From an uncultured Nesterenkonia sp. (GTDB lineage: Bacteria > Actinomycetota > Actinomycetes > Actinomycetales > Micrococcaceae), in assembly GCA_947494195.1 (NCBI GenBank), contig CANLUC010000002.1:1-64000 (forward strand): a DNA stretch of 64,000 nucleotides. The letters are read 5' to 3'. Under the pieces are notes generated by a model. It was not told where the DNA came from and ran no database searches. It was given only the letters and a program-made list of their open reading frames with translations. The position numbers were made by a program, and so were the translations under genes. The stretch's first letter is position 1; the number at the start of each line of letters is the position of its first letter. Of this stretch, positions 1-64,000 are shown in pieces.

Positions 1-47
1 GCTTCGGCACAGGTTCATCCTTCCAGGCCCCCCGCAGGCAAGCCAGA

Positions 48-248
48 TCAGATGTCACCTACTGGTGCGGCAGACCCCTTCTCGCCGAAGCTGCCGGTGC
101 TCTCCTGACCACCCTGCTGACCGACCTTGCTCGGGTCCGCGGCGTTCTTCTCGCCGAAGCTGCCGGTGCTCTCCTGGCCGCCCTTACTGGCCTGCTGCTC
201 GGTGTCGTTACGGTTGCCGAACTGTCCTGGGTTGTTCTGATCCGCCAT
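48..248 (-). CDS. KGG-repeat stress-induced hydrophilic protein
   Basis: A 66-residue, very hydrophilic protein rich in Gly, Gln, Asn, Ser and Lys, with two copies of a GGQESTGSFGEK unit and an N-terminal FGNRND version. This is the pattern of the small KGG/stress-induced (general stress, GsiB-like) proteins thought to act as hydrophilins. The ATG at 246-248 is chosen because AAGGAG lies six bases upstream; a longer reading frame in the same phase has no ribosome site and a non-family N-terminus. The exact role is unknown. Family assignment is fairly sure. Confidence 0.75.
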   Translation of the reverse strand: MADQNNPGQFGNRNDTEQQASKGGQESTGSFGEKNAADPSKVGQQGGQESTGSFGEKGSAAPVGDI

Positions 249-420
249 GACGATCTCCTTGCATATTGGTTCAGTCTCGTCTGAGACATGTGGACGAGGC
301 AGTGAGCCTCTTCTTGCCGTGCCAGTGGAATCCGGCTCAGAGAGTTCAGATTCCACTGGCACCCCGTCACGATCGACGCTGTGTGCCCGACCGCAACGTG
401 GATCTATAGTGCTGCGCCGT

Positions 421-930
421 TCACAGCTGTCGGGGCGAACGCTGGGCCCCGCGGTCCTCGACTCTGTGATCCTGGACACCACGGTTCTGAACGCCACGGG
501 GCAGGAAGGACAGAGCGACCATCGTCACGCCCAGGCCTAGGTGCAGCCAGTCGTCCGCGCTGTTCAGCGGCACGAAGTTCGCCATCGAGCTCTCCTCCAC
601 GAAGAGCCCGTAGAGCCATAGCCCGAGATAGATCACGCCGCCCCAGAGAAGGAAGTGCTTCGCTCCAGTCCCTGAGCGGGCCAAGGCCACCCCGACCACC
701 CCGTAGAGCAGATGCACGATGTTGTGCAGGGCCGAGACCTGGAAAATTCCCAGCAGCATCGCTTCGGAGCCGTGGCCGGCGAACTGCATGGTGTCGTAGC
801 TGGTCGTGATCCCGGGGATGAATCCAGCTACGCCCACTAGGAGGAATACCGCAGCGTAGGCCAGCGCGGCCCACTGAACTGCCGATTTCTCAGTCTTTCG
901 ACCCTGGATACGCGTCTCGGAAGTCGTCAT
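421..930 (-). CDS. DUF4383 family membrane protein
   Basis: About 169 residues with four predicted membrane helices (roughly residues 20-45, 65-85, 95-115 and 125-145), a short charged N-terminus and an Arg/Gln-rich C-terminal tail. The conserved HNIVHLLYG and SADDWLHLGLG stretches are typical of actinobacterial DUF4383 membrane proteins, whose function is not known. The ATG at 928-930 is preferred over a GTG seven codons earlier. It sits between a stress-type KGG gene and CBS proteins, so a part in stress physiology is plausible but only inferred. Confidence 0.75.
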   Translation of the reverse strand: MTTSETRIQGRKTEKSAVQWAALAYAAVFLLVGVAGFIPGITTSYDTMQFAGHGSEAMLLGIFQVSALHNIVHLLYGVVGVALARSGTGAKHFLLWGGVIYLGLWLYGLFVEESSMANFVPLNSADDWLHLGLGVTMVALSFLPRGVQNRGVQDHRVEDRGAQRSPRQL

Positions 931-999
931 CCTTGTCCCTTCTCTCTTCACTCGAAAGATCTTGCTTCTACACGTTCTTCTGGCGGTGCGTCGGGCTGC

Positions 1000-1416
1000 C
1001 TACTCGTAGGAGATGAGCTCCACCAGCTCACCGGCCCGGTCCTCCGGCATCGAACGGGCGATGTCGGCCTGGGTCAGCATGCCCACCAGCTCCTGGCCGT
1101 CGATGACCGGCAGACGCCGCACCTGGTGGGTGGTCATGGTGGCGATCGCCTCTTCGACGGTGTCGTCAGCGCCGATCGTCACCGGTTTGCCGCCACCGAG
1201 CTCGCGAGCTTTGACCTCTCGCGGGTCACGGCCCGCGGCGACGCATTCGCGGACGATGTCCCGGTCAGTGACCATGCCTTGAAGCCGGTCGTTCTCGCCG
1301 CAGATCGGCAAAGCCCCGACGCCGAGGTCCTTCATCATGCGGGCGGCTTCTTCCAGAGTCTGGTGTTCTCCGATGCACTCGGCGCCGGCGGTCATGATTT
1401 CGCGTGCTTTAGTCAT
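1000..1416 (-). CDS. CBS-pair domain protein
   Basis: A 138-residue stand-alone CBS pair. CBS1 covers about residues 5-60 (GVGALPICGENDRLQGMVTDRDI) and CBS2 about 70-130 (VRRLPVIDGQELVGMLTQADIA). The TDRDI and TQADI ends of the motifs are the usual adenosine-nucleotide binding positions. The ATG at 1414-1416 has AAGGAG upstream. Such proteins bind AMP/ATP-type ligands and are often induced by hypoxia or stress in actinobacteria (Hrp1-like). It may follow the three-gene CBS/STAS operon upstream on the same strand. Confidence 0.85.
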   Translation of the reverse strand: MTKAREIMTAGAECIGEHQTLEEAARMMKDLGVGALPICGENDRLQGMVTDRDIVRECVAAGRDPREVKARELGGGKPVTIGADDTVEEAIATMTTHQVRRLPVIDGQELVGMLTQADIARSMPEDRAGELVELISYE

Positions 1417-1466
1417 CTCAACTCCTTGATATCGGTGGGTTACTCGCGTCAAGAGTGGTTCAGGCA

Positions 1467-1943
1467 TTAACGGGTGTTTCCGGCGGGAGCCAGTTCCAGC
1501 GGGGGTCGCCGGTGGTCGGTCGAACGGGCTCGGTCGGCGAGTTCTTCGACGACGGCGCCGTCACGCTGGGCGCACCATTGGAAAACGTCGGTGGGGTGCA
1601 GCACTCCTACAGGCTCTTGGCCGGCGAAGATCACGACTGGTCTGACTCCGTGGTCCCGGTAGTACGACACACAGGCCTCTACTGGGTCTTCCGCATCGAG
1701 TAGTGCGGGCATCTGGGTCACTATGGCCGCGCAGCGTCGACGCGCCCACTCATGGGGGTGGGAGGCTTTAAAGGCACGGAGGTCTTCCCGAGTGAGGATT
1801 CCGAGGGGGCGGTCTCGCAGGTCTCGGATGATGACCATGTCACTCTGAGCGCGGGTCAGCGCCTGTTGCGCCGCTTCCACCGATTGGGTCTCGCACACCG
1901 AACACACCCACGGCCGTAAAAGGTCACCGATTCGCGTGGGCAT
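1467..1943 (-). CDS. Divergent CBS-domain protein
   Basis: A 158-residue protein with two recognisable but divergent CBS-like units (MVIIRDLRDRPLGILTREDL and VRPVVIFAGQEPVGVLHPTDVF). The preferred start is the ATG at 1941-1943, five bases after GGAGG. The upstream gene's stop lies at 1943-1945, so translation is probably coupled. Its second unit resembles the upstream gene product (GVRPLAVLNGWKPAGILYPDRVF), suggesting a local duplication. Its ligand is unknown. Confidence 0.65.
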   Translation of the reverse strand: MPTRIGDLLRPWVCSVCETQSVEAAQQALTRAQSDMVIIRDLRDRPLGILTREDLRAFKASHPHEWARRRCAAIVTQMPALLDAEDPVEACVSYYRDHGVRPVVIFAGQEPVGVLHPTDVFQWCAQRDGAVVEELADRARSTDHRRPPLELAPAGNTR

Positions 1944-2542
1944 CATTGCCTCCAATCTGGTCCAGGGCTGATTGAGTCGCTCAAACCTTCCCTCGTGCTC
2001 AATACCGACCCGGTGGGCATCGCATCAACGAACTCGGCCGCAGAAACCACCGGACTGGTGTCGTGCGTCGGCCAAGCCGTCCGCGTGGACACGGATCGCT
2101 TGTCAGTGGGCTGTCCCAGGGAGGCCGCTGGCGTAGCCGGGGCGAGGCGGGTGAAGCGCAAATGCGGCTGTTCCAGACACCACAAGAACACCCGGTCTGG
2201 GTAGAGAATCCCTGCCGGTTTCCAGCCGTTAAGCACCGCCAATGGTCGGACCCCTTCTGTGCGGTACCGCCACAGCACACCCTCTACCGACTGCTCCGCC
2301 CGCAGAAAATCCGCTCCGCCGGAGCACGCGTCAGCGCATGAGCTTTTGGTCCACGTCCTGGGGTGTTCTGCTGCCGTTGCGGCAAGGTTCTCCTCGGTCA
2401 GCACCCCCACAGTGAGACCAGCGGGGTCAACCACCACAAGGGTCGCATCCGAGCCTCGAAGCAGGATCGCGGCGTCACCGAGAGGTTGTGTCGAGACCAG
2501 CGTGTGCTCCACCGGGGACATCAGCTCAGCCACACAGCTCAT
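1943..2542 (-). CDS. Degenerate CBS-like protein, paralogue of the next gene
   Basis: A 199-residue protein whose first 130 residues follow the same plan as the downstream CBS protein: an N-terminal unit ending GVLTEENLAA, a Cys-bearing middle, and a second unit ending AGILYPDRVFLWC. The C-terminal 65 residues have no recognised domain. It overlaps the STAS gene by four bases (ATGA) and the downstream CBS gene at its stop, so the three form one translationally coupled operon. CBS homology is weak but supported by the paralogue. Confidence 0.5.
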   Translation of the reverse strand: MSCVAELMSPVEHTLVSTQPLGDAAILLRGSDATLVVVDPAGLTVGVLTEENLAATAAEHPRTWTKSSCADACSGGADFLRAEQSVEGVLWRYRTEGVRPLAVLNGWKPAGILYPDRVFLWCLEQPHLRFTRLAPATPAASLGQPTDKRSVSTRTAWPTHDTSPVVSAAEFVDAMPTGSVLSTREGLSDSISPGPDWRQ

Positions 2543-2841
2543 GCGCTCACCGCCTGGCAGTCACACGGAAGCGCCGGCAGCGACGTCGTGATCCTCGGCA
2601 GACCCGCCCTGGCCCGCAGCTGATCGATGTAGAGCTCCAGGGCTGCCAGTCCGACCGGGTCAAGGTGCGAAAGATTTTCCAGATCCACGACGAGATCCGG
2701 GCAACACATGAATGCGGCACCGCGGTCCAGGATTTCGGTGATCGAGGAGACCGTGTCCAGGGTCAGGCAGCCCAGCACCTGCAGACGTATAGGCCCGGCG
2801 AGGCCGGCGGCGTCAATGACAACGCGAGAAGAATGCTCCAC
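2539..2841 (-). CDS. STAS-domain protein (anti-sigma factor antagonist-like)
   Basis: About 100 residues forming a STAS fold. The central stretch (LVVDLENLSHLDPVGLAALELY) is the phospho-acceptor loop region of SpoIIAA/RsbV proteins, with SHLDPVG in place of the usual DSxGL signature; the normally phosphorylated Ser is therefore displaced or missing. I chose GTG at 2839-2841, which has AGGA eight bases upstream, over a TTG start nine codons earlier. It heads the STAS-CBS-CBS operon and diverges from the GAF-ANTAR gene, consistent with a stress-signalling module. Confidence 0.65.
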   Translation of the reverse strand: MEHSSRVVIDAAGLAGPIRLQVLGCLTLDTVSSITEILDRGAAFMCCPDLVVDLENLSHLDPVGLAALELYIDQLRARAGLPRITTSLPALPCDCQAVSA

Positions 2842-3042
2842 GAGGACAGTCCTTGAGAAGAGAATCAAGTGCCCGTGGCCTGAGCAATGTCTAAGCTAGC
2901 GGACCCGTCGTCGAACTGTAAAGGCCCTGGAAACAAGCTAAGCGGATCCCCAAAGTCGGCGTGGGACCGGGTTGTGCCGTAGGGTCGGGCACAAGCTGTC
3001 CCCGATTTGGAGGCAGCCCCCCCATTCAGGACGGAGCCTGCC

Positions 3043-3774
3043 ATGGCTACCGCCGATTCCCCCCGGGGTTTTTCTGCTGAACTCCACCAGGTCCTCCTCG
3101 ACGACGAGGACATCTCCCGGGTCTTGAACTCGATCACCCAGCTCGCCGCCGAGCATCTCTCGGTGGACCGCAGAGTGCTCTGCGGCATCGTACTGAACCG
3201 TGACCGAAAGAACATCGTCGTCGCCAGCAGCTCCGCCGAGGCCGAGCAGATGGACGAAGTCCAAGCCGGATTCGATGAAGGACCGTGCCTGGAGGCCCAG
3301 CGCACCAACACCCTGATCAGGGTTCCTGATGTTGAGTATGAGACCAGGTGGCCCCAATACATGGCTGAGGTCCGTGCCCATGGGCTGCGCAGCGTCCTGG
3401 CCGTCCCCCTGGGACTGGATGGCACGGCCAGTGCAGCCATCAATTTCTACACCGTCGAGCCCGGCGCCTTCCACGACGAGGACGGCGAATCAGCCCAGCG
3501 ATACGCCGAAGTCGCCTCTGTCGTCCTCGGGATCGCGCTGCGGATCGCTACCCACGCAGAGACTGCGGAAGACCGACGGCTCGCGATGGAATCCCGCACT
3601 GCGATTGATCTCGCGGCGGGCATCATCATGGGCCAGAACCGGTGCAGCCAAGACGAAGCGATGACCATCCTGAAGAGCGCGTCGAATCACCGCAACATCA
3701 AGCTACGGACCCTGGCTGAGCAGATCATCTCCTCCGCCGGGCACGGGCCAGCTGCAACGAACTTCGAGTCATAG
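3043..3774 (+). CDS. GAF and ANTAR domain transcription antiterminator
   Basis: A 243-residue protein: GAF sensor domain at about residues 20-165 and an ANTAR RNA-binding domain at about 180-235 (AAGIIMGQNRCSQDEAMTIL). ANTAR proteins bind dual hairpins in nascent RNA and prevent termination; GAF-ANTAR fusions are common in actinobacteria and respond to small ligands or redox state. The ATG at 3043 follows GGAGCCTGCC; a TTG twelve codons earlier is less likely. It diverges from the STAS/CBS operon. Its RNA target is not evident in the window. Confidence 0.88.
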   Translation: MATADSPRGFSAELHQVLLDDEDISRVLNSITQLAAEHLSVDRRVLCGIVLNRDRKNIVVASSSAEAEQMDEVQAGFDEGPCLEAQRTNTLIRVPDVEYETRWPQYMAEVRAHGLRSVLAVPLGLDGTASAAINFYTVEPGAFHDEDGESAQRYAEVASVVLGIALRIATHAETAEDRRLAMESRTAIDLAAGIIMGQNRCSQDEAMTILKSASNHRNIKLRTLAEQIISSAGHGPAATNFES

Positions 3775-3790
3775 CCCACTCGCATGTGCA

Positions 3791-3820
3791 CCCCGCCCGA
3801 GAATTAGTTCTCCGGCGGGG
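3791..3820. terminator. Bidirectional hairpin terminator
   Basis: An inverted repeat with 13-base arms (3791-3803 and 3808-3820, one mismatch) and a four-base loop sits between the convergent GAF-ANTAR gene and the small hypothetical gene. It lacks a strong T tract. Confidence 0.6.
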
Positions 3821-3861
3821 TCACGAACAAAGTTTCCTCAGCTCGGTGAGTTAGGGGTCTT

Positions 3862-4104
3862 CTAGGGACTCCACGTCAGCTCTCGGACGGCCAGCCCAGG
3901 GAGTCCTGTGGTCCGCTGCACGTGGATCTCTGCGGCCTGTATCGCCGTCGCCGACGACGGGGCGTAGAGCGAGACCACAACAACATCTTCTCCGTGCATC
4001 TCATAGTGGGCGATGGCTCCCCACCGCTTAGATCGCAGTTCCGCGAACTCCTGCGCCTTGAGACCGCGGCCAAGGCGCACAGCTACGTGATATTTCGACT
4101 GCAT
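3862..4104 (-). CDS. Small hypothetical protein
   Basis: An 80-residue soluble protein starting MQSKYHVAVRLGRGLKAQEF. The ATG at 4102-4104 is preceded by GAGAGG. No family is recognised. Codon use is normal for the region, and it ends just after the shared hairpin. The longer in-frame upstream extension has no ribosome site and looks non-coding. Confidence 0.45.
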   Translation of the reverse strand: MQSKYHVAVRLGRGLKAQEFAELRSKRWGAIAHYEMHGEDVVVVSLYAPSSATAIQAAEIHVQRTTGLPGLAVRELTWSP

Positions 4105-4940
4105 CGTGTGCCTCTCACAGCATCCGAGATGAATACACCGGACAGTTGCCACACCAACGCAGCCATCCTTCTGCGGCCCGGGCATATATAGCGTCGCCAC
4201 GAAGATGGTTCCAGACCGTCCTCCGGGACAGATCCAAGGAAACAGAAAAACCATCAGGGGCAGAAACACCGTCGCCGGCGTCGTGGGGGAAAGAATGCGG
4301 AATCTTCATAGCGGGACCTCGAGGGCAGAAGTTCAAATACCCGGGGCTAGAGCTGTGAGTAAGCTTAGCGGCCTCCAGAGCGGACGCCAGTCTCCAAAAG
4401 CACCCATTTACTTAGACCTGGGGCGGCGGCTTCGGGCGCCGTCGATGGCAACAGGCATTTCTTAGAGTGCCAGCCGAACCGCCAGTCTCGACTCGATGGG
4501 GCCTTCTTGGTCCAAGGACGCTGCTCATGAAGCGAAGCCTTGACTCTGTGAACCCGTCCTTGCGCGTCGCTCAGGTTATCCATCCCACCTGAGGACTTCG
4601 AAGCCCCTCAACAGGAACGACTTACTCCCCCATGGTCTACCTGCGCACCGGGAAGGACCGACTCCAAGCGCGCGTAAGCCGATCGGTTTACGGGCCTTTA
4701 GTCGGGCAGGTATACGGGCACCGAGCCCCCCACACTTGCGCCACGTGTCCGCTTAGGGGCCAGGGCCTCCAAGCGAGGACCGGACCAGCGCAACCGGAAA
4801 CGCCGGCCCGGAAGGACTTTAAGAGCCCTACTGACAACCAGTCGGTGTGTGTTCCGCTGCTTCAGTAGGCACCTGGACTGCTCCGCTCCAGTCCCGGGTG
4901 CATGACTTCGCCTCTAGTCTAACCGTTACCTCAACGTGAC
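4105..4940. other. Long gene-poor region
   Basis: About 830 bases without a supported gene. The reading frames present are short, lack ribosome sites and show no known family. The second half leads into the promoter of the NlpC/P60 gene. I see no tRNA, insertion sequence or clear riboswitch in it. Confidence 0.5.
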
Positions 4941-4943
4941 ATT

Positions 4944-4960
4944 TGTTATCGATCTGTTAT
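4944..4960 (+). promoter_or_regulatory. TGTTAT direct repeat in promoter of wall hydrolase gene
   Basis: Two direct TGTTAT copies (4944-4949 and 4955-4960), eleven bases apart, lie about 200 bases upstream of the chosen start of the NlpC/P60 gene, in an AT-rich island. Spacing of one helical turn fits a response-regulator site. MtrA control of wall hydrolases is known in actinobacteria, but the assignment here is inference. The second copy may overlap a -10 element (TATAAC). Confidence 0.4.
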
Positions 4961-5164
4961 AACGTCGTAGTCGTGCCTGTGGCTGATGTCCGAAGCCGCA
5001 TCGCCTCCGTCAGATCTCTTCCTGCCGCTGACCGGAGCTATTCCAAAACTACCGCTAGGCAGGTGCGGGGCACCGCGGTCGATCGTGACCTGAAGAACGT
5101 GAGCTTCCCGGCTCACGCTTCACGCCAGGCGGTCCCGCAACTACAGGGAGAGGTTTCCAGAGAA

Positions 5165-6121
5165 GTGACAGACGTGACTTTCGTCTCACGCCGTGACCGG
5201 CGCCGGCAGGCCAAGCCCTCGTTGGCGAAGGCCGTGGCCTTCAACGCCGGCACCGTCGGACGAGGTGCGGCAGCCGCCGTCGCCGTATCCGGCCTCGTGA
5301 TCTCCTCCGGGGTCGCCGCGCATGCCGGCACCGACATCAGCACCCCTGAGGTCTCCTCCGTGGACGCAACCGCATCCGGTCTCAGCGTGGAGCGCGCCAG
5401 CACCACCTCCGCGGTGGCTGTGACCGCATCCAGCGAGGTCGAGCTCAGCTTCGACCGCCCAGCGGTCACCTCCACCCCGGCACCAGATCCAGAACCAGCA
5501 CCCGAGCCCCCACCGGAGCCCGCTCCAGTGCTGGAAGAGGTCCAGGAAGCCGTTCCCGCCTCCCTGCCGGTCCAGCCAGAATCCCCCGCGGAGCAGACAG
5601 AGCCCGCTCCGCACCAGCAGACCAGCACTCCCGATCACGGCGGCCACAACGGCCAGGCCCCTCACAGCCACGACAGCCAGACCTGGCAGGCCGACACCAG
5701 CCAGCAGGCCCAGGGCAACACCCAGGTCGCCTCCACCGCACCCGCCCAGGAAGAGGCTCCAGCCTCCAGCAGCGGCGGCAATGGGTCGATCGTAGCCGCC
5801 GCCTACGCAGGCCTCGGCAACCCCTACTCCTACGGCGGCACCTCACCTTCTTCGGGTTGGGACTGCTCCGGTTTCATCAACTGGGCCTACAACCAGGCTG
5901 GGGTCTCCCTGCCACGCACCACTTACGGCATGATGGCTTCGATGCGTCAGGTCTCTTCGCCTTCGCCGGGTGACATCGTCATCCAAAACGGTGGCAGCCA
6001 CGCCGCCATCTACGTGGGTAATGGCCAGCTCATCGGTGCGAACAACCCTGAGCAGGGCACTAAAATGTACTCCGCTGACTCCCCGTACTGGTCCACCACC
6101 ATGTACCTCAGCGCCAACTGA
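5165..6121 (+). CDS. Secreted NlpC/P60 peptidoglycan hydrolase
   Basis: About 318 residues: basic N-terminus, one membrane/signal helix (about 27-60, ending GVAAHAG), a Pro/Glu/Gln-rich low-complexity wall linker (about 95-205), and a C-terminal NlpC/P60 domain from about 210. The catalytic Cys is in WDCSGF and the His in SHAAIYVG. It should cleave peptide cross-links of peptidoglycan, D-Glu to diamino acid, outside the cell. The frame is open back to 4943, but that part overlaps the promoter-like repeats. GTG at 5165, eleven bases after GGGAGAGG, is chosen; GTG at 5174 is possible. A roughly 200-base leader would result. Confidence 0.8.
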   Translation: MTDVTFVSRRDRRRQAKPSLAKAVAFNAGTVGRGAAAAVAVSGLVISSGVAAHAGTDISTPEVSSVDATASGLSVERASTTSAVAVTASSEVELSFDRPAVTSTPAPDPEPAPEPPPEPAPVLEEVQEAVPASLPVQPESPAEQTEPAPHQQTSTPDHGGHNGQAPHSHDSQTWQADTSQQAQGNTQVASTAPAQEEAPASSSGGNGSIVAAAYAGLGNPYSYGGTSPSSGWDCSGFINWAYNQAGVSLPRTTYGMMASMRQVSSPSPGDIVIQNGGSHAAIYVGNGQLIGANNPEQGTKMYSADSPYWSTTMYLSAN

Positions 6122-6148
6122 GACCTCAGCACTGAATAAGCCTCGGCC

Positions 6149-6182
6149 GCAGTGCACGATCCGACAACGGGTCGTGCACTGC
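6149..6182 (+). terminator. Hairpin terminator after the NlpC/P60 gene
   Basis: Perfect 11-base arms, GCAGTGCACGA (6149-6159) and its complement (6172-6182), with a 12-base loop, start 27 bases after the stop. They are followed by AGCTTCTTC, a weak T-rich tail. Confidence 0.75.
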
Positions 6183-6556
6183 AGCTTCTTCAGGCCCAGA
6201 GGCGCTCGAACCCCGACGCGCGGACGGTCGGAGTGCGCGCCGCGCGCGAAACGCATCCTCCTGCGGGACTCCATGCCGACTCGCACCAGCGGCGAACGTG
6301 ACACATATACATTGCATGCTGCGGGGAAGCGACCGCGCACCCTATTGCCCCAGAACCGTGTCAAGCTCTGAGGCCGGGGCAACAGATGTAGGGGACCGAA
6401 ACCTTTCGTTCTCGCGACGCTCTACGATGGGCTGGATATTCGCTTCGCTGGGTCCGTCTTCCCGGGCGTCACTGCCGAAGAGAGCAGGTCCGCCACTATG
6501 CGCAACGGACCACGTCCATGGAGCAGAAACCTACGCCTTCCTGAGGGAGACGCATC
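6183..6556. other. Intergenic region upstream of the GGT lipoprotein gene
   Basis: About 370 bases. No gene is supported; it presumably contains the promoter of the following gene, but no convincing -35/-10 pair was identified. Confidence 0.4.
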
Positions 6557-8272
6557 ATGCAGCCACAGACCGCCGGATCGAACACCGCTGGAATCAGTCG
6601 TATAGGACGCACCGCCACCCTTCTCGCGACGCTGGGGCTCATTGCCTCCTGCGGCGGCGAAGAACCACCACCGCCGCCCGCCACGGCGGAACCCGAGGAG
6701 CCCACCAGCAGCCCTGAACCAGTAGAGGACGTGCTAGACGAACAGGGCGTCAGCGCCGGGCACCCCCTGGCCGTAGAGGCTGGTGAGCAGGTCCTGGCCG
6801 AAGGCGGGAACTCCGTGGACGCCGCCATCGCCACCGCGTTCGCTATGACGGTGGTCGAGCCCTTCGCCTCAAGTGTCGGCGGCGGTGGCTCCGTGGTCAT
6901 CGCAGGACAAGCGGGTGACCCGTTGTTCTATGACTACCGGGAACAGGTGGGTGTGGACGGCGAGATCCCTGAATCTGGCATCGGTGTCCCCGGGTTCGTC
7001 GCCGGCATGGGCCGGCTCCACGAGGACCACGGCAGCCTCGAATGGGAACGGTTGATCCAGCCGGCCCAGCAGCTGGCCTCCGAAGGCTTCGAGGTCTATG
7101 ACTTCCTCGCAACCCGTATGACCGAAGACCTCGGACCCGAAGCGATCGAGGGAGTCGAGCCCTTCGAAGTCGATGGTCAACCGGTCCAGACCGGTGAACA
7201 GCTGGTTCAGACAGAGCTGGCCGAGACGCTGGGGACGATCGCCGAGGAGGGCTGGGAGGCGTTCTACACCGGCAGCCTGACCTCTGACCTGACGGCGGTC
7301 GAGGGTCTAGATGAACAGACTCTGGCCGATTACGAGGTCACGCTCTCGGATCCGGTCTCTGGCGAGTTCGGAGACTACGGCGTGCTCGCCGCCGCCCCGG
7401 CGCTCCCAGGTGTCACCCTGATCCAGATGCTGCAGGTCGCCGAGGCCCAGGGCATCGCGGAGATGGAGCCCGACTCCGCCGAATACATCGAAACCCTCTC
7501 CCAGGCCTGGCTAGTCGCCGAGGAGACCGTGCTCACTGAACTGGGTGACCCTCGTTTCGTCGAGGTGCCGGTGGAAGAGATCACGGATCAGCAAGCAAAT
7601 ACCGAGATCGACCTCTCCGCGATGTCGACCCCGCAGCAGCAGGGCGCGGAGCAGGCAACCAGCTTGGCGGCAGAACACCAGAGCACGATCAACGGCCGCG
7701 CCCCCACAGATGCCAACACCACCCACATCTCCGTAATGGACGACGAGGGCATCATGGTCTCGATGACCAACACGCTGACCAACTTTTGGGGTGCCGGTGA
7801 GGCGACCAACGGGTTCTTCCTGAATAACCAGCTCAGTCGCTTCGAAGCCTTGGACTCTCCGGCCAACCAGCCCGAACCCGGCCGCCGCTCGGTCACCTGG
7901 TCCATGCCGACCATCATCACCGACGAACAGCAGCGCCCGGTGCTGGGCATCGGGACTCCTGGTGGCAATCAGATCCTCAACATCATGGGCACGGTGCTCA
8001 CACAGTGGGGTCTGCAGGACGCCTCCCTGCAAGACGCGGTAAACGGTCTGCGCTTCCGGCTCCTCGAAGAGGATGAACTGCTCGTCATCGATGATCAGCC
8101 AGACGAGCAAACTGCACAGGAGCTTGCAGAGCTCGGATGGGAGCTGCAGGTCTGGCCCGATGAGTGGGGTGGCTTCGGCTCAGTCCAAGCACTCGAGGTG
8201 GACTACGAAACTGGCGAAATCACCGGGGCCACCGATGACCGCAGGGTCGGCACCTACACGGTGTTGGAATGA
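6557..8272 (+). CDS. Gamma-glutamyltransferase-family lipoprotein
   Basis: A 571-residue GGT-fold N-terminal-nucleophile hydrolase. Residues 1-32 are a lipoprotein signal ending LIASC, followed by a Pro/Glu-rich tether, so the enzyme should sit on the outer face of the membrane. GNSVDAAIATAFAM (about 86-99) is a GGT signature. The autoprocessing nucleophile is Thr388 in the NTTHIS motif. The protein is strongly acidic, suggesting salt adaptation. Expected role: extracellular hydrolysis or transfer of gamma-glutamyl groups, from glutathione-like thiols or polyglutamate (CapD-like); the substrate is unknown. Start ATG follows GAGGGAGACGCATC. Confidence 0.88.
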   Translation: MQPQTAGSNTAGISRIGRTATLLATLGLIASCGGEEPPPPPATAEPEEPTSSPEPVEDVLDEQGVSAGHPLAVEAGEQVLAEGGNSVDAAIATAFAMTVVEPFASSVGGGGSVVIAGQAGDPLFYDYREQVGVDGEIPESGIGVPGFVAGMGRLHEDHGSLEWERLIQPAQQLASEGFEVYDFLATRMTEDLGPEAIEGVEPFEVDGQPVQTGEQLVQTELAETLGTIAEEGWEAFYTGSLTSDLTAVEGLDEQTLADYEVTLSDPVSGEFGDYGVLAAAPALPGVTLIQMLQVAEAQGIAEMEPDSAEYIETLSQAWLVAEETVLTELGDPRFVEVPVEEITDQQANTEIDLSAMSTPQQQGAEQATSLAAEHQSTINGRAPTDANTTHISVMDDEGIMVSMTNTLTNFWGAGEATNGFFLNNQLSRFEALDSPANQPEPGRRSVTWSMPTIITDEQQRPVLGIGTPGGNQILNIMGTVLTQWGLQDASLQDAVNGLRFRLLEEDELLVIDDQPDEQTAQELAELGWELQVWPDEWGGFGSVQALEVDYETGEITGATDDRRVGTYTVLE

Positions 8273-8389
8273 GTTGCGTTCCAGAGTCCGAATACCCGGT
8301 CGAGGTGGTGCTTTTACTCGTTTTCACCCGACAACGAGGAGATCTCCGCAGCTGAGGTGCTGGAAGGCCCCTAATCTAGGATCAGGATC

Positions 8390-9097
8390 ATGACAGATTC
8401 CCACAACGGTCCCCCGCGGGTGCTTATCGTCGATGACGAAGAACCCCTGGTGCGACTCGTGGAGCGGTATCTCAGCCGTGAGGAACTCGCGGTGGAGTCC
8501 ACGGGCGACGGTGATGCCGCCGTGGAGCTGGTCCGGACGCACGACCCGGCTGTGGTGATCCTGGACCTTGGTCTGCCGGGTATGGACGGGATCGAAGTGT
8601 GTCGTCAGATTCGACGCTTTTCGGACTGCTACATCCTCATGCTCACCGCACGTGCAGAAGAAGTTGACCGGCTCATCGGACTCTCCGTGGGTGCAGATGA
8701 CTACGTCACGAAACCATTCAGCCCCCGGGAACTGGTGCTGCGCGTCCGTGCGCTGCTGCGTCGACCCCGTCAGGCACCCGCAGGCGATGGACGTTCAGTG
8801 ACCCTCGGCGAGCTCCATATTGATCTGGCCGGGAGGGGAGTAGACCTCAGGGGTGTACCTATCGATCTCACGCCGACGGAGTTCGACATTCTGGCTACCC
8901 TGGTCGCAGAGCCTGGGGTCGCGCTTTCGCGACGAGAGCTGATCACCAGGGTCTGGGGTCAGGACTGGGTCGGTGACAGTCACTTGGTCGATGTCCACAT
9001 CGGTCATCTGCGTCGAAAACTCGGTGATGACCCGGTCAGCCCGGAGTTCATACATACCGTCCGCGGAGTCGGGTACAAGGCAGGGACCCCACGATGA
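8390..9097 (+). CDS. OmpR-family response regulator
   Basis: A 235-residue regulator. The receiver domain (residues 10-122) has acidic D15/D16, phospho-acceptor D59 in VILDLGLPG and K108 in YVTKPF. A winged-helix DNA-binding domain follows (about 135-232, ending TVRGVGYK). It overlaps the histidine kinase gene by four bases (ATGA), forming a classic two-component operon. The signal is unknown; downstream genes (DUF418 protein, DUF305 lipoprotein) are possible targets. Confidence 0.93.
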   Translation: MTDSHNGPPRVLIVDDEEPLVRLVERYLSREELAVESTGDGDAAVELVRTHDPAVVILDLGLPGMDGIEVCRQIRRFSDCYILMLTARAEEVDRLIGLSVGADDYVTKPFSPRELVLRVRALLRRPRQAPAGDGRSVTLGELHIDLAGRGVDLRGVPIDLTPTEFDILATLVAEPGVALSRRELITRVWGQDWVGDSHLVDVHIGHLRRKLGDDPVSPEFIHTVRGVGYKAGTPR

Positions 9098-10221
9098 ACC
9101 CACATCAGCCAGTCTCAGGGCTGGGAGTGAGGATCTTTGCGGCGCTGATTCTGGTTCTCTGTGTTGCTGCGCTGACCGCCTGGCTGGTGGCCCTGGTGAT
9201 CGGGCCCGCGATCTTTCATGACCACATGCTGATGGCCGACCAGGCTGGCTCCTCGTCTGGGGTCATCCTCCACGCCGAGGAAGCCTTCGACGCAGCCTGG
9301 CAGATCTCTCTACTGCTGGCGCTAGCGGCAGCGTTCATCACGTCGGTGTTTGTCACGATCTTTCTTGTGCGTCGGCTGGTCAAGCCCATTCGCGACGTCC
9401 GGGGCGCGGTCAACAAAGTCGCCGCTGGTGACTACTCGGCAAGGGCTCCTCAGGGCAGCATCGGTGCCGAATTTTCTGAACTGATCGGCGCTTTCAACAC
9501 GATGGCCAGCGAATTGGACCAGACCGAGCACACACGAAAACGGCTCCTTTCAGACCTGGCTCACGAGATGCGCACCCCCGTCGCCACCGTGGACGGATAC
9601 CTCGAAGCCATGCAAGACGGCGTAGCCCAGGCCGACGACGAGACCCTGAACATGCTTCGCGAACAGACCGAACGCCTCACACGCCTCGCCGAGGACATCT
9701 CGCTGGTCAGTGCCGCCGAGGAGCAGCGCCTGAGTATGCACTCGGCGCCGGTCCGGGCCAGTGACCTCCTCACAGCAGCGGCATCCCAGACTCGAAGGCG
9801 CTATCAGGACCATGGAGTGAGCCTCCGCATCCACGCCAGCGACCACGCGCAGAACGCGGTGATCACCGTCGACCGCAACCGTATCGGACAAGTTCTCACC
9901 AACCTTCTAGATAACGCTCTGCAGCACACCGTGCCCGGCGACGAAGTGATCCTCACAGCGCAGCTGACCAAGACGTCAGTGATCTTGGAAGTCGCTGACA
10001 CCGGCCAGGGCATCGCCGCGGAGCACCTGCCCCATATCTTTGAACGCTTCTATCGCGTGGACACCGCCCGCGACCGCAAACATGGTGGCTCTGGGATCGG
10101 GCTGGCAATCGTGCGCTCCATCGTCACCGCTCACGCAGGCACAGTCGGGGCACGCAGCGAGGGCCCAGACGAAGGGGCCGTGTTCACGGTGACCCTGCCT
10201 CGTGACCGACCCGGCCCATGA
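9094..10221 (+). CDS. Membrane sensor histidine kinase
   Basis: A 375-residue HAMP-type kinase. Two membrane helices (about 13-37 and 68-92) flank a short extracellular loop of about 30 residues containing several His and Met. HAMP follows (about 93-145), then the HisKA box with H157 in LAHEMRTP, the N box NLLDNALQH and G boxes DTGQGI and GGSGIGLAIV. It is the partner of the overlapping response regulator. The very short sensor loop points to membrane-linked sensing or a small metal-type signal; this is inference. Confidence 0.92.
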   Translation: MNPHQPVSGLGVRIFAALILVLCVAALTAWLVALVIGPAIFHDHMLMADQAGSSSGVILHAEEAFDAAWQISLLLALAAAFITSVFVTIFLVRRLVKPIRDVRGAVNKVAAGDYSARAPQGSIGAEFSELIGAFNTMASELDQTEHTRKRLLSDLAHEMRTPVATVDGYLEAMQDGVAQADDETLNMLREQTERLTRLAEDISLVSAAEEQRLSMHSAPVRASDLLTAAASQTRRRYQDHGVSLRIHASDHAQNAVITVDRNRIGQVLTNLLDNALQHTVPGDEVILTAQLTKTSVILEVADTGQGIAAEHLPHIFERFYRVDTARDRKHGGSGIGLAIVRSIVTAHAGTVGARSEGPDEGAVFTVTLPRDRPGP

Positions 10222-10337
10222 AGATTTCATGAAAGACAGCCATTCATCGTTATCTCCCTGTTACTTGAGGATAGACTCGAAGGCTGCGTGCGACCAGAGG
10301 CGCAGAAATTCAGAGAGCCGACCAGACAGGGGCGAGC

Positions 10338-11429
10338 GTGTCGACTGAGCAGGACCCCTCCCCTCAGGGACAGCCGCAACCAGCCCGAGGGCGAATGTTG
10401 GCCCTGGACGCCGCCCGAGGGCTGGCCGTCATCGGCATGATCGCCATCAACACCGGCCCCCGCGGCGACGATGAACTCCTGGAACTGCTCTACCGGGTTC
10501 CCTATGGTCGCGCCTCGTTGCTCTTCGTCCTGCTCGGTGGCATCGGGTTATCTCTCATGACGCGGCATGCACGCCAACAACCCGCCCGTCTGCCATGGGC
10601 ATCTCTGCTGTGGCGCTGCGCCCTGTTGCTCCTGGGTGGTCTGGCCCTGCAGAGTTTGGACCACGGGGTCTCCGTGATCCTGCAGATCTATGCCCTGCTG
10701 ATCCTCTTCTCGCTGCCTTTGCTCCGAGCATCGGGCAGAGCCCTGTTGCTGGTGACGGTCCTAAGTGCCCTCGCCGGTCCGGTCTTGTGGCTCATGGTGC
10801 AGGCGCAGACTGATGGTCGCTTCGATCGAGGTCCCGTCTCGGCTTCTGGATCGCCTGGGGAAATCGTGACCGGCATCGTGCTGACGGGGCCCTACCCGCT
10901 CATCGTCTGGGGAGCCCCGTTCGTCTTCGGCATCTGGTTGGGCCGCCAGAGGCTCACTGACTCGAATGTGAGCACCCGCCTGATCCTCTGGGGTGCAGTC
11001 GCCGCGGTGGGGGCGCGCTTGTTCTCGATTCCTCTGGTGGAGATCTTCGGCGAACCCACCAGCCATAACGAATGGCAGAGACTGGTCAGTGCCGTCGCGC
11101 ACTCCCAAATGCCCCTGTGGTTGATCAGCGGCGCCGGGTCGGCAGTATTTGTCCTTGGCGTATGCCTGAAGATCCGCTCCTGGTCCCGGCCGGCACTGTC
11201 ACCGCTGATCTTCTTAGGTCAGATGGCCCTGACGGCCTACGTCGGGCACCTGCTGATCCTCGCGTTCATCGTGCGTCCCGGACCGGACACCTTGGCCCAG
11301 GGCATGATCGCCACCGCCGGCACAGTACTTGTGCTGACGGTCTTCGCCTCGCTCTGGCGCTGGCGATTCAACCGCGGACCTTTGGAGGCGTTGTTGCGGG
11401 TGCCGAAGCTACGCCGCACCCCGCTCTGA
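10338..11429 (+). CDS. DUF418 / heparan-alpha-glucosaminide acetyltransferase-like membrane protein
   Basis: A 363-residue protein with about ten membrane helices. The N-terminal LALDAARGLAVIGMIAINTGP stretch and the C-terminal GQMALTAYVGHLL motif mark the DUF418 / DUF1624 (acyltransferase_3-like) group of bacterial membrane proteins. The precise activity is unknown; transfer of acyl groups across the membrane is suggested by the family. GTG at 10338 is the start, with GGGGCGAG upstream. It may be cotranscribed with the two-component system 116 bases upstream. Confidence 0.75.
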   Translation: MSTEQDPSPQGQPQPARGRMLALDAARGLAVIGMIAINTGPRGDDELLELLYRVPYGRASLLFVLLGGIGLSLMTRHARQQPARLPWASLLWRCALLLLGGLALQSLDHGVSVILQIYALLILFSLPLLRASGRALLLVTVLSALAGPVLWLMVQAQTDGRFDRGPVSASGSPGEIVTGIVLTGPYPLIVWGAPFVFGIWLGRQRLTDSNVSTRLILWGAVAAVGARLFSIPLVEIFGEPTSHNEWQRLVSAVAHSQMPLWLISGAGSAVFVLGVCLKIRSWSRPALSPLIFLGQMALTAYVGHLLILAFIVRPGPDTLAQGMIATAGTVLVLTVFASLWRWRFNRGPLEALLRVPKLRRTPL

Positions 11430-11622
11430 TCTTGCACCACGGTCTGACCGGGCACAGCCGCGATGAGAGTCATCCAGTCATCGGCGGTTCGCCTCTCGCA
11501 GTGAAGGAGCCACCTGGTTTCGATGAAGATTCCCTGAAGACCAGGCGTCGTCGGCATGAGCGCGAATACACCGGTGTTGACTCAGGCATCATCGGCAATG
11601 TGCCTGACACAGGAGGAACCCC

Positions 11623-12237
11623 ATGACGACGAAGACCTTGACTGCAAGCATCGGAGCTTTCGCCCTCGCGGCCACCCTGGCCGGGTGCGGCTCATCAGAA
11701 GAGTCCAGCGAATCGGCACCGGAGACGACCCAGAGCGCCGAGGAAGTGTCAGCGCAGTACAACGAGGCAGACGTGGACTACGTCTCAGGCATGGCGATGC
11801 ATCACCAGCAGGCTGTGGAGATGTCCGACATCCTGCTCGAGAAGGACGACGTGGAGCCAGAGGTCACCACTCTGGCCGAAGACATCCGCGAGGCCCAGGG
11901 CCCTGAGATCGAGCAGATGCAAGCCTGGCTGGACGCCTGGGGCGAAACGGGCACCAACGATGAGGACATGGAAAGCATGGACTCGATGGAGGGCATGTCG
12001 GAGATGGAAGGCATGATGAGCCAGGGCGACCTCAGTACGCTGGAGAACGCTACCGGCACAGAGGCGGCCCAGTTGTTCCTGGAGCAGATGATCGCCCACC
12101 ATGAAGGTGCGGTGTCCTCCGCCGAAGGTCACCTGGAGAACGGTGAGAACCCCGAGGCCCTGGAGCTCTCGGAGACCATCATCTCGGACCAGCAGGCCGA
12201 GATCGACGAGATGGCAACCATGCTCGAAGAACTCTGA
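11623..12237 (+). CDS. Met-rich DUF305 lipoprotein
   Basis: A 204-residue secreted lipoprotein: signal peptide with lipobox LAGC (Cys about residue 24), then two DUF305 (ferritin-like four-helix) halves with the metal-ligand-like motifs GMAMHHQQAVEM and MIAHHEGAVSSA. Between them lies an Asp/Glu/Met stretch with nine Met in about 25 residues (around MESMDSMEGMSEMEGMM). DUF305 proteins are frequent in copper and silver resistance loci, so extracytoplasmic metal binding is likely but unproven. AGGAGGAACCCC precedes the ATG. Confidence 0.85.
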   Translation: MTTKTLTASIGAFALAATLAGCGSSEESSESAPETTQSAEEVSAQYNEADVDYVSGMAMHHQQAVEMSDILLEKDDVEPEVTTLAEDIREAQGPEIEQMQAWLDAWGETGTNDEDMESMDSMEGMSEMEGMMSQGDLSTLENATGTEAAQLFLEQMIAHHEGAVSSAEGHLENGENPEALELSETIISDQQAEIDEMATMLEEL

Positions 12238-12259
12238 CCAACCAAGAAGAGGGGGCGTT

Positions 12260-12283
12260 GCCGGGATGCAGCTACATCCCGGC
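12260..12283. terminator. Bidirectional hairpin terminator
   Basis: Perfect nine-base arms (12260-12268 and 12275-12283), extendable outwards with mismatches into GAGGGGGC/GCCCTTCTC, lie between the convergent DUF305 and F510_1955-like genes. Confidence 0.75.
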
Positions 12284-12320
12284 AGTGCCCTTCTCTTTCT
12301 GGGGTTCTTCTCGGCTCGCG

Positions 12321-13181
12321 TCAGGCCAGCTGTTCGACGGTGTTTCCACCATCCACGGTGCGCAGCACAGTGGAGTCCACGACCAGCAGCGCTTCCACTG
12401 AACCGTCTTCGGTGAGGCCGGCGCCGAGGGCCACGACCTCGCCCACCGGCTCCTCACTGGCGGTCCAGCTCTGCCCGGAGTCGCGGCTGGTGAACAGTCG
12501 CCCATCAGTAGCTGACCCGACGATCGTGGTCTCATCGGCCCAGGCCACACGCGAGATCAGCCCCGGGGTCTCAAGGGTCTCCCAGCTGGCGCCGTCGGTG
12601 GAGAGCAGCAGCCCGGATTCGGTGGCTGCGGCGATCTCCCCCGTCCCTGGTGCCATGGCCAGGGCTGCCGGTGGGGCCGGGATCGCCAGGGTCTCCCAGT
12701 TCTGGCCGTCTGTGCTCATGCGCAGCTCTCCGTCGAAACCGACGATACGATCAGCGCCCGCGGTCAGAGCGTGGAAGTCCGATTCACCGCCTCGGGAGAG
12801 CACCTTCCAACTCTCTCCCTGGTCGATCGACTCGATCAGACCCACCGGCTCCGGCAGGTCACTCCCCGCCCCTGGGTGGCCCGACGCAAAATAGCGGCCC
12901 TCCGGCGTGACAGTAAATCCCATGAGATCCACGGTCGGGCCAACTGCCGTCAGTTCTCGGTCTTGGAGCCCGAACAGGCCCTCGTGAGTGGCCAGCAGCA
13001 CTACTGCAGGAGTGGCTGGATCGCGGACTATCGCGTGAACGTGGCTGACAATCGGGCCGACACTGCTTCCGGCGCCCGCTGGGGTCGCCTGCTGAGCCTC
13101 TGGGGCACAGGCGGCCATGGTGCCGGCACCAAGCATCCCAAGGCCCCCGGTCAACAGGTGTCTGCGAGTCAAAGGGTTCAT
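12321..13181 (-). CDS. F510_1955-like beta-propeller lipoprotein
   Basis: A 286-residue exported lipoprotein. The N-terminus has RRHLLTGGLG and a lipobox MAAC (Cys about residue 25), and the body shows repeated Asp-box/BNR-type units (SIDQGESWKVL, STDGQNWETL, STDGASWETL, SRDSGQSWTA), so a sialidase/Vps10-like beta-propeller. Proteins of this F510_1955 type commonly sit beside copper genes in Gram-positives and lack a proven glycosidase activity. ATG at 13179-13181 is preferred over an upstream TTG. Confidence 0.8.
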   Translation of the reverse strand: MNPLTRRHLLTGGLGMLGAGTMAACAPEAQQATPAGAGSSVGPIVSHVHAIVRDPATPAVVLLATHEGLFGLQDRELTAVGPTVDLMGFTVTPEGRYFASGHPGAGSDLPEPVGLIESIDQGESWKVLSRGGESDFHALTAGADRIVGFDGELRMSTDGQNWETLAIPAPPAALAMAPGTGEIAAATESGLLLSTDGASWETLETPGLISRVAWADETTIVGSATDGRLFTSRDSGQSWTASEEPVGEVVALGAGLTEDGSVEALLVVDSTVLRTVDGGNTVEQLA

Positions 13182-13413
13182 GGATCGTTTCCGCCCCAAT
13201 CATAGATTTCGACCCCCCACTTTATCCATCGCCATGTACCGAAACTGGTGGCAACCGACCGTGATTCTCTGAAGATTTGATGAAGGTAGTTCTCGCGGTG
13301 CTCCTGGCCTGATGTACTCCGAATGAGGGTCGCCAACCCTGGTCTGAAGGTGATCGCAGACTCTACTGGGCGGCGCCACGCCCGTAATCCCGTGCGCTGA
13401 TTGTCCTTGCACG

Positions 13414-13458
13414 TACCCCAGGGTCTATTGACAGGTCCTTCTAGACCGTGTGACCTGT
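13414..13458 (+). promoter_or_regulatory. Putative promoter/operator of the 18-Cys protein gene
   Basis: TTGACA (13428-13433) resembles a -35 box. A perfect seven-base inverted repeat, ACAGGTC (13431-13437) and GACCTGT (13452-13458), spans the promoter. Just upstream ACCCCAGGGT (13415-13424) is a short GC palindrome reminiscent of CsoR-type sites. The -10 is not clear. No regulator gene is adjacent. Confidence 0.4.
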
Positions 13459-13516
13459 TTACACAAGCCAAAGACAGCCACACTATGAACCGCAGTAGGA
13501 GAGAAAGAGCAGGACT

Positions 13517-13927
13517 ATGACTCATCATGTGACGTCCATGTTGGACACTTATCCCAAAGATCTTTCCGGGGTCGACAAGCAGAAGCTGGCCGAGTGCATC
13601 GAAGCCTGTTTCGACTGCGCGCAGACCTGTACCGCCTGTGCCGATGCCTGCCTTGCCGAAGACACGGTCGTGGAACTGAGCACCTGTATTCGCAAGAACG
13701 CCGACTGCGCCGATATCTGTGTGACGACCGGAAACCTCCTCTCACGTCAGACGGGTACAAACACTGAGGTCGTCCGAGCCGTCCTAGAAGCATGCCGCGC
13801 CGCATGCAAGTCCTGCGCGGACGAATGCGCCCAGCACGCAGAGCATCACGATCACTGCCGTATCTGCGCCGAAGCGTGCCGTCGGTGCGAACAGGCGTGC
13901 GCAGACCTCCTGGCCTCCTTGGACTAA
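13517..13927 (+). CDS. Four-helix-bundle Cys-rich (DUF326/Csp-type) copper-binding protein
   Basis: A 136-residue protein with 18 Cys in CxxxC/CxxC patterns along predicted helices (CIEACFDCAQTCTACADAC, then CRAACKSCADEC and CRICAEACRRCEQAC), plus a His cluster (HAEHHDHC). This is the signature of the DUF326 four-helix bundle family, which includes copper storage proteins that hold many Cu(I) ions inside the bundle. No signal peptide is present, so it acts in the cytosol (Csp3-like). Its neighbours are DUF305 and F510_1955-type genes, supporting copper handling. Confidence 0.88.
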   Translation: MTHHVTSMLDTYPKDLSGVDKQKLAECIEACFDCAQTCTACADACLAEDTVVELSTCIRKNADCADICVTTGNLLSRQTGTNTEVVRAVLEACRAACKSCADECAQHAEHHDHCRICAEACRRCEQACADLLASLD

Positions 13928-14132
13928 GCAATATCCCGGGTGACTCCTTCCGTCGACGTGACACCGGAGTTACCAGGTGTTTTTCAGGGAGTTATAGCAG
14001 CCCCCAGAACACGTCAAGGTCGCTGTAAGTCGGGGCGTCATCGGCTTAATGTCCCCTCGAAGGGGATTCACATACAACGCGCTGGGCTGAAAAAGCATGC
14101 TCAAGCCCACCTAAGAGAACGGATCTTGGCCC

Positions 14133-14738
14133 ATGTCAGACACGCACAAGAACGATGCGCAGGACCACGGTCGCCAGGACTCCTCCCCCGGCCCCTCTCA
14201 CCAGAAAAAGATGTACCTCCGATTCGGTGCCATGATCCTCACCGGGATGGTGGTGATGTATGGCCTCATGTTCGTGAGCTCCTGGGAGTGGAGCCACGTG
14301 CGCCTCAGTGAAAGCCGCATGATCATGGCGCTGACCATGGGCGGCGCCATGGGACTGGTGATGTTCGCGTGGATGATGAACATGTACAAGAACACCAAGG
14401 CCAACATCGCTGTCGTCGTGATCAGCGTGCTGCTACTCGGCACCGGTGTCGTCCTGGACCGCAGCCAGGTCACGGTGCAGGACACCGCCTACATGAAATC
14501 GATGATCCCGCATCATTCGATGGCAATCACTCGTTCAGAGCGCGCGAATCTCGAGGATGTCCGGGTGTGCGAGCTCGCCGTGGCGATCAGCGAGGCTCAG
14601 CGGCGCGAGATCTCCGAAATGGACTGGCTGATTGAAGACATCGAACGCCATGGCACCGCCACAACCGTCGAAGAGGCCGATGCCCGACCAGTCCCCGAGT
14701 ACCAGGAGACCGCAGACCTGGAATGCCCCACCGAGTAA
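14133..14738 (+). CDS. Membrane-anchored DUF305 protein
   Basis: A 201-residue protein: hydrophilic His-containing N-terminus, three Met-rich membrane helices (about 30-50, 62-84 and 90-108) and a C-terminal DUF305 segment with MIPHHSMAITRSERA and SEAQRREISEMDWLIEDI. Only one DUF305 half is present. The Met-rich helices (MVVMYGLMF, MIMALTMGGAMGLVMFAWMMNM) fit a thioether-metal context. The ribosome site is weak. It ends 234 bases from the convergent complex I-like operon. Confidence 0.75.
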   Translation: MSDTHKNDAQDHGRQDSSPGPSHQKKMYLRFGAMILTGMVVMYGLMFVSSWEWSHVRLSESRMIMALTMGGAMGLVMFAWMMNMYKNTKANIAVVVISVLLLGTGVVLDRSQVTVQDTAYMKSMIPHHSMAITRSERANLEDVRVCELAVAISEAQRREISEMDWLIEDIERHGTATTVEEADARPVPEYQETADLECPTE

Positions 14739-14972
14739 TTTGAGAGTTCTCTCGCCCACCGTCCTGATGCGGCGAGAAGGCCATCAGGCCGGCCACACAC
14801 GACAGGCTTAAGCAGCTGCATGGTGGACGTCAAATCCACGTGACAAGAACTGTGACGAAGGTGGCCGCGATGACGGACAGGTGGACCCCCCTTTGAGCTG
14901 GTAAACCTGCCTCGACCCGCCCACCCGGGCCGGTCGCTCCGTCCTGGGGCTGGATGGCTGGGTTGTCACCGC
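14739..14972. other. Intergenic region between convergent genes
   Basis: No gene and no strong hairpin terminator recognised between the DUF305 membrane gene and the end of the complex I-like operon. Confidence 0.4.
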
Positions 14973-16406
14973 CTAGAGCAACAGAGGGCCTTCTAAAGTT
15001 GCCCACAGCAAACCGGCCAGGATGCCGAGTCCCAGGCTCGCGGCCGCGGCAGCACTGGCGGTGGCTAAGGGCCAGGCGGCTGCCCCACCGGAGCGGGGAA
15101 AGCCCGGGGACTCCTCGGCAGGCCGGGCGAAAACGGGGCCGATCCAGCGCAGGTAGTAGAAGAGGCTAAGCAGGCTGTTGAGCATCACGACTAGGGCCAA
15201 CCAGCCATGACCACCGTCCCAGGCGGCGGTGGCCGTGGTGAGCTTGCCGACGAACACGCCCAGCGGTGGGGTGCCCACCAGTCCCAACAGCGCGATAAGC
15301 AGAGTCAGTGCTAGCCCGGGCCTGCTACGGGCCAAGCCCCGGTAGGCGGTGAGTTCCCTGTGCTTCGGTAGCGTCGCGGTGACCGCGAAAGCCGCCACGT
15401 TAGTGAGAGCGTAGGCGGCCAGGTAGAACAACAGCGAGGGCAGGGCGAGGTCGCTGCGCCCGGCGGCGGAGACGGGCACAAGCAGGAACCCGACTTGGGC
15501 CACTGTCGACCAGCCCAGCAGCCGGCGGGGGTCACGTTGCCAGTAAGCGGCGAGATTGCCCAGGAACATCGATACCGTGGCCAGTGCCGCCGCGACGACC
15601 AGCCAGGAGTCGTTTCCGGTCGCGACGGTAGCTACGAGCCGGTACACGGCCACCAGTGCTCCGATTTTAGGCACGGTGGTGAGGAATGTGGCGGCGGTGA
15701 CGCCTGCGCCTTGCGCCGCGTCGGGCACCCAGAAGTGGGCGGGCACCCCACCGGCCTTGAACAGCAGCCCGACCAGCACGCATAGCACGCCGGCGCCCAC
15801 AGCTGCGGTCGGTGCTGCAGGTAGCTCGTGGGTGAGTCGGGCGTAGTCGGTGCCGCCGGCCAGCGCGTAGAGCACAGTGACTCCGAGCATGAGCACGATT
15901 CCGGACAGCGCCCCCATGAAGTAGGTCTTCATGGCTGCTTCGGCCCCAGACCGACCGCTGGCGAGCCCCACGATCCCATACAGGGGGATGCTGGCAAGCA
16001 GGAATCCAACGATGAGCACGAGTAGGTCGGTGGCCCCGGCCAGCACCATCACCCCGGTGGTGGCGAAGAGCAGTAGCGCGTAGGTGTCGGACTCCCGCGG
16101 GGAACCAGCGATTTCCCCGCCTGCCACACCAAGGACTAACAGGGTGGTCAGGACGGCGATCACCCGAGCGGCGCCGGTGGCGGTGTCCACGGCGAAGGTG
16201 CCGGAGAATGCGGCCTGCGCGGGCCCGGCCATCGCCAGGGCTGCGGCGACGGCGGCGCCCAGCAGGGCCAGGGCGGCCACGGCACGGGCGATCGACTGCC
16301 GGTGACGGGGCAGAAACGATCCGCCCAACAAGACGATGAGGCCACCGACGAAGACAATGATCTCTGGCAGTAGCAGTGTAGGTTGCATCTGCATCGAGGC
16401 GTCCAC
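14973..16406 (-). CDS. NuoN-like antiporter subunit lacking the TM5 Glu
   Basis: A 477-residue polytopic protein of the Mrp/NuoN family with about 14 helices. It keeps the TM7 Lys motif GLLFKAGGVPAHFW and a TM8 Lys (VPKIG). In the TM5 motif, where NuoN normally has Glu in a GLE-x-x-S-L-P-L-Y context, this protein reads VGFLLASIPLY with Leu136. Glu at this place is a hallmark of the proton channel, so pumping may be altered. It is the last gene of the operon, starting four bases after the NuoM stop. ATG at 16406 or the nearby ATG at codon 5 or 7 could be used. Confidence 0.85.
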   Translation of the reverse strand: MDASMQMQPTLLLPEIIVFVGGLIVLLGGSFLPRHRQSIARAVAALALLGAAVAAALAMAGPAQAAFSGTFAVDTATGAARVIAVLTTLLVLGVAGGEIAGSPRESDTYALLLFATTGVMVLAGATDLLVLIVGFLLASIPLYGIVGLASGRSGAEAAMKTYFMGALSGIVLMLGVTVLYALAGGTDYARLTHELPAAPTAAVGAGVLCVLVGLLFKAGGVPAHFWVPDAAQGAGVTAATFLTTVPKIGALVAVYRLVATVATGNDSWLVVAAALATVSMFLGNLAAYWQRDPRRLLGWSTVAQVGFLLVPVSAAGRSDLALPSLLFYLAAYALTNVAAFAVTATLPKHRELTAYRGLARSRPGLALTLLIALLGLVGTPPLGVFVGKLTTATAAWDGGHGWLALVVMLNSLLSLFYYLRWIGPVFARPAEESPGFPRSGGAAAWPLATASAAAAASLGLGILAGLLWATLEGPLLL

Positions 16407-16409
16407 CAG

Positions 16410-17906
16410 CTACCTTCCGATCAGGTCGACGACGCTAGCTGAGGCCGGTTCGATCACTACTAGCAGCACCTGGGGCAGCACCCCGATGAGCAGTGATAGG
16501 GATAGTAGCGGACCGACCGACCACAGTTCCCGGCCACGGAGGTCTGCAAATCCGGTCGACTGGCCCTGCGTGTGCCCGGTGAAGACTTGCTGCAACGCCC
16601 GAAGGAATAAGGCGGCGGTGATCAGGATGCCTAGCAGAGCTATCGCGGTGACGGGGGCGACCGCGATGCTGCCGGCGAAGATCTGGAACTCTGCGATGAA
16701 CCCAGATAGGCCGGGCAGGCCCAGGGAGGCGAATGCCGCGACTGCGAACAGTGCCGCGTAGCGGGGTGCGGGGGCTGCCAGGCCGCCGTAGGAGCCCATC
16801 TCATAGGTGCCGGACCGGGCGTGCATCACCCCGGCCAGCAGGAATAGTGCAGCGGTGATCAGTCCGTGGCTGACCATCTGCACGACCGCGCCGGTGATTG
16901 CCACGGAACGGGCCTGGGCGCTGTCATCGACGGCGAGGCCTACAGCGCCCAGAGCCAGGATGATGTAGCCCATGTGGTTTACCGATGTGTAGGCGATCAT
17001 CCGTTTGAGGTTTGTCTGTGCCAGTGCCACGAGCGCGCCGTACAACACTGAGACGATACCGATCACCACGATCACCCAGGCCCACCCCCGCCACGCTTCG
17101 GGCAGGATCGGTATGGCGATGCGCACGAACCCGTAGGTGCCCATCTTCAGCAGCACTCCCGCCAGCACGGCAGAGCCAGTGGCCGGGGCATCAGTGTGAG
17201 CCGGGGGCAGCCAGGTATGGAAGGGAACGGTGGGAGTCTTCACGGCAAGACCCACCAGGATCGCCGCCAGGACCAGCCCGCCGGTCAGCGGGCTGTCCTG
17301 CAGCGGGGTGGCCGCGACAAGCTCGGGGATATCGAAAGTATGCGGATCCGAGAACACGTAGAGCCCGATGAAGCCCAACAGCAGGGCGAGAGAACCCAAG
17401 AACGTGTAGAGGAAGAACTTCAAGGCAGAACCTGCGGCGTTACCGTGACCCCACCCAGCGATCACGAAGTACATGCCCACGATCGACAGATCGAAGAACA
17501 CGAAGAACAAGATGAGGTCCGCGGCCACGAACACCCCGAGGCTCACGCCCTGAAGAAACAAGAACAGCGCCGTCTGCGCACGGGGCCGTTCGGAATCTCC
17601 AAGGGCGTAGATGGCACACGCCAGGAAGACAAACGCCGTCATAGCTAACAGAGGCAACGAGAGTCCGTCCACACCGACGTGGTAGCTACTGTTGACCCCC
17701 GGGATCCACGGCACCTGCTCCTCAAACGCCAACTCGTTGGGGCCCGGGTCCTCGTAACCAGCCCAGAGCACGCCGACGAGTACTAACTCCACGGCACTCA
17801 CAGCGACCCAAGCCCACCGAGCGGCCGCAGATCCGATTGAGGGCACAGCCACCATCACGGCGGCGGCAACCAAGGGCAAGAAGACAATCAGACTCAGCAT
17901 GCTCAT
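16410..17906 (-). CDS. NuoM-like antiporter subunit
   Basis: A 498-residue NuoM/ND4-type membrane protein with about 14 helices. Conserved features include VKTPTVPFHTWLPPAHTDAP (TM7 Lys and lipid-side loop), LLKMGTYGFVRI, and YTSVNHMGYI (TM8 region). The TM5 acidic residue is Asp139 (FFDLSIVGMYF) rather than the usual Glu. It overlaps the NuoL stop by four bases. In complex I this subunit is a proton-translocating antiporter-like channel; here the driving reaction is unknown. Confidence 0.9.
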   Translation of the reverse strand: MSMLSLIVFLPLVAAAVMVAVPSIGSAAARWAWVAVSAVELVLVGVLWAGYEDPGPNELAFEEQVPWIPGVNSSYHVGVDGLSLPLLAMTAFVFLACAIYALGDSERPRAQTALFLFLQGVSLGVFVAADLILFFVFFDLSIVGMYFVIAGWGHGNAAGSALKFFLYTFLGSLALLLGFIGLYVFSDPHTFDIPELVAATPLQDSPLTGGLVLAAILVGLAVKTPTVPFHTWLPPAHTDAPATGSAVLAGVLLKMGTYGFVRIAIPILPEAWRGWAWVIVVIGIVSVLYGALVALAQTNLKRMIAYTSVNHMGYIILALGAVGLAVDDSAQARSVAITGAVVQMVSHGLITAALFLLAGVMHARSGTYEMGSYGGLAAPAPRYAALFAVAAFASLGLPGLSGFIAEFQIFAGSIAVAPVTAIALLGILITAALFLRALQQVFTGHTQGQSTGFADLRGRELWSVGPLLSLSLLIGVLPQVLLVVIEPASASVVDLIGR

Positions 17907-19813
17907 CCCATCATGGCGTAGACGGACCAGATCACGGCGCCGGCAGCGAGAAACGCGACGGTCTGGAGGAAGTACTGGTGGATGGCCCCGGTTTGCGGAG
18001 CCCGGGCCATCTGCCCGAGCCGGCGGACCTGGCTGGCGATGGCGACAACGCCCCGGTCGACCCCGTCCTCATCGGCGCGGGCGGCAGCCCGCGCCAAGAC
18101 CGGGACTCTAGCGGCCAGGGTCGTCACGGCCCGGTCCACGACGTGGTCATCGAGCCGAGCCAGGGCGCGCGCCAACACCGAGACTCTAGCGGCCAGGGTC
18201 GTCACGGCCCGGTCCACGACGTGGTCATCGAACCGGGCCAGGGCGCGCGCCAGGGCCAGTGACGGGCGGACCACGACGGCTTGCGCTATCGCTTCTAATC
18301 CCAGCCACCTCAGAGCCCATTCCGGCTCAGGAGAACGAAAACGCAGCATCAGCAGCAACACAGCTGCCGCGATTCCGGCCGAGACGGCGAGTTCGGCGAT
18401 CGAGACCTCGCCGTGCCCGCCCAGGGCATCGGCCAGCACGGGGCTTAACGGGGGCAAGGCGAGCACACCGAGCACCGCGGCGCCGCCGCCGAGCACGACT
18501 AGCGGGACCTGTTCCAGGGCACTGACTCTGCCGGCGCCCTCTGCCCGACCTTTTTCACCGGCACCGCGGCGCCACATCGCCCACAGGATTTTGCCGGAAT
18601 AGGCCGCCGACATTGCAGCAGCCACCAGTCCTGCAGCGTAGAGCCACGGGGAAGACTCGAGCGCGGCGGCGAGGACGGCGTCCTTCGTCGCCCACAGGGA
18701 CAGCGGAGCGAACCCGGCCAGTGCCAGCGCCGCCACTGCCGCAGTCACACCCACCACCGGCCACCGGCGGGCGACCCCCCGCAGGTCAGCAATCTTCTCA
18801 GTGCCCAGTGCACTCAGCCACGCACCGGCAGCCAGAAACAACAGAGCCTTCACCGAAGCGTGTGCCACCAGGTGGGACGCACCGCCGCTGACGGCGCCCA
18901 CCCCGGCGGCCAGAACCACGAAGCCCAGCTGGGCGATCGTGGAGGCGGCTAGCAGCTGCTTGAGTTCCCGCTGTCCCAGCGCCACCACCCCCATGAGCAC
19001 CGCCGTGAGCACACCGGCCCACGCAGTGACGGGTCCGGCCCAGCCAGTCGAGGCGAGCAGGGGCTCCACACGCAACAGCAGGTATCCCCCCATGGCGACC
19101 ATCGCGGCGGAGTGCAGCAGTGCACTGACCGGGCTGGGACCCTTCATCGCTCCGGAGAGCCAGAAAGAGAAGGGAAGCTGCGCGGCCTTGCCCAGTGCCG
19201 CCACCAGGATCCCGGCCGCAGCGACGTGGCGCCACGGGTCCGCAGCGGCCGAAAGCTCGGCCAGGGCCATTCCCGCCCCGCCGGCCAGCGCGGCGCCGGC
19301 AGCGACGTAGAGACCCAGGTCAGCGGTGCGAGTCGTGATGAAAGCAGTTAGTCCCGCGGAGACGCGGTCGGAGTCCCGCCACCAGAACCCGATCAGGGCA
19401 TAAGAGATCGCTCCCATCAGCTCCCAGGCCAACAGCAGCCCCGGAAGGCTGGCGGCCGTCACAGTGACCAGCGCAGCCGCTGAGAAGATCAGCATCAAAC
19501 CATGGAAGCGTGCCTGTGACTGCCCGATGTTCCCGGCCGCGAAGACCAGCACCAGGAACGTCACAGCCGCCACCATCGGCATAGTCAGCGCCGCGAGAGC
19601 GTCGACTTCCAGCGCAAAGTCCGAACCGGCCACGAACGGGTACGACACCGCCGGCCGGGTCAGCGCTGTGATGCACGCCAAAGCAGCCGCCAGCCCAGCG
19701 GTCACCAGTGCGATCGGGGCCGCCACGCGGTCCGCCCGGGTCAAGGCGAGTACAGCGCCCACGGCAGCTGGAAGCACAATCATGACCAGGAGTGCGGCCT
19801 GACCCACGGTCAC
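17903..19813 (-). CDS. NuoL-like antiporter subunit with repeat-bearing C-terminus
   Basis: A 636-residue NuoL/ND5-type subunit. The GTG start at 19811-19813 overlaps the NuoK stop (GTGA); the frame is open further upstream but that part overlaps nuoK and nuoJ. TM5 keeps its Glu (LLAWELMGAISY), and GKAAQLPFSFWL retains the TM7 Lys. SVSALLHSAAMV-type sequence is present (SPVSALLHSAAM). The C-terminal region, where NuoL forms its long lateral helix, carries two near-identical 26-residue repeats and a third degenerate one (about residues 518-596) before a final membrane helix. Confidence 0.9.
   Translation of the reverse strand: MTVGQAALLVMIVLPAAVGAVLALTRADRVAAPIALVTAGLAAALACITALTRPAVSYPFVAGSDFALEVDALAALTMPMVAAVTFLVLVFAAGNIGQSQARFHGLMLIFSAAALVTVTAASLPGLLLAWELMGAISYALIGFWWRDSDRVSAGLTAFITTRTADLGLYVAAGAALAGGAGMALAELSAAADPWRHVAAAGILVAALGKAAQLPFSFWLSGAMKGPSPVSALLHSAAMVAMGGYLLLRVEPLLASTGWAGPVTAWAGVLTAVLMGVVALGQRELKQLLAASTIAQLGFVVLAAGVGAVSGGASHLVAHASVKALLFLAAGAWLSALGTEKIADLRGVARRWPVVGVTAAVAALALAGFAPLSLWATKDAVLAAALESSPWLYAAGLVAAAMSAAYSGKILWAMWRRGAGEKGRAEGAGRVSALEQVPLVVLGGGAAVLGVLALPPLSPVLADALGGHGEVSIAELAVSAGIAAAVLLLMLRFRSPEPEWALRWLGLEAIAQAVVVRPSLALARALARFDDHVVDRAVTTLAARVSVLARALARLDDHVVDRAVTTLAARVPVLARAAARADEDGVDRGVVAIASQVRRLGQMARAPQTGAIHQYFLQTVAFLAAGAVIWSVYAMMG
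18105..18260 (-). repeat. 78-bp in-frame tandem duplication in nuoL-like gene
   Basis: Two direct copies, 18105-18182 and 18183-18260, match with only two mismatches over the first 70 bases. Each encodes 26 residues (LARALARxDDHVVDRAVTTL and six more). A third, diverged copy follows toward the C-terminus (DNA below 18105). Confidence 0.95.
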
Positions 19814-20112
19814 TGTGACAGCTCCTGCGCCATATCGGTCATATCCGTCTGCCCCCGGCGATGCAACAGCGTGGCCACGGCGAAGCCCATCGCCATCTCC
19901 ACCGTCATCGCCGCCAAAACCACCAACATCAGGACCTGTCCCGAGGGGTCCGGGGCCAGGAACCACCAGAACCCAGCCGCAGCCAGCAACACCGCGTTGA
20001 TCATGAGTTCCAACCCCATCATCACCATCACGACGACCTGCTGAGACAAGGCACCGTAAAGACCCACCGCGAACAACGCGGCGGCGACCACCAGGACAGC
20101 TTCGAGGGTCAT
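19810..20112 (-). CDS. NuoK-like subunit
   Basis: A 100-residue three-helix NuoK/ND4L protein. Both conserved membrane Glu are present, in MGLELMINAV (about residue 34) and in MTVEMAMGFAVATLLHRR (about residue 71). The C-terminal tail DMTDMAQELSQ is acidic and Met-bearing. It overlaps nuoJ and nuoL by a few bases, so it lies in the middle of a translationally coupled operon. Confidence 0.9.
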   Translation of the reverse strand: MTLEAVLVVAAALFAVGLYGALSQQVVVMVMMGLELMINAVLLAAAGFWWFLAPDPSGQVLMLVVLAAMTVEMAMGFAVATLLHRRGQTDMTDMAQELSQ

Positions 20113-20672
20113 CGGCCCACACCTCCCGATTGAGGATCGTCGGCGGGACGTCGGCGCAGATCGTCTCCAAGCCGGTCATAACGGGTGCGGTGGGCAGCCA
20201 GAACCACTCCGGCCACGATAGTTGCGACCATGACAGGGCCAACCACCGCCATGACCAGCATCTTCTCGCCCATGATCTCCAAACCGAGTGCATGTGTGAG
20301 GTCCTCCGGCGGCCCACCACGACGCGTCGGCCACGGGATGAGCAAGGCACCGCCTGCCAACAGCACGAAAACACCAACCGAGGCGCCGATCGCCGTCTTT
20401 TTCCCATGGGTCATGTCCATCGGCATCAGCGCGGGATTCATGCCCATGAACATCACCATATAGACAGCCATCACAGCCATCTCCATGACCATCATCAGAA
20501 TCGTGATCAGTCCGAGATAGCTTTGCTGTAGCAGAAGGATCTGTAAACCAACAGCAATGAATGACACAGCCAGCGCGTACGTAGCTCGGGCCATGGAATC
20601 CACCACGAACACGGCCGCCCCCGCGGCGACAGCGACCCCGGCTAGCACCCAGAACGCAATTCCGATCACCAT
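20109..20672 (-). CDS. NuoJ-like subunit with Met-rich TM3 segment
   Basis: A 187-residue NuoJ/ND6-type protein with five helices. The TM2-TM3 region keeps the plan FIAVGLQILLLQQSYLGLIT, but the following segment, residues 60-87, contains 12 Met in MxM and MxxM spacings in place of the usual GAI-M-VLF helix with its conserved Tyr. That helix forms a pi-bulge in complex I and couples the quinone site to the pumps. The C-terminus is basic. It follows nuoH by three bases. Confidence 0.88.
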   Translation of the reverse strand: MVIGIAFWVLAGVAVAAGAAVFVVDSMARATYALAVSFIAVGLQILLLQQSYLGLITILMMVMEMAVMAVYMVMFMGMNPALMPMDMTHGKKTAIGASVGVFVLLAGGALLIPWPTRRGGPPEDLTHALGLEIMGEKMLVMAVVGPVMVATIVAGVVLAAHRTRYDRLGDDLRRRPADDPQSGGVGR

Positions 20673-20675
20673 GGT

Positions 20676-21611
20676 TTAGCCTCCCCAGACAACGATGAGA
20701 GATACGACCAGATCCTGGACCACGGCAGCCGGGAGCAAGATCCCCCACCCGATCTCCATGAACCGGTCCGGGCGCGCCAAAGGGACCTTTCGGCGTAGCC
20801 ACACCAGCACGGTCAACACCGCCAGCGCCTTCACCAGCACCCATGCCCAGCCTGGCAGCCACGGACCGGCGCCCCCACCCAGAAAGAGCGGCACCGAAAA
20901 AGCAGCCCCGGCGGCCAGAAACATGTAACGCCCCGCCTGGAAGATCAAACGATCCACCGCTGAAAGCTCGGCCCGCACCCCACCAGCGATATCTGCGGAC
21001 AGAGCCGGGGCGAACGGTCCCCACACAGAAAAACCCATCACACCGATCAAGAAGATGACAAACGCCGCCGGCATCCACACCACGAACCACAGGCCCTCCT
21101 GCGCGGCAGCTACCTCCCCGGCGGCTAGGCTGCCAGCGGCGATCGCCGGGGCCGCCAGCGCAAACATCAGCGGCAGCTCATACGCCACCCCATGAGCCAG
21201 GAATCGGTAGCCCCCCACCAGACTGTGCGTCGAATTCGCCCCCCATCCCACCAACCACACCAAGGCCCAGACCACCACGTCGACGGCGTTAAACCACACA
21301 ACCCCCACATCGAGGTCAGCCAGCGTCCACTTGCCCAACGGGATCACCGCGACCATTAAGAACGCACCAATAAACATCCCAACACCACCGACCCGCCATA
21401 GCAGCGTGTCCGCGGCCACGGTCTTGCGCCGACGCTGTCGCAACAGCCGGGCAGTGCGGCTCAAGGGTGTGACCCACCCACCACCGACGCCCTGCGCCCG
21501 AGCCGAAAGCACCGCATCAAGAGCCACCGCGAAGAAAGCCAGGCCGCACAAGATGACCCCGGCCAGCACTGCCCATACAGCGGGAACGACTACCACCGCG
21601 TCTTCAGGCAT
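20676..21611 (-). CDS. NuoH-like subunit with eroded quinone-site loops
   Basis: A 311-residue NuoH/ND1-type protein with eight helices. GWGANSTHSLVGGYRFLAHGVAYELPL matches the canonical GWaSN-LLGxxRxxAqxxSYE region and keeps Glu145. The first loop lacks the ERKxxxxxQxRxGP motif (it reads ALDAVLSARAQGVGGG), and the loop after PF199-200 (PFAPALSADIAGGVRAELS) lacks the Asp/Glu pattern of PFDLPEAExEL. These are the residues that line the quinone chamber, so normal quinone chemistry looks unlikely. It overlaps the upstream fusion gene by eight bases. Confidence 0.85.
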   Translation of the reverse strand: MPEDAVVVVPAVWAVLAGVILCGLAFFAVALDAVLSARAQGVGGGWVTPLSRTARLLRQRRRKTVAADTLLWRVGGVGMFIGAFLMVAVIPLGKWTLADLDVGVVWFNAVDVVVWALVWLVGWGANSTHSLVGGYRFLAHGVAYELPLMFALAAPAIAAGSLAAGEVAAAQEGLWFVVWMPAAFVIFLIGVMGFSVWGPFAPALSADIAGGVRAELSAVDRLIFQAGRYMFLAAGAAFSVPLFLGGGAGPWLPGWAWVLVKALAVLTVLVWLRRKVPLARPDRFMEIGWGILLPAAVVQDLVVSLIVVWGG

Positions 21612-22773
21612 GCCTCACCTCCTGGACGGTCGGCAACGGCGCCAAATTCAGACTGGCCACGGCCAGCCGTACACTAGCCAGTTCCAACCCAGTGATCAGG
21701 CGCGGCACCAGCTCCCACGGGACAACGTCAGCCGCCTCCGACATCCGACTCCCACCGACGACGTCGTCCCGGACCCATTCAACCCTCGACAGCAACCGGT
21801 CATAGGCATCTCCTAGGCAATTTTCCGGCAAGTCGTGGCGTTCCAGATCGGACCGATCAAGCACCAGCACCCCCCGCAGAGACCAGCGCAGCAACCAAGA
21901 TCTCCGGATCGTGCGGACTAACCGCACGAGATTGTCCCGGGCGGCAGCCTGATCGCCCCCCACCAGAGCGTTCCGAGCCAGGTCGGCACGAGCCGCCAGA
22001 TCACCCACCCCCACCAGGGCCAGCAGCGCGGCGACGCCGTCACACCGCACAGCAGGCGTGAGATCAAGCTGCGAGCCATACGCTCTGGCCCCACGATTAT
22101 GGGCGTCAACGACGGAGACCTCAGCGTCAACCACAACATCACCCTGTAGCGAACAGTCCAGCACCACACCGGCAGGCCAGAACGGAAGCACAGGACCGAG
22201 CGGAAGGTGCAACACATCCATCTCCAAACCGTCTCGGTCCTGCCCACCCTGCGCCAAAGGAATCCCCTCCGGAGCCATATCCATCCCGCCATGGCCCCCG
22301 TGGCCGCTATCGTCTATGTCCTCGTGGCCCTCATCAACGCCATGGTCCATCTCGCCGTGGTCGCTGTGGCTCATCTGGTCGTCGCTACTGTGCTCCATCT
22401 GAGCGTGGTCCTCAGGGATCCGAGGCCTCTGTGTCCGCTCCCGGGCAACCCTCCTGTGATGAGGGGTGTCGAGAAGAAGAGTTGCGGCCTCGGCGAGAGC
22501 GGAGCTCACAACTCGGGGAGAGACAATGTCGGCGCGGGCCCGGGGGCCAGGCATCTGCTCCCAGAGACGGTCCACTATTCCTGCGAGATCGGGACCGGGC
22601 ACACCACACACCGCGAGCACGTCTGCCTCCGCAGGCGTCCACGCCCGGCGCCAACCCCGGCGCGTCATCTGTCTTTCGAGCTCCACCCGCGAAAGCCATT
22701 GGCCTGGGACCTCGACGACGAGGACTCGGGTTGCGCGGACCGCCAAGCTCCCGAGAATCCTGGTCAGGCCCAT
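21604..22773 (-). CDS. Degenerate NuoB-NuoD-like fusion with His/Met-rich linker
   Basis: A 389-residue protein in the place of NuoB/C/D. Residues 15-85 follow NuoB: LVVEVPGQW, then ADVLAVCGVPGPDLAGIVDRLWEQMPGPR, matching the NuoB DVLxVxGTxT-RxYxQMPxPR region, but there is no CC pair and only one Cys, so no N2 cluster. Residues 121-170 are a linker with 8 His, 5 Met and 16 Asp/Glu. Residues 188-225 (GPVLPFWPAGVVLDCSLQGD) resemble the NuoD/hydrogenase GPxHPxxxxP-LDGE start but lack the His. The ATG at 22771-22773 has GGGAG upstream and overlaps nuoA by ten bases. Homology is by eye; function unknown. Confidence 0.6.
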   Translation of the reverse strand: MGLTRILGSLAVRATRVLVVEVPGQWLSRVELERQMTRRGWRRAWTPAEADVLAVCGVPGPDLAGIVDRLWEQMPGPRARADIVSPRVVSSALAEAATLLLDTPHHRRVARERTQRPRIPEDHAQMEHSSDDQMSHSDHGEMDHGVDEGHEDIDDSGHGGHGGMDMAPEGIPLAQGGQDRDGLEMDVLHLPLGPVLPFWPAGVVLDCSLQGDVVVDAEVSVVDAHNRGARAYGSQLDLTPAVRCDGVAALLALVGVGDLAARADLARNALVGGDQAAARDNLVRLVRTIRRSWLLRWSLRGVLVLDRSDLERHDLPENCLGDAYDRLLSRVEWVRDDVVGGSRMSEAADVVPWELVPRLITGLELASVRLAVASLNLAPLPTVQEVRHA

Positions 22774-23177
22774 CGGAAGGCTCCCTCTCGCCAGGCCCAC
22801 GCCACCGCGACGAACAGCGCCCCGAGGAACAGAAACATCTCCACCACCGCAGAGATGCCTTTCTCTGCCACGATCATCGCCCATGGATACATGAACAGCA
22901 TCTCCACGTCGAAGGCCAGGAAGACGATCGAAGCTAGGTACCAACGCGAATGGAATCGGGATAAGGCGTGTTCCTGGGGTAACCACCCCGATTGGAAAGG
23001 AAGCACTGTCAGTGGATCAGCCAATACGCTAAACGCCCGGTGAATCGCGTAGAGGAAAACTACAGCGAATATCGCCAGCAGCGCCATGGCTATGATCCCG
23101 AAGTACACTGCGATCCATCCTTCCCTGTCGTCGAGGAAACGAAGTCTGTCACTTATCATCGCAGGCGGCGGCCCCAC
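22764..23177 (-). CDS. NuoA-like subunit
   Basis: A 137-residue NuoA/ND3-type protein with three helices and the diagnostic AFDVEMLFMYPWAMI. The TM1-TM2 loop reads FQSGWLPQEHALSRFHSRWY: the normally conserved Cys of the YECG motif is Ser63. In complex I this loop lines the quinone site. GTG at 23175-23177 with GGGGAGG upstream is chosen; ATG at codon 7 is possible. It is the first gene of an operon that continues, almost without gaps, to the NuoN-like gene. Confidence 0.9.
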   Translation of the reverse strand: MGPPPAMISDRLRFLDDREGWIAVYFGIIAMALLAIFAVVFLYAIHRAFSVLADPLTVLPFQSGWLPQEHALSRFHSRWYLASIVFLAFDVEMLFMYPWAMIVAEKGISAVVEMFLFLGALFVAVAWAWREGAFRWA

Positions 23178-23227
23178 GTGCCCTCCCCGTTACCTTCTTC
23201 GTAGCCCCTTCTTCGAGAGATGATGTG

Positions 23228-23437
23228 GGTGTGCTGGCCGGAAGGCCCCGGCATGATTCCTGCCCCCAGTCATTGATGATCCGGGGGGTGATGTCACCGG
23301 GGCCTGAAGGTGGAAGAGACATCGCTAATAGGGGCCGGGCAGAAGTACTCGAGGCCGATCGTAACGTGGATGCCGAGCCCTGACACCACGGCTGGACCAG
23401 CACGTTGGAATCCGCTTCCCACACTGGAGAACCAGCC
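23228..23437 (+). ncRNA. Candidate IS110 bridge RNA region
   Basis: In IS110-type elements a structured bridge (seek) RNA that pairs with donor and target DNA is transcribed from the non-coding left end before the recombinase gene. This stretch is in the right place, contains GC-rich complementary blocks (for example CCCCGG near 23247 and CCGGGG near 23280 and 23300), and codes for no protein. The RNA itself is inferred, not demonstrated. Confidence 0.35.
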
Positions 23438-24637
23438 ATGATCAGCAACCATGAAGAGGTCGATGTCTTCCTCGGGGTCGACGTGGGCAAGGGCGAACAC
23501 CACGCCGTTGCCCTGGACCGGACGGGGCAGAAGCTCTACGACAAGGCCCTGCCCAACGACGAAACCAAAATGCGAGCCGTCATCGACACCCTCGCCCGGC
23601 ACGGCAAGATCTTGTTCGTCGTGGACCAGCCGGCAACCATCGGTGCCCTGCCGGTGGCAGTCGCCCAGGCCTGCGGGGTCACCGTGGCCTATCTGCCAGG
23701 ACTGGCGATGCGTCGCATCGCGGATCTGCACCCGGGCGAGGCCAAGACTGATGCCAGAGATGCCGCGATCATCGCTGAAGCCGCTCGCACGATGCCGCAC
23801 ACCCTGCGCTCGATCGAGGTCGCCGATGAACAGGTCGCTGAGCTCTCGATGCTCTGCGGTTTCGATGACGACCTGGCCAAGCAGGTCACCGCTACCTCGA
23901 ACCGGCTGCGGGGACTGCTCACCCAGATCCACCCCGGGCTGGAACGGGTCCTGGGACCACGTCTGGACCACCGGGCGGTGCTGGATCTGATCCGCACCTG
24001 GCCCACCCCAGCAGCGCTGCGCGCTGCTGGCCGCAAGCGGGTCGCTGCCCGGCTGAAGAAGCAGGCTCCGAGGATGTATGACCGGCTCACCGCTGAGATC
24101 TTCGAAGCTCTGGAGGCCCAGACCGTCGTGGTCATCGGCACCAATGCCGCTGCTGTGGTGCTGCCCCAGCTGGCCGGGATGCTCGCTGACCTGCGGACTT
24201 CACGGGACGCGCTGCATGCCCAGGTCGAGGCCATCGTGGAGGCCCACCCTCTTCACCCGGTCCTGAACTCGATTCCGGCGGTAGGGATCAGGACCGAAGC
24301 ACGGATCCTCACCGAGGTCGTCGGCAAGGACTTCCCCACCGCCGGACATCTCGCTTCCTACGCTGGACTTTCTCCGGTGACCTGGAGATCGGGGTCATCG
24401 ATCCGCGGGGATCATTCCTCAAGAAGGGGCAACAAGATCCTGAAACGGGCCCTGTTCCTGTCCTCCTTCGCGGCTCTGAAGGACCCGCTCTCCAGGGCCT
24501 ACTACGACCGCAAGAGAGCCGAAGGAAAGAAGCACAACCAAGCTCTAATCGCCCTGGCTCGGCGCCGCTGTGATGTCATCTACGCGATGCTCCGCGACGG
24601 CACTCTCTACGAAGCCAAGATCCCCCTCGCTGCTTGA
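23438..24637 (+). CDS. IS110-family DEDD transposase
   Basis: A 399-residue recombinase. The N-terminal RuvC-like domain has the acidic residues in FLGVDVGKGEHH, VVDQPA and KTDARDA (the DEDD set), and the C-terminal Transposase_20 domain has IPAVGIRTEARILTEV and YAGLSPVTWRSGSSIRGDHSSRRGN, including the catalytic Ser region. It is full length and apparently intact. ATG at 23438 follows GGAGAACCAGCC. Confidence 0.95.
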   Translation: MISNHEEVDVFLGVDVGKGEHHAVALDRTGQKLYDKALPNDETKMRAVIDTLARHGKILFVVDQPATIGALPVAVAQACGVTVAYLPGLAMRRIADLHPGEAKTDARDAAIIAEAARTMPHTLRSIEVADEQVAELSMLCGFDDDLAKQVTATSNRLRGLLTQIHPGLERVLGPRLDHRAVLDLIRTWPTPAALRAAGRKRVAARLKKQAPRMYDRLTAEIFEALEAQTVVVIGTNAAAVVLPQLAGMLADLRTSRDALHAQVEAIVEAHPLHPVLNSIPAVGIRTEARILTEVVGKDFPTAGHLASYAGLSPVTWRSGSSIRGDHSSRRGNKILKRALFLSSFAALKDPLSRAYYDRKRAEGKKHNQALIALARRRCDVIYAMLRDGTLYEAKIPLAA

Positions 24638-24665
24638 CAGAGAACATAGGGGCACCCCCCCGAAA

Positions 24666-25210
24666 AAAATAAAGCGTCACTTCTGGCGCGCTCACCACGC
24701 CGGAGACATCGTCACAGCCGTGGCCTGGTTCGTGTTCCTCCCCGGTCGCCAAGGCCCCACCGGCATCAGCGTCAGCGTCGAGGACGGCAACGATGCACGG
24801 TGCCTACGATCGCGCTGACTCCAACATCGCAGGACGGAACGGAACTTCAGACACAATGTTCCGCCCGCTGACCTAGAGACCTCTTCAACTAGAGAGCCGT
24901 GACCATGCACGTTGGAGGGTCGCTCACCGCGCCTGATCTATTTGCCTGACGTCCCGCGCCCCTGCCACTGCTGGGATGCACGTTTACCCCGCCCGATAGA
25001 AATGCCCGCAGGGGTGCCCTATCTGCTACACCAATCGCCGGACTTCTGACCATCAAGGACTAGTGACAAAGCTGCGCCCTCAACCTCGAAACCCCGGGGC
25101 GAAACCGCAGGGGAACCCTAGGATTACGACAAGTGAGTGAGACAGACCGTCTCTCACACAAATGTCATGCCCCGTTTGAGCGTCCGTGCCGTGCGCCAAG
25201 TTCCGCGACT
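24666..25210. other. Gene-free region after IS110
   Basis: About 545 bases with short reading frames only. No known family, tRNA or terminator was recognised; a TGAGTGAGACAGACCGTCTCTCACACA palindrome-like stretch near 25133-25160 is the only structure noticed. Confidence 0.4.
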
Positions 25211-26152
25211 TCACTGAACCGAAGCGAAGGAGACTCCGACCAGCTCTTCTGACCTGCGCCAGATCCGTTGCGCGGCGTCTGGATCATCGAGTGGGGAGTA
25301 GAGCTTCTGCAGAGCCGGGGCACCTCCCAGGTGTTGGAATCCTCCGGGGCCCCAGAACTGCCCACCTTGAGCTGTGGGGGAGGTGGCTGCCGCCAGCGCG
25401 GGCAACCCAGCACTGTCGACGGTCCCGGTCACCCCGAGCCGGGAGAGCATGCGGATGACCCGGCGGCTTGCGGTCGGACGTGCACGCCCCAGTTCGGGTC
25501 GAGCAGCGAGCAGCGATGTCGGCGCGATCCCCGGATGGGAGATATTGCTGCTCAGACCCCATTGGTGTGCTCGGCTGCGCCGGTCCAGTTCGAGCGCGAA
25601 CAGGCCGAAAGCGATCTTTGACTGTCTGTAGGCGTTCATTCCGCTATAGGAACGCTCCCAGTTCAGGTCATCCCAGTTGATGGATCCGCTGACGGCAGCA
25701 ATGCTCAGCTGTGAGGTCACCCGTGCACCACCGGCACGCAGAAGAGGGAAAAGCTGGGCTGTCAGAGCAAAGTGCCCCAGATGGTTGGTGCCGAGCTGGA
25801 GTTCGAACCCGTCCGCCGTCGTCGTCCGGGCAGGTGGAGTCATGACACCGGCGTTGTTGATCAGGATGTGGACCGGCTTCCCAACTTCTCGCATGCTCTG
25901 CGCAAAGCCGGCGATCGACTCCAGCGAAGAGAGGTCCAGATCCCCGAGTTCGATATGGGCTTCCCGGTTATCCCGCAGGATCGAGGAGATGACGGCCTCC
26001 CCTTTGTCCCGGTTGCGCACCGGGAGGACAACCTCTGCGCCTGCTGCGGCGATTCTGGCTGCGATCTGCAGCCCCATGCCGTCGCTTCCGCCAGTGACGA
26101 CGGCTCGACGACCCGAGAGGTCAGGAACAGCAAAATCGATCTCTTGATTCAT
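25211..26152 (-). CDS. Short-chain dehydrogenase/reductase
   Basis: A 313-residue SDR of the retinol-dehydrogenase/WW-domain-oxidoreductase-like type. The nucleotide-binding motif is TGGSDGMG (about 19-26), followed by NNAGVM, a Ser in the SIAAVSG region and the YxxxK motif YRQSKIAFGLF. It should use NAD(P)H to reduce or oxidise a small carbonyl/alcohol; substrate unknown. ATG at 26150-26152 follows AAGGAGCGAGAA. It diverges from an HTH regulator with a palindromic operator between them, so it is probably that regulator's target. Confidence 0.88.
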   Translation of the reverse strand: MNQEIDFAVPDLSGRRAVVTGGSDGMGLQIAARIAAAGAEVVLPVRNRDKGEAVISSILRDNREAHIELGDLDLSSLESIAGFAQSMREVGKPVHILINNAGVMTPPARTTTADGFELQLGTNHLGHFALTAQLFPLLRAGGARVTSQLSIAAVSGSINWDDLNWERSYSGMNAYRQSKIAFGLFALELDRRSRAHQWGLSSNISHPGIAPTSLLAARPELGRARPTASRRVIRMLSRLGVTGTVDSAGLPALAAATSPTAQGGQFWGPGGFQHLGGAPALQKLYSPLDDPDAAQRIWRRSEELVGVSFASVQ

Positions 26153-26223
26153 TTCTCGCTCCTTGAGGTGAAGTTGTTCCACCCACTCTCCCGCTGCGGG
26201 AAGAGAATAGGCAGAGTCCACCT

Positions 26224-26282
26224 CACCAGGGACGCGCAGTCCCTGGTGCACATCGGCGAAGGGGGACTCACAATCCCTGGTG
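26224..26282. promoter_or_regulatory. Operator between SDR and HTH regulator genes
   Basis: A perfect ten-base inverted repeat, CACCAGGGAC (26224-26233) and GTCCCTGGTG (26239-26248) with a five-base spacer, followed by a third half-site TCCCTGGTG (26274-26282). It lies in the 183-base gap between the divergent genes and is most simply read as the binding site of the HTH regulator encoded at 26336. Confidence 0.75.
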
Positions 26283-26335
26283 CCGAGATCGGTGTGCCGG
26301 TAGAACTTGGAGGACAACAGACCGAGGAGGCACCC

Positions 26336-27250
26336 ATGCCCATGGACCGCACCGAGCTGGCGCAGTTTCTCAAACGACGCCGGGAACTTCTGCAGCCCGA
26401 GGACGTCGGCCTGCCTCGGGGAGAGCGCCGACGCACCGGCGGACTGCGCCGGGAGGAGGTGGCAGTCCTATGCCACATGTCCGCGGACTACTACACCCGC
26501 CTGGAGCAGCAGCGCGGTGCGCAGCCCTCCGAGCAGATGATCGCCTCCATCGCTCAGGGACTCCACCTCTCACTGGATGAACGCGACCATCTCTTCAGAC
26601 TCACCGGGCGAAACTCGCCCAGCCGGGGCCCGGGCAGCGCCCACATCAGTCCAGGCCTGTTGCGCATCCTCGATCGACTCACTGACACCCCTGCGGAGAT
26701 CGTGACCGAGCTCGGGCAGACCCTGAGACAGACGCCGCTGGGCGCCGCTCTCACCGGGGACCTGACCAGGTTCTCGGGCCCCGCCCGCAGCATCGGTTAT
26801 CGGTGGTTCACTGACCCGGGCACCCGTCGGCTCTACCGCTCCGATGATCATCCGTTCCTCACCCGGCTCTGGGTCTCGCACCTGCGCCAGGTCGCGACCC
26901 TGCGAGGTCCCGGATCCGAGGCAGCGCACTTGGTGACGCTGCTGCTCGAGAGCAATGCGGAGTTCCGGGACACCTGGAGCAAGCACGAGGTCGGGCTGCA
27001 GCCTTTCGAGGTGAAGCACTTCGTCCACCCCCGAGGTGGGAGCCTTGGAGTTGAACTGTCAGTCACTGGTGGACCGGAATCAACTGCATACGCTGCTGGT
27101 CTACACGGCGGCCCCTGGCACGGAAAGCTACGAGAAGCTGCAGCTGCTGTCAGTGATCGGTTCGGTTTCGCACTGACCTTTATCGCTCCTCCGCCCCTGT
27201 TCAACACGACGACGTCGTCGCTGGTGACGGGAAAAGCACCCTTCGGCTGA
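26336..27250 (+). CDS. HTH regulator with MmyB-like ligand-binding domain
   Basis: A 304-residue regulator. The N-terminal Xre-type helix-turn-helix (about 10-75) has RRTGGLRREEVAVLCHMSADYYTRLEQ, the signature of the actinobacterial HTH_31/MmyB family, and the C-terminal MmyB-like domain (about 110-270) is thought to bind a fatty acid-like or other hydrophobic ligand. Members usually sit divergent from one SDR or oxidoreductase gene, as here. ATG at 26336 follows GAGGAGGCACCC. Confidence 0.88.
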   Translation: MPMDRTELAQFLKRRRELLQPEDVGLPRGERRRTGGLRREEVAVLCHMSADYYTRLEQQRGAQPSEQMIASIAQGLHLSLDERDHLFRLTGRNSPSRGPGSAHISPGLLRILDRLTDTPAEIVTELGQTLRQTPLGAALTGDLTRFSGPARSIGYRWFTDPGTRRLYRSDDHPFLTRLWVSHLRQVATLRGPGSEAAHLVTLLLESNAEFRDTWSKHEVGLQPFEVKHFVHPRGGSLGVELSVTGGPESTAYAAGLHGGPWHGKLREAAAAVSDRFGFALTFIAPPPLFNTTTSSLVTGKAPFG

Positions 27251-27312
27251 TACTGCCGGATACTCTCAGCTCCAATGCGCTGCACCCTGCACCGCCGAGA
27301 AGAATCGATCCG

Positions 27313-27747
27313 ATGAGAAAACGACACCGCTGGGCCTTGGTGGCTGCTGCCCTAGTGGTCCTCAACATGGCAGTTCAGTCGATGATCAGCTTCTACGACG
27401 ACCTCGGAGAAGGACAGTACGGGACTGATTATGAGATCAGATGGGCGGTCGATTTCGGGATCTACCTCGCCTACCTCTCAGGACTCGCCTGTATCGATTT
27501 CTTGCGTCGTCGATGGGCGCGGATCGTCCTAGGTGTGGTCCTCGCTTTCGGCGCAACGGCCGCCGTCGGCCTCCTCACGCTTGGCTATCTCAATGGTGAC
27601 GCCCTCGGCGGCGGCTTGCTCCTGCTCATGGGCTACTTCATGAACATCATCCTGGGTCTTGCGCTCTGCGCCCTCGTGCACAAGCAACACCACCTCACCT
27701 CCGCGGCCCGAGGCGCCGGACCGGCGGGAAGCCCCGCGAGATCCTGA
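27313..27747 (+). CDS. Small hypothetical membrane protein
   Basis: A 144-residue protein with four predicted helices (about 8-28, 45-62, 68-90 and 98-122) and a His-containing C-terminal tail (VHKQHHLTSAARG). No family recognised. ATG has GAGAAGAATCGATCCG upstream. It lies between the HTH regulator and an acetyltransferase in the same direction. Confidence 0.6.
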   Translation: MRKRHRWALVAAALVVLNMAVQSMISFYDDLGEGQYGTDYEIRWAVDFGIYLAYLSGLACIDFLRRRWARIVLGVVLAFGATAAVGLLTLGYLNGDALGGGLLLLMGYFMNIILGLALCALVHKQHHLTSAARGAGPAGSPARS

Positions 27748-27822
27748 ATGCGTCACCCTTCCCTCCGGTGCTTTCCTATACCCGAGCGAGACGAGCCCTG
27801 CTGGGGGTGGCACGATGACCTC

Positions 27823-28317
27823 ATGGGTTTCCTCATCAGAGAAGCAGAGCCGAGTGACGCCTCAGCCTTGGCCACGCTGCACATCGCCGCCTGGCGGGAG
27901 GCCTACACGCATCTGCTCCCTAGTGGATTCTTTTCGGAGGAACACATCGCCGGTCGACACAAGATGTGGGCCCAGGTTCTGGGGAAACCTCGAGACGGGT
28001 CGAGCGTCCAGGTGGCGGAAAATCACGGGTCGCTTGTGGGATTCGCGTGGACAGGTGCAACCACGGAAACGGAGAAGCAACCGCCTCCGCGTGAACGTCA
28101 GCTCTATGCGATCTACGTCTTAGCAAGCCACTACGGCACCGGTGCCGGTCAGTCGCTGCTTGACGAGGCTCTCGGAAACGACCCCGCAATGCTGTGGGTC
28201 GCGAAAGAGAACCCTAGAGCGATTGCATTCTATGTCCGCAACGGATTCAGGTTCGACGGCGCCGAACAGACCGATCCGGCCGCTCCCAGGATCACCGACG
28301 CCCGCATGATCCGGTAG
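27823..28317 (+). CDS. GNAT-family N-acetyltransferase
   Basis: A 164-residue GNAT protein: N-terminal IREAEPSDASALATLHIAAWREAY, a motif A core (QLYAIYVLASHYGTGAGQSLLDEAL) carrying the acetyl-CoA pyrophosphate loop, and a C-terminal NPRAIAFYVRNGFRFDG motif B. The substrate cannot be predicted. ATG at 27823 is chosen as the family-typical start. Confidence 0.85.
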   Translation: MGFLIREAEPSDASALATLHIAAWREAYTHLLPSGFFSEEHIAGRHKMWAQVLGKPRDGSSVQVAENHGSLVGFAWTGATTETEKQPPPRERQLYAIYVLASHYGTGAGQSLLDEALGNDPAMLWVAKENPRAIAFYVRNGFRFDGAEQTDPAAPRITDARMIR

Positions 28318-28388
28318 CGAAGCGATCTCCACCCGGAGATCACTTGGCGTGCCGCACCCGCCGCTCCGACAGCAGAGTAACGCCCCGG

Positions 28389-28892
28389 CTAGCTCAAGGG
28401 CTTTCGCATCTTGAAGTTTCGCAGAGCGACACCCCGGGTGACCGAATGCTGTTCCGCGACGACAGCAAACCCGTGGCGCTCAAAGAATGGCCTCGCGGTG
28501 ATGCTCACATCAGCCGTCAGTTCACCCACGTTCCCTTCACGGGTTCGCTGCTCGCAAGAAGCAAGCAGCGCACTTGCCACTCCGCGCCGCAGAAACGTCG
28601 GCGCGACGAACATCGTGTCTACGTACCCGTCAGGGCTCACATCTGAGAACCCGACCACCTGCCCTGCCACGGTCCCGACGACACTGTTCCGGGACAGCAT
28701 CGCAGCGTTCCAGCACTGAAGGTCCCGTCCATCTGGGGCAGCCCAGGCCTGGATCTGTTGGGCTGTGTAGTCCGCAGAAGCGGTTTCAGTGACGGCAGCC
28801 AAGAACACCTGCAACGTGTCAGCCGCATCCTGGTTCTCATACGGACGCACTTCGACTGCGTCACCGGTGACTGGCGGGGAGCTCACCCACAT
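28389..28892 (-). CDS. GNAT-family N-acetyltransferase
   Basis: A 167-residue GNAT protein beginning near VEVRPYENQDAADTLQVF, with GYVDTMFVAPTFLRRGVASALLA as the acetyl-CoA binding core and ITARPFFERHGFAVVAEQ near the C-terminus. It resembles the YafP group. The ATG at 28892 has a poor ribosome site; a GTG a few codons in is possible. It converges on the neighbouring GNAT gene. Confidence 0.82.
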   Translation of the reverse strand: MWVSSPPVTGDAVEVRPYENQDAADTLQVFLAAVTETASADYTAQQIQAWAAPDGRDLQCWNAAMLSRNSVVGTVAGQVVGFSDVSPDGYVDTMFVAPTFLRRGVASALLASCEQRTREGNVGELTADVSITARPFFERHGFAVVAEQHSVTRGVALRNFKMRKPLS

Positions 28893-28946
28893 ACTCTGCC
28901 ATCAGCTGGAGCCAGGAGTCATTCACAGCGCGAGTGAAGCGGTCCT

Positions 28947-29479
28947 CTAACGAGCAATCCGGAGAAGTTCGAGTTTCGGAGTTGGATCACTACGTAGTCG
29001 CGCGTGCGTTTCCACATCGAATCGTTCGTTTCCATACTGCAACTTCTGACGCTGAACTCCTTCGGGGTTGAATCCGGCGTTGGTAGCAACTTTGCATGAC
29101 GCCGGATTGTTGACCCGATGTCCAAGTTCCAGGCGGAACAGACCGTCGATGAATGCTTCGGCCGTGATCGAGGCGAGGGCACGTGAGGCATACCCGTAGC
29201 CGCGGGCTTCCCCGACAAGCCAATAGTGCGCCCAGGCGGTGCCATGACCCCGTTCGATGGCCGATAACCCAACATTTCCGACCACTGCACCGTCAGCGAC
29301 GACCGCCCAATTCCGAGAGTAGCTGGTCGACGAGAGGTGTTCCTTGATGTACTCGCGGGCACGCTCAGGGTCGGGGGGACCACATCGCTGAACTGAAGAT
29401 GGAGATCCGAATTCGCTCGATACGGAGTCGAAAGTGCGGGAGCATCGGCGTGAGTCCAGGGACGCAGTAGAGCAGTCAC
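28947..29479 (-). pseudogene. RimJ/RimL-type GNAT acetyltransferase with frameshift
   Basis: The N-terminal part (MTALLRPWTHADAPALSTPY to about FSDVVPP) lies in one frame from 29479, and the rest (WAVVADGAVVGNVGLSAIE to the end at 28947) in another. The break falls in a run of six G at 29373-29378 (C on the coding strand). Adding one base restores a continuous 177-residue GNAT protein, including DPERAREYIKEHL across the join. Either a real inactivating or phase-variable slip, or a sequencing error. Confidence 0.8.
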
Positions 29480-29669
29480 GATGTGAATCCTCTCAGACCA
29501 CCGCGTCAGACAGCGCCACCACAGAAAAACCGCTCACCTATCGGGGCGGACCGCTCCCCCAGTTGGAACCGCGGGGACATCCCGCCTCGTGCTTGTCGAT
29601 CAGACAGGTTCGGAACATCATGGGTCAGGGTCGAGAGGTCCCCACCACAGCACTTGGAAGAAGGAGCAC

Positions 29670-30548
29670 GTGATCAAGGTGCAGACTGACTACATCGAAC
29701 CGGATCTCGCGGTGGTCACTGAGCTCGTCGTGCAGCTCTTGCGCGACGCCAGCCAACCGCAGTCACCCGAGCAGTGGCAATGGGTTCGATCGGGTTCTTC
29801 GTCACTGGTGATCCTTGCCGGTGAGGCTGCCGTTCGCGTCGGCCGAGATTCCGAATCAGCAGCTCAGCTGCAGAGATCCCAGAGGCTCGTCGATAGGCTG
29901 CCGACGCTGACTTTCAAAGTGCCTCGTTCCTTGACGGCTCCCGCCACCCACTCCGGCGTCACCGGGGTCGCGGTTGAACGCATTCATGGTCAGCCCCACC
30001 CTCCTGAACCGGTCGCTCCACACTTGTTGCGGGCTCTCCTGGATGAGATCCACGCCATTCCCCTGCAGGAGCTGAGGCCGAACTTAGCTCCGGCCCGCGC
30101 GTTCTACGGCGGCAAGTCCTGGCAGCTGGTGTTGAGTGAGCGAGTTGTGCCCTCACTGCCTCTGCACGTGCGCGCCGAAGCCTACAAACGGATAGAAGCG
30201 CTGGCCGCTCTAGAGGCACCTTCTCTGGTGCTCAACCACAGCGACTTGGGTGGGCACAACATACATTGGCACTCCGGCAAGGTGGTCGGTGTGCTCGATT
30301 GGGACCTAGCAAGTGAGGACGATCCGGCTGAAGATGTGGCCAGCCTCGTCAATTGGCACGGTTGGCACTTGGCTCCCCAGGTGGTCGACGGCGACACCGT
30401 TCGACGGGCCGAGGTCTTTCGCGATGCATCCCCACTGATGGTGGCAGGCTTCGCCCTCCTGCGAGAGCGGCCCGAATCTGAACTGTCCCGCACGATGGAC
30501 CGCGTCACAGCGAAGCTGAGCGAGCGAAGCTCTGCACCTAGACCCTGA
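29670..30548 (+). CDS. Aminoglycoside phosphotransferase (APH)-like kinase
   Basis: About 292 residues of the APH/choline-kinase fold: an N-lobe with SSLVILAGEAAVRVG, a catalytic loop LNHSDLGGHNIHW (Brenner motif, with Asp and Asn) and the metal-binding GVLDWDLASEDDPAEDVASL. It should phosphorylate a small hydroxylated or amino substrate. Real antibiotic resistance cannot be read from this; many members act on other metabolites. GTG at 29670 follows AAGGAG closely; GTG at 29679 is an alternative. Confidence 0.8.
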   Translation: MIKVQTDYIEPDLAVVTELVVQLLRDASQPQSPEQWQWVRSGSSSLVILAGEAAVRVGRDSESAAQLQRSQRLVDRLPTLTFKVPRSLTAPATHSGVTGVAVERIHGQPHPPEPVAPHLLRALLDEIHAIPLQELRPNLAPARAFYGGKSWQLVLSERVVPSLPLHVRAEAYKRIEALAALEAPSLVLNHSDLGGHNIHWHSGKVVGVLDWDLASEDDPAEDVASLVNWHGWHLAPQVVDGDTVRRAEVFRDASPLMVAGFALLRERPESELSRTMDRVTAKLSERSSAPRP

Positions 30549-30614
30549 GGCTGGCATTCCTTGGACGACCCGCAACGGGGTAATCAGCAAGAATCCGCCG
30601 CTATGGTGTCAGCT

Positions 30615-31151
30615 ATGAACATCGCTCTGCGTCCTATGCTCCTTGAAGACGCCGCCTCTGTTGTTGCGGCTGAGGACGACGAGACGGTTCGGTGGCTCAG
30701 CGGTGGTCGCAGCACGGCAGAAGGCACACGCGCCTACATCGGGCGACTACTCGAGGACGCGGTGACTGGCTCGGCCAAGCGAGCCTTCGGCATCTGGGCG
30801 GACGGTGAGTATGTGGGAACCATCGACTACGACCCGGATGTGACCGACGCGCTTGCCCCAGGTGATGTGAACATCTCCTACAGCGTCGCTCCTTGGGCCA
30901 GAGGACATGGCGTCGCACCGCAGGCAGTGGGTCTACTGTGCGAGCTTCTGGAAGACCGTGGCGTAGGAATGCGAGCGGCCATTCGAGCAGACACTCGCAA
31001 CCCGGCCTCGGCGCGAGTGGCTCAGAAAGCCGGTTTCAAAGAGCTCCGCCAAGCGCGCAGCACCGAAGAAACAGGTGAGGATGGGATGCGAGTGGTCTTT
31101 CGGGTGTTCGTGAGGCCGCTGGTGGGACACCCTAGGTCGTGCGCCGGCTGA
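30615..31151 (+). CDS. GNAT-family N-acetyltransferase
   Basis: A 178-residue RimJ/RimL-like GNAT protein: IALRPMLLEDAASVVAAEDDE at the start, ISYSVAPWARGHGVAPQAVGLLCE as the acetyl-CoA core and NPASARVAQKAGFKEL near the end. It lies 66 bases after the APH-like gene and is probably cotranscribed. The substrate is unknown; aminoglycoside or ribosomal protein N-termini are family possibilities. Confidence 0.83.
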   Translation: MNIALRPMLLEDAASVVAAEDDETVRWLSGGRSTAEGTRAYIGRLLEDAVTGSAKRAFGIWADGEYVGTIDYDPDVTDALAPGDVNISYSVAPWARGHGVAPQAVGLLCELLEDRGVGMRAAIRADTRNPASARVAQKAGFKELRQARSTEETGEDGMRVVFRVFVRPLVGHPRSCAG

Positions 31152-31353
31152 GGAGAACAAGGGGCGGAGCTCCGCAGACTCGTGCCCATGGCCGACGCCG
31201 ATAGCCTGGACGCATATTCCCTCCGCGCCGCTGAGTACATAGAACATCTCGGCTTCATCAATGCCACGCATCCCGCAGATCGCCAGCGGAGGGGCGACGC
31301 AGATGCGCGATCGACTGTCCCCCACCGGCCTATATTTTGAAGCCTTAGACGCA

Positions 31354-31399
31354 CATCGGCCTTGCCGAAAGGACCATGATCCTTCCGGCAAGGCCGATG
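31354..31399. terminator. Strong bidirectional hairpin
   Basis: A 46-base hairpin with 14-base perfect outer arms (31354-31367 and 31386-31399) continued by AAGGA/TCCTT inside. It lies 21 bases after the aldo/keto reductase stop and about 200 bases after the GNAT gene on the other strand. Confidence 0.8.
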
Positions 31400-31419
31400 T
31401 CTCTACTTCTTCGCGCTGA

Positions 31420-32256
31420 CTACGGAATGTAGTCGAAGCTGTCCGGGTCTGGACCGGTGCGCTCGTCCTTGTTCAATCCCGAGATCGCCGCGACATCCTC
31501 CGCGCCAAGCTCGAAGTCGAAGAGGTTGAAGTTCTCCTCGATCCGGGAGCGAGTCACCGACTTCGGAAAGACGATGTGGCCTTGCTGGATGTGCCAGCGC
31601 AGGGTCACCTGGGCGACAGTGCGGTCGAGGCGCTCAGCGATCTCCTTCAGCACCGGATCCTCAAGCACCGCACCCTGTGCAATCGGGGACCATGCCTCGG
31701 TGGCGATGTTGTGCTCGGCGTCGAAGGCGCGGACTTCCTCATTGGTGAGGTACGGATGAATCTCGATCTGGTTGACCGCGGGAACAGTGTCGGTCTCATC
31801 CATCAACCGCTGCAAGTGGGACACCTGGAAGTTGGAGACGCCGATCGCCCGTGCCTTGCCGGCCTTGTGAATCTCGATCATTGCCTTCCAGGTTTCGACG
31901 TAGTCCACCTCGATGGTCGGCAACGGCCAATGGATGAGGAACAAGTCCATCTGCTCCACGCCGAGCGCACGGAGGGACCCATCGGTCGCGGCCAGGGCGT
32001 CGTCGAACTTGTGGAAGCTGTTGTTCAGCTTAGAGGTGATGAAAACCTCGTCCCGAGCGAGGCCAGACTCTTTCAAGGCTTGTCCCACCTCGGCTTCATT
32101 GCCGTACATCTGAGCGGTGTCGATGTGCCGGTAGCCGACTTCAAATGCCTCCAGGACCGCGTCCTTGGTGGTCTCGGGAGTGATCTGGAAGGTGCCGTAT
32201 CCCAGCTGCGGGATGGTGACACCATTGTTGAGTGTGATCTGAGGGACTGTGGTCAT
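31420..32256 (-). CDS. Aldo/keto reductase (2,5-diketo-D-gluconate reductase-like)
   Basis: A 278-residue AKR with the catalytic tetrad Asp (GYRHIDTAQMYGNE), Tyr in the same motif, Lys (FITSKLNN) and His (DLFLIHWPLP), and the NADPH-binding VFPKSVTRSRIEEN near the C-terminus. It belongs to the AKR5/DkgA-like branch of broad-range carbonyl reductases. ATG at 32254-32256 follows AGGAGCACCTGACG. Confidence 0.9.
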   Translation of the reverse strand: MTTVPQITLNNGVTIPQLGYGTFQITPETTKDAVLEAFEVGYRHIDTAQMYGNEAEVGQALKESGLARDEVFITSKLNNSFHKFDDALAATDGSLRALGVEQMDLFLIHWPLPTIEVDYVETWKAMIEIHKAGKARAIGVSNFQVSHLQRLMDETDTVPAVNQIEIHPYLTNEEVRAFDAEHNIATEAWSPIAQGAVLEDPVLKEIAERLDRTVAQVTLRWHIQQGHIVFPKSVTRSRIEENFNLFDFELGAEDVAAISGLNKDERTGPDPDSFDYIP

Positions 32257-32426
32257 CGTCAGGTGCTCCTTTAATAGTCGCGACGGCCGACGCACGGGCC
32301 GGGTCCATGGGCAAGAACGTGAAGAGTGGCCGTCAGTATTCCTGGTGTGGCCGGTCGGTTTGGCCCGCGAGCGCTGTCGGATGCCCGAAGAACCCAGGCA
32401 TCCGTCGGCGGGCCCTTCTCCGGGAT

Positions 32427-33269
32427 CTACGCCGCGGTCTTCGAAAGACCTACGAGTTCAGCGCTCTTGTCCCACAGTCCCGCTGCCAGCTGCGCATCCG
32501 AGGCCTGGGGGTTGGTCTTGGCGATCTTCTGCTTCTCGTAATACTGACCCGAGACCCACTCCCGTCCGGGGTTGCCCTCTGTGATCCACACCAGCGGCTC
32601 CGCGCCCTTCTCTGGGCTGATCAAGCCGGCCAGACGGCCAAGGGGCGTCTGGTAGATGAAGCGCAGCATGCTGGTGGAGTCAGAGGCGAAGCTCGTCTGA
32701 ACGTTTCCGGGGTGAAAGGCGACCGCAGAGATTCCCTGATCGGAGAACCTGCGGTCGAGTTCCTTCGCGAACAGGATATTGGCCAGCTTCGCGTCCCCGT
32801 AGGCCTTGTTGGGGGAGTACTTCCGCTCATTGTTGAGGTCATCGAGGTCGATCTTCCCGAAGATTCGCGCTGCCACACTTGAGGTGTTGATGATTGAGGC
32901 GCTGCTCGCCGTCAGAGTCTCCATCAGCAGATTGGTGAGCAGGAACGGCGCGAGGTGGTTCACCTGCAGCGTCTTCTCGAATCCATCGACCGTGCGGGTC
33001 TGATCCCCGAAGATGCCCCCGGCGTTGTTGATCAGAACGTCTATGCGGGGGTATCTGTCCTTCAGTCGCGCCGCGAGCGCCCTGACCTCGGAGAACTTGG
33101 TGAAGTCCGCGAGGAAGAATTCGGTGTTCAGCTCGTGCGCCAGAGCTTCTGTCTTCTGTTTGGAGCGTCCCACAAGGGCGACCGTGTGCCCGTCAGCAAC
33201 GAGTTGGCGGGCAGCGGCTGCTCCGATCCCGTCGCTGGCACCTGTGAGGACGATGGTTCTTCCGGGCAT
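32427..33269 (-). CDS. Short-chain dehydrogenase/reductase
   Basis: A 280-residue SDR: TGASDGIG cofactor motif at about residues 9-16, NNAGGIFG, catalytic Ser in INTSSVAA and YGDAKLANILF in place of the YxxxK helix (Y with K four residues on). It resembles the retinol-dehydrogenase-like group, as does the SDR at 25211. ATG follows GAGGAGAACGCCC. The IS481 element begins 69 bases upstream of its start and may have changed its promoter. Confidence 0.88.
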   Translation of the reverse strand: MPGRTIVLTGASDGIGAAAARQLVADGHTVALVGRSKQKTEALAHELNTEFFLADFTKFSEVRALAARLKDRYPRIDVLINNAGGIFGDQTRTVDGFEKTLQVNHLAPFLLTNLLMETLTASSASIINTSSVAARIFGKIDLDDLNNERKYSPNKAYGDAKLANILFAKELDRRFSDQGISAVAFHPGNVQTSFASDSTSMLRFIYQTPLGRLAGLISPEKGAEPLVWITEGNPGREWVSGQYYEKQKIAKTNPQASDAQLAAGLWDKSAELVGLSKTAA

Positions 33270-33338
33270 GGGCGTTCTCCTCAGTGGATGAATGTGCGAT
33301 GGCAGTGCCAATGTTTTCTGGATGAACCGCGATCTAGG

Positions 33339-34432
33339 TGTACTCGGCCACGAGGTTCGTGACACTCCGAACGGGTCATTGACGCAGAGGAGACCTCCGG
33401 GTGCGGTGGGCGATGTCTAGGTCGTCTACCGTCCGGAGGTCTCCCGTGTCCCACCGTAACGCCCGACTCAATGCCCGTGGTCGGCAACTGCTCGTTGAGC
33501 GAGTCTGTGAACAAGGCTGGGCCATCGCCCACGCAGCCAAAGCCCAAGGCGTCTCCCGCCAGTGCGCCCACCGGTGGATCAACCGCTTCCGAAAAGAAGG
33601 CTGGCCCGGCCTGCACGATCGCTCCTCTCGGCCGCGTCATTGTCCACGACAGACCCCGGCCGAGACGGAGGAAGCCATCGTCGCCCTGCGCGTCCGGCAA
33701 CGCCGTGGCCAGGACTGGATCGGCCCCGAGCTGGGCGTCCCCGCCCGCACGGTCTCACGGGTGCTGCGCCGACGCATGGTGCCCTATCTGCGCGACTGCG
33801 ACCCGCTCACCGGTGAAGTGATCCGGTCTTCGAAGACCACCGCGGTCCGCTATGAGCGCGACCGGCCCGGCGAGCTGGTCCATGTCGATGTCAAGAAGAT
33901 CGGCAAGACCCCCGAGGGCGGAGGATGGAAGGCCCACGGCCGCCAGATGGGGTCATCAGGGCAGAAGAAGCGAGCCCGGATCGGCTACGACTACGTGCAC
34001 TCGATGGTCGATGACCACTCCCGGCTGGCTTACTCCGAGATCCTGCCTGACGAGAAGGGCGCCACTTGCGCGGGGTTCATCCTTCGTGCAGCCGGCTACT
34101 TCGCAGGCCACGGCATCACCCGGATCGAGCGAGTCATCACGGACAACCATTTTTCCTACCGCCACTCAGCAGACGTGGCGGCAGCGATGAGTGCCCTCGA
34201 TGCCAGGCACAAGTTCATCAAACCTCACTGCCCGTGGCAGAACGGCAAAGTCGAGCGGTTCAACCGCACTTTACAGACCGAGTGGGCCTACCGACAGGTC
34301 TTCTTCGACAACGCTGAACGCGCCGCGGCTCTTGCCCCGTGGCTCGAGGTCTACAACAATCAACGACGCCACACCGCACTCGGCGGTCTTCCACCAACCA
34401 GTCGACTGTCACCAACCTAATGGCCGAGTACA
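33339..34432 (+). mobile_element. Complete IS481-family insertion sequence, 1094 bp
   Basis: Terminal inverted repeats of about 25-30 bases start TGTACTCGGCCA at both ends and share AGGTT-GTGACA further in, with a few mismatches. The element is flanked by a perfect six-base direct repeat TCTAGG (33333-33338 and 34433-34438), the target duplication. The intact flanks and transposase suggest a fairly recent insertion. Confidence 0.92.
33446..34420 (+). CDS. IS481-family transposase
   Basis: A 324-residue DDE transposase. An N-terminal helix-turn-helix (AKAQGVSRQCAHRWINRF) is followed by a second HTH (LGVPARTVSRVLRRR) and an rve integrase core with HVDVKKIG, the SMVDDHSRLAYSE Asp, TDNHFSYR and the Glu in WQNGKVERFNRTLQTEWAY. 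GTG at 33446 follows GGAGGTCTCCC. It appears intact. Confidence 0.95.
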   Translation: MSHRNARLNARGRQLLVERVCEQGWAIAHAAKAQGVSRQCAHRWINRFRKEGWPGLHDRSSRPRHCPRQTPAETEEAIVALRVRQRRGQDWIGPELGVPARTVSRVLRRRMVPYLRDCDPLTGEVIRSSKTTAVRYERDRPGELVHVDVKKIGKTPEGGGWKAHGRQMGSSGQKKRARIGYDYVHSMVDDHSRLAYSEILPDEKGATCAGFILRAAGYFAGHGITRIERVITDNHFSYRHSADVAAAMSALDARHKFIKPHCPWQNGKVERFNRTLQTEWAYRQVFFDNAERAAALAPWLEVYNNQRRHTALGGLPPTSRLSPT

Positions 34433-34433
34433 T

Positions 34434-36158
34434 CTAGGCGCGGCCCCGCCGGGACGCGAAGACCACGTGCAGCAACGGGATGAGCGAGACCGCCATGAGC
34501 CCATATCCGATGACGCCGTTTTCGTCCCGCAGCAGCGTTCCCGTCACGAGCAGCCCGGTGAACAGCACCGCGGAGATGATCCGCCGGCCCATGCGTTCCA
34601 GCGCCGCCACTCGCCGATCAAGATCCGGGGTGCGCACCGTCACGCGCCCCTCCTCGATACGGTCCACGGCGTCGGAGAGTCGACCCGGCAGTCGCAGCGC
34701 CGTGGCGGCAGTGGCGCCGGCCCGCCGTGCGATGTCCTGGACGGCGGGTCCGCGCTGATCGCGGATCAGCTGCTGGGCATAGGGCTCGACGGCGTCCCAG
34801 ATGTTGAACCTCACATCCAGCGTGCTGCAGACGCCTGAGATCAGGGAGACCGTGCGCAGCATCAGCAGGAAGTTCTCGGGCAGCTGGAACGGCAGCGAGC
34901 GAACCAGCTCACCGAACTCCTTGGCGAAGTCCCGGAACTCCCGCGGGTCGACCTCCTTCAGCTCCGCGAAGCCCATGCCGCCGAACCGCGCGAAGAGCTG
35001 CGTCATCGCCTCTTCAAGCTCATCAGTGTCCGCTGAGGGAAGCAGCACACCCACCTCTTGAATACCGTCGACCAGGCTCTTGCCGTCGCGAGAGGCCGCG
35101 GCGATGAAGACCCGGCGCAGCCCGTCACGCAGGGTCTCGGGAATCTCGCCCATCATGCCGAAGTCGATGAAAGTCAGATGCCACCCCCGTGACTCGACTG
35201 GCCCGGCCGGACGATCGGGAGCACGCGAAGACTGCGGCTCCGCGGAAGTCGGAGTGACAAAGATGTTCCCCGGGTGGGGATCAGCGTGGAAGAACCCCTG
35301 GACGAAGATCTGATCGAACATCACGTTCGCGAACTCGATCGCGACCTCCGCGGGTTCGATCCCGGCAGCCTTCAGACGCTCCACATCATTGATCTTGATC
35401 GCCGTGACATCCTCGAGGGTGAGCACACGTCGCGTGGTCCGCTCCCACATCACCTCGGGCACCGAGACGCGAGGATCCCCGGCGAAGTTCCCGGCGAACC
35501 GTTCCGCATTGGCGGCCTCATGGAGGTAGTCGATCTCCTCCATGCTGGTCACGGCGAACTCCTCCACCAGAGCGGGAGCATCCACCCGATCACTCACCAA
35601 GCGGATATGCGACAACCACCGGCCCACTCGGCGCAGTGCCGCCAGATCGACGTCGACGATCTCCCCGATGCCGGGACGCTGGATCTTTACCACCGCGGAA
35701 CCGAAACCCGCCAACTCTGCATCCTGTGCGCTGGGTACAGCGCGGTGGGCCTGGCCCAGTGAGGCGGCGGCAACCGGCGTCGCCTCCACGGACGCGTAGG
35801 CATGCTCCAGGGAAGTACCGAGTTCCTGCTCCGCGACGGCCGTGATGGCAGGGAAGGGCACGGGACTGACCTCGTCCTGCAGCCCCTCCAGCTCCTTGGT
35901 GATCTCCGGAGGCAGCACGTCCAACCGCGAGGACAGGAACTGGCCCACCTTGATCATCAGTCCGCCGAGATCCACGGCGAGCACGTGGAAGCGCTGCGCG
36001 AGGCGCCGCATGCGGCGTGAGCGTCCCGGAGCGGACAACCGCGCGAGTCCGATCCGCGGCAGCAACAGCTCGAACCACCACACCTGGATGAGGTGCAGGG
36101 CGGCGAAGCGCAGGATGCGGCGGTACCGGGTGCGCAGCGCCTTGGACGAAAGACTCAC
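34434..36158 (-). CDS. ABC1/UbiB-family atypical kinase
   Basis: A 574-residue protein with the UbiB/ADCK hallmarks: KxGQ motif (MIKVGQFLSSR), Ala-rich loop (VAAASLGQAHRA), FFHADPHPGNI as the catalytic loop and LTFIDFGMMG as the metal motif, plus two C-terminal membrane helices (about 520-565). The family supports isoprenoid-lipid and quinone metabolism through ATPase or kinase activity. It follows a PadR gene by 49 bases. Its TAG stop (34434-34436) lies within the IS481 target duplication, so the gene is just intact. Confidence 0.9.
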   Translation of the reverse strand: MSLSSKALRTRYRRILRFAALHLIQVWWFELLLPRIGLARLSAPGRSRRMRRLAQRFHVLAVDLGGLMIKVGQFLSSRLDVLPPEITKELEGLQDEVSPVPFPAITAVAEQELGTSLEHAYASVEATPVAAASLGQAHRAVPSAQDAELAGFGSAVVKIQRPGIGEIVDVDLAALRRVGRWLSHIRLVSDRVDAPALVEEFAVTSMEEIDYLHEAANAERFAGNFAGDPRVSVPEVMWERTTRRVLTLEDVTAIKINDVERLKAAGIEPAEVAIEFANVMFDQIFVQGFFHADPHPGNIFVTPTSAEPQSSRAPDRPAGPVESRGWHLTFIDFGMMGEIPETLRDGLRRVFIAAASRDGKSLVDGIQEVGVLLPSADTDELEEAMTQLFARFGGMGFAELKEVDPREFRDFAKEFGELVRSLPFQLPENFLLMLRTVSLISGVCSTLDVRFNIWDAVEPYAQQLIRDQRGPAVQDIARRAGATAATALRLPGRLSDAVDRIEEGRVTVRTPDLDRRVAALERMGRRIISAVLFTGLLVTGTLLRDENGVIGYGLMAVSLIPLLHVVFASRRGRA

Positions 36159-36207
36159 TCGGCGCCCTGCAGGCAGCGGCGCCGAGCATCAGAGGCAGTC
36201 ATGCGGT

Positions 36208-36783
36208 TCAGTCCTGCGCGAGGATGGCATACAGCCGACGCCGCACCTGGTCCAGCTCCTTCTCCGCCTGCCGAATCTGCTCCGGGGTTCCGGAACGGCC
36301 CACCTGCGCGGCCGCCTGAGCCAGCTCCATACCGGACTTGGACAGGGTCCGCACGGCGTGGCCACGAGACTCAGCACTGTGGCCCTGCGCGGGCCACGGG
36401 CCAGCCGCCTCTGCGGCTTCTCGGCCTTCTGCGGTCAGCGAATAGGTCTTACGCCCGCCCTCGGCCTCCGCGTGGATCAGTCCCTCGTCAGCCAGAAGCT
36501 GCAACGTGGGGTAGATGGAACCGGGGCTGGGCTTCCAGGCTCCCCCGCTGCGCTCTTCGATCTCGTGGATGATCTGATATCCGTGCATGGCCCGTTCACT
36601 CAGCAGCGAGAGAACCGCCGTTCGCACATCGCCACGACCGGCTCGCGGCGCGGGCTGGTTCTTGAAGGCACCACGCAGCTGGTCCAGGGCCTCCCAGATA
36701 TCACCTGGGGGCCCTCCCACTGTGGGCCGAAAGTCTCCGAAGATCCCCCGAGAATGGGAGTCACCTGTAAATGATCCAGTCAC
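36208..36783 (-). CDS. PadR-family transcriptional regulator
   Basis: A 191-residue regulator with a 50-residue disordered N-terminus, a PadR winged helix (VRTAVLSLLSERAMHGYQIIHEI, then SPGSIYPTLQLLADEGLI) and a helical C-terminal dimer domain. A CGATATATCG palindrome lies 48 bases upstream of its start and suggests autoregulation. The downstream ABC1 kinase is its probable operon partner. Confidence 0.9.
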   Translation of the reverse strand: MTGSFTGDSHSRGIFGDFRPTVGGPPGDIWEALDQLRGAFKNQPAPRAGRGDVRTAVLSLLSERAMHGYQIIHEIEERSGGAWKPSPGSIYPTLQLLADEGLIHAEAEGGRKTYSLTAEGREAAEAAGPWPAQGHSAESRGHAVRTLSKSGMELAQAAAQVGRSGTPEQIRQAEKELDQVRRRLYAILAQD

Positions 36784-36830
36784 AACAGCCTCCTAGTCGC
36801 CGCACCCACGATAGGTCCGATCACGCCTAA

Positions 36831-36840
36831 CGATATATCG
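36831..36840. promoter_or_regulatory. Palindromic site upstream of padR-like gene
   Basis: Perfect ten-base palindrome CGATATATCG, followed by a related GAGTATCG half (36843-36850). AT-rich palindromes of this kind are typical PadR operators. Confidence 0.55.
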
Positions 36841-36925
36841 GCGAGTATCGCCCCGTGAAGATATGACGAGTCACGTCCATCGCCCGACGGGACTTCCGAG
36901 AGGGATCAGGGATGTTCACGACTCC

Positions 36926-37504
36926 TCACGACTCCTCGGCGCTGGCCCAGTCGACTCCCTCCAGTGAGAGCTGCTGCGTCATGTCCTGGAGGAATCCGAT
37001 GACGACACCGCGCTCACTCGAGCTCAGCCGTGCTGCCGAGTGGAATCGCTTGGCCTGCTGGCGCCCCACTGTCTCCATCGCAGCCTTGGCCGTCGCCGGC
37101 GTCACCCGCACGATGAACGCTCGCCGATCGGAGTGATGCACTTCGCGAGTGACGTGCGCACCGCGCTCCAAGCGATTGAGAAGCTTCGTGGTCGAGGCCG
37201 CAGAGATCTCCAGATGTGCCGCCAGCATCCCCGGCGTCACCATCGTTCCGCGGTTGTCCGCCACGATCAGATAGTGGATCGCGCTCATATCCTGCGGGCT
37301 GAGCTTCATGTACTGCTGCGATGCTTCCGAAAGACGCTCCTCGGCCGCGCGGAGTTCAGACAGCGCGCGCATGAGCCGACCGATCTGAGCGGTGTCCTCG
37401 ACGGACACGTCGGACCGGTCCACAAGCTGATGCTCGGGGTCCGTGGCGTCGACCTCATACAGGTGCTCTGCGACGGAGTCAGACCCTGCTTCTCCTGCTG
37501 GCAT
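36926..37504 (-). CDS. MarR-family transcriptional regulator
   Basis: A 192-residue protein with a winged HTH at about residues 65-150 (KLSPQDMSAIHYLIVADNRG, then ISAASTTKLLNRLERGAHVTRE and HHSDRRAFIVRVTP). ATG at 37502-37504 follows AAGGTAGG. It diverges from the MMPL transporter gene and is probably its repressor. Confidence 0.88.
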   Translation of the reverse strand: MPAGEAGSDSVAEHLYEVDATDPEHQLVDRSDVSVEDTAQIGRLMRALSELRAAEERLSEASQQYMKLSPQDMSAIHYLIVADNRGTMVTPGMLAAHLEISAASTTKLLNRLERGAHVTREVHHSDRRAFIVRVTPATAKAAMETVGRQQAKRFHSAARLSSSERGVVIGFLQDMTQQLSLEGVDWASAEES

Positions 37505-37547
37505 GATGCCTACCTTACGACGCACCCTCCGCGTCAGTGCAGATTAC

Positions 37548-37571
37548 TATCCTGTGGTGTACTTTATCCTG
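37548..37571. promoter_or_regulatory. TATCCTG direct repeat in MarR/MMPL divergent promoter
   Basis: Two TATCCTG copies (37548-37554 and 37565-37571), 17 bases apart, in the AT-richer centre of the 119-base divergent region. They may be the MarR binding site or promoter elements; no perfect palindrome is seen. Confidence 0.3.
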
Positions 37572-37623
37572 GAAGACATTAAATGCCACCACCGCACGGA
37601 CCGCCCCGCGAGGAGAAGCAGAC

Positions 37624-39861
37624 ATGCCGCAGCGCGAGCTGAGAGACGTCAAAGAGGACGGCCGTTCCAGCGCAGGAGCCAGCGTCCGCTCGGCGCCACG
37701 GCGCGTGCCCCGCTGGCTGCGGGTCCTCCTCCCCGCCCTGTTGATCCTGGTGTGGCTCACGGGCACCGCAGTGGGCGGACCCTACTTCGGCAAGGTCTCG
37801 GAGGTCAGCTCCAACGATCAGACCACCTACCTGCCTGAATCTGCGGACGCCACGGCAGTGCAGGAGCTGCTCGGAGAGTTCAATGACTCGGAATCCATCC
37901 CCGCCGTCGTCGTCCTCACCTCGGACACGGAGCTCAGCGCGTCCCAGGTCACCACGATCGAAGACGCCGTCGCGCAGCTGCCTGAGATCGACGGCGTGCG
38001 GGACGAGCTCTCCCCCGCCATCCCCTCCGAGGACGGGCTCGCCGTGCAGGCGTTCGTCCCGATCGACTCGGAGGCGGAGCTCGGCGCCGTCGTCGGCGAG
38101 ATCTCGGAGACGCTGCGCAGCGACCTGCCGGAGCTGGAGGTCTTCGTCACGGGACCGGCTGGATTCACCGCGGACCTCGCGGCCGGATTCGCGGGCATCG
38201 ACGGGATCCTTCTGGCGGTCTCGCTGGCGGCGGTCTTCATCATCCTGATCGTCGTCTACCGCTCTCTGCTGCTGCCGATCGCCGTGCTGGCGACGAGCGT
38301 CTTCGCCCTCACGGTCGCACTGCTGAGCGTCTGGTGGCTGGCCTACGCGGACATCCTGCTGCTCAGCGGGCAGACCCAGGGGATCCTGTTCATCCTGGTG
38401 ATCGGCGCGGCCACGGATTATTCGCTGCTCTACGTGGCGCGCTACCGGGAGGCGCTGCGCGTCCATCAAGACAGGTGGACCGCCACGTGGCAGGGGCTGC
38501 GGGGGTCCTTCGAGCCGATTCTTGCCTCGGGGGGCACTGTGATCGCGGGCCTGCTGTGCCTGCTGCTCAGCGACCTGAAGTCCAACAGCACGCTGGGGCC
38601 GGTGGCCTCAATCGGCATCCTCTTCGCGATGGCCTCAGCGCTGACCTTCCTGCCGGCGCTGCTCTTCGTCTTCGGCCGTGCCGCCTTCTGGCCCCGCCGC
38701 CCACGGTTCGAACCCGAGGTGGTCGCTGCCGAAGGCGGAGTGCCCAACCGCGGCATCTGGGCCCGCACCGGCCGGTTCGTCACCCGCGCACCCCGACGCA
38801 TCTGGATCGCCACGACCCTGCTGCTCTTCGTGGGCGCGCTGGGACTCACCCAGCTCGACGCCCAGGGAGTGCCGCAGTCGGAGCTCGTGCTGGGCGAATC
38901 CGAGGCTCGCGACGGCCAGGTCGCCCTGGGCGAGCACTTCCCCGGCGGCTCAGGCAGTCCCGCCTATGTGGTGACCCAGCAGGACTCGCTCCAGTCCGCC
39001 GCCGATGTGCTGCTCGGGAACCCAGGGGTCGACGGCGTCACCGTGGTGACCGAGGACGACGCCGGCTCCGCCCCGGTCACCGAGGACGGCATCAGCGGCT
39101 ACGGCCCTCCTGGCACACCCGCCCCGGAACCCACCGTGGTCGAGGATTCGATCATGCTTCAGGCCACGCTGACCGACCCGGCGGATTCGTCAGCCGCGCA
39201 GGACACCGTCCGCGAGCTGCGCGCGGACTATGCCTCGGCGGACTCCGAAGTGCTGATGGGCGGGGTGACCGCCACGGCCATCGACACCAACGATGCCGCG
39301 ATCAGTGACCGAAACCTGATCATCCCGATCGTCCTGCTGGTCATCTTGCTCATCCTGATGGTGCTGCTGCGCTCAGTCCTCGCCCCGGTGCTGCTGGTGC
39401 TCACCACCGTGCTGTCCTTCGCCACGGCACTCGGGGTCTCCTCGCTGGTGTTCGACTACGTCTTCGACTTCCCGGGGGCCGATCCCACGGTGCCGCTCTA
39501 CGGCTTCGTGTTCCTGGTCGCACTGGGCATCGACTACAACATCTTCCTCATGACCCGAGTGAGAGAAGAGTCGTTGAGCCACGGGACGCGGCGCGGGGTC
39601 ATCCGCGGGCTGACCGTCACCGGTGGGGTCATCACCTCAGCCGGGATCGTGCTGGCCGCCACGTTCGCGGCGCTCTCGGTGATCCCGATCCTGTTCCTCG
39701 CGCAGATCGCCTTCATCGTGGCCTTCGGCGTGCTTCTGGACACCTTCCTGGTCAGGGCGCTGCTCGTCCCCGCCCTGGTGCGCGACATCGGTCCCGCCGT
39801 CTGGTGGCCCTCGAAGTTGGCGAGGACACCCGAGCCGCGAGCCTCCGTCGCACAGGACTGA
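37624..39861 (+). CDS. MMPL/RND-family membrane transporter
   Basis: A 745-residue protein with the MMPL layout: N-terminal helix, extracellular domain (about 50-185), five or six helices (about 190-345), second extracellular domain (about 385-560) and a further set of helices (about 565-725). GAATDYSLLYVARYRE and LGIDYNIFLMTRVREE are the two Asp-Tyr helix motifs that carry protons in this family. It probably exports a lipid or drug. Start ATG follows GAGGAGAAGCAGAC; it is divergent from the MarR gene. Confidence 0.92.
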   Translation: MPQRELRDVKEDGRSSAGASVRSAPRRVPRWLRVLLPALLILVWLTGTAVGGPYFGKVSEVSSNDQTTYLPESADATAVQELLGEFNDSESIPAVVVLTSDTELSASQVTTIEDAVAQLPEIDGVRDELSPAIPSEDGLAVQAFVPIDSEAELGAVVGEISETLRSDLPELEVFVTGPAGFTADLAAGFAGIDGILLAVSLAAVFIILIVVYRSLLLPIAVLATSVFALTVALLSVWWLAYADILLLSGQTQGILFILVIGAATDYSLLYVARYREALRVHQDRWTATWQGLRGSFEPILASGGTVIAGLLCLLLSDLKSNSTLGPVASIGILFAMASALTFLPALLFVFGRAAFWPRRPRFEPEVVAAEGGVPNRGIWARTGRFVTRAPRRIWIATTLLLFVGALGLTQLDAQGVPQSELVLGESEARDGQVALGEHFPGGSGSPAYVVTQQDSLQSAADVLLGNPGVDGVTVVTEDDAGSAPVTEDGISGYGPPGTPAPEPTVVEDSIMLQATLTDPADSSAAQDTVRELRADYASADSEVLMGGVTATAIDTNDAAISDRNLIIPIVLLVILLILMVLLRSVLAPVLLVLTTVLSFATALGVSSLVFDYVFDFPGADPTVPLYGFVFLVALGIDYNIFLMTRVREESLSHGTRRGVIRGLTVTGGVITSAGIVLAATFAALSVIPILFLAQIAFIVAFGVLLDTFLVRALLVPALVRDIGPAVWWPSKLARTPEPRASVAQD

Positions 39862-39953
39862 CGCTCGCGGCCCAGTGTCCCTCGGGCTCTGCTGTTCGCG
39901 CCCCGGATGTTCCCGGGATCGGCGGCTCAGGCCGAAAGTCCCGGACCGGTTGC

Positions 39954-40943
39954 TCAGCCCTTCGGCAGCGGAGCCTTCGGAGAGATCAGGCCCTCGTGGA
40001 GCAGCTCTTCCCAGAAGGCGGCGGGGATCTGCGTCTTGAGCGCGGCGATGTCCTCGGAGATCCGGCCCGGCTGGCTGGATCCTGGAATCACGGCCGCCGT
40101 CGCGGGGTGGGCCATGGAGAACTGCAGGGCTGCGTCCTTCAGGCTCACCTGGTGCCGACCCGCCACAGCGTTGAGCTGCGCCACATGGTCCTTCACCGCG
40201 GGTGTTGCTTCGGCGTAATCGAAGTGATCTCCGCCCAGCAGGGCACCGGAGTTGTACGGCCCGCCGACAATGATGCCCACGCCCTGGGCTTCCGCGCGGG
40301 GCATCATCCGCTCAAGGGCGGTCTCATGCTGCATGAGCGTGTACTGGGTGGCCGACAGGCTCACATTCGGGGTGGTGTCCTCCAGCTGCATCGCGAGCTC
40401 GATGGGCTCGGGGGTGTTCACGCCCAGGCCCCATCCCTTGATGAGGCCCTCCTCGCGCATCTGGGTGAGCACCCGGAATGCCCCGGTGCGTGCCTCTTCG
40501 AACTTCCCGACCCACTCGTCGCCGTGGAAATCCCGGGACACGTCATGGACGAACACGAAGTCCAGCCGGTCGGTCCCCAGACGCTCGATGCTCTGCTCGA
40601 TCGAGCGACGCGTGGCATCGGCGGTGTAGTCGGTGACGACCTTCTTGTTCTGACCGTGCGCGAAGAGCCCTGACTTCTCCTCGGTCTCCTCCAGCACGTA
40701 GCGGCCTACCTTGGTGCTCAGCACGAACTCCTCGCGAGGCTGCTGGCTCAGCGTGGCGCCGAGGCGCTTCTCGGCGAGTCCGGCACCGTAGAAGGGAGCG
40801 GTGTCGAAGTAGCGGATGCCCTCGTTCCATGCCGCCTCGACCGTGCTGCGGGCCTCGTCCTCCGGGATGTCGCGAAACATGTTGCCCAGCGGGGCAGTGC
40901 CGAAGCCGATGGTCTTGTTCAGCGTCTGGTTCTTCTCGCTCAT
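39954..40943 (-). CDS. Aldo/keto reductase (D-threo-aldose 1-dehydrogenase-like)
   Basis: A 329-residue AKR. Motifs: IGFGTAPLGNMFRD at the N-terminus, GIRYFDTAPFYGAGLAEKRLG (Asp and Tyr), STKVGRY (Lys) and DFVFVHDVSRD (His), and AAVIPGSSQPGRI near the C-terminus. This is the branch containing D-threo-aldose/L-fucose dehydrogenase and pyridoxal 4-dehydrogenase. ATG at 40941-40943 is chosen. Substrate unknown. Confidence 0.88.
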   Translation of the reverse strand: MSEKNQTLNKTIGFGTAPLGNMFRDIPEDEARSTVEAAWNEGIRYFDTAPFYGAGLAEKRLGATLSQQPREEFVLSTKVGRYVLEETEEKSGLFAHGQNKKVVTDYTADATRRSIEQSIERLGTDRLDFVFVHDVSRDFHGDEWVGKFEEARTGAFRVLTQMREEGLIKGWGLGVNTPEPIELAMQLEDTTPNVSLSATQYTLMQHETALERMMPRAEAQGVGIIVGGPYNSGALLGGDHFDYAEATPAVKDHVAQLNAVAGRHQVSLKDAALQFSMAHPATAAVIPGSSQPGRISEDIAALKTQIPAAFWEELLHEGLISPKAPLPKG

Positions 40944-41150
40944 ATCGCAAGTCCTTACTTGTTGGTCTGCAGTCGTCACGGGAACACCACCAGAGGCGCG
41001 GTATATTTCGTGGCCCCTCCGCACCGGCGCCCGCTGAGAGTCGCCGGAGCTTCACCCTGTAGCGTGAACCCTCCTACCAGTGTGGCGATGCGGCAGGCCG
41101 CTGCATCCGTCGAAGTTGCGCACTGAGACGACTATTCGAAAGAGGCGGCA

Positions 41151-41960
41151 GTGTCCCAGGACGGTGAACCGGGCGCAGGGCTCAGCACTCGGCGGGTGCA
41201 CGTCGGCGGCCATGCCGTGGACGTGCGAGGGACCTTCGCGCCGGAGCGCCCTCCGATTCTGCTGGTCCACGGCATCGGGATGTCCGGAGAGTATTTTCTG
41301 CCCTTCGCCGATGTGCTCTCGCAGACCCATGACGTCTACGCCGTGGATCTGCCGGGGTACGGTCGCACACCCAAACCACCGCGCGCGCTCACCATCACCG
41401 AACTCGGCGAGGTCCTCGCGAAGGTGACTCTGGCGCTGGGACTGGAGGCCGCCGTCGTCGTCGGACATTCCATGGGTGCGCAGATCGCCACGCACTCCGT
41501 GGCGGACCACCAGGGACTGTACGCCGGTTATGTGCTGATCGGGCCGACGGTGGACCCGACTGCGCGCAGCCTGCCGGGACAGGCGGCGCGGCTGCTTCGC
41601 GACAGCTTGACCGAGCCACCCTCCAGCAACGCCGTGATCTTCCGGAACTATCTCCGGATGGGCCCGCTGCGGTACCTGCGCACGGCGCGCTACATGGTGG
41701 CTGACCGCACCGAGGAGTCCATCCAGCGTTGCACCATCCCCGGACTGGTGATGAGCGGCGGGCATGATCCGATCCCCGCCGGATCGTGGCTGCGTGAGCT
41801 GGTGCGCCTCGCGCCGGATGCGCAGCTGGTGGAGGTCCCGGACGGCCCGCACAACGTCCAGCTCAACCGTCCCCGGGAGCTCGCCGAAGCCTGTACACCC
41901 TTCCTGGAGTCCGTCACGGGCACGCAGCCCGAGCCTCGAGCGCTGTTCGGACAGTCATGA
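41151..41960 (+). CDS. Alpha/beta hydrolase
   Basis: A 269-residue hydrolase with oxyanion HGIGMSG, nucleophile elbow GHSMGAQ (Ser about 112), Asp in GGHDPIP and His in GPHNVQLN. GTG start after AAGAGGCGGCA. It overlaps the next hydrolase gene by four bases, so the two are coupled; both end in a similar G-HN-QL motif, suggesting related substrates or duplication. Confidence 0.88.
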   Translation: MSQDGEPGAGLSTRRVHVGGHAVDVRGTFAPERPPILLVHGIGMSGEYFLPFADVLSQTHDVYAVDLPGYGRTPKPPRALTITELGEVLAKVTLALGLEAAVVVGHSMGAQIATHSVADHQGLYAGYVLIGPTVDPTARSLPGQAARLLRDSLTEPPSSNAVIFRNYLRMGPLRYLRTARYMVADRTEESIQRCTIPGLVMSGGHDPIPAGSWLRELVRLAPDAQLVEVPDGPHNVQLNRPRELAEACTPFLESVTGTQPEPRALFGQS

Positions 41961-42709
41961 TCGGTGGAGGAGCCGGGGCGGGCCGGACGACCGCTGCCGC
42001 GGGCAGGACTGCGCCACGAGTGCTGGCAGAGGTCGGCGCCAACCTGGACGCCTGGGTCCGCGACTACGCCTACGCGCTGCGCCGCCAGGCCTCGGGCGGG
42101 ATACGCCGACCGAAGCCGCGCCGATACCGCCTCTCCACCCCGGAGCGCCCCGCGATCATCCTGCTGCCCGGGATCTATGAGACCTGGGCCTTCATGCTCC
42201 CGGTGGCCGATGTGCTGCGCGCCGAAGGCTATGACGTGCACGCCGTGCTGGACCTGGGCCGCAATGGGGGAACCATCGAAGATATGGCGGCGCTGGTGGA
42301 CGCCTACATCCGACGCGAGCGGATCTCCCATTGTCTGCTGGTGGCGCACAGCAAGGGCGGGCTGATCGGCAAGCTGCTGCTCTCCCGCCACAACAAGGCC
42401 GCATTCATCCGGGGGCTGGTGGCCATCAACACGCCATTCGCCGGGTCTCCGTTGGCCCGACTGCTGCCGCTTCCGGCCCTGCGGGTCTTCCAACCCCGCT
42501 CACCGGAGCTGGCCGAACTCGCCGCCACCCGGGACGTGGACCAACAGATCGTCTCGATCTACGGCCGTTTCGATCCGCACATCCCGGGCGGCAGCCACCT
42601 CGACGGCGCACACAACATCCAGCTCGAGACGCGCGGCCACTTCAGGCCGCTCGCCGACGTCCGCGTGCACGAGGCAGTGCTGGAGGGCATCCGGCACCTC
42701 ACCGGCTGA
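41957..42709 (+). CDS. Alpha/beta hydrolase (lipase/PGAP1-like)
   Basis: A 250-residue hydrolase: LLPGIYETWAFMLP oxyanion region, nucleophile in VAHSKGGLIGK (Ser about 120) and C-terminal His in DGAHNIQLETRGHF. The AHSKGG elbow and short cap resemble triacylglycerol lipase/PGAP1-like esterases. An Ala/Gly/Arg-rich N-terminus without signal peptide precedes it. Coupled to the preceding hydrolase by ATGA overlap. Confidence 0.8.
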   Translation: MIGGGAGAGRTTAAAGRTAPRVLAEVGANLDAWVRDYAYALRRQASGGIRRPKPRRYRLSTPERPAIILLPGIYETWAFMLPVADVLRAEGYDVHAVLDLGRNGGTIEDMAALVDAYIRRERISHCLLVAHSKGGLIGKLLLSRHNKAAFIRGLVAINTPFAGSPLARLLPLPALRVFQPRSPELAELAATRDVDQQIVSIYGRFDPHIPGGSHLDGAHNIQLETRGHFRPLADVRVHEAVLEGIRHLTG

Positions 42710-42771
42710 GTGACGTCACCGGGCTCCACCCGGAGCCGCAGCCCGCTGTTCAGCGGAGCCGCAGCCCGCGC

Positions 42772-44475
42772 TCAGCCCTCGGCGGCGCGGTGCGCCGCCA
42801 GGGCCTCGCGGCGCTGCTGCTGCTCCACCGGGTCCGGAACCGGAACCGAAGCCAGCAGCCGCTGCGTGTACGGATGCTGCGGGTCGGTCAGGACCTGCCT
42901 GCCGGTCCCATGCTCCACGAGCCCCCCGCGGTAGAGCACCCCGATGTGATCCGAGAGCATTCCCACCACGGCAAGGTCGTGGCTGATGAACAGGGTGGCG
43001 AAGCCGCGGCGCTCCTGGAGCTCGCTGAAGACCTCCAGCACGCGCGCCTGCACCGAGACATCCAGCGCCGAGGTCGGCTCGTCGGCCACCAGCAGCTCGG
43101 GATCCAGGGCAAGCGCCCGGGCGAGGCTGGCGCGCTGACGCTGACCGCCGGAGAGCTCATGCGGGTAACGCTCGGCATAGTGGGTCGGCAGGTGCACGGA
43201 ATCGAGCAGCTCGCGCACCCGCGCCTTGGTGCTGGCGGCGTCGGTCGCCTCGCCGTGGATCAGCAGGGGCTCAGCGATCGCCTCCCCCACGGTCAGCAGC
43301 GGGTTGAAGCTGGTGGCCGGATCCTGGAAGACGAACCCGACACGGGAGCGCAGCGGACGGAAGGTGCGCTCTTTGTAGTTCACCATCTCGTGGCCGAGCA
43401 CGCTCAGCGATCCGCCGGTGGCGCGGGTCAGTCCGACGATCGCCCGTCCGATGGTGGTCTTGCCGGAGCCGGACTCGCCGACCAGTCCGAGCACCTCGCC
43501 GGGGGCGATCGTGAAGTTCACTCCGCCCACGGCGCGGAACCCTGAACGGCCCAGCCGGCCCGGGTAGACGATCTCCAGATCGCGCGCCTGGACCAACGGG
43601 GCCGCGGGCTCGCCGGGGCCCGCCTCAGCGGTGACCTTATAGGCGGTGTGCGCACCGAGACGCGGCACGGCGCCGAGCAGATGCTGGGTGTATTCGTGCT
43701 GCGGGTTCGCGAACAGGTCCCGGACATCGGCCTCCTCGACCACCTCACCGCGGTACATCACGGCAACGCGGTCGGCGAGGTCGGCGACCACACCCATGTT
43801 GTGGGTGATGAGCACGATGGCGCGGCCGAAGTCGTCACGGATCCGGCGCAGCAGGTCCAGGATCTCGGCCTGCACGGTGACGTCGAGAGCCGTGGTGGGC
43901 TCATCGGCGACGATCACCTTGGACCCCAGCGCCAGCGCCATGGCGATCACCACGCGCTGCTTCTGTCCCCCGGAGAACTGGTGGGGGTAGTGGTCGACCC
44001 GCTTCTCCGGGTCGGGGATGCCGACCGTGCCGAGGATCTCGACGGCGCGTTCCCGCGCCTGCTTCTTGGAGTACTTCCCGTGGGCGCGCAGCCCCTCGGC
44101 GATCTGCCAGCCGACGGTGTAGACCGGGTTCAGCGCGGTGGAGGCCTCCTGGAAGACCATGGCCACGTCGCGACCCCGCACCTGGCGCAGCTGCCCCGGG
44201 GAGAGCTGGACGATGTCGTTGCCTTCGAGCACCACCGCGCCGGAGACGGTGGCGTTGTCCGGCAGCAGCCCGAGGATGGACTTGGCGGTCACGGTCTTGC
44301 CGGAGCCGGACTCGCCGACGATCGCCAGCACCTCACCGGGCTGGACATGCAGCGAGACGCCGTCCACGGCGCTGACCGGCTCGCCGTCGGTGGCGAAGCT
44401 GATGCGCAGATCACGGATGTCCACGGCGGCCTGGGTGGAGGAAGCCGCTCCCTCATGGTTCTGAACAGCGGTCAT
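42772..44475 (-). CDS. Dipeptide/oligopeptide ABC transporter, fused twin ATPase
   Basis: A 567-residue fusion of two OppD/OppF-type ATPases. Each half has Walker A GESGSGKT, an SGGQ signature (SGGQKQRV, SGGQRQRA) and Walker B ending VADEPTTALDV or VADEPTSALDV, with the oligopeptide/dipeptide C-terminal extension. It powers uptake through the two permeases encoded upstream. TGATG overlap with the upstream permease gene supports one operon. Confidence 0.93.
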   Translation of the reverse strand: MTAVQNHEGAASSTQAAVDIRDLRISFATDGEPVSAVDGVSLHVQPGEVLAIVGESGSGKTVTAKSILGLLPDNATVSGAVVLEGNDIVQLSPGQLRQVRGRDVAMVFQEASTALNPVYTVGWQIAEGLRAHGKYSKKQARERAVEILGTVGIPDPEKRVDHYPHQFSGGQKQRVVIAMALALGSKVIVADEPTTALDVTVQAEILDLLRRIRDDFGRAIVLITHNMGVVADLADRVAVMYRGEVVEEADVRDLFANPQHEYTQHLLGAVPRLGAHTAYKVTAEAGPGEPAAPLVQARDLEIVYPGRLGRSGFRAVGGVNFTIAPGEVLGLVGESGSGKTTIGRAIVGLTRATGGSLSVLGHEMVNYKERTFRPLRSRVGFVFQDPATSFNPLLTVGEAIAEPLLIHGEATDAASTKARVRELLDSVHLPTHYAERYPHELSGGQRQRASLARALALDPELLVADEPTSALDVSVQARVLEVFSELQERRGFATLFISHDLAVVGMLSDHIGVLYRGGLVEHGTGRQVLTDPQHPYTQRLLASVPVPDPVEQQQRREALAAHRAAEG

Positions 44476-45530
44476 CACGCGGCTCCCTTCATGGCCGTGG
44501 CGGTCCGTCGGGGCACGCGCTTGGGGCGGCGGCGGATGCGCAGTCGCGGATCGGAGAGGTCGTTGAGCGACTCACCGACCAGGGTGATGCCCAGCACGAG
44601 CAGCACGATGGCGGCGCCTGGGAAGACACCGGTCCACCAGATGCCCCCGGCGACGTCGGAGATCGCGCGGTTGAGGTCATAGCCCCATTCCGAGGCGGCG
44701 GTGGGGTTGATGCCGAAGCCGAGGAAGCCCAGCCCGGCGAGGGTGAGGATCGCTTCGGAGGCGTTGAGCGTGATGATCAGCGGCAGCGAGCGGGTGGCGT
44801 TGCGCAGCACGTGCCGGGAGAGGATCCGCGGCGTGGAGGCGCCCAGCACCCGGGCGGACTCCACGAAGGGCTCCGCCTTCAGCCGGACCGTCTCGGCGCG
44901 CACCACGCGGAAGTACTGCGGCACGAAGACCACGGTGATGGAGATGGCGGCCGCGAGGATGCCGCTGATGAAACCGGACTCGCCGCCGGAGATCATGATC
45001 GAGACCACGATGGCGAGCAGAAGCGAGGGGAAGGCGTAGATGGCGTCCGCGATGGTGACCAGAATTCGATCCAGCCACCCGCCCAGGTAGCCCGAGATCA
45101 GGCCCAGCGCGATGCCCAGGAAGATCGAGAGAACGACGGCGAGCACCACGGTCAGCACCGCGGTCTGGGCGCCCCAGACCACGCGGGAGAAGACGTCGTA
45201 GCCGCCCACGGTGGTGCCCCACCAGAACTGCGCCGAGGGAGCCCCCTGTCGGGGGAAGTTGCCCCCGGCGTCGGAGAGCTGGTTGAAGCCGTAGGGGGCG
45301 ATTAGCGGAGCGAACACCGCCGCGATGAGGAACACCGCGCAGAGCACCATGCCGGCGATGAGCATGCCACGCTGCAGTCCGGTGCTGCGGCGCAGCTGCC
45401 AGACGACGGGGAGCCGTTTCCAGCGCGGTTCACGCTGGCGGGCCTGGCCGGTGGCGACGGGATCGGTGTCCGAGGCGGAGCTCTCCACGGGTTCCGGGAC
45501 GGAGGAATGGTCATCAGTGGGAACAGACAT
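44475..45530 (-). CDS. ABC transporter permease, DppC-like
   Basis: A 351-residue BPD_transp_1 permease with a 40-residue cytoplasmic N-terminus, first helix at about 55-77, five more helices, and the EAA loop around ARVLGASTPRILSRHVLRN. It should form a heterodimer channel with the DppB-like subunit two bases upstream. Confidence 0.92.
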   Translation of the reverse strand: MSVPTDDHSSVPEPVESSASDTDPVATGQARQREPRWKRLPVVWQLRRSTGLQRGMLIAGMVLCAVFLIAAVFAPLIAPYGFNQLSDAGGNFPRQGAPSAQFWWGTTVGGYDVFSRVVWGAQTAVLTVVLAVVLSIFLGIALGLISGYLGGWLDRILVTIADAIYAFPSLLLAIVVSIMISGGESGFISGILAAAISITVVFVPQYFRVVRAETVRLKAEPFVESARVLGASTPRILSRHVLRNATRSLPLIITLNASEAILTLAGLGFLGFGINPTAASEWGYDLNRAISDVAGGIWWTGVFPGAAIVLLVLGITLVGESLNDLSDPRLRIRRRPKRVPRRTATAMKGAA

Positions 45531-45532
45531 GG

Positions 45533-46609
45533 TCAGTACCTCACTCTCGGGTCGATCAATGCGGCAAGGACGTCCACAGCGAAGTTGGTCAGTGCGACGA
45601 TCACCGCGAGCAGCGCCACGATCCCCTGCACGGCCACGAAGTCGCGGGCGCCGAGGTACTGGGCGAGCTGGAAGCCCAGTCCGCGCCAGCCGAACGCCGT
45701 CTCGGTCAGGATGGCACCGCCGAGCATCAGCGCGATCTGCATGCCCATCACGGTGATGATCGGGATCAGCGCCGGCTTATAGGCGTGCTTGCGCAGCAGT
45801 CGGCCTTCCCGCACACCGCGGGAGCGGGCGGCGTCGACATAGTCCATGGAGAGGGTGCCGATGAGGTTGGTGCGCACCAGCCGCAGGAAGACTCCTGCGG
45901 TGAGCAGACCCAGAGCGACGGCGGGCAGCACCGCGTGCGCGAGCACGTCTGAGATCAGGTCCCAGCGGCCGGTGCGCAGCGCGTCGATGATGTTGATGCC
46001 CGTGGAGCCGGAGATCCGGTCGAGCACCAGCTGGGTGCTCGTGCTCGCTCGGCCTCCCAGCGGGAACCAGCCGAGCCAGACGGAGAAGACGAGCTTCAGC
46101 AGCAGGGCGGCGAAGAACACCGGAGTGGCGTAGCAGAGGATCGCGAAGATCCGCAGCAGCGCATCCGGGATCTGATCGCGGCGGTAGGCGGCGAAGCGTC
46201 CCAGCGGGATGCCGACCGCGAGCGCGACGATCAGCGAGTAGATGACCAGCTCGAGCGTGCCGGTGCCGTAAGTCACCAGGATCTCGCTGATCTCACGGTT
46301 GTCCGTGAGGGTGCGGCCGAAGTCGCCGGTGAAGATCTGACCGATGTACTCGAAGTACTGCACCAGCACGGGCCGGTCGTAGCCGGCCTCGGCGAGGCGG
46401 GCGGCGAGCTGATCGGGGGTCAGTCGACCTCCGACCGAGGCGGAGATCGGATCACCGACCACCCGCATGAGGAAGAAGACCAGCGTCACCAGGATGAACA
46501 CGGTCGGGATGATCAGCAGGAACCTGACCAGGATGTAGCGGCCCAGACCACCGCCTCCGGATTTCTTTCCGGCGGCGGCCGGAGGCGTTGCTGTGTCAGC
46601 GACGGTCAC
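45533..46609 (-). CDS. ABC transporter permease, DppB-like
   Basis: A 358-residue permease: N-terminal helix with LIIPTVFILVTLVFFLMRVVGDP (typical of OppB/DppB), then six helices and the EAA loop DAARSRGVREGRLLRKHAYKP. GTG start at 46607-46609 after AGAGGACCAGC. It lies 98 bases after the solute-binding protein gene, with a hairpin in that gap. Confidence 0.92.
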   Translation of the reverse strand: MTVADTATPPAAAGKKSGGGGLGRYILVRFLLIIPTVFILVTLVFFLMRVVGDPISASVGGRLTPDQLAARLAEAGYDRPVLVQYFEYIGQIFTGDFGRTLTDNREISEILVTYGTGTLELVIYSLIVALAVGIPLGRFAAYRRDQIPDALLRIFAILCYATPVFFAALLLKLVFSVWLGWFPLGGRASTSTQLVLDRISGSTGINIIDALRTGRWDLISDVLAHAVLPAVALGLLTAGVFLRLVRTNLIGTLSMDYVDAARSRGVREGRLLRKHAYKPALIPIITVMGMQIALMLGGAILTETAFGWRGLGFQLAQYLGARDFVAVQGIVALLAVIVALTNFAVDVLAALIDPRVRY

Positions 46610-46651
46610 GCTGGTCCTCTTCTCTCAGGGGTTCTCATGTGATGCTGCCCA

Positions 46652-46679
46652 GACCTGCTGACCCGCGGATCAGCAGGTC
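46652..46679 (-). terminator. Intercistronic hairpin after solute-binding protein gene
   Basis: Perfect ten-base arms (46652-46661 and 46670-46679) with an eight-base loop lie between the binding-protein gene and the permease gene. Such a structure often attenuates or stabilises mRNA so that the binding protein is made in excess. There is no T tract. Confidence 0.55.
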
Positions 46680-46707
46680 AGCCGATCGGCGGGTCAGCAG
46701 GGGGATG

Positions 46708-48342
46708 TCAGCGGGTCAGCGAGCCGTAGCGGAACTTGAAGGACGCATCCAGCGTCACGCCTTCGATGTCATTGGCCGAGACCGCCACCTGGGCGCCCTG
46801 GAGGTACGGCAGCGTGGAGAGATCCTCTGCCACCAGCTCCTGGGCCTGCGTGATCATCTCTTCGCGCTCTGCCTCGTCCGGAGTGCTGGCCTGCTCCAGG
46901 ATGAGGTCATTGACCTCCTGGTCGGAGTAACCGTTGACCAGGAAGTTCTCCTCCAGGAAGAACGGGGAGAGGTAGTTGTCTGCATCGGAGTAGTCCGGGA
47001 ACCAGCCGAGCTGGTAGGCCGGATAGACACCCTCCACGCGCTCCGCGTTGTAGGTGTCCCACAGCGTGGACTGCAGGTTGACCTCGAAGAGACCATCGGA
47101 TTCCAGCTGGCTCTCGATCATGGCGTATTCCTCATCCGAGGAGTTGCCGTAGTGATCGGGGCTGTACTGGAGGTTCAGCTCGACGGGAGTCTCGATGCCG
47201 GCCTCCTCCAGCTTGCTGGCAGCGGCCTCTGCATCCGGTCCGCCTTCGCCGTCGCCGTACATCTCCATGAGCGGCTCGGCCGCGCCGGTCAGCCCCTCGG
47301 GGACGTAGGAGTACAGCGGGGTGTAGGTGCCCTGGTAGATCTCTTCGCTCAGCGCCTCGCGGTCCAGCAGGTCCGCAGCAGCCTGGCGCACGGCCAGCGC
47401 CTGCTCCTCGTCGGCGTCCTCGGTCTCGGCGCCGAAGGGCTGGGTGTTGAAGTCGAAGACCATGTAGCGGATCTCGCCGCCGGGTCCGTCGTGCACGGTG
47501 ACGTTGTCGTCCTCGCGCAGGTCACCGAGGTCGGTGGGGCTCAGGTTGCGGAAGGCCAGATCGATGTCGCCCTCCTGCACAGCCAGCTTGAGCTGGGTCT
47601 CCTCGGTGAAGTACTGCGCGGTGATGACGTCGGTCTCTGCCGCGTCGAGCAGACCCTGGTAGTCCTCGAAGGCCTCGTAGCGGACCAGCTCGTTCTCGGT
47701 GTAGTCGGTGATCGCGTACTGACCCGCGAACGCGTCGCCCTCGACGATCTCCTCGGAGGGGGTCAGCTCGGTGGGAGAGAAGACGTCCTCATCCACGATC
47801 GGGCCCACGGGGGAGGAGAGGATCTGCGGGAACGTCTGATCGTTCTCGCTCTTGAGGTTGAAGACCACGGTCTGCTCATCCGGAGCCTCGACGCTGTCCA
47901 GGTTGTAGAGCAGGGAGGACGGTCCGTTGGGATCCGCGATCTCCAGCTGGCGGTCGAAGGTGAACTTCACATCGGAGGAGGTCAGCTCGTTGCCGTTGGC
48001 GAAGGTCAGACCTTCCTTCAGCGTGACGGTGTACTGCGTGGGCTCGGTGAACTCCGCGGACTCGGCGATATCCGGCTCGACGTCCGGGCTGCCATAGGGG
48101 GTGTTCATCAGGAACGGATACACCTGGTTCTGCACTAAGAAGGAGCCGTTGTCGTAGGAACCGGCCGGGTCCAGCGAGGTGACGACGTCCGTGGTGCCGA
48201 TCGCGATGCTGCCGCCGGAATCCTCCCCGTCGCCTCCGCCGTCGATGTTCTCGGTCTCTGCGCATGAAGCCAGCACGAGTGCCAGGCTGGCGGTGAGAGC
48301 GACCGCGCTGAAAGCACGGCGCCGATGTCCTGAGAATGCCAT
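46708..48342 (-). CDS. Family 5 extracellular solute-binding lipoprotein
   Basis: A 544-residue SBP_bac_5 protein with signal peptide and lipobox (LVLASC, Cys about 27), a Gly/Asp/Ser tether and the SBP family 5 body (TSLDPAGSYDNGSFLVQN, LTSSDVKFTFDR). It is very acidic. It binds peptides or similar solutes outside the cell and feeds the transporter encoded downstream. ATG follows AAGGACTTGACAC. Confidence 0.93.
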   Translation of the reverse strand: MAFSGHRRRAFSAVALTASLALVLASCAETENIDGGGDGEDSGGSIAIGTTDVVTSLDPAGSYDNGSFLVQNQVYPFLMNTPYGSPDVEPDIAESAEFTEPTQYTVTLKEGLTFANGNELTSSDVKFTFDRQLEIADPNGPSSLLYNLDSVEAPDEQTVVFNLKSENDQTFPQILSSPVGPIVDEDVFSPTELTPSEEIVEGDAFAGQYAITDYTENELVRYEAFEDYQGLLDAAETDVITAQYFTEETQLKLAVQEGDIDLAFRNLSPTDLGDLREDDNVTVHDGPGGEIRYMVFDFNTQPFGAETEDADEEQALAVRQAAADLLDREALSEEIYQGTYTPLYSYVPEGLTGAAEPLMEMYGDGEGGPDAEAAASKLEEAGIETPVELNLQYSPDHYGNSSDEEYAMIESQLESDGLFEVNLQSTLWDTYNAERVEGVYPAYQLGWFPDYSDADNYLSPFFLEENFLVNGYSDQEVNDLILEQASTPDEAEREEMITQAQELVAEDLSTLPYLQGAQVAVSANDIEGVTLDASFKFRYGSLTR

Positions 48343-48590
48343 GTGTCAAGTCCTTGCGAGTGATGGGCGACCGTCGGCGGGGTGCTGCGGCGGCCGAGGA
48401 CACGGTGAGTCCTACGCGTCCGGCGTCAATTGAAACACACAACATTCTCGCCAGATGACACGCGTGGAGGATTTATTCAGAATGTAATGCTTGCGTGCAT
48501 GTCGGGTTCCGGTGAAAAATCCTGTGTGCTGGTGTACTGGCACCGGACCCTCTCAACTCGTATCTCAACCCCCAGGAACAGGTGGTCTCG

Positions 48591-49127
48591 ATGAGCAGCG
48601 TAGAGATTCTCAAGGATGTCGCACGGCGCCCCCGGGACGAGGCGCAGGCGCTGCGTTCCGCCCTGACCCCCACCCTGCTGAACGCGCATCCGCACCATGA
48701 CAACTCCATCGCCTGGCTGCTGTGGCATTCAGCTCGGGAGATCGACGAACAGATCGCCACCCTCTCCGGGCAGGAGACGGTGTGGACCGCCCAGGGGTTC
48801 GACGGGCGCTTCAACCTGGGCCTGGAGGACCACGACATGGGATTCGGGCATTCCTCGAGCCAGGCCCGGAAGATCCATGTCGAGGACGCCGACCTGCTGC
48901 TGGAGCACCTCGACGCGGTCGTCCAGGCGCACCTGGACTACCTGGACTCGCTCAGCGATGCGGACCTGGACGAAGTCATCGACGAGCAGTGGGATCCGCC
49001 GGTGACCCGCTCGGCACGGCTGGTCAGCGCCTCACTCGACGCCGTGGCCCACGTCAACCAGGCCGCCTACATCACCGGGATGGGTGCGGAGGCGTTCGAC
49101 GCGGACCACGCCCACCAGGTGGATTGA
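48591..49127 (+). CDS. DinB/DUF664-family protein
   Basis: A 178-residue four-helix protein. Metal-ligand type His in IAWLLWHSAREIDEQ and in DAVAHVNQAAYITGMG match the DinB/DUF664 superfamily, which includes mycothiol-dependent enzymes in actinobacteria. It may use mycothiol as cofactor; the substrate is unknown. ATG at 48591 is chosen over a GTG three codons earlier. Confidence 0.8.
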   Translation: MSSVEILKDVARRPRDEAQALRSALTPTLLNAHPHHDNSIAWLLWHSAREIDEQIATLSGQETVWTAQGFDGRFNLGLEDHDMGFGHSSSQARKIHVEDADLLLEHLDAVVQAHLDYLDSLSDADLDEVIDEQWDPPVTRSARLVSASLDAVAHVNQAAYITGMGAEAFDADHAHQVD

Positions 49128-49229
49128 CCCCCAGGTCACCCCAGCGAGATTCACGACACCCAGACACACGACGACGGCGCGCAACATTCCCCGCCGACCA
49201 AAAGCTCGCCACCATGGTTTAGTGGTGAC

Positions 49230-50312
49230 ATGCCAGCGCGCATCAGCTCCATCGGCACGGCCCTGCCGGAGACCTCGGTCCCGCAGCAGGACCTGCGTGC
49301 CTTCTTCGCCGACCAGCCCGACGTCAGCAGACTGACCCGTCGGCTGATCGGCGCAGCCTTCGACGCCGCCGGCATCGAGACGCGCCACACGGTGCTCACC
49401 GGCCTGGGCGGTTCTCCCGATGGAGAGTTCATCGGCGAAGACGCCACCCTGCTGACACCTGGCACGGGTACACGCAACGATCTCTATCGCGACGCCGCAC
49501 CGCGGCTCGCCGCACAAGCCGCGCGCCGCGCCCTCGCCGAGGGGGAGATCTCCCCCCGCCAGATCAGCCACGTGGTCACGGTCTCCTGCACGGGGTTCTT
49601 CGCGCCCGGGTTGGACTACCGGCTGATCCGCGACCTGGGCCTGCCCGAGACCGTGGAGCGCAGCCACCTGGGCTTCATGGGCTGCGCCGCCGCACTGCCG
49701 GGACTGCGCCTGGCCTCCCAGATCACCGATTCCCGCCCTGAGGCAGTGGTGCTGGTGGTCTGCGTGGAGCTGTGCTCGCTGCACATCCGCGACACCGCTG
49801 ATGCTGAACAGATCGTTGCGGCCTCGGTCTTCGCCGACGGCGCGGCCGCCGCCGTGGTCACCGCCGACGACGCCGTGGGCCGGTCCGGGGGGATCATGCT
49901 TGAACGCTTCACCACCGCGCTGACCAGCGACGGAGAATCCGACATGGTATGGACCATCGGTGACCACGGCTTCAACATGACGCTCTCCGCCGAGGTCCCG
50001 CGCATCATCGGACGCGAGATCCGCGCCGCCGTCGACCGCTTCCTCGGCGACGCGGAGCCGCCGTCGACCTGGGCGGTGCACCCCGGGGGACGCAGCGTGC
50101 TGGACCGCGTGGAAGCCGGCCTGGCGCTGGAGCCCTCCGCCCTGGACTCCTCCCGGGCGGTGCTGCGCGAGCACGGCAACATGTCCAGCGCCACCATCCT
50201 GTTCATCCTGCGCCGGCTCCTGGAGGACCCCGCGGTCTCCGGGCCGATCGCCGCGCTGGCCTTCGGCCCCGGGCTCACCGTGGAATCCGCGCTGATGCAC
50301 AAGAGCGGCTGA
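49230..50312 (+). CDS. Type III polyketide synthase
   Basis: A 360-residue chalcone/stilbene synthase-family enzyme. The catalytic triad is visible: Cys120 in VTVSCTGFFAPGLD, His284 in AVHPGGRSVLD and Asn317 in EHGNMSSATILF. It condenses an acyl starter with malonyl-CoA units to make resorcinol, pyrone or phloroglucinol-type products. It opens a cluster with a methyltransferase, an FAD oxidoreductase and a UbiA-type enzyme. The ribosome site is weak. Confidence 0.93.
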   Translation: MPARISSIGTALPETSVPQQDLRAFFADQPDVSRLTRRLIGAAFDAAGIETRHTVLTGLGGSPDGEFIGEDATLLTPGTGTRNDLYRDAAPRLAAQAARRALAEGEISPRQISHVVTVSCTGFFAPGLDYRLIRDLGLPETVERSHLGFMGCAAALPGLRLASQITDSRPEAVVLVVCVELCSLHIRDTADAEQIVAASVFADGAAAAVVTADDAVGRSGGIMLERFTTALTSDGESDMVWTIGDHGFNMTLSAEVPRIIGREIRAAVDRFLGDAEPPSTWAVHPGGRSVLDRVEAGLALEPSALDSSRAVLREHGNMSSATILFILRRLLEDPAVSGPIAALAFGPGLTVESALMHKSG

Positions 50313-50324
50313 GCCGAGACCCCG

Positions 50325-51026
50325 ATGAGCCGCCTCGACCTCTCCACCCGCGATGAGCAGCTGCGTGAGCTCATGGATGACCCGGACTGCGATCCGCAGC
50401 GCCTGCAGGCCACGCTGCGGCGCTTCGGACTGGTCAACCGGCTGATCTCCGGCTGGGACCTGATCTACCGCCGACGGCTGCGCAGCCTGCTGACCAGCTT
50501 CGACCGGCCCTCCCGCGTGCTGGACCTCGGCTCCGGCGGCGGCGACGTGCTGACCCGGCTGGCCCAGCTCGCCGCGGCAGACGGCATCACCGTGGAGTGG
50601 ACCGGCGCCGACCCGGACCCGCGCGCCCACGAATCGGCGCTGCGCCGAGCCCAGCCGGGGATCACCTTCCGCTGCGCAGACGCCGAGGAGCTGATCTCCG
50701 GCGGGGAGAGCTTCGACCTCGTGCTCTCCAACCACGTGCTCCACCATCTGGACACCGATGAGCTGCGGCAGTTCACCGCCGCGTCCCAGCAGCTCTCCTC
50801 CGGCACGGTGCTCCACGCGGACATCGCCCGCGGTCGCCTCGCCTATGGGCTCTACGCCGTGGCCATCACCCCGGTCGCGCCCGGGACCTTCCTGCGCACC
50901 GACGGGCTGCGCTCGATCCGGCGCAGCTACCAGCGCGCCGAGCTGGCCGCTGCGCTGGGCCCGGACTGGGAGGTCTCCTCCCCCGCCCCCTTCCGACTGC
51001 TCGCCCAGGGGCCCGGCCGTGGCTGA
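50325..51026 (+). CDS. Class I SAM-dependent methyltransferase
   Basis: A 233-residue Rossmann methyltransferase: VLDLGSGGGDVLTRLA (SAM motif I at about residues 65-80), GADPDPRAHESAL (motif II) and FDLVLSNHVLHHLDTDEL (motif IV). It begins 12 bases after the PKS stop and overlaps the oxidoreductase gene by eight bases, so it very likely methylates the polyketide product. Confidence 0.9.
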   Translation: MSRLDLSTRDEQLRELMDDPDCDPQRLQATLRRFGLVNRLISGWDLIYRRRLRSLLTSFDRPSRVLDLGSGGGDVLTRLAQLAAADGITVEWTGADPDPRAHESALRRAQPGITFRCADAEELISGGESFDLVLSNHVLHHLDTDELRQFTAASQQLSSGTVLHADIARGRLAYGLYAVAITPVAPGTFLRTDGLRSIRRSYQRAELAAALGPDWEVSSPAPFRLLAQGPGRG

Positions 51027-52131
51027 GGTCATCGTCATCGGCGCCGGACCGGTGGGCCTGCTGCTGGCCGCCGAGCTGTTCCGCCTCGGCATCAGCGTGG
51101 AGGTCCTCGAGGCGCGCGAGGAGCCCGGGTCCGACAGCCGGGCGATCGGCATCCACGCCCCGGCGCTGGCCGCCCTGCAGCGCTCAGGACTCACGGCGGC
51201 GCTGCTGGAGCACGCCGTGCACGTGCGGCGCGGCGAGGCCCGATCCGAGGGTCGACTGCTGGGCACCGTGCGCTTCGACCGGCTCTCCACCCGGTTCCCC
51301 TTCGTCGCCACCCTGCCGCAGGCGGCCACCGAGGCCGTGATCTCCCGGGTGGCGCCGGAGCCGCGGCGCGGGGTCCGGGTCATCGCACTCTCCGCCCGAC
51401 CCCAACACGTGGAGGTGCGCACCAGCCACGGAGACCGGCGCGCCCCGCTCGTGGTCCTGGCTGGCGGCTGGCGCTCCCGGGAGCTCGTCTATCGAGACCC
51501 GGTGGCGCACACCTATCCGGACCGTTACCTCATGACCGACGCCAAGGTCTCCGACCGTCAGGACCAGGGCACGGCAGTGGTGCACCTGGAGACCTCCGGG
51601 GTGCTGGAATCCTTCCCGCTCCCAGGACGACGACGCCGCTTCGTCGCCTGGGACTCCCCCGATGCCTCCACCGCGCCGGAGCAGCGGCTGGAACGGATGC
51701 AGCGACTTCTGGCCGTCCACGGTGAATCGGTCACCGCCGAGGTGACCGGGTTCGGAGTGCGTCGCTTCGTCGCCCCGCAGCTGCGCAATGGACGCCTCCT
51801 GGTGATCGGCGACGCCGCCCACGAGGTCAGCCCGATCGGCGGACAGGGGATGAACCTGGGCCTGCTCGATGCCGCCACCCTCGCCCCGCTGCTGACGAAA
51901 TGGGTCAATACCGGAGTCGCGCCGGAGGAGGGCCTGCAGCGGTGGGAGCAGAACCGGCTGCGCTCGGCGCGCCGTGCAGCGCATCTGGCAGGACTGAACA
52001 CTCGGCTGGGCAGACCCGTGGGGTCAACCGTGAACACGCTGCGCAGCGGCGGACTGCAGCTGATGCTGGGGCCGGGCACCGGACGGCTCTTCGCCCGCGC
52101 CTACGCGATGGGCTTCGACTCCGCAGCCTGA
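51019..52131 (+). CDS. FAD-dependent aromatic-ring monooxygenase-like oxidoreductase
   Basis: A 370-residue PHBH-like flavoprotein: VIVIGAGPVGLLLAAELFRLG (FAD dinucleotide fold), a GD motif NGRLLVIGDAAHEVSPIGGQGMNLGLLDA at about 265-292. GTG at 51019 is the start; the open frame upstream overlaps the methyltransferase. It probably hydroxylates the type III PKS product, for example toward a quinone-type lipid. The active-site DG motif region is short, so full activity is inferred. Confidence 0.9.
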   Translation: MAEVIVIGAGPVGLLLAAELFRLGISVEVLEAREEPGSDSRAIGIHAPALAALQRSGLTAALLEHAVHVRRGEARSEGRLLGTVRFDRLSTRFPFVATLPQAATEAVISRVAPEPRRGVRVIALSARPQHVEVRTSHGDRRAPLVVLAGGWRSRELVYRDPVAHTYPDRYLMTDAKVSDRQDQGTAVVHLETSGVLESFPLPGRRRRFVAWDSPDASTAPEQRLERMQRLLAVHGESVTAEVTGFGVRRFVAPQLRNGRLLVIGDAAHEVSPIGGQGMNLGLLDAATLAPLLTKWVNTGVAPEEGLQRWEQNRLRSARRAAHLAGLNTRLGRPVGSTVNTLRSGGLQLMLGPGTGRLFARAYAMGFDSAA

Positions 52132-52135
52132 GTTC

Positions 52136-53008
52136 TCAGCCGGCGAGGGAACCGCCCGCTGCCACCAGCTGCGCGACCAACAGCAGCGCCGCGAGCATCA
52201 CCAGGCGAAACAGCACCCGTCCGGAGCGACCCTTCACCGCGAGCACCAGCGTCACCAGGGCGACCGCGACCTCCAGGGCGAAGAACACCCACGAGATGAC
52301 CGGGATCTGCGCGAGGTCCCCCTGCAGGATCTCCCCGTCCGCCGCGCCGGCCGTCACCGCGATCGCCCCGATCAGCACCGCAGCAGCAGCGAGCGCCGCC
52401 GAGGGGCGAGCACCGAGCCGGTGCGGCAGGCCCGAGATGCCGGTGCGGGCGTCGTCGTCGAGGTCTGGCAGCACGTTGGTCAGGTGGATCGCCGCGCCCA
52501 GGGCGCCGCCGGCGAGCAGGGCCCAGGGGGCCGCCAGCTCCGGATCCCGGGCGGCAAGTGTGGCGAAGGCGGGAAAGGCGCCGAATCCGAGGATGAACGG
52601 CAGGATCGAGATCGGTGTCGCCTTCAGCCCCGCGTTATAGGACCAGGCCGAGGCGAGGAAGATCGCGTGGGCGGCGAGCATGCCCAGACCCAGCGGTGCG
52701 GAGAGCCCCAGCGCGAGGGCGAGCGCGAGGATCGCGGCGATCCATCCCGTGCGCAGGCTGATGTCGCCACGAGCGATCGGCTTGTCCGTCCGGCCCACCG
52801 CACGGTCACGCCCGGCGTCGAGCGCGTCATTCGACAGGCCCACCGAGAGCTGTCCGGCGAAGACGGCGAGCGTGAGCAGCGCGATCCGCCACAGGCTCAG
52901 CCCGGCGGCCAGCGAGAGCGCGGCCGCGAGTACAGTGACCACCAGGGTGGGACCAGGATGCGTGGAACCCCACAGTGCGCGTGCCACTCGGATGAAAGCC
53001 CCAGTCAT
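52136..53008 (-). CDS. UbiA-family prenyltransferase-like membrane protein
   Basis: A 290-residue protein with about eight or nine helices. The first Asp-rich motif is NDALDAGRDRAVGRTDKPIARG (a canonical NDxxDxxxD), the second DLDDDARTG. It should attach an isoprenoid chain to an aromatic acceptor. It converges on the oxidoreductase gene with only four bases between the stops, so it belongs to the PKS locus but has its own promoter. Confidence 0.87.
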   Translation of the reverse strand: MTGAFIRVARALWGSTHPGPTLVVTVLAAALSLAAGLSLWRIALLTLAVFAGQLSVGLSNDALDAGRDRAVGRTDKPIARGDISLRTGWIAAILALALALGLSAPLGLGMLAAHAIFLASAWSYNAGLKATPISILPFILGFGAFPAFATLAARDPELAAPWALLAGGALGAAIHLTNVLPDLDDDARTGISGLPHRLGARPSAALAAAAVLIGAIAVTAGAADGEILQGDLAQIPVISWVFFALEVAVALVTLVLAVKGRSGRVLFRLVMLAALLLVAQLVAAGGSLAG

Positions 53009-53068
53009 GGGCCCAGTGTCTCACTGCGTGGGCACGATTCCACCGACGACCCCAGGAGAGCCAGCTCG

Positions 53069-53425
53069 ATGAACACGAACCAGCAGGCCGTCGCGATGGC
53101 AGGCCTTCTCAGCTTCACCGGGGCGCTGCACTTCCTCTACCCGGCCCCCTTCGATTCGATCGTGCCGCCGCAGCTGGGCAACCGGCGCCTGATCACTCAC
53201 GCCAGCGGCCTCGCCGAACTCGGCACCGCCGCCGCGCTGATGATCCCGGGCACTCGTCGCGCCGGCGGGCTGTGCACGGCAGCCCTGATGCTCGCGGTCT
53301 ACCCGGCGAACATCTACTCCGTGAAGAAGTACTGGCGCCACCCGAGGGCCCGCGCCGTCGCCCTGGCCCGCCTTCCGCTGCAAGTGCCGCTGGTTCGCGC
53401 CGGGTGGAACATCGCTCGGGCCTAG
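53069..53425 (+). CDS. DoxX-like small membrane protein
   Basis: A 118-residue protein with four helices (MAGLLSFTGALHFLYP, ELGTAAALMIPG, AGGLCTAALMLAVYPANIY). It resembles the DoxX/MauE-like group. It diverges from the UbiA gene with 60 bases between. ATG at 53069 follows CAGGAGAGCCAGCTCG. Function unknown. Confidence 0.7.
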   Translation: MNTNQQAVAMAGLLSFTGALHFLYPAPFDSIVPPQLGNRRLITHASGLAELGTAAALMIPGTRRAGGLCTAALMLAVYPANIYSVKKYWRHPRARAVALARLPLQVPLVRAGWNIARA

Positions 53426-53572
53426 AGTTCGACAGACCCCCCGCAGGCGTGTTTACGGTGGAGAAGAACGGTCAGAGGGGCCCGTGCGCAGTTCTGTTGA
53501 CTGCGGCACGCGCCAGCGGAAGAAGCGTTGGTGCGCACGGCCCACTGGCCGGAGCAACTGAAGGAGCACCCT

Positions 53573-53950
53573 ATGCGCCACGATGAATTTCTGAAGAACG
53601 TCTCCGAGAAGGGCGGTCCGAGCGACCGCGAGCAGGCCGACCAGCTGGTGAAGGTCGTCCTGGAGGACCTCGGCAAGCGTCTCAAGGGTGGCGAGGCAAG
53701 CGATCTGGCCGCCCAGCTTCCCGAGGAGCTGAAGGCACCGCTGACCTCCCAGACCGAGACCGAGACGCTCGACGACGTGGATGACTTCCTGCGTCGCGTG
53801 GCCGGTCAGCTGGGCGAGGACCTCGGCACCGAGGATGCTCTGCCCCAGGTTCGGGCAGTGTTCTCCACCCTCGCCGACTCGGTCTCCGAAGGTGAGATCA
53901 AGGACCTGCGCTCGCAGCTGCCGACCGGGTTCGCTCCGCTCTTCGCCTAG
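53573..53950 (+). CDS. DUF2267 protein
   Basis: A 125-residue acidic all-helical protein: FLKNVSEKGGPSDREQADQLVKVVLEDLGKRL in the first repeat and DDFLRRVAGQLG...VRAVFSTLADSVSEGEIKDLRSQLP in the second. This duplicated helical pattern is DUF2267. Members are linked to stress conditions but have no known activity. ATG at 53573 follows AAGGAGCACCCT. Confidence 0.87.
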   Translation: MRHDEFLKNVSEKGGPSDREQADQLVKVVLEDLGKRLKGGEASDLAAQLPEELKAPLTSQTETETLDDVDDFLRRVAGQLGEDLGTEDALPQVRAVFSTLADSVSEGEIKDLRSQLPTGFAPLFA

Positions 53951-53981
53951 AGTGACCTCACCCGTGGAACCACGGGCGAAA

Positions 53982-54008
53982 CCCCGCTGGGCCGTCGGTC
54001 CAGCGGGG
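53982..54008 (+). terminator. Rho-independent-like terminator after DUF2267 gene
   Basis: Nine-base arms (53982-53990 and 54000-54008) with a nine-base loop, then GCTTTGGT. A smaller hairpin (CCCGTGG/CCACGGG) precedes it near 53961-53976. Confidence 0.75.
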
Positions 54009-54064
54009 GCTTTGGTCTCTCTGACGGGACCGCTCTCTATGCCGGCTGAGGAGCACCTGTAGCT

Positions 54065-55120
54065 GTGTCAACACCTGTGAACACGTTTCGCATCATGCTT
54101 CTGGCTGACCCTGGCCTGCCCACCCGGCGGGTCAACTCCATCCAAGAGTCCTTCAGCGCCGAAGCGCGAAGACTCATCGGCGGCGAGGTCTCGGTGCACT
54201 CCGAGACCAGGATGCTCAAGATCCGCCCCGATGACACCCTCGATCTCAGCGCCGTGCGCGAGATCGACGAGGAGAATGAAGACGCCGACGCGGTCATCAT
54301 GCTGACCGAGATCCCGCGTCACACCAAGGGACATCCGCTGATCTCCGAGATCTTCCCGGAGCAGAACATCGCGATCGTCTCCTGCCCGACGCTGGGCGCC
54401 TGGGCCACCAAGCGCAGGATCCAGAAGGTCTTCACCGGCTCGCTGCTGTGCCTGCTGCCCGAAGGCGCCGGCCCAGAACCGGAGAAGTACGACTCCCGCT
54501 GGAGCCGGTGGCAGGACACCGAGCGCGGCGCGGCGCTGGGACTCTTCGCGCACACCTTCAACGGCGGACCGCGCACCGTGTTGGGCATGGTCCTCGGCAA
54601 CGACCCGATGCGCGCCGTGCCCAAGCTCTCCAGCGCCCTGGCCGCAGGTGCGGCCACGGGCGCCTTCGGCATCTTCTACAGCTCCATCTGGCAGATGGCC
54701 GACGCGCTGAGCTCCACCCGTCTGCTGCTGGTCGGGCTCGCCGCCGTCGCGACCATGATCTTCTGGCTCATCCTGCGCGACGGGCTCTGGGATCGGCCCA
54801 AGAACCGGAGTCTGGCCACTGTGGTGACGCTTTACAACGGCTCCACGGTGATCACGCTGCTGTTCTGCATCATGGTGCTCTATCTGTTCCTGGTGCTGGT
54901 CATCTTCCTGGGTGCTCTGGTCATCATCGACGCCGAATACATGTCCAACGTGATCGGCCGTGAGGCGGAGCTCTCCACCTACCTGCACATCGCCTGGTTC
55001 AGCGCCGGCCTGGGCGTCTTCGCCGGTGCGATCGGGTCCAGCTTCGACTCCGGGGTCGATCTTCGCCGGCTGACCCACGGACAGCGCGAGCGCCAGCGCC
55101 AGTACACTCAGGGCGCATGA
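54065..55120 (+). CDS. Membrane protein of unknown function
   Basis: A 351-residue protein: a soluble N-terminal half (about 1-185) starting FRIMLLADPGLPTRRVNSIQ, and four or five helices between about 190 and 325. No family recognised with confidence. GTG at 54065 with GAGGAGCACCTG upstream. It overlaps the ABC-class ATPase gene by four bases, so the two probably work together; a CorA-like channel gene follows. Confidence 0.7.
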   Translation: MSTPVNTFRIMLLADPGLPTRRVNSIQESFSAEARRLIGGEVSVHSETRMLKIRPDDTLDLSAVREIDEENEDADAVIMLTEIPRHTKGHPLISEIFPEQNIAIVSCPTLGAWATKRRIQKVFTGSLLCLLPEGAGPEPEKYDSRWSRWQDTERGAALGLFAHTFNGGPRTVLGMVLGNDPMRAVPKLSSALAAGAATGAFGIFYSSIWQMADALSSTRLLLVGLAAVATMIFWLILRDGLWDRPKNRSLATVVTLYNGSTVITLLFCIMVLYLFLVLVIFLGALVIIDAEYMSNVIGREAELSTYLHIAWFSAGLGVFAGAIGSSFDSGVDLRRLTHGQRERQRQYTQGA

Positions 55121-56877
55121 ACGATCAGCAGACGCTCCAGCGCACACTGACCTCCCTGGACGGCCGCGGCTACGCCTCCTATAGGCAGCTGACCGGCTCC
55201 TATGACCTCGGTGTCTTCCGGCTCTTCGTGGACAAGGTGCAGGTCGACCCGTTCGCCCCGCCCTCCTTGATGCGACTGCGCCTGAGCCGGACAGAGGCAG
55301 GGTTTCCCGCGGAACTTCTCGCGGACCGCGAAGGCCGGATCTCGACCGGGGACTTCCTCACCCGGACGTTCGCCGCCGCCCTGCGGGGCAGTCACAAGTC
55401 CTCGCCCGAGAGCGACGCCATCAGCATCGGCACCCCCGGGCAGCAGGTGCTCGAGCGCACCAGCGTGCTCATCACCGAGGAGTTCATCGAGGCGCGCCTC
55501 GCCGTCGGGCTGCCGGCCGCCGGCCGCAAGGCACTGGGACGCAAGGCTGCGCGGCTGCTCACCGAGACGCTGCCGCAGGTCGCCGAGGCCGCGCTGCTCC
55601 ACGGCAGCGTGGACCAGGACGCCCTGCAGAACCACGTCACGCTCTACCGAGATCAGGCTGCGCTGCAGGCCGAGCTGGCTGAACGACGCCTGGTCTCCTT
55701 CGTGGCCGACGGCTCGGTCCTGCCCCGCAGGTCGGGGGACTCCGATCGCCCCTTGGCGGAGGCGGCAGTCCAGTTCCGCAGCCCGGAATCGCTGCGGGTC
55801 AGCTTCGAGCTCCCCAGCGGTCGCAGCCTCACCGGGATGGGCGTCCCCGAAGGCGTCAGCGTGATCGTCGGCGGCGGGTATCACGGCAAGTCCACTCTGC
55901 TCCGCGCCATCGAACGCGGCGTCTACCCGCACATCTCCGGGGACGGCCGCGAATGGGTCATCACCCGCGACGACGCCGTATCCATCCGCGCCGAGGACGG
56001 CCGCGCGGCCGCCGGGGTGGACATCTCACCCTTCATCTCCGGGCTGCCCTCCGGCACGGACACCCGCAGCTTCTCCAGCACCAACGCCTCCGGCTCCACG
56101 TCCCAGGCCACGAACCTGGTGGAAGCCGTGGAGGCAGGGGCCAGCGCGCTGCTGATCGACGAGGACACCTCCGCCACCAACTTCATGATCCGTGACGAGC
56201 GCATGCGCGAGCTCATCCCGGCCCAGCGTGAACCGATCACTCCCTTCGTGGACCGGGTCCGCCCGCTCTTCACCGAGCGCGGCGTCTCCACCGTGCTGGT
56301 CGCCGGTGGTTCCGGCGCCTTCTTCGAGGTGGCCGACCACGTGATCGCGCTGCAGGACTACACCCTGCGCGACGTCACCGAGGAGGCGCACCGCATCGCG
56401 GCCCGGCACGCCGCCCCCGCCGCCCCGGAGGTCACCGCCGCTGATGCCCCTGCGGCTGATGCCACTGCCCCCGGCGCTGCCACGCCGGCCACCGCACCCG
56501 GGATCTTCGCCACGGCCGCGGCACGGGTTCCGCAGCAGGACTCGCTGCGCCCGGCGAAGAAGACCAAGCCCGCGCGGGGCCGAGGCCGGGATGCCATCCA
56601 GTACGGCCGCGAGGACGTGGACCTGGCCGCCGTCGCCCAGCTCGTCGACGCCGCCCAGACCGAGGCCATCGCCAAGGCACTGGACCGGCTCGCCGAGCGC
56701 GCCGACGGGGTCAGCGATATCGCCAGCATGGTGGAGTCTCTGCTTCGGGAGGTGGATGCCTCCGGACTGGAGTCCCTCTCCCCCCATCGCGGCCATCCGG
56801 GCCACCTGGCACGTCCGCGCGCCCATGAGATCCATGCGGCGCTCAACCGCTACCGAGGCCTGAAAGTCAGGGACTGA
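55117..56877 (+). CDS. ABC-class predicted ATPase
   Basis: A 586-residue protein of the ABC-ATPase (PF09818-type) family. Walker A is GGGYHGKSTLLRAIERGVYPHI (about 251-272), followed by DGRxxxGVDISPFIS and the Walker B-like LLIDEDTSATNFMIRD (about 345-360). An Ala/Pro-rich insertion (about 430-480) separates a C-terminal helical domain. These proteins lack membrane domains; the function is unknown. Coupled by ATGA overlap to the membrane protein gene upstream. Confidence 0.87.
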   Translation: MNDQQTLQRTLTSLDGRGYASYRQLTGSYDLGVFRLFVDKVQVDPFAPPSLMRLRLSRTEAGFPAELLADREGRISTGDFLTRTFAAALRGSHKSSPESDAISIGTPGQQVLERTSVLITEEFIEARLAVGLPAAGRKALGRKAARLLTETLPQVAEAALLHGSVDQDALQNHVTLYRDQAALQAELAERRLVSFVADGSVLPRRSGDSDRPLAEAAVQFRSPESLRVSFELPSGRSLTGMGVPEGVSVIVGGGYHGKSTLLRAIERGVYPHISGDGREWVITRDDAVSIRAEDGRAAAGVDISPFISGLPSGTDTRSFSSTNASGSTSQATNLVEAVEAGASALLIDEDTSATNFMIRDERMRELIPAQREPITPFVDRVRPLFTERGVSTVLVAGGSGAFFEVADHVIALQDYTLRDVTEEAHRIAARHAAPAAPEVTAADAPAADATAPGAATPATAPGIFATAAARVPQQDSLRPAKKTKPARGRGRDAIQYGREDVDLAAVAQLVDAAQTEAIAKALDRLAERADGVSDIASMVESLLREVDASGLESLSPHRGHPGHLARPRAHEIHAALNRYRGLKVRD

Positions 56878-56882
56878 TCACC

Positions 56883-57902
56883 ATGTCCATCAGCATGTGG
56901 GAATTCGGGGACGACGGACAGGTCCACGCGGTCGAACCTTCCGCGGTTGGTCCGGCACGCGCCTCGTCGCGGGGTCTGCTCTGGGTGGACCTCCAGGCGC
57001 ACGACGCGCCGGACCTCGCCTCCGCGGCCGAGGGCCTCGGTCTGCAGGAAGCCGAACTGGACTTCCTCGCCGGCAACAGGAGCCGGCTGTCCATCCCCTC
57101 GAGCTCCGACGAGTCGGTCGCCGCCGTGCTGCACCGAGTCTGCCTCACCGCTGATCAGCAGTTCAGCTTCACCGAACTGCGGGTGCTCTCGGCGAAGAAC
57201 CTCATCGTCACCGTGCAGACGGCGACCGAGGATCTCCCGCAGCTCAACGTGCTCGACGCGGTGCGAACCCGTCCCGCCGGCCTGACGGCGACCGACGCGG
57301 TCTCCGGGATCATCGGCGCCGTGCTGCGCGAGTATCCCGCGGCCCTGGATGAGCTGGAGGATGCCGTCGAAGAGATGGAAGGTGTGCTGTTCCAGGAGGC
57401 CCGACTGGATGCCGCGCTGTCACATAAGATCTACCAGCTGCTCCAAGATGCCCACCGGTGCGAGTGGGCGCTGAGACCCCTGGAGGCGCTCTCCACGGAG
57501 GGCGGATCCAACGCCGCCGACCAGTCCCCTGCTGAGGACACCCCCTCTCCCCTCTGGAGCGACCTCATCCGCCGTGCACGAGCGATGCGCGACCGGGTCG
57601 AGCTGCTGCGCTCGCACCTGGAGAACGCCGTGACGCTGCACTCCACGCTGCTGACGATCGAACAGAACGAGGCCACCCGTCGGCTGGCCGATGCGTCCTA
57701 CGCCCAGGGCGAGCAGAGCAAGAAGATCTCCGGCTGGGCGGCGATATTGTTCGCACCCACGCTCATCGCGTCGATCTATGGCATGAACTTCCGCCATATG
57801 CCGGAGCTGCACTGGATCGCCGGCTACCCGCTGGCCCTTGCCCTGATGCTCGGTCTGAGTCTCGGGCTGTGGCTGGTGTTCAAGCGCCGGAACTGGCTCT
57901 GA
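56883..57902 (+). CDS. CorA-family divalent metal channel
   Basis: A 339-residue CorA protein: long cytoplasmic alpha/beta and coiled-coil domain, then two C-terminal helices with the selectivity motif IYGMNFRHMPEL at the end of the first. It conducts Mg2+ (or Co2+/Ni2+) as a pentamer. It begins five bases after the ATPase stop, so the three genes form an operon. Confidence 0.93.
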   Translation: MSISMWEFGDDGQVHAVEPSAVGPARASSRGLLWVDLQAHDAPDLASAAEGLGLQEAELDFLAGNRSRLSIPSSSDESVAAVLHRVCLTADQQFSFTELRVLSAKNLIVTVQTATEDLPQLNVLDAVRTRPAGLTATDAVSGIIGAVLREYPAALDELEDAVEEMEGVLFQEARLDAALSHKIYQLLQDAHRCEWALRPLEALSTEGGSNAADQSPAEDTPSPLWSDLIRRARAMRDRVELLRSHLENAVTLHSTLLTIEQNEATRRLADASYAQGEQSKKISGWAAILFAPTLIASIYGMNFRHMPELHWIAGYPLALALMLGLSLGLWLVFKRRNWL

Positions 57903-57917
57903 GTTTCAGCGCGGCGC

Positions 57918-58406
57918 TCATCTCGACGTCGGGCCACCCATGCTGACCCGCTTGCGCCATCGATGCAGCCCGAGGCTCAGCACCGCTCCCCAGAGCAGGA
58001 GCATCGGGTACCAGAGCAGAGTCTGGCCCCATCGCGCCGTCGGGTCCTCCACGGCGAGCCCGGGCCACAGCAGCAGGCCCAGGTTGATGACCATTCCCGC
58101 CGCGCCATAGAGGGTCAGCGCCAGGGCGACGATCCGGGAGAGGTTCCACCACAGCGCCCGGCGGGCCGCCAGTCCATGGACAGCCACCAGCGGGATCACC
58201 GCCGCCGCCGACTTGCCCACTGCGATGCCCAACAGACCTGCCCCGATCAGCATTGGGGAGCCTGCCCGCAGGTCGATCAGCCACTGACCGATGGTGTCCA
58301 GCAGGGCATCCCCGCCGAAGGCCCAGTAGACGCTGGGTGCCGCATTGAGCAGACCCAGCCCGGCAGCGCCCCAGATCAGGCCGGTTCCTGAGCGCCGCTG
58401 TGTCAC
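57918..58406 (-). CDS. DUF3995 membrane protein
   Basis: A 162-residue protein with four helices. LNAAPSVYWAFGG near the N-terminus and the overall plan match DUF3995. GTG start overlaps the TetR stop (GTGA), so it is cotranscribed with the regulator. Function unknown. Confidence 0.78.
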   Translation of the reverse strand: MTQRRSGTGLIWGAAGLGLLNAAPSVYWAFGGDALLDTIGQWLIDLRAGSPMLIGAGLLGIAVGKSAAAVIPLVAVHGLAARRALWWNLSRIVALALTLYGAAGMVINLGLLLWPGLAVEDPTARWGQTLLWYPMLLLWGAVLSLGLHRWRKRVSMGGPTSR

Positions 58407-59023
58407 AGAGCGCTCGCGGTGCCGGCGACGGGACGGGCCTCTTCGACGCTGAGCAGCATCTCCGCCGCACGGCGGGCCTTCAGCGCCATGGACGCGTCCC
58501 CGGTGATCGCGGCGGTGACCTGGGCCCCCTCGGCGAGCAGCATCAGCTGATCCCCCAGCTCGGCGGAGAACCCGGCGTCGACCGCGAGCTGATCCATGTA
58601 ATCGCGGAAGTCCCGCTTATGCTCGGCGGCCTTCGCGGCCACGGCGGGGGACTCGGTGGCGAGTTCACCGAACGCGTTGATGAAGACACAGCCGCGGAAG
58701 TTCTCGGCGCGGAACCACCCGGCGAGGTAGTCATAGATCGCGAGCAGACGCTCCCTGGGCGATTCGGCACGCTCGACGGCGGCGGTGACCTCCCCGGCCC
58801 AGATCTGGTGTCGGTAGTCCAGCACCGCCAGCACGATGGACTCCTTGGACGGGAAGAGCCGGTAGATCAGCTTCAGCGAGACTCCCGCGTGCTGGCGCAG
58901 CGCATCCATGCCCACCGCATGAAAGCCGTGGGCGTAGTACAGAGAATCGGCGGATTCGATGACTGCTCTGCGCAGCTGGAGATCCCCCGATTCGCGCAGT
59001 CCTGCGTCCCCCTGACGCGTCAT
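58403..59023 (-). CDS. TetR-family transcriptional regulator
   Basis: A 206-residue repressor with an N-terminal HTH (AVIESADSLYYAHGFHAVGM, then HAGVSLKLIYRLFPSKESIVLAVLDY) and a helical ligand-binding domain with FRAENFRGCVFINAFGE, of the TetR_C group seen in YxaF/LmrA-like regulators. Two GAGAACN4GTTCTC operators lie in the divergent gap, so it probably controls itself and the hydrolase at 59162. Confidence 0.92.
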   Translation of the reverse strand: MTRQGDAGLRESGDLQLRRAVIESADSLYYAHGFHAVGMDALRQHAGVSLKLIYRLFPSKESIVLAVLDYRHQIWAGEVTAAVERAESPRERLLAIYDYLAGWFRAENFRGCVFINAFGELATESPAVAAKAAEHKRDFRDYMDQLAVDAGFSAELGDQLMLLAEGAQVTAAITGDASMALKARRAAEMLLSVEEARPVAGTASAL

Positions 59024-59085
59024 TGCCGACCCTTCTCTTTCCCTCGATTTCCGTTGCTCTTCATGGTGCTGTCATGCCAGTGTAC

Positions 59086-59114
59086 TTGCCAGAGAACGAT
59101 GGTTCTCTTAGGCT
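59086..59114 (+). promoter_or_regulatory. Promoter with TetR operator 1
   Basis: TTGCCA (59086-59091) and TAGGCT (59109-59114) with 17-base spacing make a plausible promoter toward the hydrolase. The operator AGAGAAC-GATG-GTTCTCT (59091-59108) fills the spacer exactly. Confidence 0.65.
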
Positions 59115-59116
59115 GA

Positions 59117-60004
<888 letters not shown>

Positions 60005-60100
60005 GCGACGTCCAGGCGGCGTCAGGCCGCAGCCGAGAAACTGACACAGACCAGCTCGATGCACACCCGCACCGAGCAGATGAATCGAAGGAGAACCATC

Positions 60101-60541
60101 ATGCCTACACGTACAGCCCGCACCGCATGGAACGGATCACTCGAAGAGGGCTCCGGCCAGGTCGAGCTCAGCAGCTCCAAGATCGGCACCTACGATGTGT
60201 CGTTCCCGAAGCGCTCAGCCGAAGAGGCCAATGGCAACACCAGCCCCGAGGAGCTCATCGCCGCGGCGCACTCCTCCTGCTACGCCATGCAGCTCTCCGC
60301 CGTGCTCTCCGGCGCCGGCGGCACCGTGGAGTCCCTCGATATTCGCGCAGAGGTCTCCCTCGGCGAGGATCCCGACGGCGGCTTCAAGCTCACGGGCATC
60401 AAGCTGATCGTCCACGGTGAGGTCAGCGGAATCGATGAGGACACGTTCCTGAAGTCCGCTGAAGAAGCCAAGACCGGCTGCCCGGTCAGCAAGGCGCTCA
60501 CCGGAGTGGACATCACTCTGGACGCCACCTTCGAAAGCTGA
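60101..60541 (+). CDS. OsmC-family peroxiredoxin
   Basis: A 146-residue OsmC protein. The two redox Cys are Cys60 (AAHSSCYAM) and Cys127 (KTGCPVSKAL), which reduce organic hydroperoxides. ATG at 60101 follows AAGGAGAACCATC. It is 96 bases after the hydrolase and may share its control. Confidence 0.93.
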   Translation: MPTRTARTAWNGSLEEGSGQVELSSSKIGTYDVSFPKRSAEEANGNTSPEELIAAAHSSCYAMQLSAVLSGAGGTVESLDIRAEVSLGEDPDGGFKLTGIKLIVHGEVSGIDEDTFLKSAEEAKTGCPVSKALTGVDITLDATFES

Positions 60542-60574
60542 TCCGCTCAGACCACATCGGTCCAGCACACGTCT

Positions 60575-60616
60575 GCAGGGCCGCGGCGCGCCATCACCCG
60601 TCCGCCGCGGCCCTGC
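60575..60616 (+). terminator. Hairpin terminator after OsmC gene
   Basis: Perfect 14-base arms (60575-60588 and 60603-60616) with a 14-base loop, very GC-rich, 33 bases after the OsmC stop. Confidence 0.75.
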
Positions 60617-60674
60617 GCCGTCTCCTGACACTTTCACCGCGCATCCCTGCGCCACGACATGAAGGACCATCTCT

Positions 60675-61730
60675 ATGACTACAACCGTCACCGCACTTCA
60701 GGCCGACAACGCCGAAGGTGAGTTCACCCGCCGTCCGCTCGAGCGGCGCGACCTGCGCGCCGACGACGTGCGCATCGCAATCCGCTACGCCGGCATCTGC
60801 CACACCGACATCCACCAGGTCCGCAACGAATGGGGCGGCGCCAGCTACCCGATGACCCCGGGCCACGAGATCGTCGGCGACGTGGTCGAGGTCGGCGCTG
60901 ACGTCTCCGAGTTCACCGTCGGTGACACCGTCGGCGTCGGCTGCTTCGCCGACTCCTGCATGGAGTGCGAAGCCTGCAAGGCCGGCGAGGAGCAGTTCTG
61001 CAGCCAGGGCGTCGTCGCGACCTACAACGGTCAGGACAAGAACGGCGAGACCACCCACGGCGGCTACAGCCAGCAGATCGTGGTCCGCGACCACTTCGTG
61101 CTGCGCATCCCCGAGGGCCTGGACCCCGCCTCCGCCACCCCGCTGCTCTGCGCCGGAATCACCACCTATGCTCCGCTCAAGCGCTACGGCGCAGGACCGG
61201 GCGTGAACGTCGGCGTCATCGGCATGGGCGGACTGGGCCACATCGCGGTCAAGATCGCCGCCGCCATGGGCGCCGAGGTCACCGTGCTCAGCCGCACCGA
61301 CAGCAAGAAGGAAGACGGACTGAGCTTCGGCGCCACCTCCTACCGCGCGACCGAGGACGGCAGCGCGTTCCAGGAGCTGGCCGGGACCTTCGACCTGATC
61401 ATCAACACCGTGGGCGCCTCCGTCAGCCTGGACTCCTTCCTCGGCCTGCTGGGCCGCGGCGGGACCATGGTCAACGTCGGCGCCCCGAGCGAGGAGCAGT
61501 CCTTCCAGATGTTCTCGCTGCTCACCATGCGTCGGAACTACGCCGGATCCATGGTCGGCGGTCTGCCGGAGACTCAGGAGATGCTGGACTTCTGCGCCGA
61601 GCACGGCATCACCGCCACCACTGAGCTGATCAAGGCCGACCAGGTCGCAGAGTACTACGACAAGGTCGTCTCGGGTGATGTGCGCTACCGTGCGGTCATC
61701 GACATCGCCTCGCTGGAGAACGCCTCCTGA
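60675..61730 (+). CDS. Zinc-dependent alcohol dehydrogenase (CAD/YahK-like)
   Basis: A 351-residue medium-chain dehydrogenase. Catalytic zinc ligands Cys42 (AGICHTD) and His64-Glu65 (PGHEIVG); structural zinc CFADSCMECEACKAGEEQFC (four Cys); cofactor fold GMGGLGHIAVKIAAAMGAEV. It belongs to the cinnamyl-alcohol-dehydrogenase-like group of NADP-dependent aldehyde reductases. It lies after the OsmC terminator and probably has its own promoter. Confidence 0.93.
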   Translation: MTTTVTALQADNAEGEFTRRPLERRDLRADDVRIAIRYAGICHTDIHQVRNEWGGASYPMTPGHEIVGDVVEVGADVSEFTVGDTVGVGCFADSCMECEACKAGEEQFCSQGVVATYNGQDKNGETTHGGYSQQIVVRDHFVLRIPEGLDPASATPLLCAGITTYAPLKRYGAGPGVNVGVIGMGGLGHIAVKIAAAMGAEVTVLSRTDSKKEDGLSFGATSYRATEDGSAFQELAGTFDLIINTVGASVSLDSFLGLLGRGGTMVNVGAPSEEQSFQMFSLLTMRRNYAGSMVGGLPETQEMLDFCAEHGITATTELIKADQVAEYYDKVVSGDVRYRAVIDIASLENAS

Positions 61731-61760
61731 GCATGAGGTTCTGAGCGACCCCAGCGACAC

Positions 61761-61815
61761 CGAACGCCCCGTCCCAGAGAAGCTCTTGGAGTTCTCCTCT
61801 GCGACGGGGCGTTCG
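61761..61815. terminator. Long-armed inverted repeat after alcohol dehydrogenase
   Basis: Perfect 13-base arms (61761-61773 and 61803-61815) with a 29-base loop, between the alcohol dehydrogenase stop and the convergent truncated epimerase. Confidence 0.65.
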
Positions 61816-61849
61816 TCATGCCGCGGCGCGGATCAGCGCGGCAAGCGCA

Positions 61850-62098
61850 GCACTGCTGCCTGGGGCTAGGGGATGACGCGGTCTCGGCCAGCGCAGTGGC
61901 GAGGCTCTCGGGGTCGCGCAGATTGGCCGCAACCCCGCGCACGCCCGGGGCGGAAGCGGCACTCCGGGACAGGGCCAACACGTCCCAACCCTCAGCGACG
62001 AGCTGCCGGGCGACAGCGGATCCGGTGATGCCGGAGGCGCCGACGATCAACGCAGTGCGCTCGGCGGGCAGGGATGAGTTTTCCACAGCGGAGGTCAT
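61850..62098 (-). pseudogene. Truncated NAD-dependent epimerase/SDR
   Basis: Starts MTSAVENSSLPAERTALIVG with the cofactor motif GASGITGSAVARQL and continues SRSAASAPGVRGVAANLRDPESLATALAE, a typical extended-SDR (PRISE-like) N-terminus of about 80 residues. Then similarity stops and the frame runs into unrelated residues. About three quarters of the gene is missing, so it is a deletion remnant. Confidence 0.7.
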
Positions 62099-62190
62099 GC
62101 ACGGTCCAAGGCCTGAAGCACCGCGGAAATTCCTCCACGCAGGAGTCACCACTGTCCTGACTCCTGTGACGACCGCCTAGAATCAAGCAG

Positions 62191-62916
62191 GTGAGTGCCG
62201 CTGCCGCCCCAGAACTCGATGTCCTCGTCGTCATCCCCGCCCACGATGAGGCGGCCACGGTGTTCGCCGCGATCACTGCCGTTCGCGCCGCGGCGGAGCA
62301 CGCCCGCACCGCCCTGCGGCTGATCCTGGTCGCCGATGCCTGCAGCGATGCGACCGCCACTCTGGCACGCGAGGCGGGCGCCGACGTGCTGGAGGTCGAT
62401 GTCCACAACGTGGGGGCAGCTCGGGCGGCCGGATTCCGGCATGGGCTCAGCACGGAACTAGCCGGACCGGGTGCCGCTCCCCCAAATCCTCGGAGGACTC
62501 GTCCCTGGCTCGCCACCACCGACGCCGACAGCCAGGTTCCGATGGACTGGTTCAGCAGGCAGAGCGCTCATCGAAACCTGGGGGCCGAGGTCGTGATCGG
62601 GACGGTGTCCCTCGATCCACGCATCGGGGACGATGCCCTAGGGCGGGCCTGGGCCTCGGACTACACCGGAAAGTTCACCCCCGGCGGCCACGGCCATATC
62701 CACGGAGCGAATCTCGCGTTCAGCGGAGACCGCTACCTCGATGTCGAGGGGTTCCGGAATCTCGACGCCGATGAAGACGTGGACCTGGTGCACCGGTTCC
62801 GAGAGGCCGGCGCGCGCATCGTGACGGCCACCGATATGCCCGTGCTGACTTCACGGCGCACCACCGGGCGCGTCCCGCGCGGATTCGCCCAGACCCTGGG
62901 AGCCCTGCCCGCGTGA
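62191..62916 (+). CDS. Family 2 glycosyltransferase
   Basis: A 241-residue GT-A enzyme: DVLVVIPAHDEAATVFAAI at the start, VADACSDATATLAREAG, the DAD/DTD-type metal motif TDADSQVPMDWF and GHGHIHGANLAFSGDRYLDVEGF. GTG start; the -25 region has little ribosome site. It overlaps the next gene by four bases. Confidence 0.87.
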   Translation: MSAAAAPELDVLVVIPAHDEAATVFAAITAVRAAAEHARTALRLILVADACSDATATLAREAGADVLEVDVHNVGAARAAGFRHGLSTELAGPGAAPPNPRRTRPWLATTDADSQVPMDWFSRQSAHRNLGAEVVIGTVSLDPRIGDDALGRAWASDYTGKFTPGGHGHIHGANLAFSGDRYLDVEGFRNLDADEDVDLVHRFREAGARIVTATDMPVLTSRRTTGRVPRGFAQTLGALPA

Positions 62917-63947
62917 ACGAGATTCTGAGAGACGTCCACTCCCATCTACGCGCAGGGCTTCCCGCGCTTCCCGGCCACGGGGACACCCTTGCCCGATGGC
63001 GCAGACTCGCGAGCGTCACCGCGCACCACACAGTGGTCGGACGGCTCTACGAGGCCCACGCCGACGCGGTCGCCATCACGGCCGAGCTGGGACAGCCTGG
63101 CCTGGTCCTGGAGGGTGAGCTGTGGGGCGTATGGGCTGCGGAACCTCCGACGCCGGTGCTGACCGCCGAGCGCAGCGGCCAAGGCTGGAGGCTGACCGGC
63201 ACCAAGCCGTGGTGCTCCGGAGCGTCACTGTGCACCCACGCCCTGGTCACCGCCAGTGTCAGCTCCTCCGTCACTCAGCCCGCGCAGGGTGAGGACGCAG
63301 GAATCTCCGATGAAGCCCCGCAGAAGATGCTCTTCGCTGTCGACCTCTCCTCCTCCGGGGTGGCCCCCGTGGCCGACACCTGGCATGCAGTAGGCATGGC
63401 AGCCAGCGACTCGGGCTGGGTCTCCTTCGAGCGGGTCCACGCGACCGCGCTGGGCACGCATGCCGACTACCTGGACCGCGCCGGCTTCTGGCACGGCGGC
63501 ATCGGGGTGGCCGCCTGCTGGTACGGGGCCGCCCGCGCCGTCGCCGCTCCCCTGCTTCTGCGAGCCTCTGCTCCTACTTCCGCCCCGATCCTCCGCGCCC
63601 ATGCGGGGGCGGTGGCCGCAGCGCTCAGCGCAAGCTGGGCGCTGCTCGAACGGACAGCCGCCTCGGTGGACGCCGACCCGGCGAACCTGCCGCTGGCGAA
63701 GGCACAGGCCTTTGCGGTGCGCACCCTCATCGATCGCATGGCCGCGGAGGTCATCGACCGTACCGGGCGCGCACTCGGACCGGGGCCACTCGCCTCGGAC
63801 GCAGCCCACGCGCAGCGCGTCGCGGATCTCGGCGTCTACATCCGCCAGTCCCACGCTGAGACGGATGAGGCGGAACTGCCAGCCGTGATGGCCGAGGACG
63901 GGCTCAGCTGGGACGACCTGATCGGAGACGGCCATGGAACCCGGTGA
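62913..63947 (+). CDS. Acyl-CoA dehydrogenase-like protein
   Basis: A 344-residue protein with the ACAD fold. WLRL-type middle segment (GWRLTGTKPWCSGASLCTHALVTA) and SGWVSFERVHATAL match the FAD/acyl-binding beta domain, and the C-terminal half is helical. The usual catalytic Glu region is not obvious, so it may not be a true dehydrogenase. GTG start overlaps the glycosyltransferase stop. Confidence 0.75.
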   Translation: MNEILRDVHSHLRAGLPALPGHGDTLARWRRLASVTAHHTVVGRLYEAHADAVAITAELGQPGLVLEGELWGVWAAEPPTPVLTAERSGQGWRLTGTKPWCSGASLCTHALVTASVSSSVTQPAQGEDAGISDEAPQKMLFAVDLSSSGVAPVADTWHAVGMAASDSGWVSFERVHATALGTHADYLDRAGFWHGGIGVAACWYGAARAVAAPLLLRASAPTSAPILRAHAGAVAAALSASWALLERTAASVDADPANLPLAKAQAFAVRTLIDRMAAEVIDRTGRALGPGPLASDAAHAQRVADLGVYIRQSHAETDEAELPAVMAEDGLSWDDLIGDGHGTR

Positions 63948-64000
63948 GACCGCGCCGACCTTTCACGGCACGCAGACTCCGCGCAGCGCCGCCGTGGCCC
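63934..64000 (+). CDS. Start of next operon gene (partial)
   Basis: ATG at 63934, 14 bases inside the upstream gene, opens MEPGETAPTFHGTQTPRSAA and runs off the window. Too short to identify; in related loci a PIG-L deacetylase/methyltransferase gene follows, which is only an expectation. Confidence 0.45.
   Translation, partial: MEPGETAPTFHGTQTPRSAAVA

Follow-up and report, generated by a model that had tools for sequence, protein, structure and literature searches.

In the present study, we analyzed an operon of eight coupled genes on the minus strand (14973-23177) of a 64,000-nucleotide stretch of DNA from an uncultured Nesterenkonia sp. (hereafter, the window), and propose that it probably encodes an exporter of Cu(I), perhaps also of Ag(I), which would be built on the membrane arm of complex I and driven by the proton motive force. 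The involvement of a metal in the operon is well supported. The export reading is based on methionines in subunits J and K, the linker of a fusion protein, HMBD domains in a sister lineage, copper-type neighbors, antiporter residues in subunits L, M, and N, and a co-expression reported for Marinobacter.

Operon organization and the fusion protein

The genes are arranged in the order A, B/D fusion, H, J, K, L, M, and N, as described in an earlier note on this DNA. Pfam matches above the cut-off were obtained for A, H, J, K, and three Proton_antipo_M proteins, and all seven membrane subunits of complex I are present: the NuoA-like subunit A (22764..23177; PF00507, E=5e-23), the NuoH-like H (20676..21611; PF00146, E=2e-43, and alignment with E. 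coli), the NuoJ-like J (20109..20672; PF00499, E=3e-9, and conservation), the NuoK-like K (19810..20112; PF00420, E=8e-13), and the NuoL-, NuoM-, and NuoN-like antiporter subunits L (17903..19813; PF00361, E=3e-48), M (16410..17906; PF00361, E=4e-66), and N (14973..16406; PF00361, E=4e-48), all on the minus strand. The start listed for A is a GTG codon, and the real start may be further downstream. The frame listed for subunit L (17903-20407, 834 aa) is too long, and we infer that the subunit starts at a GTG overlapping the stop codon of K, which gives 17903-19813 and 636 aa. No internal stops were found in the seven operon frames checked, and L sits in an open frame.

A search of the open reading frames with Pfam revealed no separate NuoB, NuoD, NuoE, F, G, or I within the operon and no electron carrier encoded in it. 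The NuoB (PF01058) and NuoD (PF00346) profiles had no match at E<=0.001 across the host genome, the completeness of which is 99.91%. The absence of a redox module from the operon, as asserted in the earlier note, was upheld, and an ordinary complex I with distant partners was rejected on the basis of the genome-wide NuoB and NuoD searches.

The fusion protein (21604..22773, minus strand, 389 aa) comprises a NuoB-like region (approximately residues 1-112), a His/Met/Asp-rich linker (approximately 113-168), and a NuoD-like region (approximately 170-380). It had no Pfam match at E<=0.1. The best match of a profile of 72 homologues was NuoB of T. thermophilus (E=1.6e-6; profile positions 45-85 against NuoB residues 70-110), and the NuoD-like part matches PF00346 in relatives, down to E=4e-17. 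The AlphaFold2 model of the fusion (pLDDT 83.7, pTM 0.80) showed a NuoB/NuoD-like fold in Foldseek, the check that the earlier note had proposed for its claim of a complex I-like arm with such a fusion. The protein was, thus, confirmed to be NuoB-like by its profile and NuoB/NuoD-like by its predicted fold, with the cofactor sites lost from the aligned sequences.

Regarding these sites, the CC pair of cluster N2 is missing from the window's own fusion, as the earlier note had read, and was present in 1/74 fusion homologues of the window's type and in 0/8 fusions from plasmids of other types. The CxxC motif of the nickel ligands of group 4 [NiFe] hydrogenases, the loss of which had also been claimed, was found in 0/74, and a hydrogenase-type complex was rejected on this basis. 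The alignment of 74 rows was made without L001 (a repeat of the window), L029 and L030 (each the second piece of an included locus), the scraps L025 and L028, frames without a stop, and L005, L015, L031, L035, L038, and L068 (doubtful start or frame); L032 was additionally dropped from A1 and A2. The linker is composed of 20% His, 8% Met, and 24% Asp+Glu, and His is absent from it in 4/74 fusions. In a sister lineage, heavy-metal-binding (HMBD) domains (PF19335, E=8e-23 to 1e-75) and PF00346 occur in one protein in 4/4 scanned, and these fusions carry 2-5 CxxC motifs, equal in number to their HMBD domains.

Conservation of the gene order, another check suggested in the earlier note, was examined in two samples. 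All eight genes were in order in 48/54 loci of one sample, the remaining six being cut by contig ends, and in 25/26 evenly drawn loci (26 of 27 counted, with the scrap G235 omitted), the remaining one also being cut, which indicates that the operon is not a chance arrangement. A decayed pseudo-complex was rejected because the complex is conserved across phyla. Several hosts are marine, and others are soil and sputum isolates; the operon is carried on plasmids of isolates from all three sources, and most of the plasmid records examined label its genes as 'NADH-quinone oxidoreductase'.

Conserved residues of the membrane subunits

For J, K, H, L, M, and N, the counts given below include only distinct, complete proteins that reach 85% or more of the length of the window's own subunit. 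In 77/77 J sequences, with identity down to 51%, Met 27, 60, 61, 65, 68, 72, 76, 78, 85, 87, 134, and 141 were invariant, as were Glu64 and His89, whereas only one of these invariant residues occurred among 31 canonical NuoJ sequences, in a single row. Met 27, 60, 61, 65, 68, 72, 76, 85, 87, and 138 were also kept, together with Glu64 and His89, in wider J sets of 12/12 and 25/25 rows, which overlap and include Rubrobacter and Alpha- and Gammaproteobacteria; Met134 and Met141 were often not kept beyond the window's type (11/25 and 4/25). Subunit K has Met 29, 31, 69, and 73 in 70/70 relatives versus 0/30 canonical NuoK, with Met31 not being found in every sister-lineage member, and retains Glu35 and Glu72, the Glu pair of NuoK. 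As a composition control, the Met content was 9.3% in J and 8.4% in K versus 1.6-2.3% in H, L, M, and N, the latter being approximately half of the E. coli value or lower. Together with the sister-lineage HMBD, the invariant Met and His residues indicate that metal-binding-type domains or ligands are present in the complex.

A helical-face test on all seven invariant Met of J helix 3 gave a value of 0.057, which is not significant. The statement that five Met lie on one face of this helix was picked after the data had been seen. The AlphaFold model of J was weak (pLDDT 66, pTM 0.51) and served for helix limits only. The extra metal-binding segments are predicted to be cytosolic, as judged by the positive-inside rule (75/77 J).

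Subunit L keeps 7/7 of the antiporter residues checked and M keeps 6/7, with Asp at the position of E. coli Glu144 in 45/45 (L051 and L052 were excluded from the L and M counts); in N, Leu occupies the position of E. coli Glu133 in 52/52. Since N has no equivalent of Glu133 and M has Asp for Glu144, coupling may differ. In subunit H, E36, E216, and E218 of E. coli NuoH are lost, E157 and E228 are each kept in 74/75, and E220 is replaced by Asp in 72/75; we take these six to be the acidic residues of the quinone/E-channel. E157 is missing in the three proteobacterial H proteins examined.

The retention of these residues in L and M, and a fusion that would occupy the gating place of complex I, are also consistent with an exchanger gated by copper, in which H+ or Na+/K+ is moved, for example, to restore the potential or pH during copper stress, and copper on the fusion and J acts as a signal and not as cargo. 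We consider this to be unlikely, however, because a sensor site needs few ligands, and 12 invariant Met along or near a transmembrane helix resemble a path more than such a site.

Copper-type neighbors

Copper-type neighbors were found in the same window at 8.4-14.7 kb. A two-component response regulator and histidine kinase, assigned by Pfam (8390..10221, plus strand), may act at this locus. They are followed by two recurrent neighbors, a secreted DUF305 protein (11623..12237, plus strand; PF03713, E=9e-47) and a secreted protein named F510_1955-type from its annotation (12321..13199, minus strand), the cluster of which was found in 15/59 loci. A Cys-rich DUF326 protein with 18 Cys in 136 aa (13517..13927, plus strand; PF03860), presumably Csp copper-storage-like, and a membrane protein ending in DUF305 (14133..14738, plus strand; PF03713, E=3e-9) lie closest to the operon.

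Copper-gene surroundings were observed in many, but not all, loci, in Actinomycetota and Pseudomonadota. Strict copper-type neighbors were present in 33/59 loci, with near-species loci counted separately, in 14/26 of the even class sample, and in 11/20 of the phylum sample, while 9/14 plasmid stretches had copper-type neighbors, including CueR in three. In 11/26 operons of the even class sample, no copper-type marker was detected over approximately 20 kb, or as far as the contig extended, and 9/20 of the phylum sample had no strict one. In a 29-locus set of the even class sample that includes two non-operons, G192 and G235, CsoR was found within 20 kb in 10/29 loci versus 0.55 expected, DUF305 within 20 kb in 9/29 versus 0.64, and P-type ATPase, which was not enriched near the operon, in 2/29 versus 1.05. 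A search for CueR-like operators in eight plasmid loci gave no convincing site in the seven with enough sequence upstream of A; the sole good site among the eight precedes a P-type ATPase gene.

Met ladders of the CusA/CTR1 type, in which stacked Met serve Cu(I), share this idea with J, the proteins being unrelated, and such ladders serve importers too (CTR1). The frequent occurrence of multicopper oxidases among the operon neighbors is consistent with the uptake of copper or silver, or the delivery of copper to cuproenzymes, inward through the same J/K methionines. This appears improbable, however, because neighbors at various loci include CsoR, CueR, P-type ATPase, and CopB/C/D, which are typical of resistance, and because of the predicted cytosolic side of the extra metal-binding segments.

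Known systems and the proposed pump

The operon resembles the complex I membrane arm in its seven membrane subunits, most antiporter residues, and the NuoK Glu pair, and differs from complex I in merging NuoB/NuoD-like parts without cofactor sites and in the extra Met of J and K. Ehr complexes have separate small and large subunits and a ferredoxin-like subunit, whereas the window's operon has a single fused protein and no NuoI. Antiporter modules of the complex I type that work without a redox module also occur in the Mrp Na+/H+ antiporter (the MrpA-G set) and the DabAB carbon pump, which handle other cargo and are not known to contain counterparts of A, H, or a B/D-like part; all three are present in the window's operon. 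No gene for a DabA partner was noticed among the annotated neighbors.

The earlier note regarded the system as the best candidate for an undescribed one. The gene set itself is in print; the same seven membrane genes, as compared by published description, form the 'partial NDH-1 operon' nuoAHJKLMN of marine actinomycetes, which is listed among genes for adaptation to the sea (Penn and Jensen, 2012, PMC3314556; Ian, 2014, PMC4018334; Sun, 2018, PMC6002675), in which a hypothetical protein lies between nuoA and nuoH (Almeida, 2019, PMC6676996). The available sections of these papers favor a proton/sodium pump and neither identify the hypothetical protein nor tie copper to the operon. Neither the identity of the fusion nor a metal-transport role was found in our literature search. 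In Marinobacter atlanticus, a copper operon includes a nuoADHJKL cassette of the complex I type, which is co-expressed with copper homeostasis genes (PMC8233155); the cassette is likened here by description only and, unlike the window's operon, is reported to lack M and N.

The Marinobacter authors, in the sections available, propose that copper redox energy drives ion pumping (PMC8233155), as opposed to the metal path proposed here. Their co-expression result and the multicopper oxidases near the operon are in favor of such a redox pump; the loss of cofactor sites from the fusion (CC 1/74, CxxC 0/74) and of several NuoH Glu, and an operon without an electron carrier, make it very improbable. 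The published reading of Penn and Jensen (2012) and followers, in which a proton/sodium pump aids adaptation to marine or osmotic conditions and which agrees with several marine hosts, is the least credible because its energy input is unnamed in the sections available, the J Met, HMBD domains, and copper neighbors are unexplained, and hosts include soil and sputum isolates.

In the export reading, the fusion, placed where NuoB and NuoD sit, would catch cytosolic Cu(I), and its linker would pass the ion to the predicted cytosolic mouth of J (Met83/85/87 and His89); this feeding role may be taken over in relatives by HMBD domains or by a His tail of subunit J. Cu(I) would then step outward along Met76-72-68-65-61 of J helix 3, beside Glu64 and the K Met, while protons returning via L, M, and N would power the conformational/electrostatic wave of complex I in reverse. 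Several observations count against export: the loci without a copper marker (11/26 and 9/20), the non-enrichment of P-type ATPase, the His-free linkers (4/74), the loss of Glu133 in N and Asp144 in M, the variable Met134, Met141, and K Met31, the poor J model, and the face test of 0.057.

The suggestion in the earlier note that an input other than NADH or hydrogen drives or gates an ion pump or channel stands in outline. That note missed the copper side, with no mention of the copper-type neighbors, the linker rich in His and Met, or the J and K methionines. The link to copper through these methionines, the linker, and the sister-lineage HMBD, as suggested by sequence comparisons, is new here. 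The replacement of the electron-receiving part by a metal-binding-type protein, together with a line of Met in the core, suggests a respiratory machine rebuilt for copper. We give approximately even chances to the broader claim of a new class of metal pump, with a whole complex I arm, a metal-receiving B/D module, NuoJ helix 3 as the Cu(I) conduit, coupling reversed from the proton motive force to metal export, and plasmid-borne spread across phyla.

If this is the case, complex I would not solely be a redox pump, and its coupling machinery would be able to partner a metal ion instead of electrons, with a gate that works without quinone and the iron-sulfur chain. Since the central gate (NuoJ helix 3 and the NuoK Glu pair) would handle a cation that may be followed directly, the operon would allow the coupling mechanism of complex I, which has long been debated, to be tested directly. 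It would also represent a further, plasmid-borne copper-resistance system hidden under the annotation 'NADH-quinone oxidoreductase'.

Architecture of the operon and of the protein between A and H

The earlier note had read eight coupled genes at 14973-23177, and this was confirmed: A, a 389-aa fusion (21604..22773), H, J, K, L, M and N are tightly packed on the minus strand from 23177 to 14973, and the frame check found none of the eight to be broken. The ORF list gave an over-long frame for L, the inferred start of which is a GTG overlapping the K stop (636 aa). Pfam identified seven of the products as membrane subunits of complex I and gave no match for the fusion at E<=0.1.

Regarding the NuoB/NuoD fold proposed for the fusion, a profile of 72 homologues searched against PDB chains matched T. 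thermophilus NuoB best (E=1.6e-6; profile positions 45-85 against NuoB residues 70-110), with NuoD chains at E=1.8 or worse. The AlphaFold2 model (68 homologues; pLDDT 83.7, pTM 0.80; residues 125-168 below pLDDT 50) also upheld the proposal, in that the best 50 of 679 Foldseek matches were all complex I, NDH or group 4 hydrogenase-type chains of NuoB or NuoD size, assigned from length, chain letter and, for some, the PDB profile search, from a listing that gives entry names alone. The best match reached E=3.5e-4 (probability 1.00) and only four of the 679 reached E<=0.001; the modest TM-scores (0.36 for the best match to cover a NuoD-size chain in full and 0.53 for the top-ranked NuoB-size chain) indicate a divergent version of NuoB/NuoD. 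PF00346 was weak in 6/72 homologues (best E=0.005). Among seven distant relatives scanned, it was detected in Halomonas (E=2.7e-7) and in Rubrobacter, Paracoccus, Nitratireductor and Thioclava (4e-17 to 8e-13), and was absent in the Roseivivax and Acuticoccus fusions; at the level of sequence, these matches settle the NuoD-like identity of the C-terminal part. PF01058 appeared N-terminally in two of the seven, below the cut-off (E=0.003-0.005). The protein is a NuoB-linker-NuoD-like fusion. The loss of the CC pair of cluster N2 and of the Ni-Fe Cys, noted from the window's protein, extends to the type, with CC in 1/74 fusions and CxxC in 0/74.

The possibility that NuoB and NuoD are encoded elsewhere, which the first reading had named as refuting it, received no support, since a search of the 2.78 Mb host genome, which is 99.91% complete, gave no match to either at E<=0.001. 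It contains four further Proton_antipo_M matches at two places (G000:C2:450940-455398 and C5:137517-141912), which look like Mrp clusters, a label that is our own reading.

Distribution, mobility and copper-type neighbourhoods

The fusion was matched in 28 of 394 genomes of the class, two of which lack the operon (a weak match in G192 and a scrap in G235). The gene order proved to be conserved in other actinobacteria: 25 of 27 refetched class loci outside the window had all eight genes in order (G309 was cut by a contig end and G235 is the scrap), as did 48/54 loci for gene content in a separate scan, the remaining six being cut by contig ends. A J profile (E<=1e-15) matched 35 of 396 genomes of the phylum. 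Of these, 31 were new to the analysis and 20 of the 31 were fetched; A, H, J, K, L, M and N were found in 17, with three cut by contig ends, and the fusion was detected by similarity in 17, the exceptions being L197, L202 and L203. Despite the lack of detected similarity, a long open frame occupies the fusion position in L202 and L203.

The fusion is carried by 16 Actinomycetota plasmid records, and the operon or parts thereof by Pseudomonadota plasmids. In the separate scan, H of two Lysobacter was closer to that of the window (86-87% identity) than H of six Kocuria (79-82%), which suggests transfer between phyla. An IS110-type transposase gene (23405-24637) lies immediately upstream of A in the opposite direction, and an IS110-like element also adjoins the operon in the M. 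avium plasmid pHP17a (L087). The fusion and J occur on plasmids of Mycobacterium avium, M. intracellulare and M. paragordonae (matches H4-H9); in the M. avium stretch, the only one of these read, a heavy-metal P-type ATPase adjoins the operon. In Martelella mediterranea pMM259 (L189, 13665-15203), an ISL3 transposase appears to end the operon partway through the fusion gene, of which the first part is left, within a copper island with CueR. Genome G387 has two diverged whole-operon copies (C1:3336056 and C1:4242359), and both copies have a multicopper oxidase and DUF305 nearby. The plasmid records of Martelella lutilitoris (H40) and Dysgonomonadaceae bacterium zrk40 (H41), from different phyla, are both 166348 long with an identical match, and one of them may be misassigned.

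Near the operon of the window lie genes for one Cys-rich protein with DUF326, two proteins with DUF305 and one protein of the F510_1955 type, as well as a two-component system, upstream of which is a gamma-glutamyltranspeptidase gene (6557-8272); none of the genes scanned encodes CsoR, a multicopper oxidase or a P-type ATPase. In 59 loci, sequence clusters with representatives verified by Pfam comprised P-type ATPases (26; DKTGT in 20/26 and CPC in 17/26), DUF305 (25), HMA chaperones (16), F510 (15), DUF326-type proteins (13), multicopper oxidases (11) and CsoR (10). A copper-type cluster of any kind, including DUF1541, was found at 43/59 loci and a strict one (ATPase, HMA, oxidase, CsoR) at 33/59, in a set biased to near relatives, near-duplicate species included, with 54 loci retrieved via exact peptides of the window's H. 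The evenly drawn class sample had a strict marker at 14/26 loci, any marker at 15/26 and none at 11/26. Within 20 kb, CsoR (10/29 against 0.55 expected under random placement) and DUF305 (9/29 against 0.64) were enriched, and P-type ATPases (2/29 against 1.05) were not. The phylum sample had a strict marker at 11/20 loci, including all seven fetched from family f58.

Annotated copper or heavy-metal genes adjoin the operon or its remnant in 9/14 plasmid stretches (M. avium, Arthrobacter FB24, Halomonas, Acuticoccus, Roseivivax, Martelella, Pseudonocardia, Rubrobacter and Nitratireductor), with CopB, CopC, CopD and a multicopper oxidase in Halomonas and CueR in Acuticoccus, Roseivivax and Martelella. 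They are absent in the other five (Gordonia, Rhodococcus, Paracoccus, Thioclava and Vreelandella); nearly everything in the Vreelandella stretch is annotated as hypothetical.

Metal-binding-type insertions and methionines of J and K

The fusion linker (median 59 residues) is 20% His, 8% Met and 24% Asp+Glu, nearly Cys-free, and has DHxxM/H repeats; it lacks His altogether in 4/74 fusions. In Pseudonocardia alni (L184, 15001-16413), it is a long GEH repeat, and the public annotation has a late gene start and two small genes on the opposite strand. The gene that separates A from H in Rubrobacter, Paracoccus, Nitratireductor and Thioclava bears the annotation "heavy metal-binding domain-containing protein"; its product has 2-5 HMBD domains (PF19335, E=8e-23 to 1e-75), which precede the NuoD-like part and, in the two relatives with the weak NuoB match, come after that match. 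The Paracoccus gene, as annotated, begins inside the HMBD part. Three proteobacterial plasmids instead have their His-rich stretch on the J C-terminus. Two kinds of device at one fusion site and a third on J represent the strongest single argument that metal is handled.

In 77 distinct complete J sequences, with identities to the window's J as low as 51%, Met 27, 60, 61, 65, 68, 72, 76, 78, 85, 87, 134 and 141, Glu64 and His89 are invariant, with Met138 in 76/77 and Met83 in 75/77. Across 31 canonical NuoJ, 30 of them actinobacterial and one from E. coli, these 16 residues were found once altogether (Met27, in one row); Met74 is common to both groups. Twelve J of both lineages, that of the window and the HMBD-bearing one, keep Met 27, 60, 61, 65, 68, 72, 74, 76, 78, 85, 87 and 138, Glu64 and His89. 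A 25-row set (the window, 20 phylum loci and four of the twelve, one Rubrobacter plasmid being counted twice) keeps the same residues throughout except Met74 (22/25) and Met78 (24/25), with Met134 in only 11/25 and Met141 in only 4/25. Met 29, 31, 69 and 73 of K were present in 70/70 operon sequences and 0/30 canonical NuoK, and K has Gln-Gln (45/45) where E. coli NuoK has an Arg pair; sister-lineage K do not always retain Met31 and the second Gln. Met makes up 9.3% of J, 8.4% of K and 4.2% of A; the richness of J and K is not one of overall composition because H, L, M and N have just 1.6-2.3%, roughly half the E. coli level or below.

Met61-65-68-72-76 of J, a set picked post hoc, lie within 80 degrees on one helix face, and clustering of all seven helix-3 Met was not significant (0.057). 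The positive-inside rule, applied with helix limits taken from a weak model, places the J C-terminus and the 79-92 loop in the cytosol in 75/77. On this topology, helix 3 would run from outside (52) to the cytosol (78), and Met83/85/87 and His89 would lie at its cytosolic mouth.

Predicted function and relation to known systems

L keeps all seven E. coli antiporter residues checked (51/51 each), with His334 replaced by Gln in 32/51; M keeps six of seven, with Glu144 as Asp (45/45); and N keeps Glu154, Lys247 and Lys395 (52/52) and Lys217 (48/52), with Glu133 as Leu (52/52). The HMBD-bearing lineage has Glu in M at the Glu144 position and Val or Leu in N at the Glu133 position. As these residues are largely kept, the proton-handling modules look live, with the redox module gone, as judged from sequence. 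Involvement of the complex in metal handling is very probable. With moderate confidence, and as our favored reading, it is a putative exporter of Cu(I) that would be powered by the proton gradient: the fusion and its linker would gather cytosolic Cu(I), J would conduct it, and L/M/N would supply the energy. Met chemistry and the copper-type neighbours point to Cu(I)/Ag(I) as the predicted cargo, the resistance context and ligand placement to probable export, and complex I mechanics, by analogy, to putative proton coupling.

In the available parts of published reports, nuoAHJKLMN is described as a partial NDH-1 marine-adaptation operon (PMC3314556, PMC4018334, PMC6002675, PMC6676996), with a hypothetical protein after nuoA (PMC6676996), and two strains named as carriers, K. 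marina SO9-6 and Streptomyces SM254, are from copper-rich sites. A complex I-like cassette of Marinobacter atlanticus, located in a copper operon and co-expressed with copper genes, was guessed, in the accessible text, to run on copper redox energy (PMC8233155). Among the papers listed by searches of an open library, which lacks most subscription journals, we recognized none that treats the fusion, its accompanying methionines or transport of metal by a complex of this sort. Of the first interpretation, the complex I-like arm with a NuoB-NuoD-like fusion stands and is extended by a probable metal role, and the suggestion of an undescribed system does not hold for the gene set as such, which appears in print, in the parts available, as partial NDH-1. 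The system belongs to the complex I superfamily, yet it fails tests by which complex I, group 4 hydrogenases, Ehr and Mrp are defined. If transport is demonstrated, it would represent a new class of metal pump.
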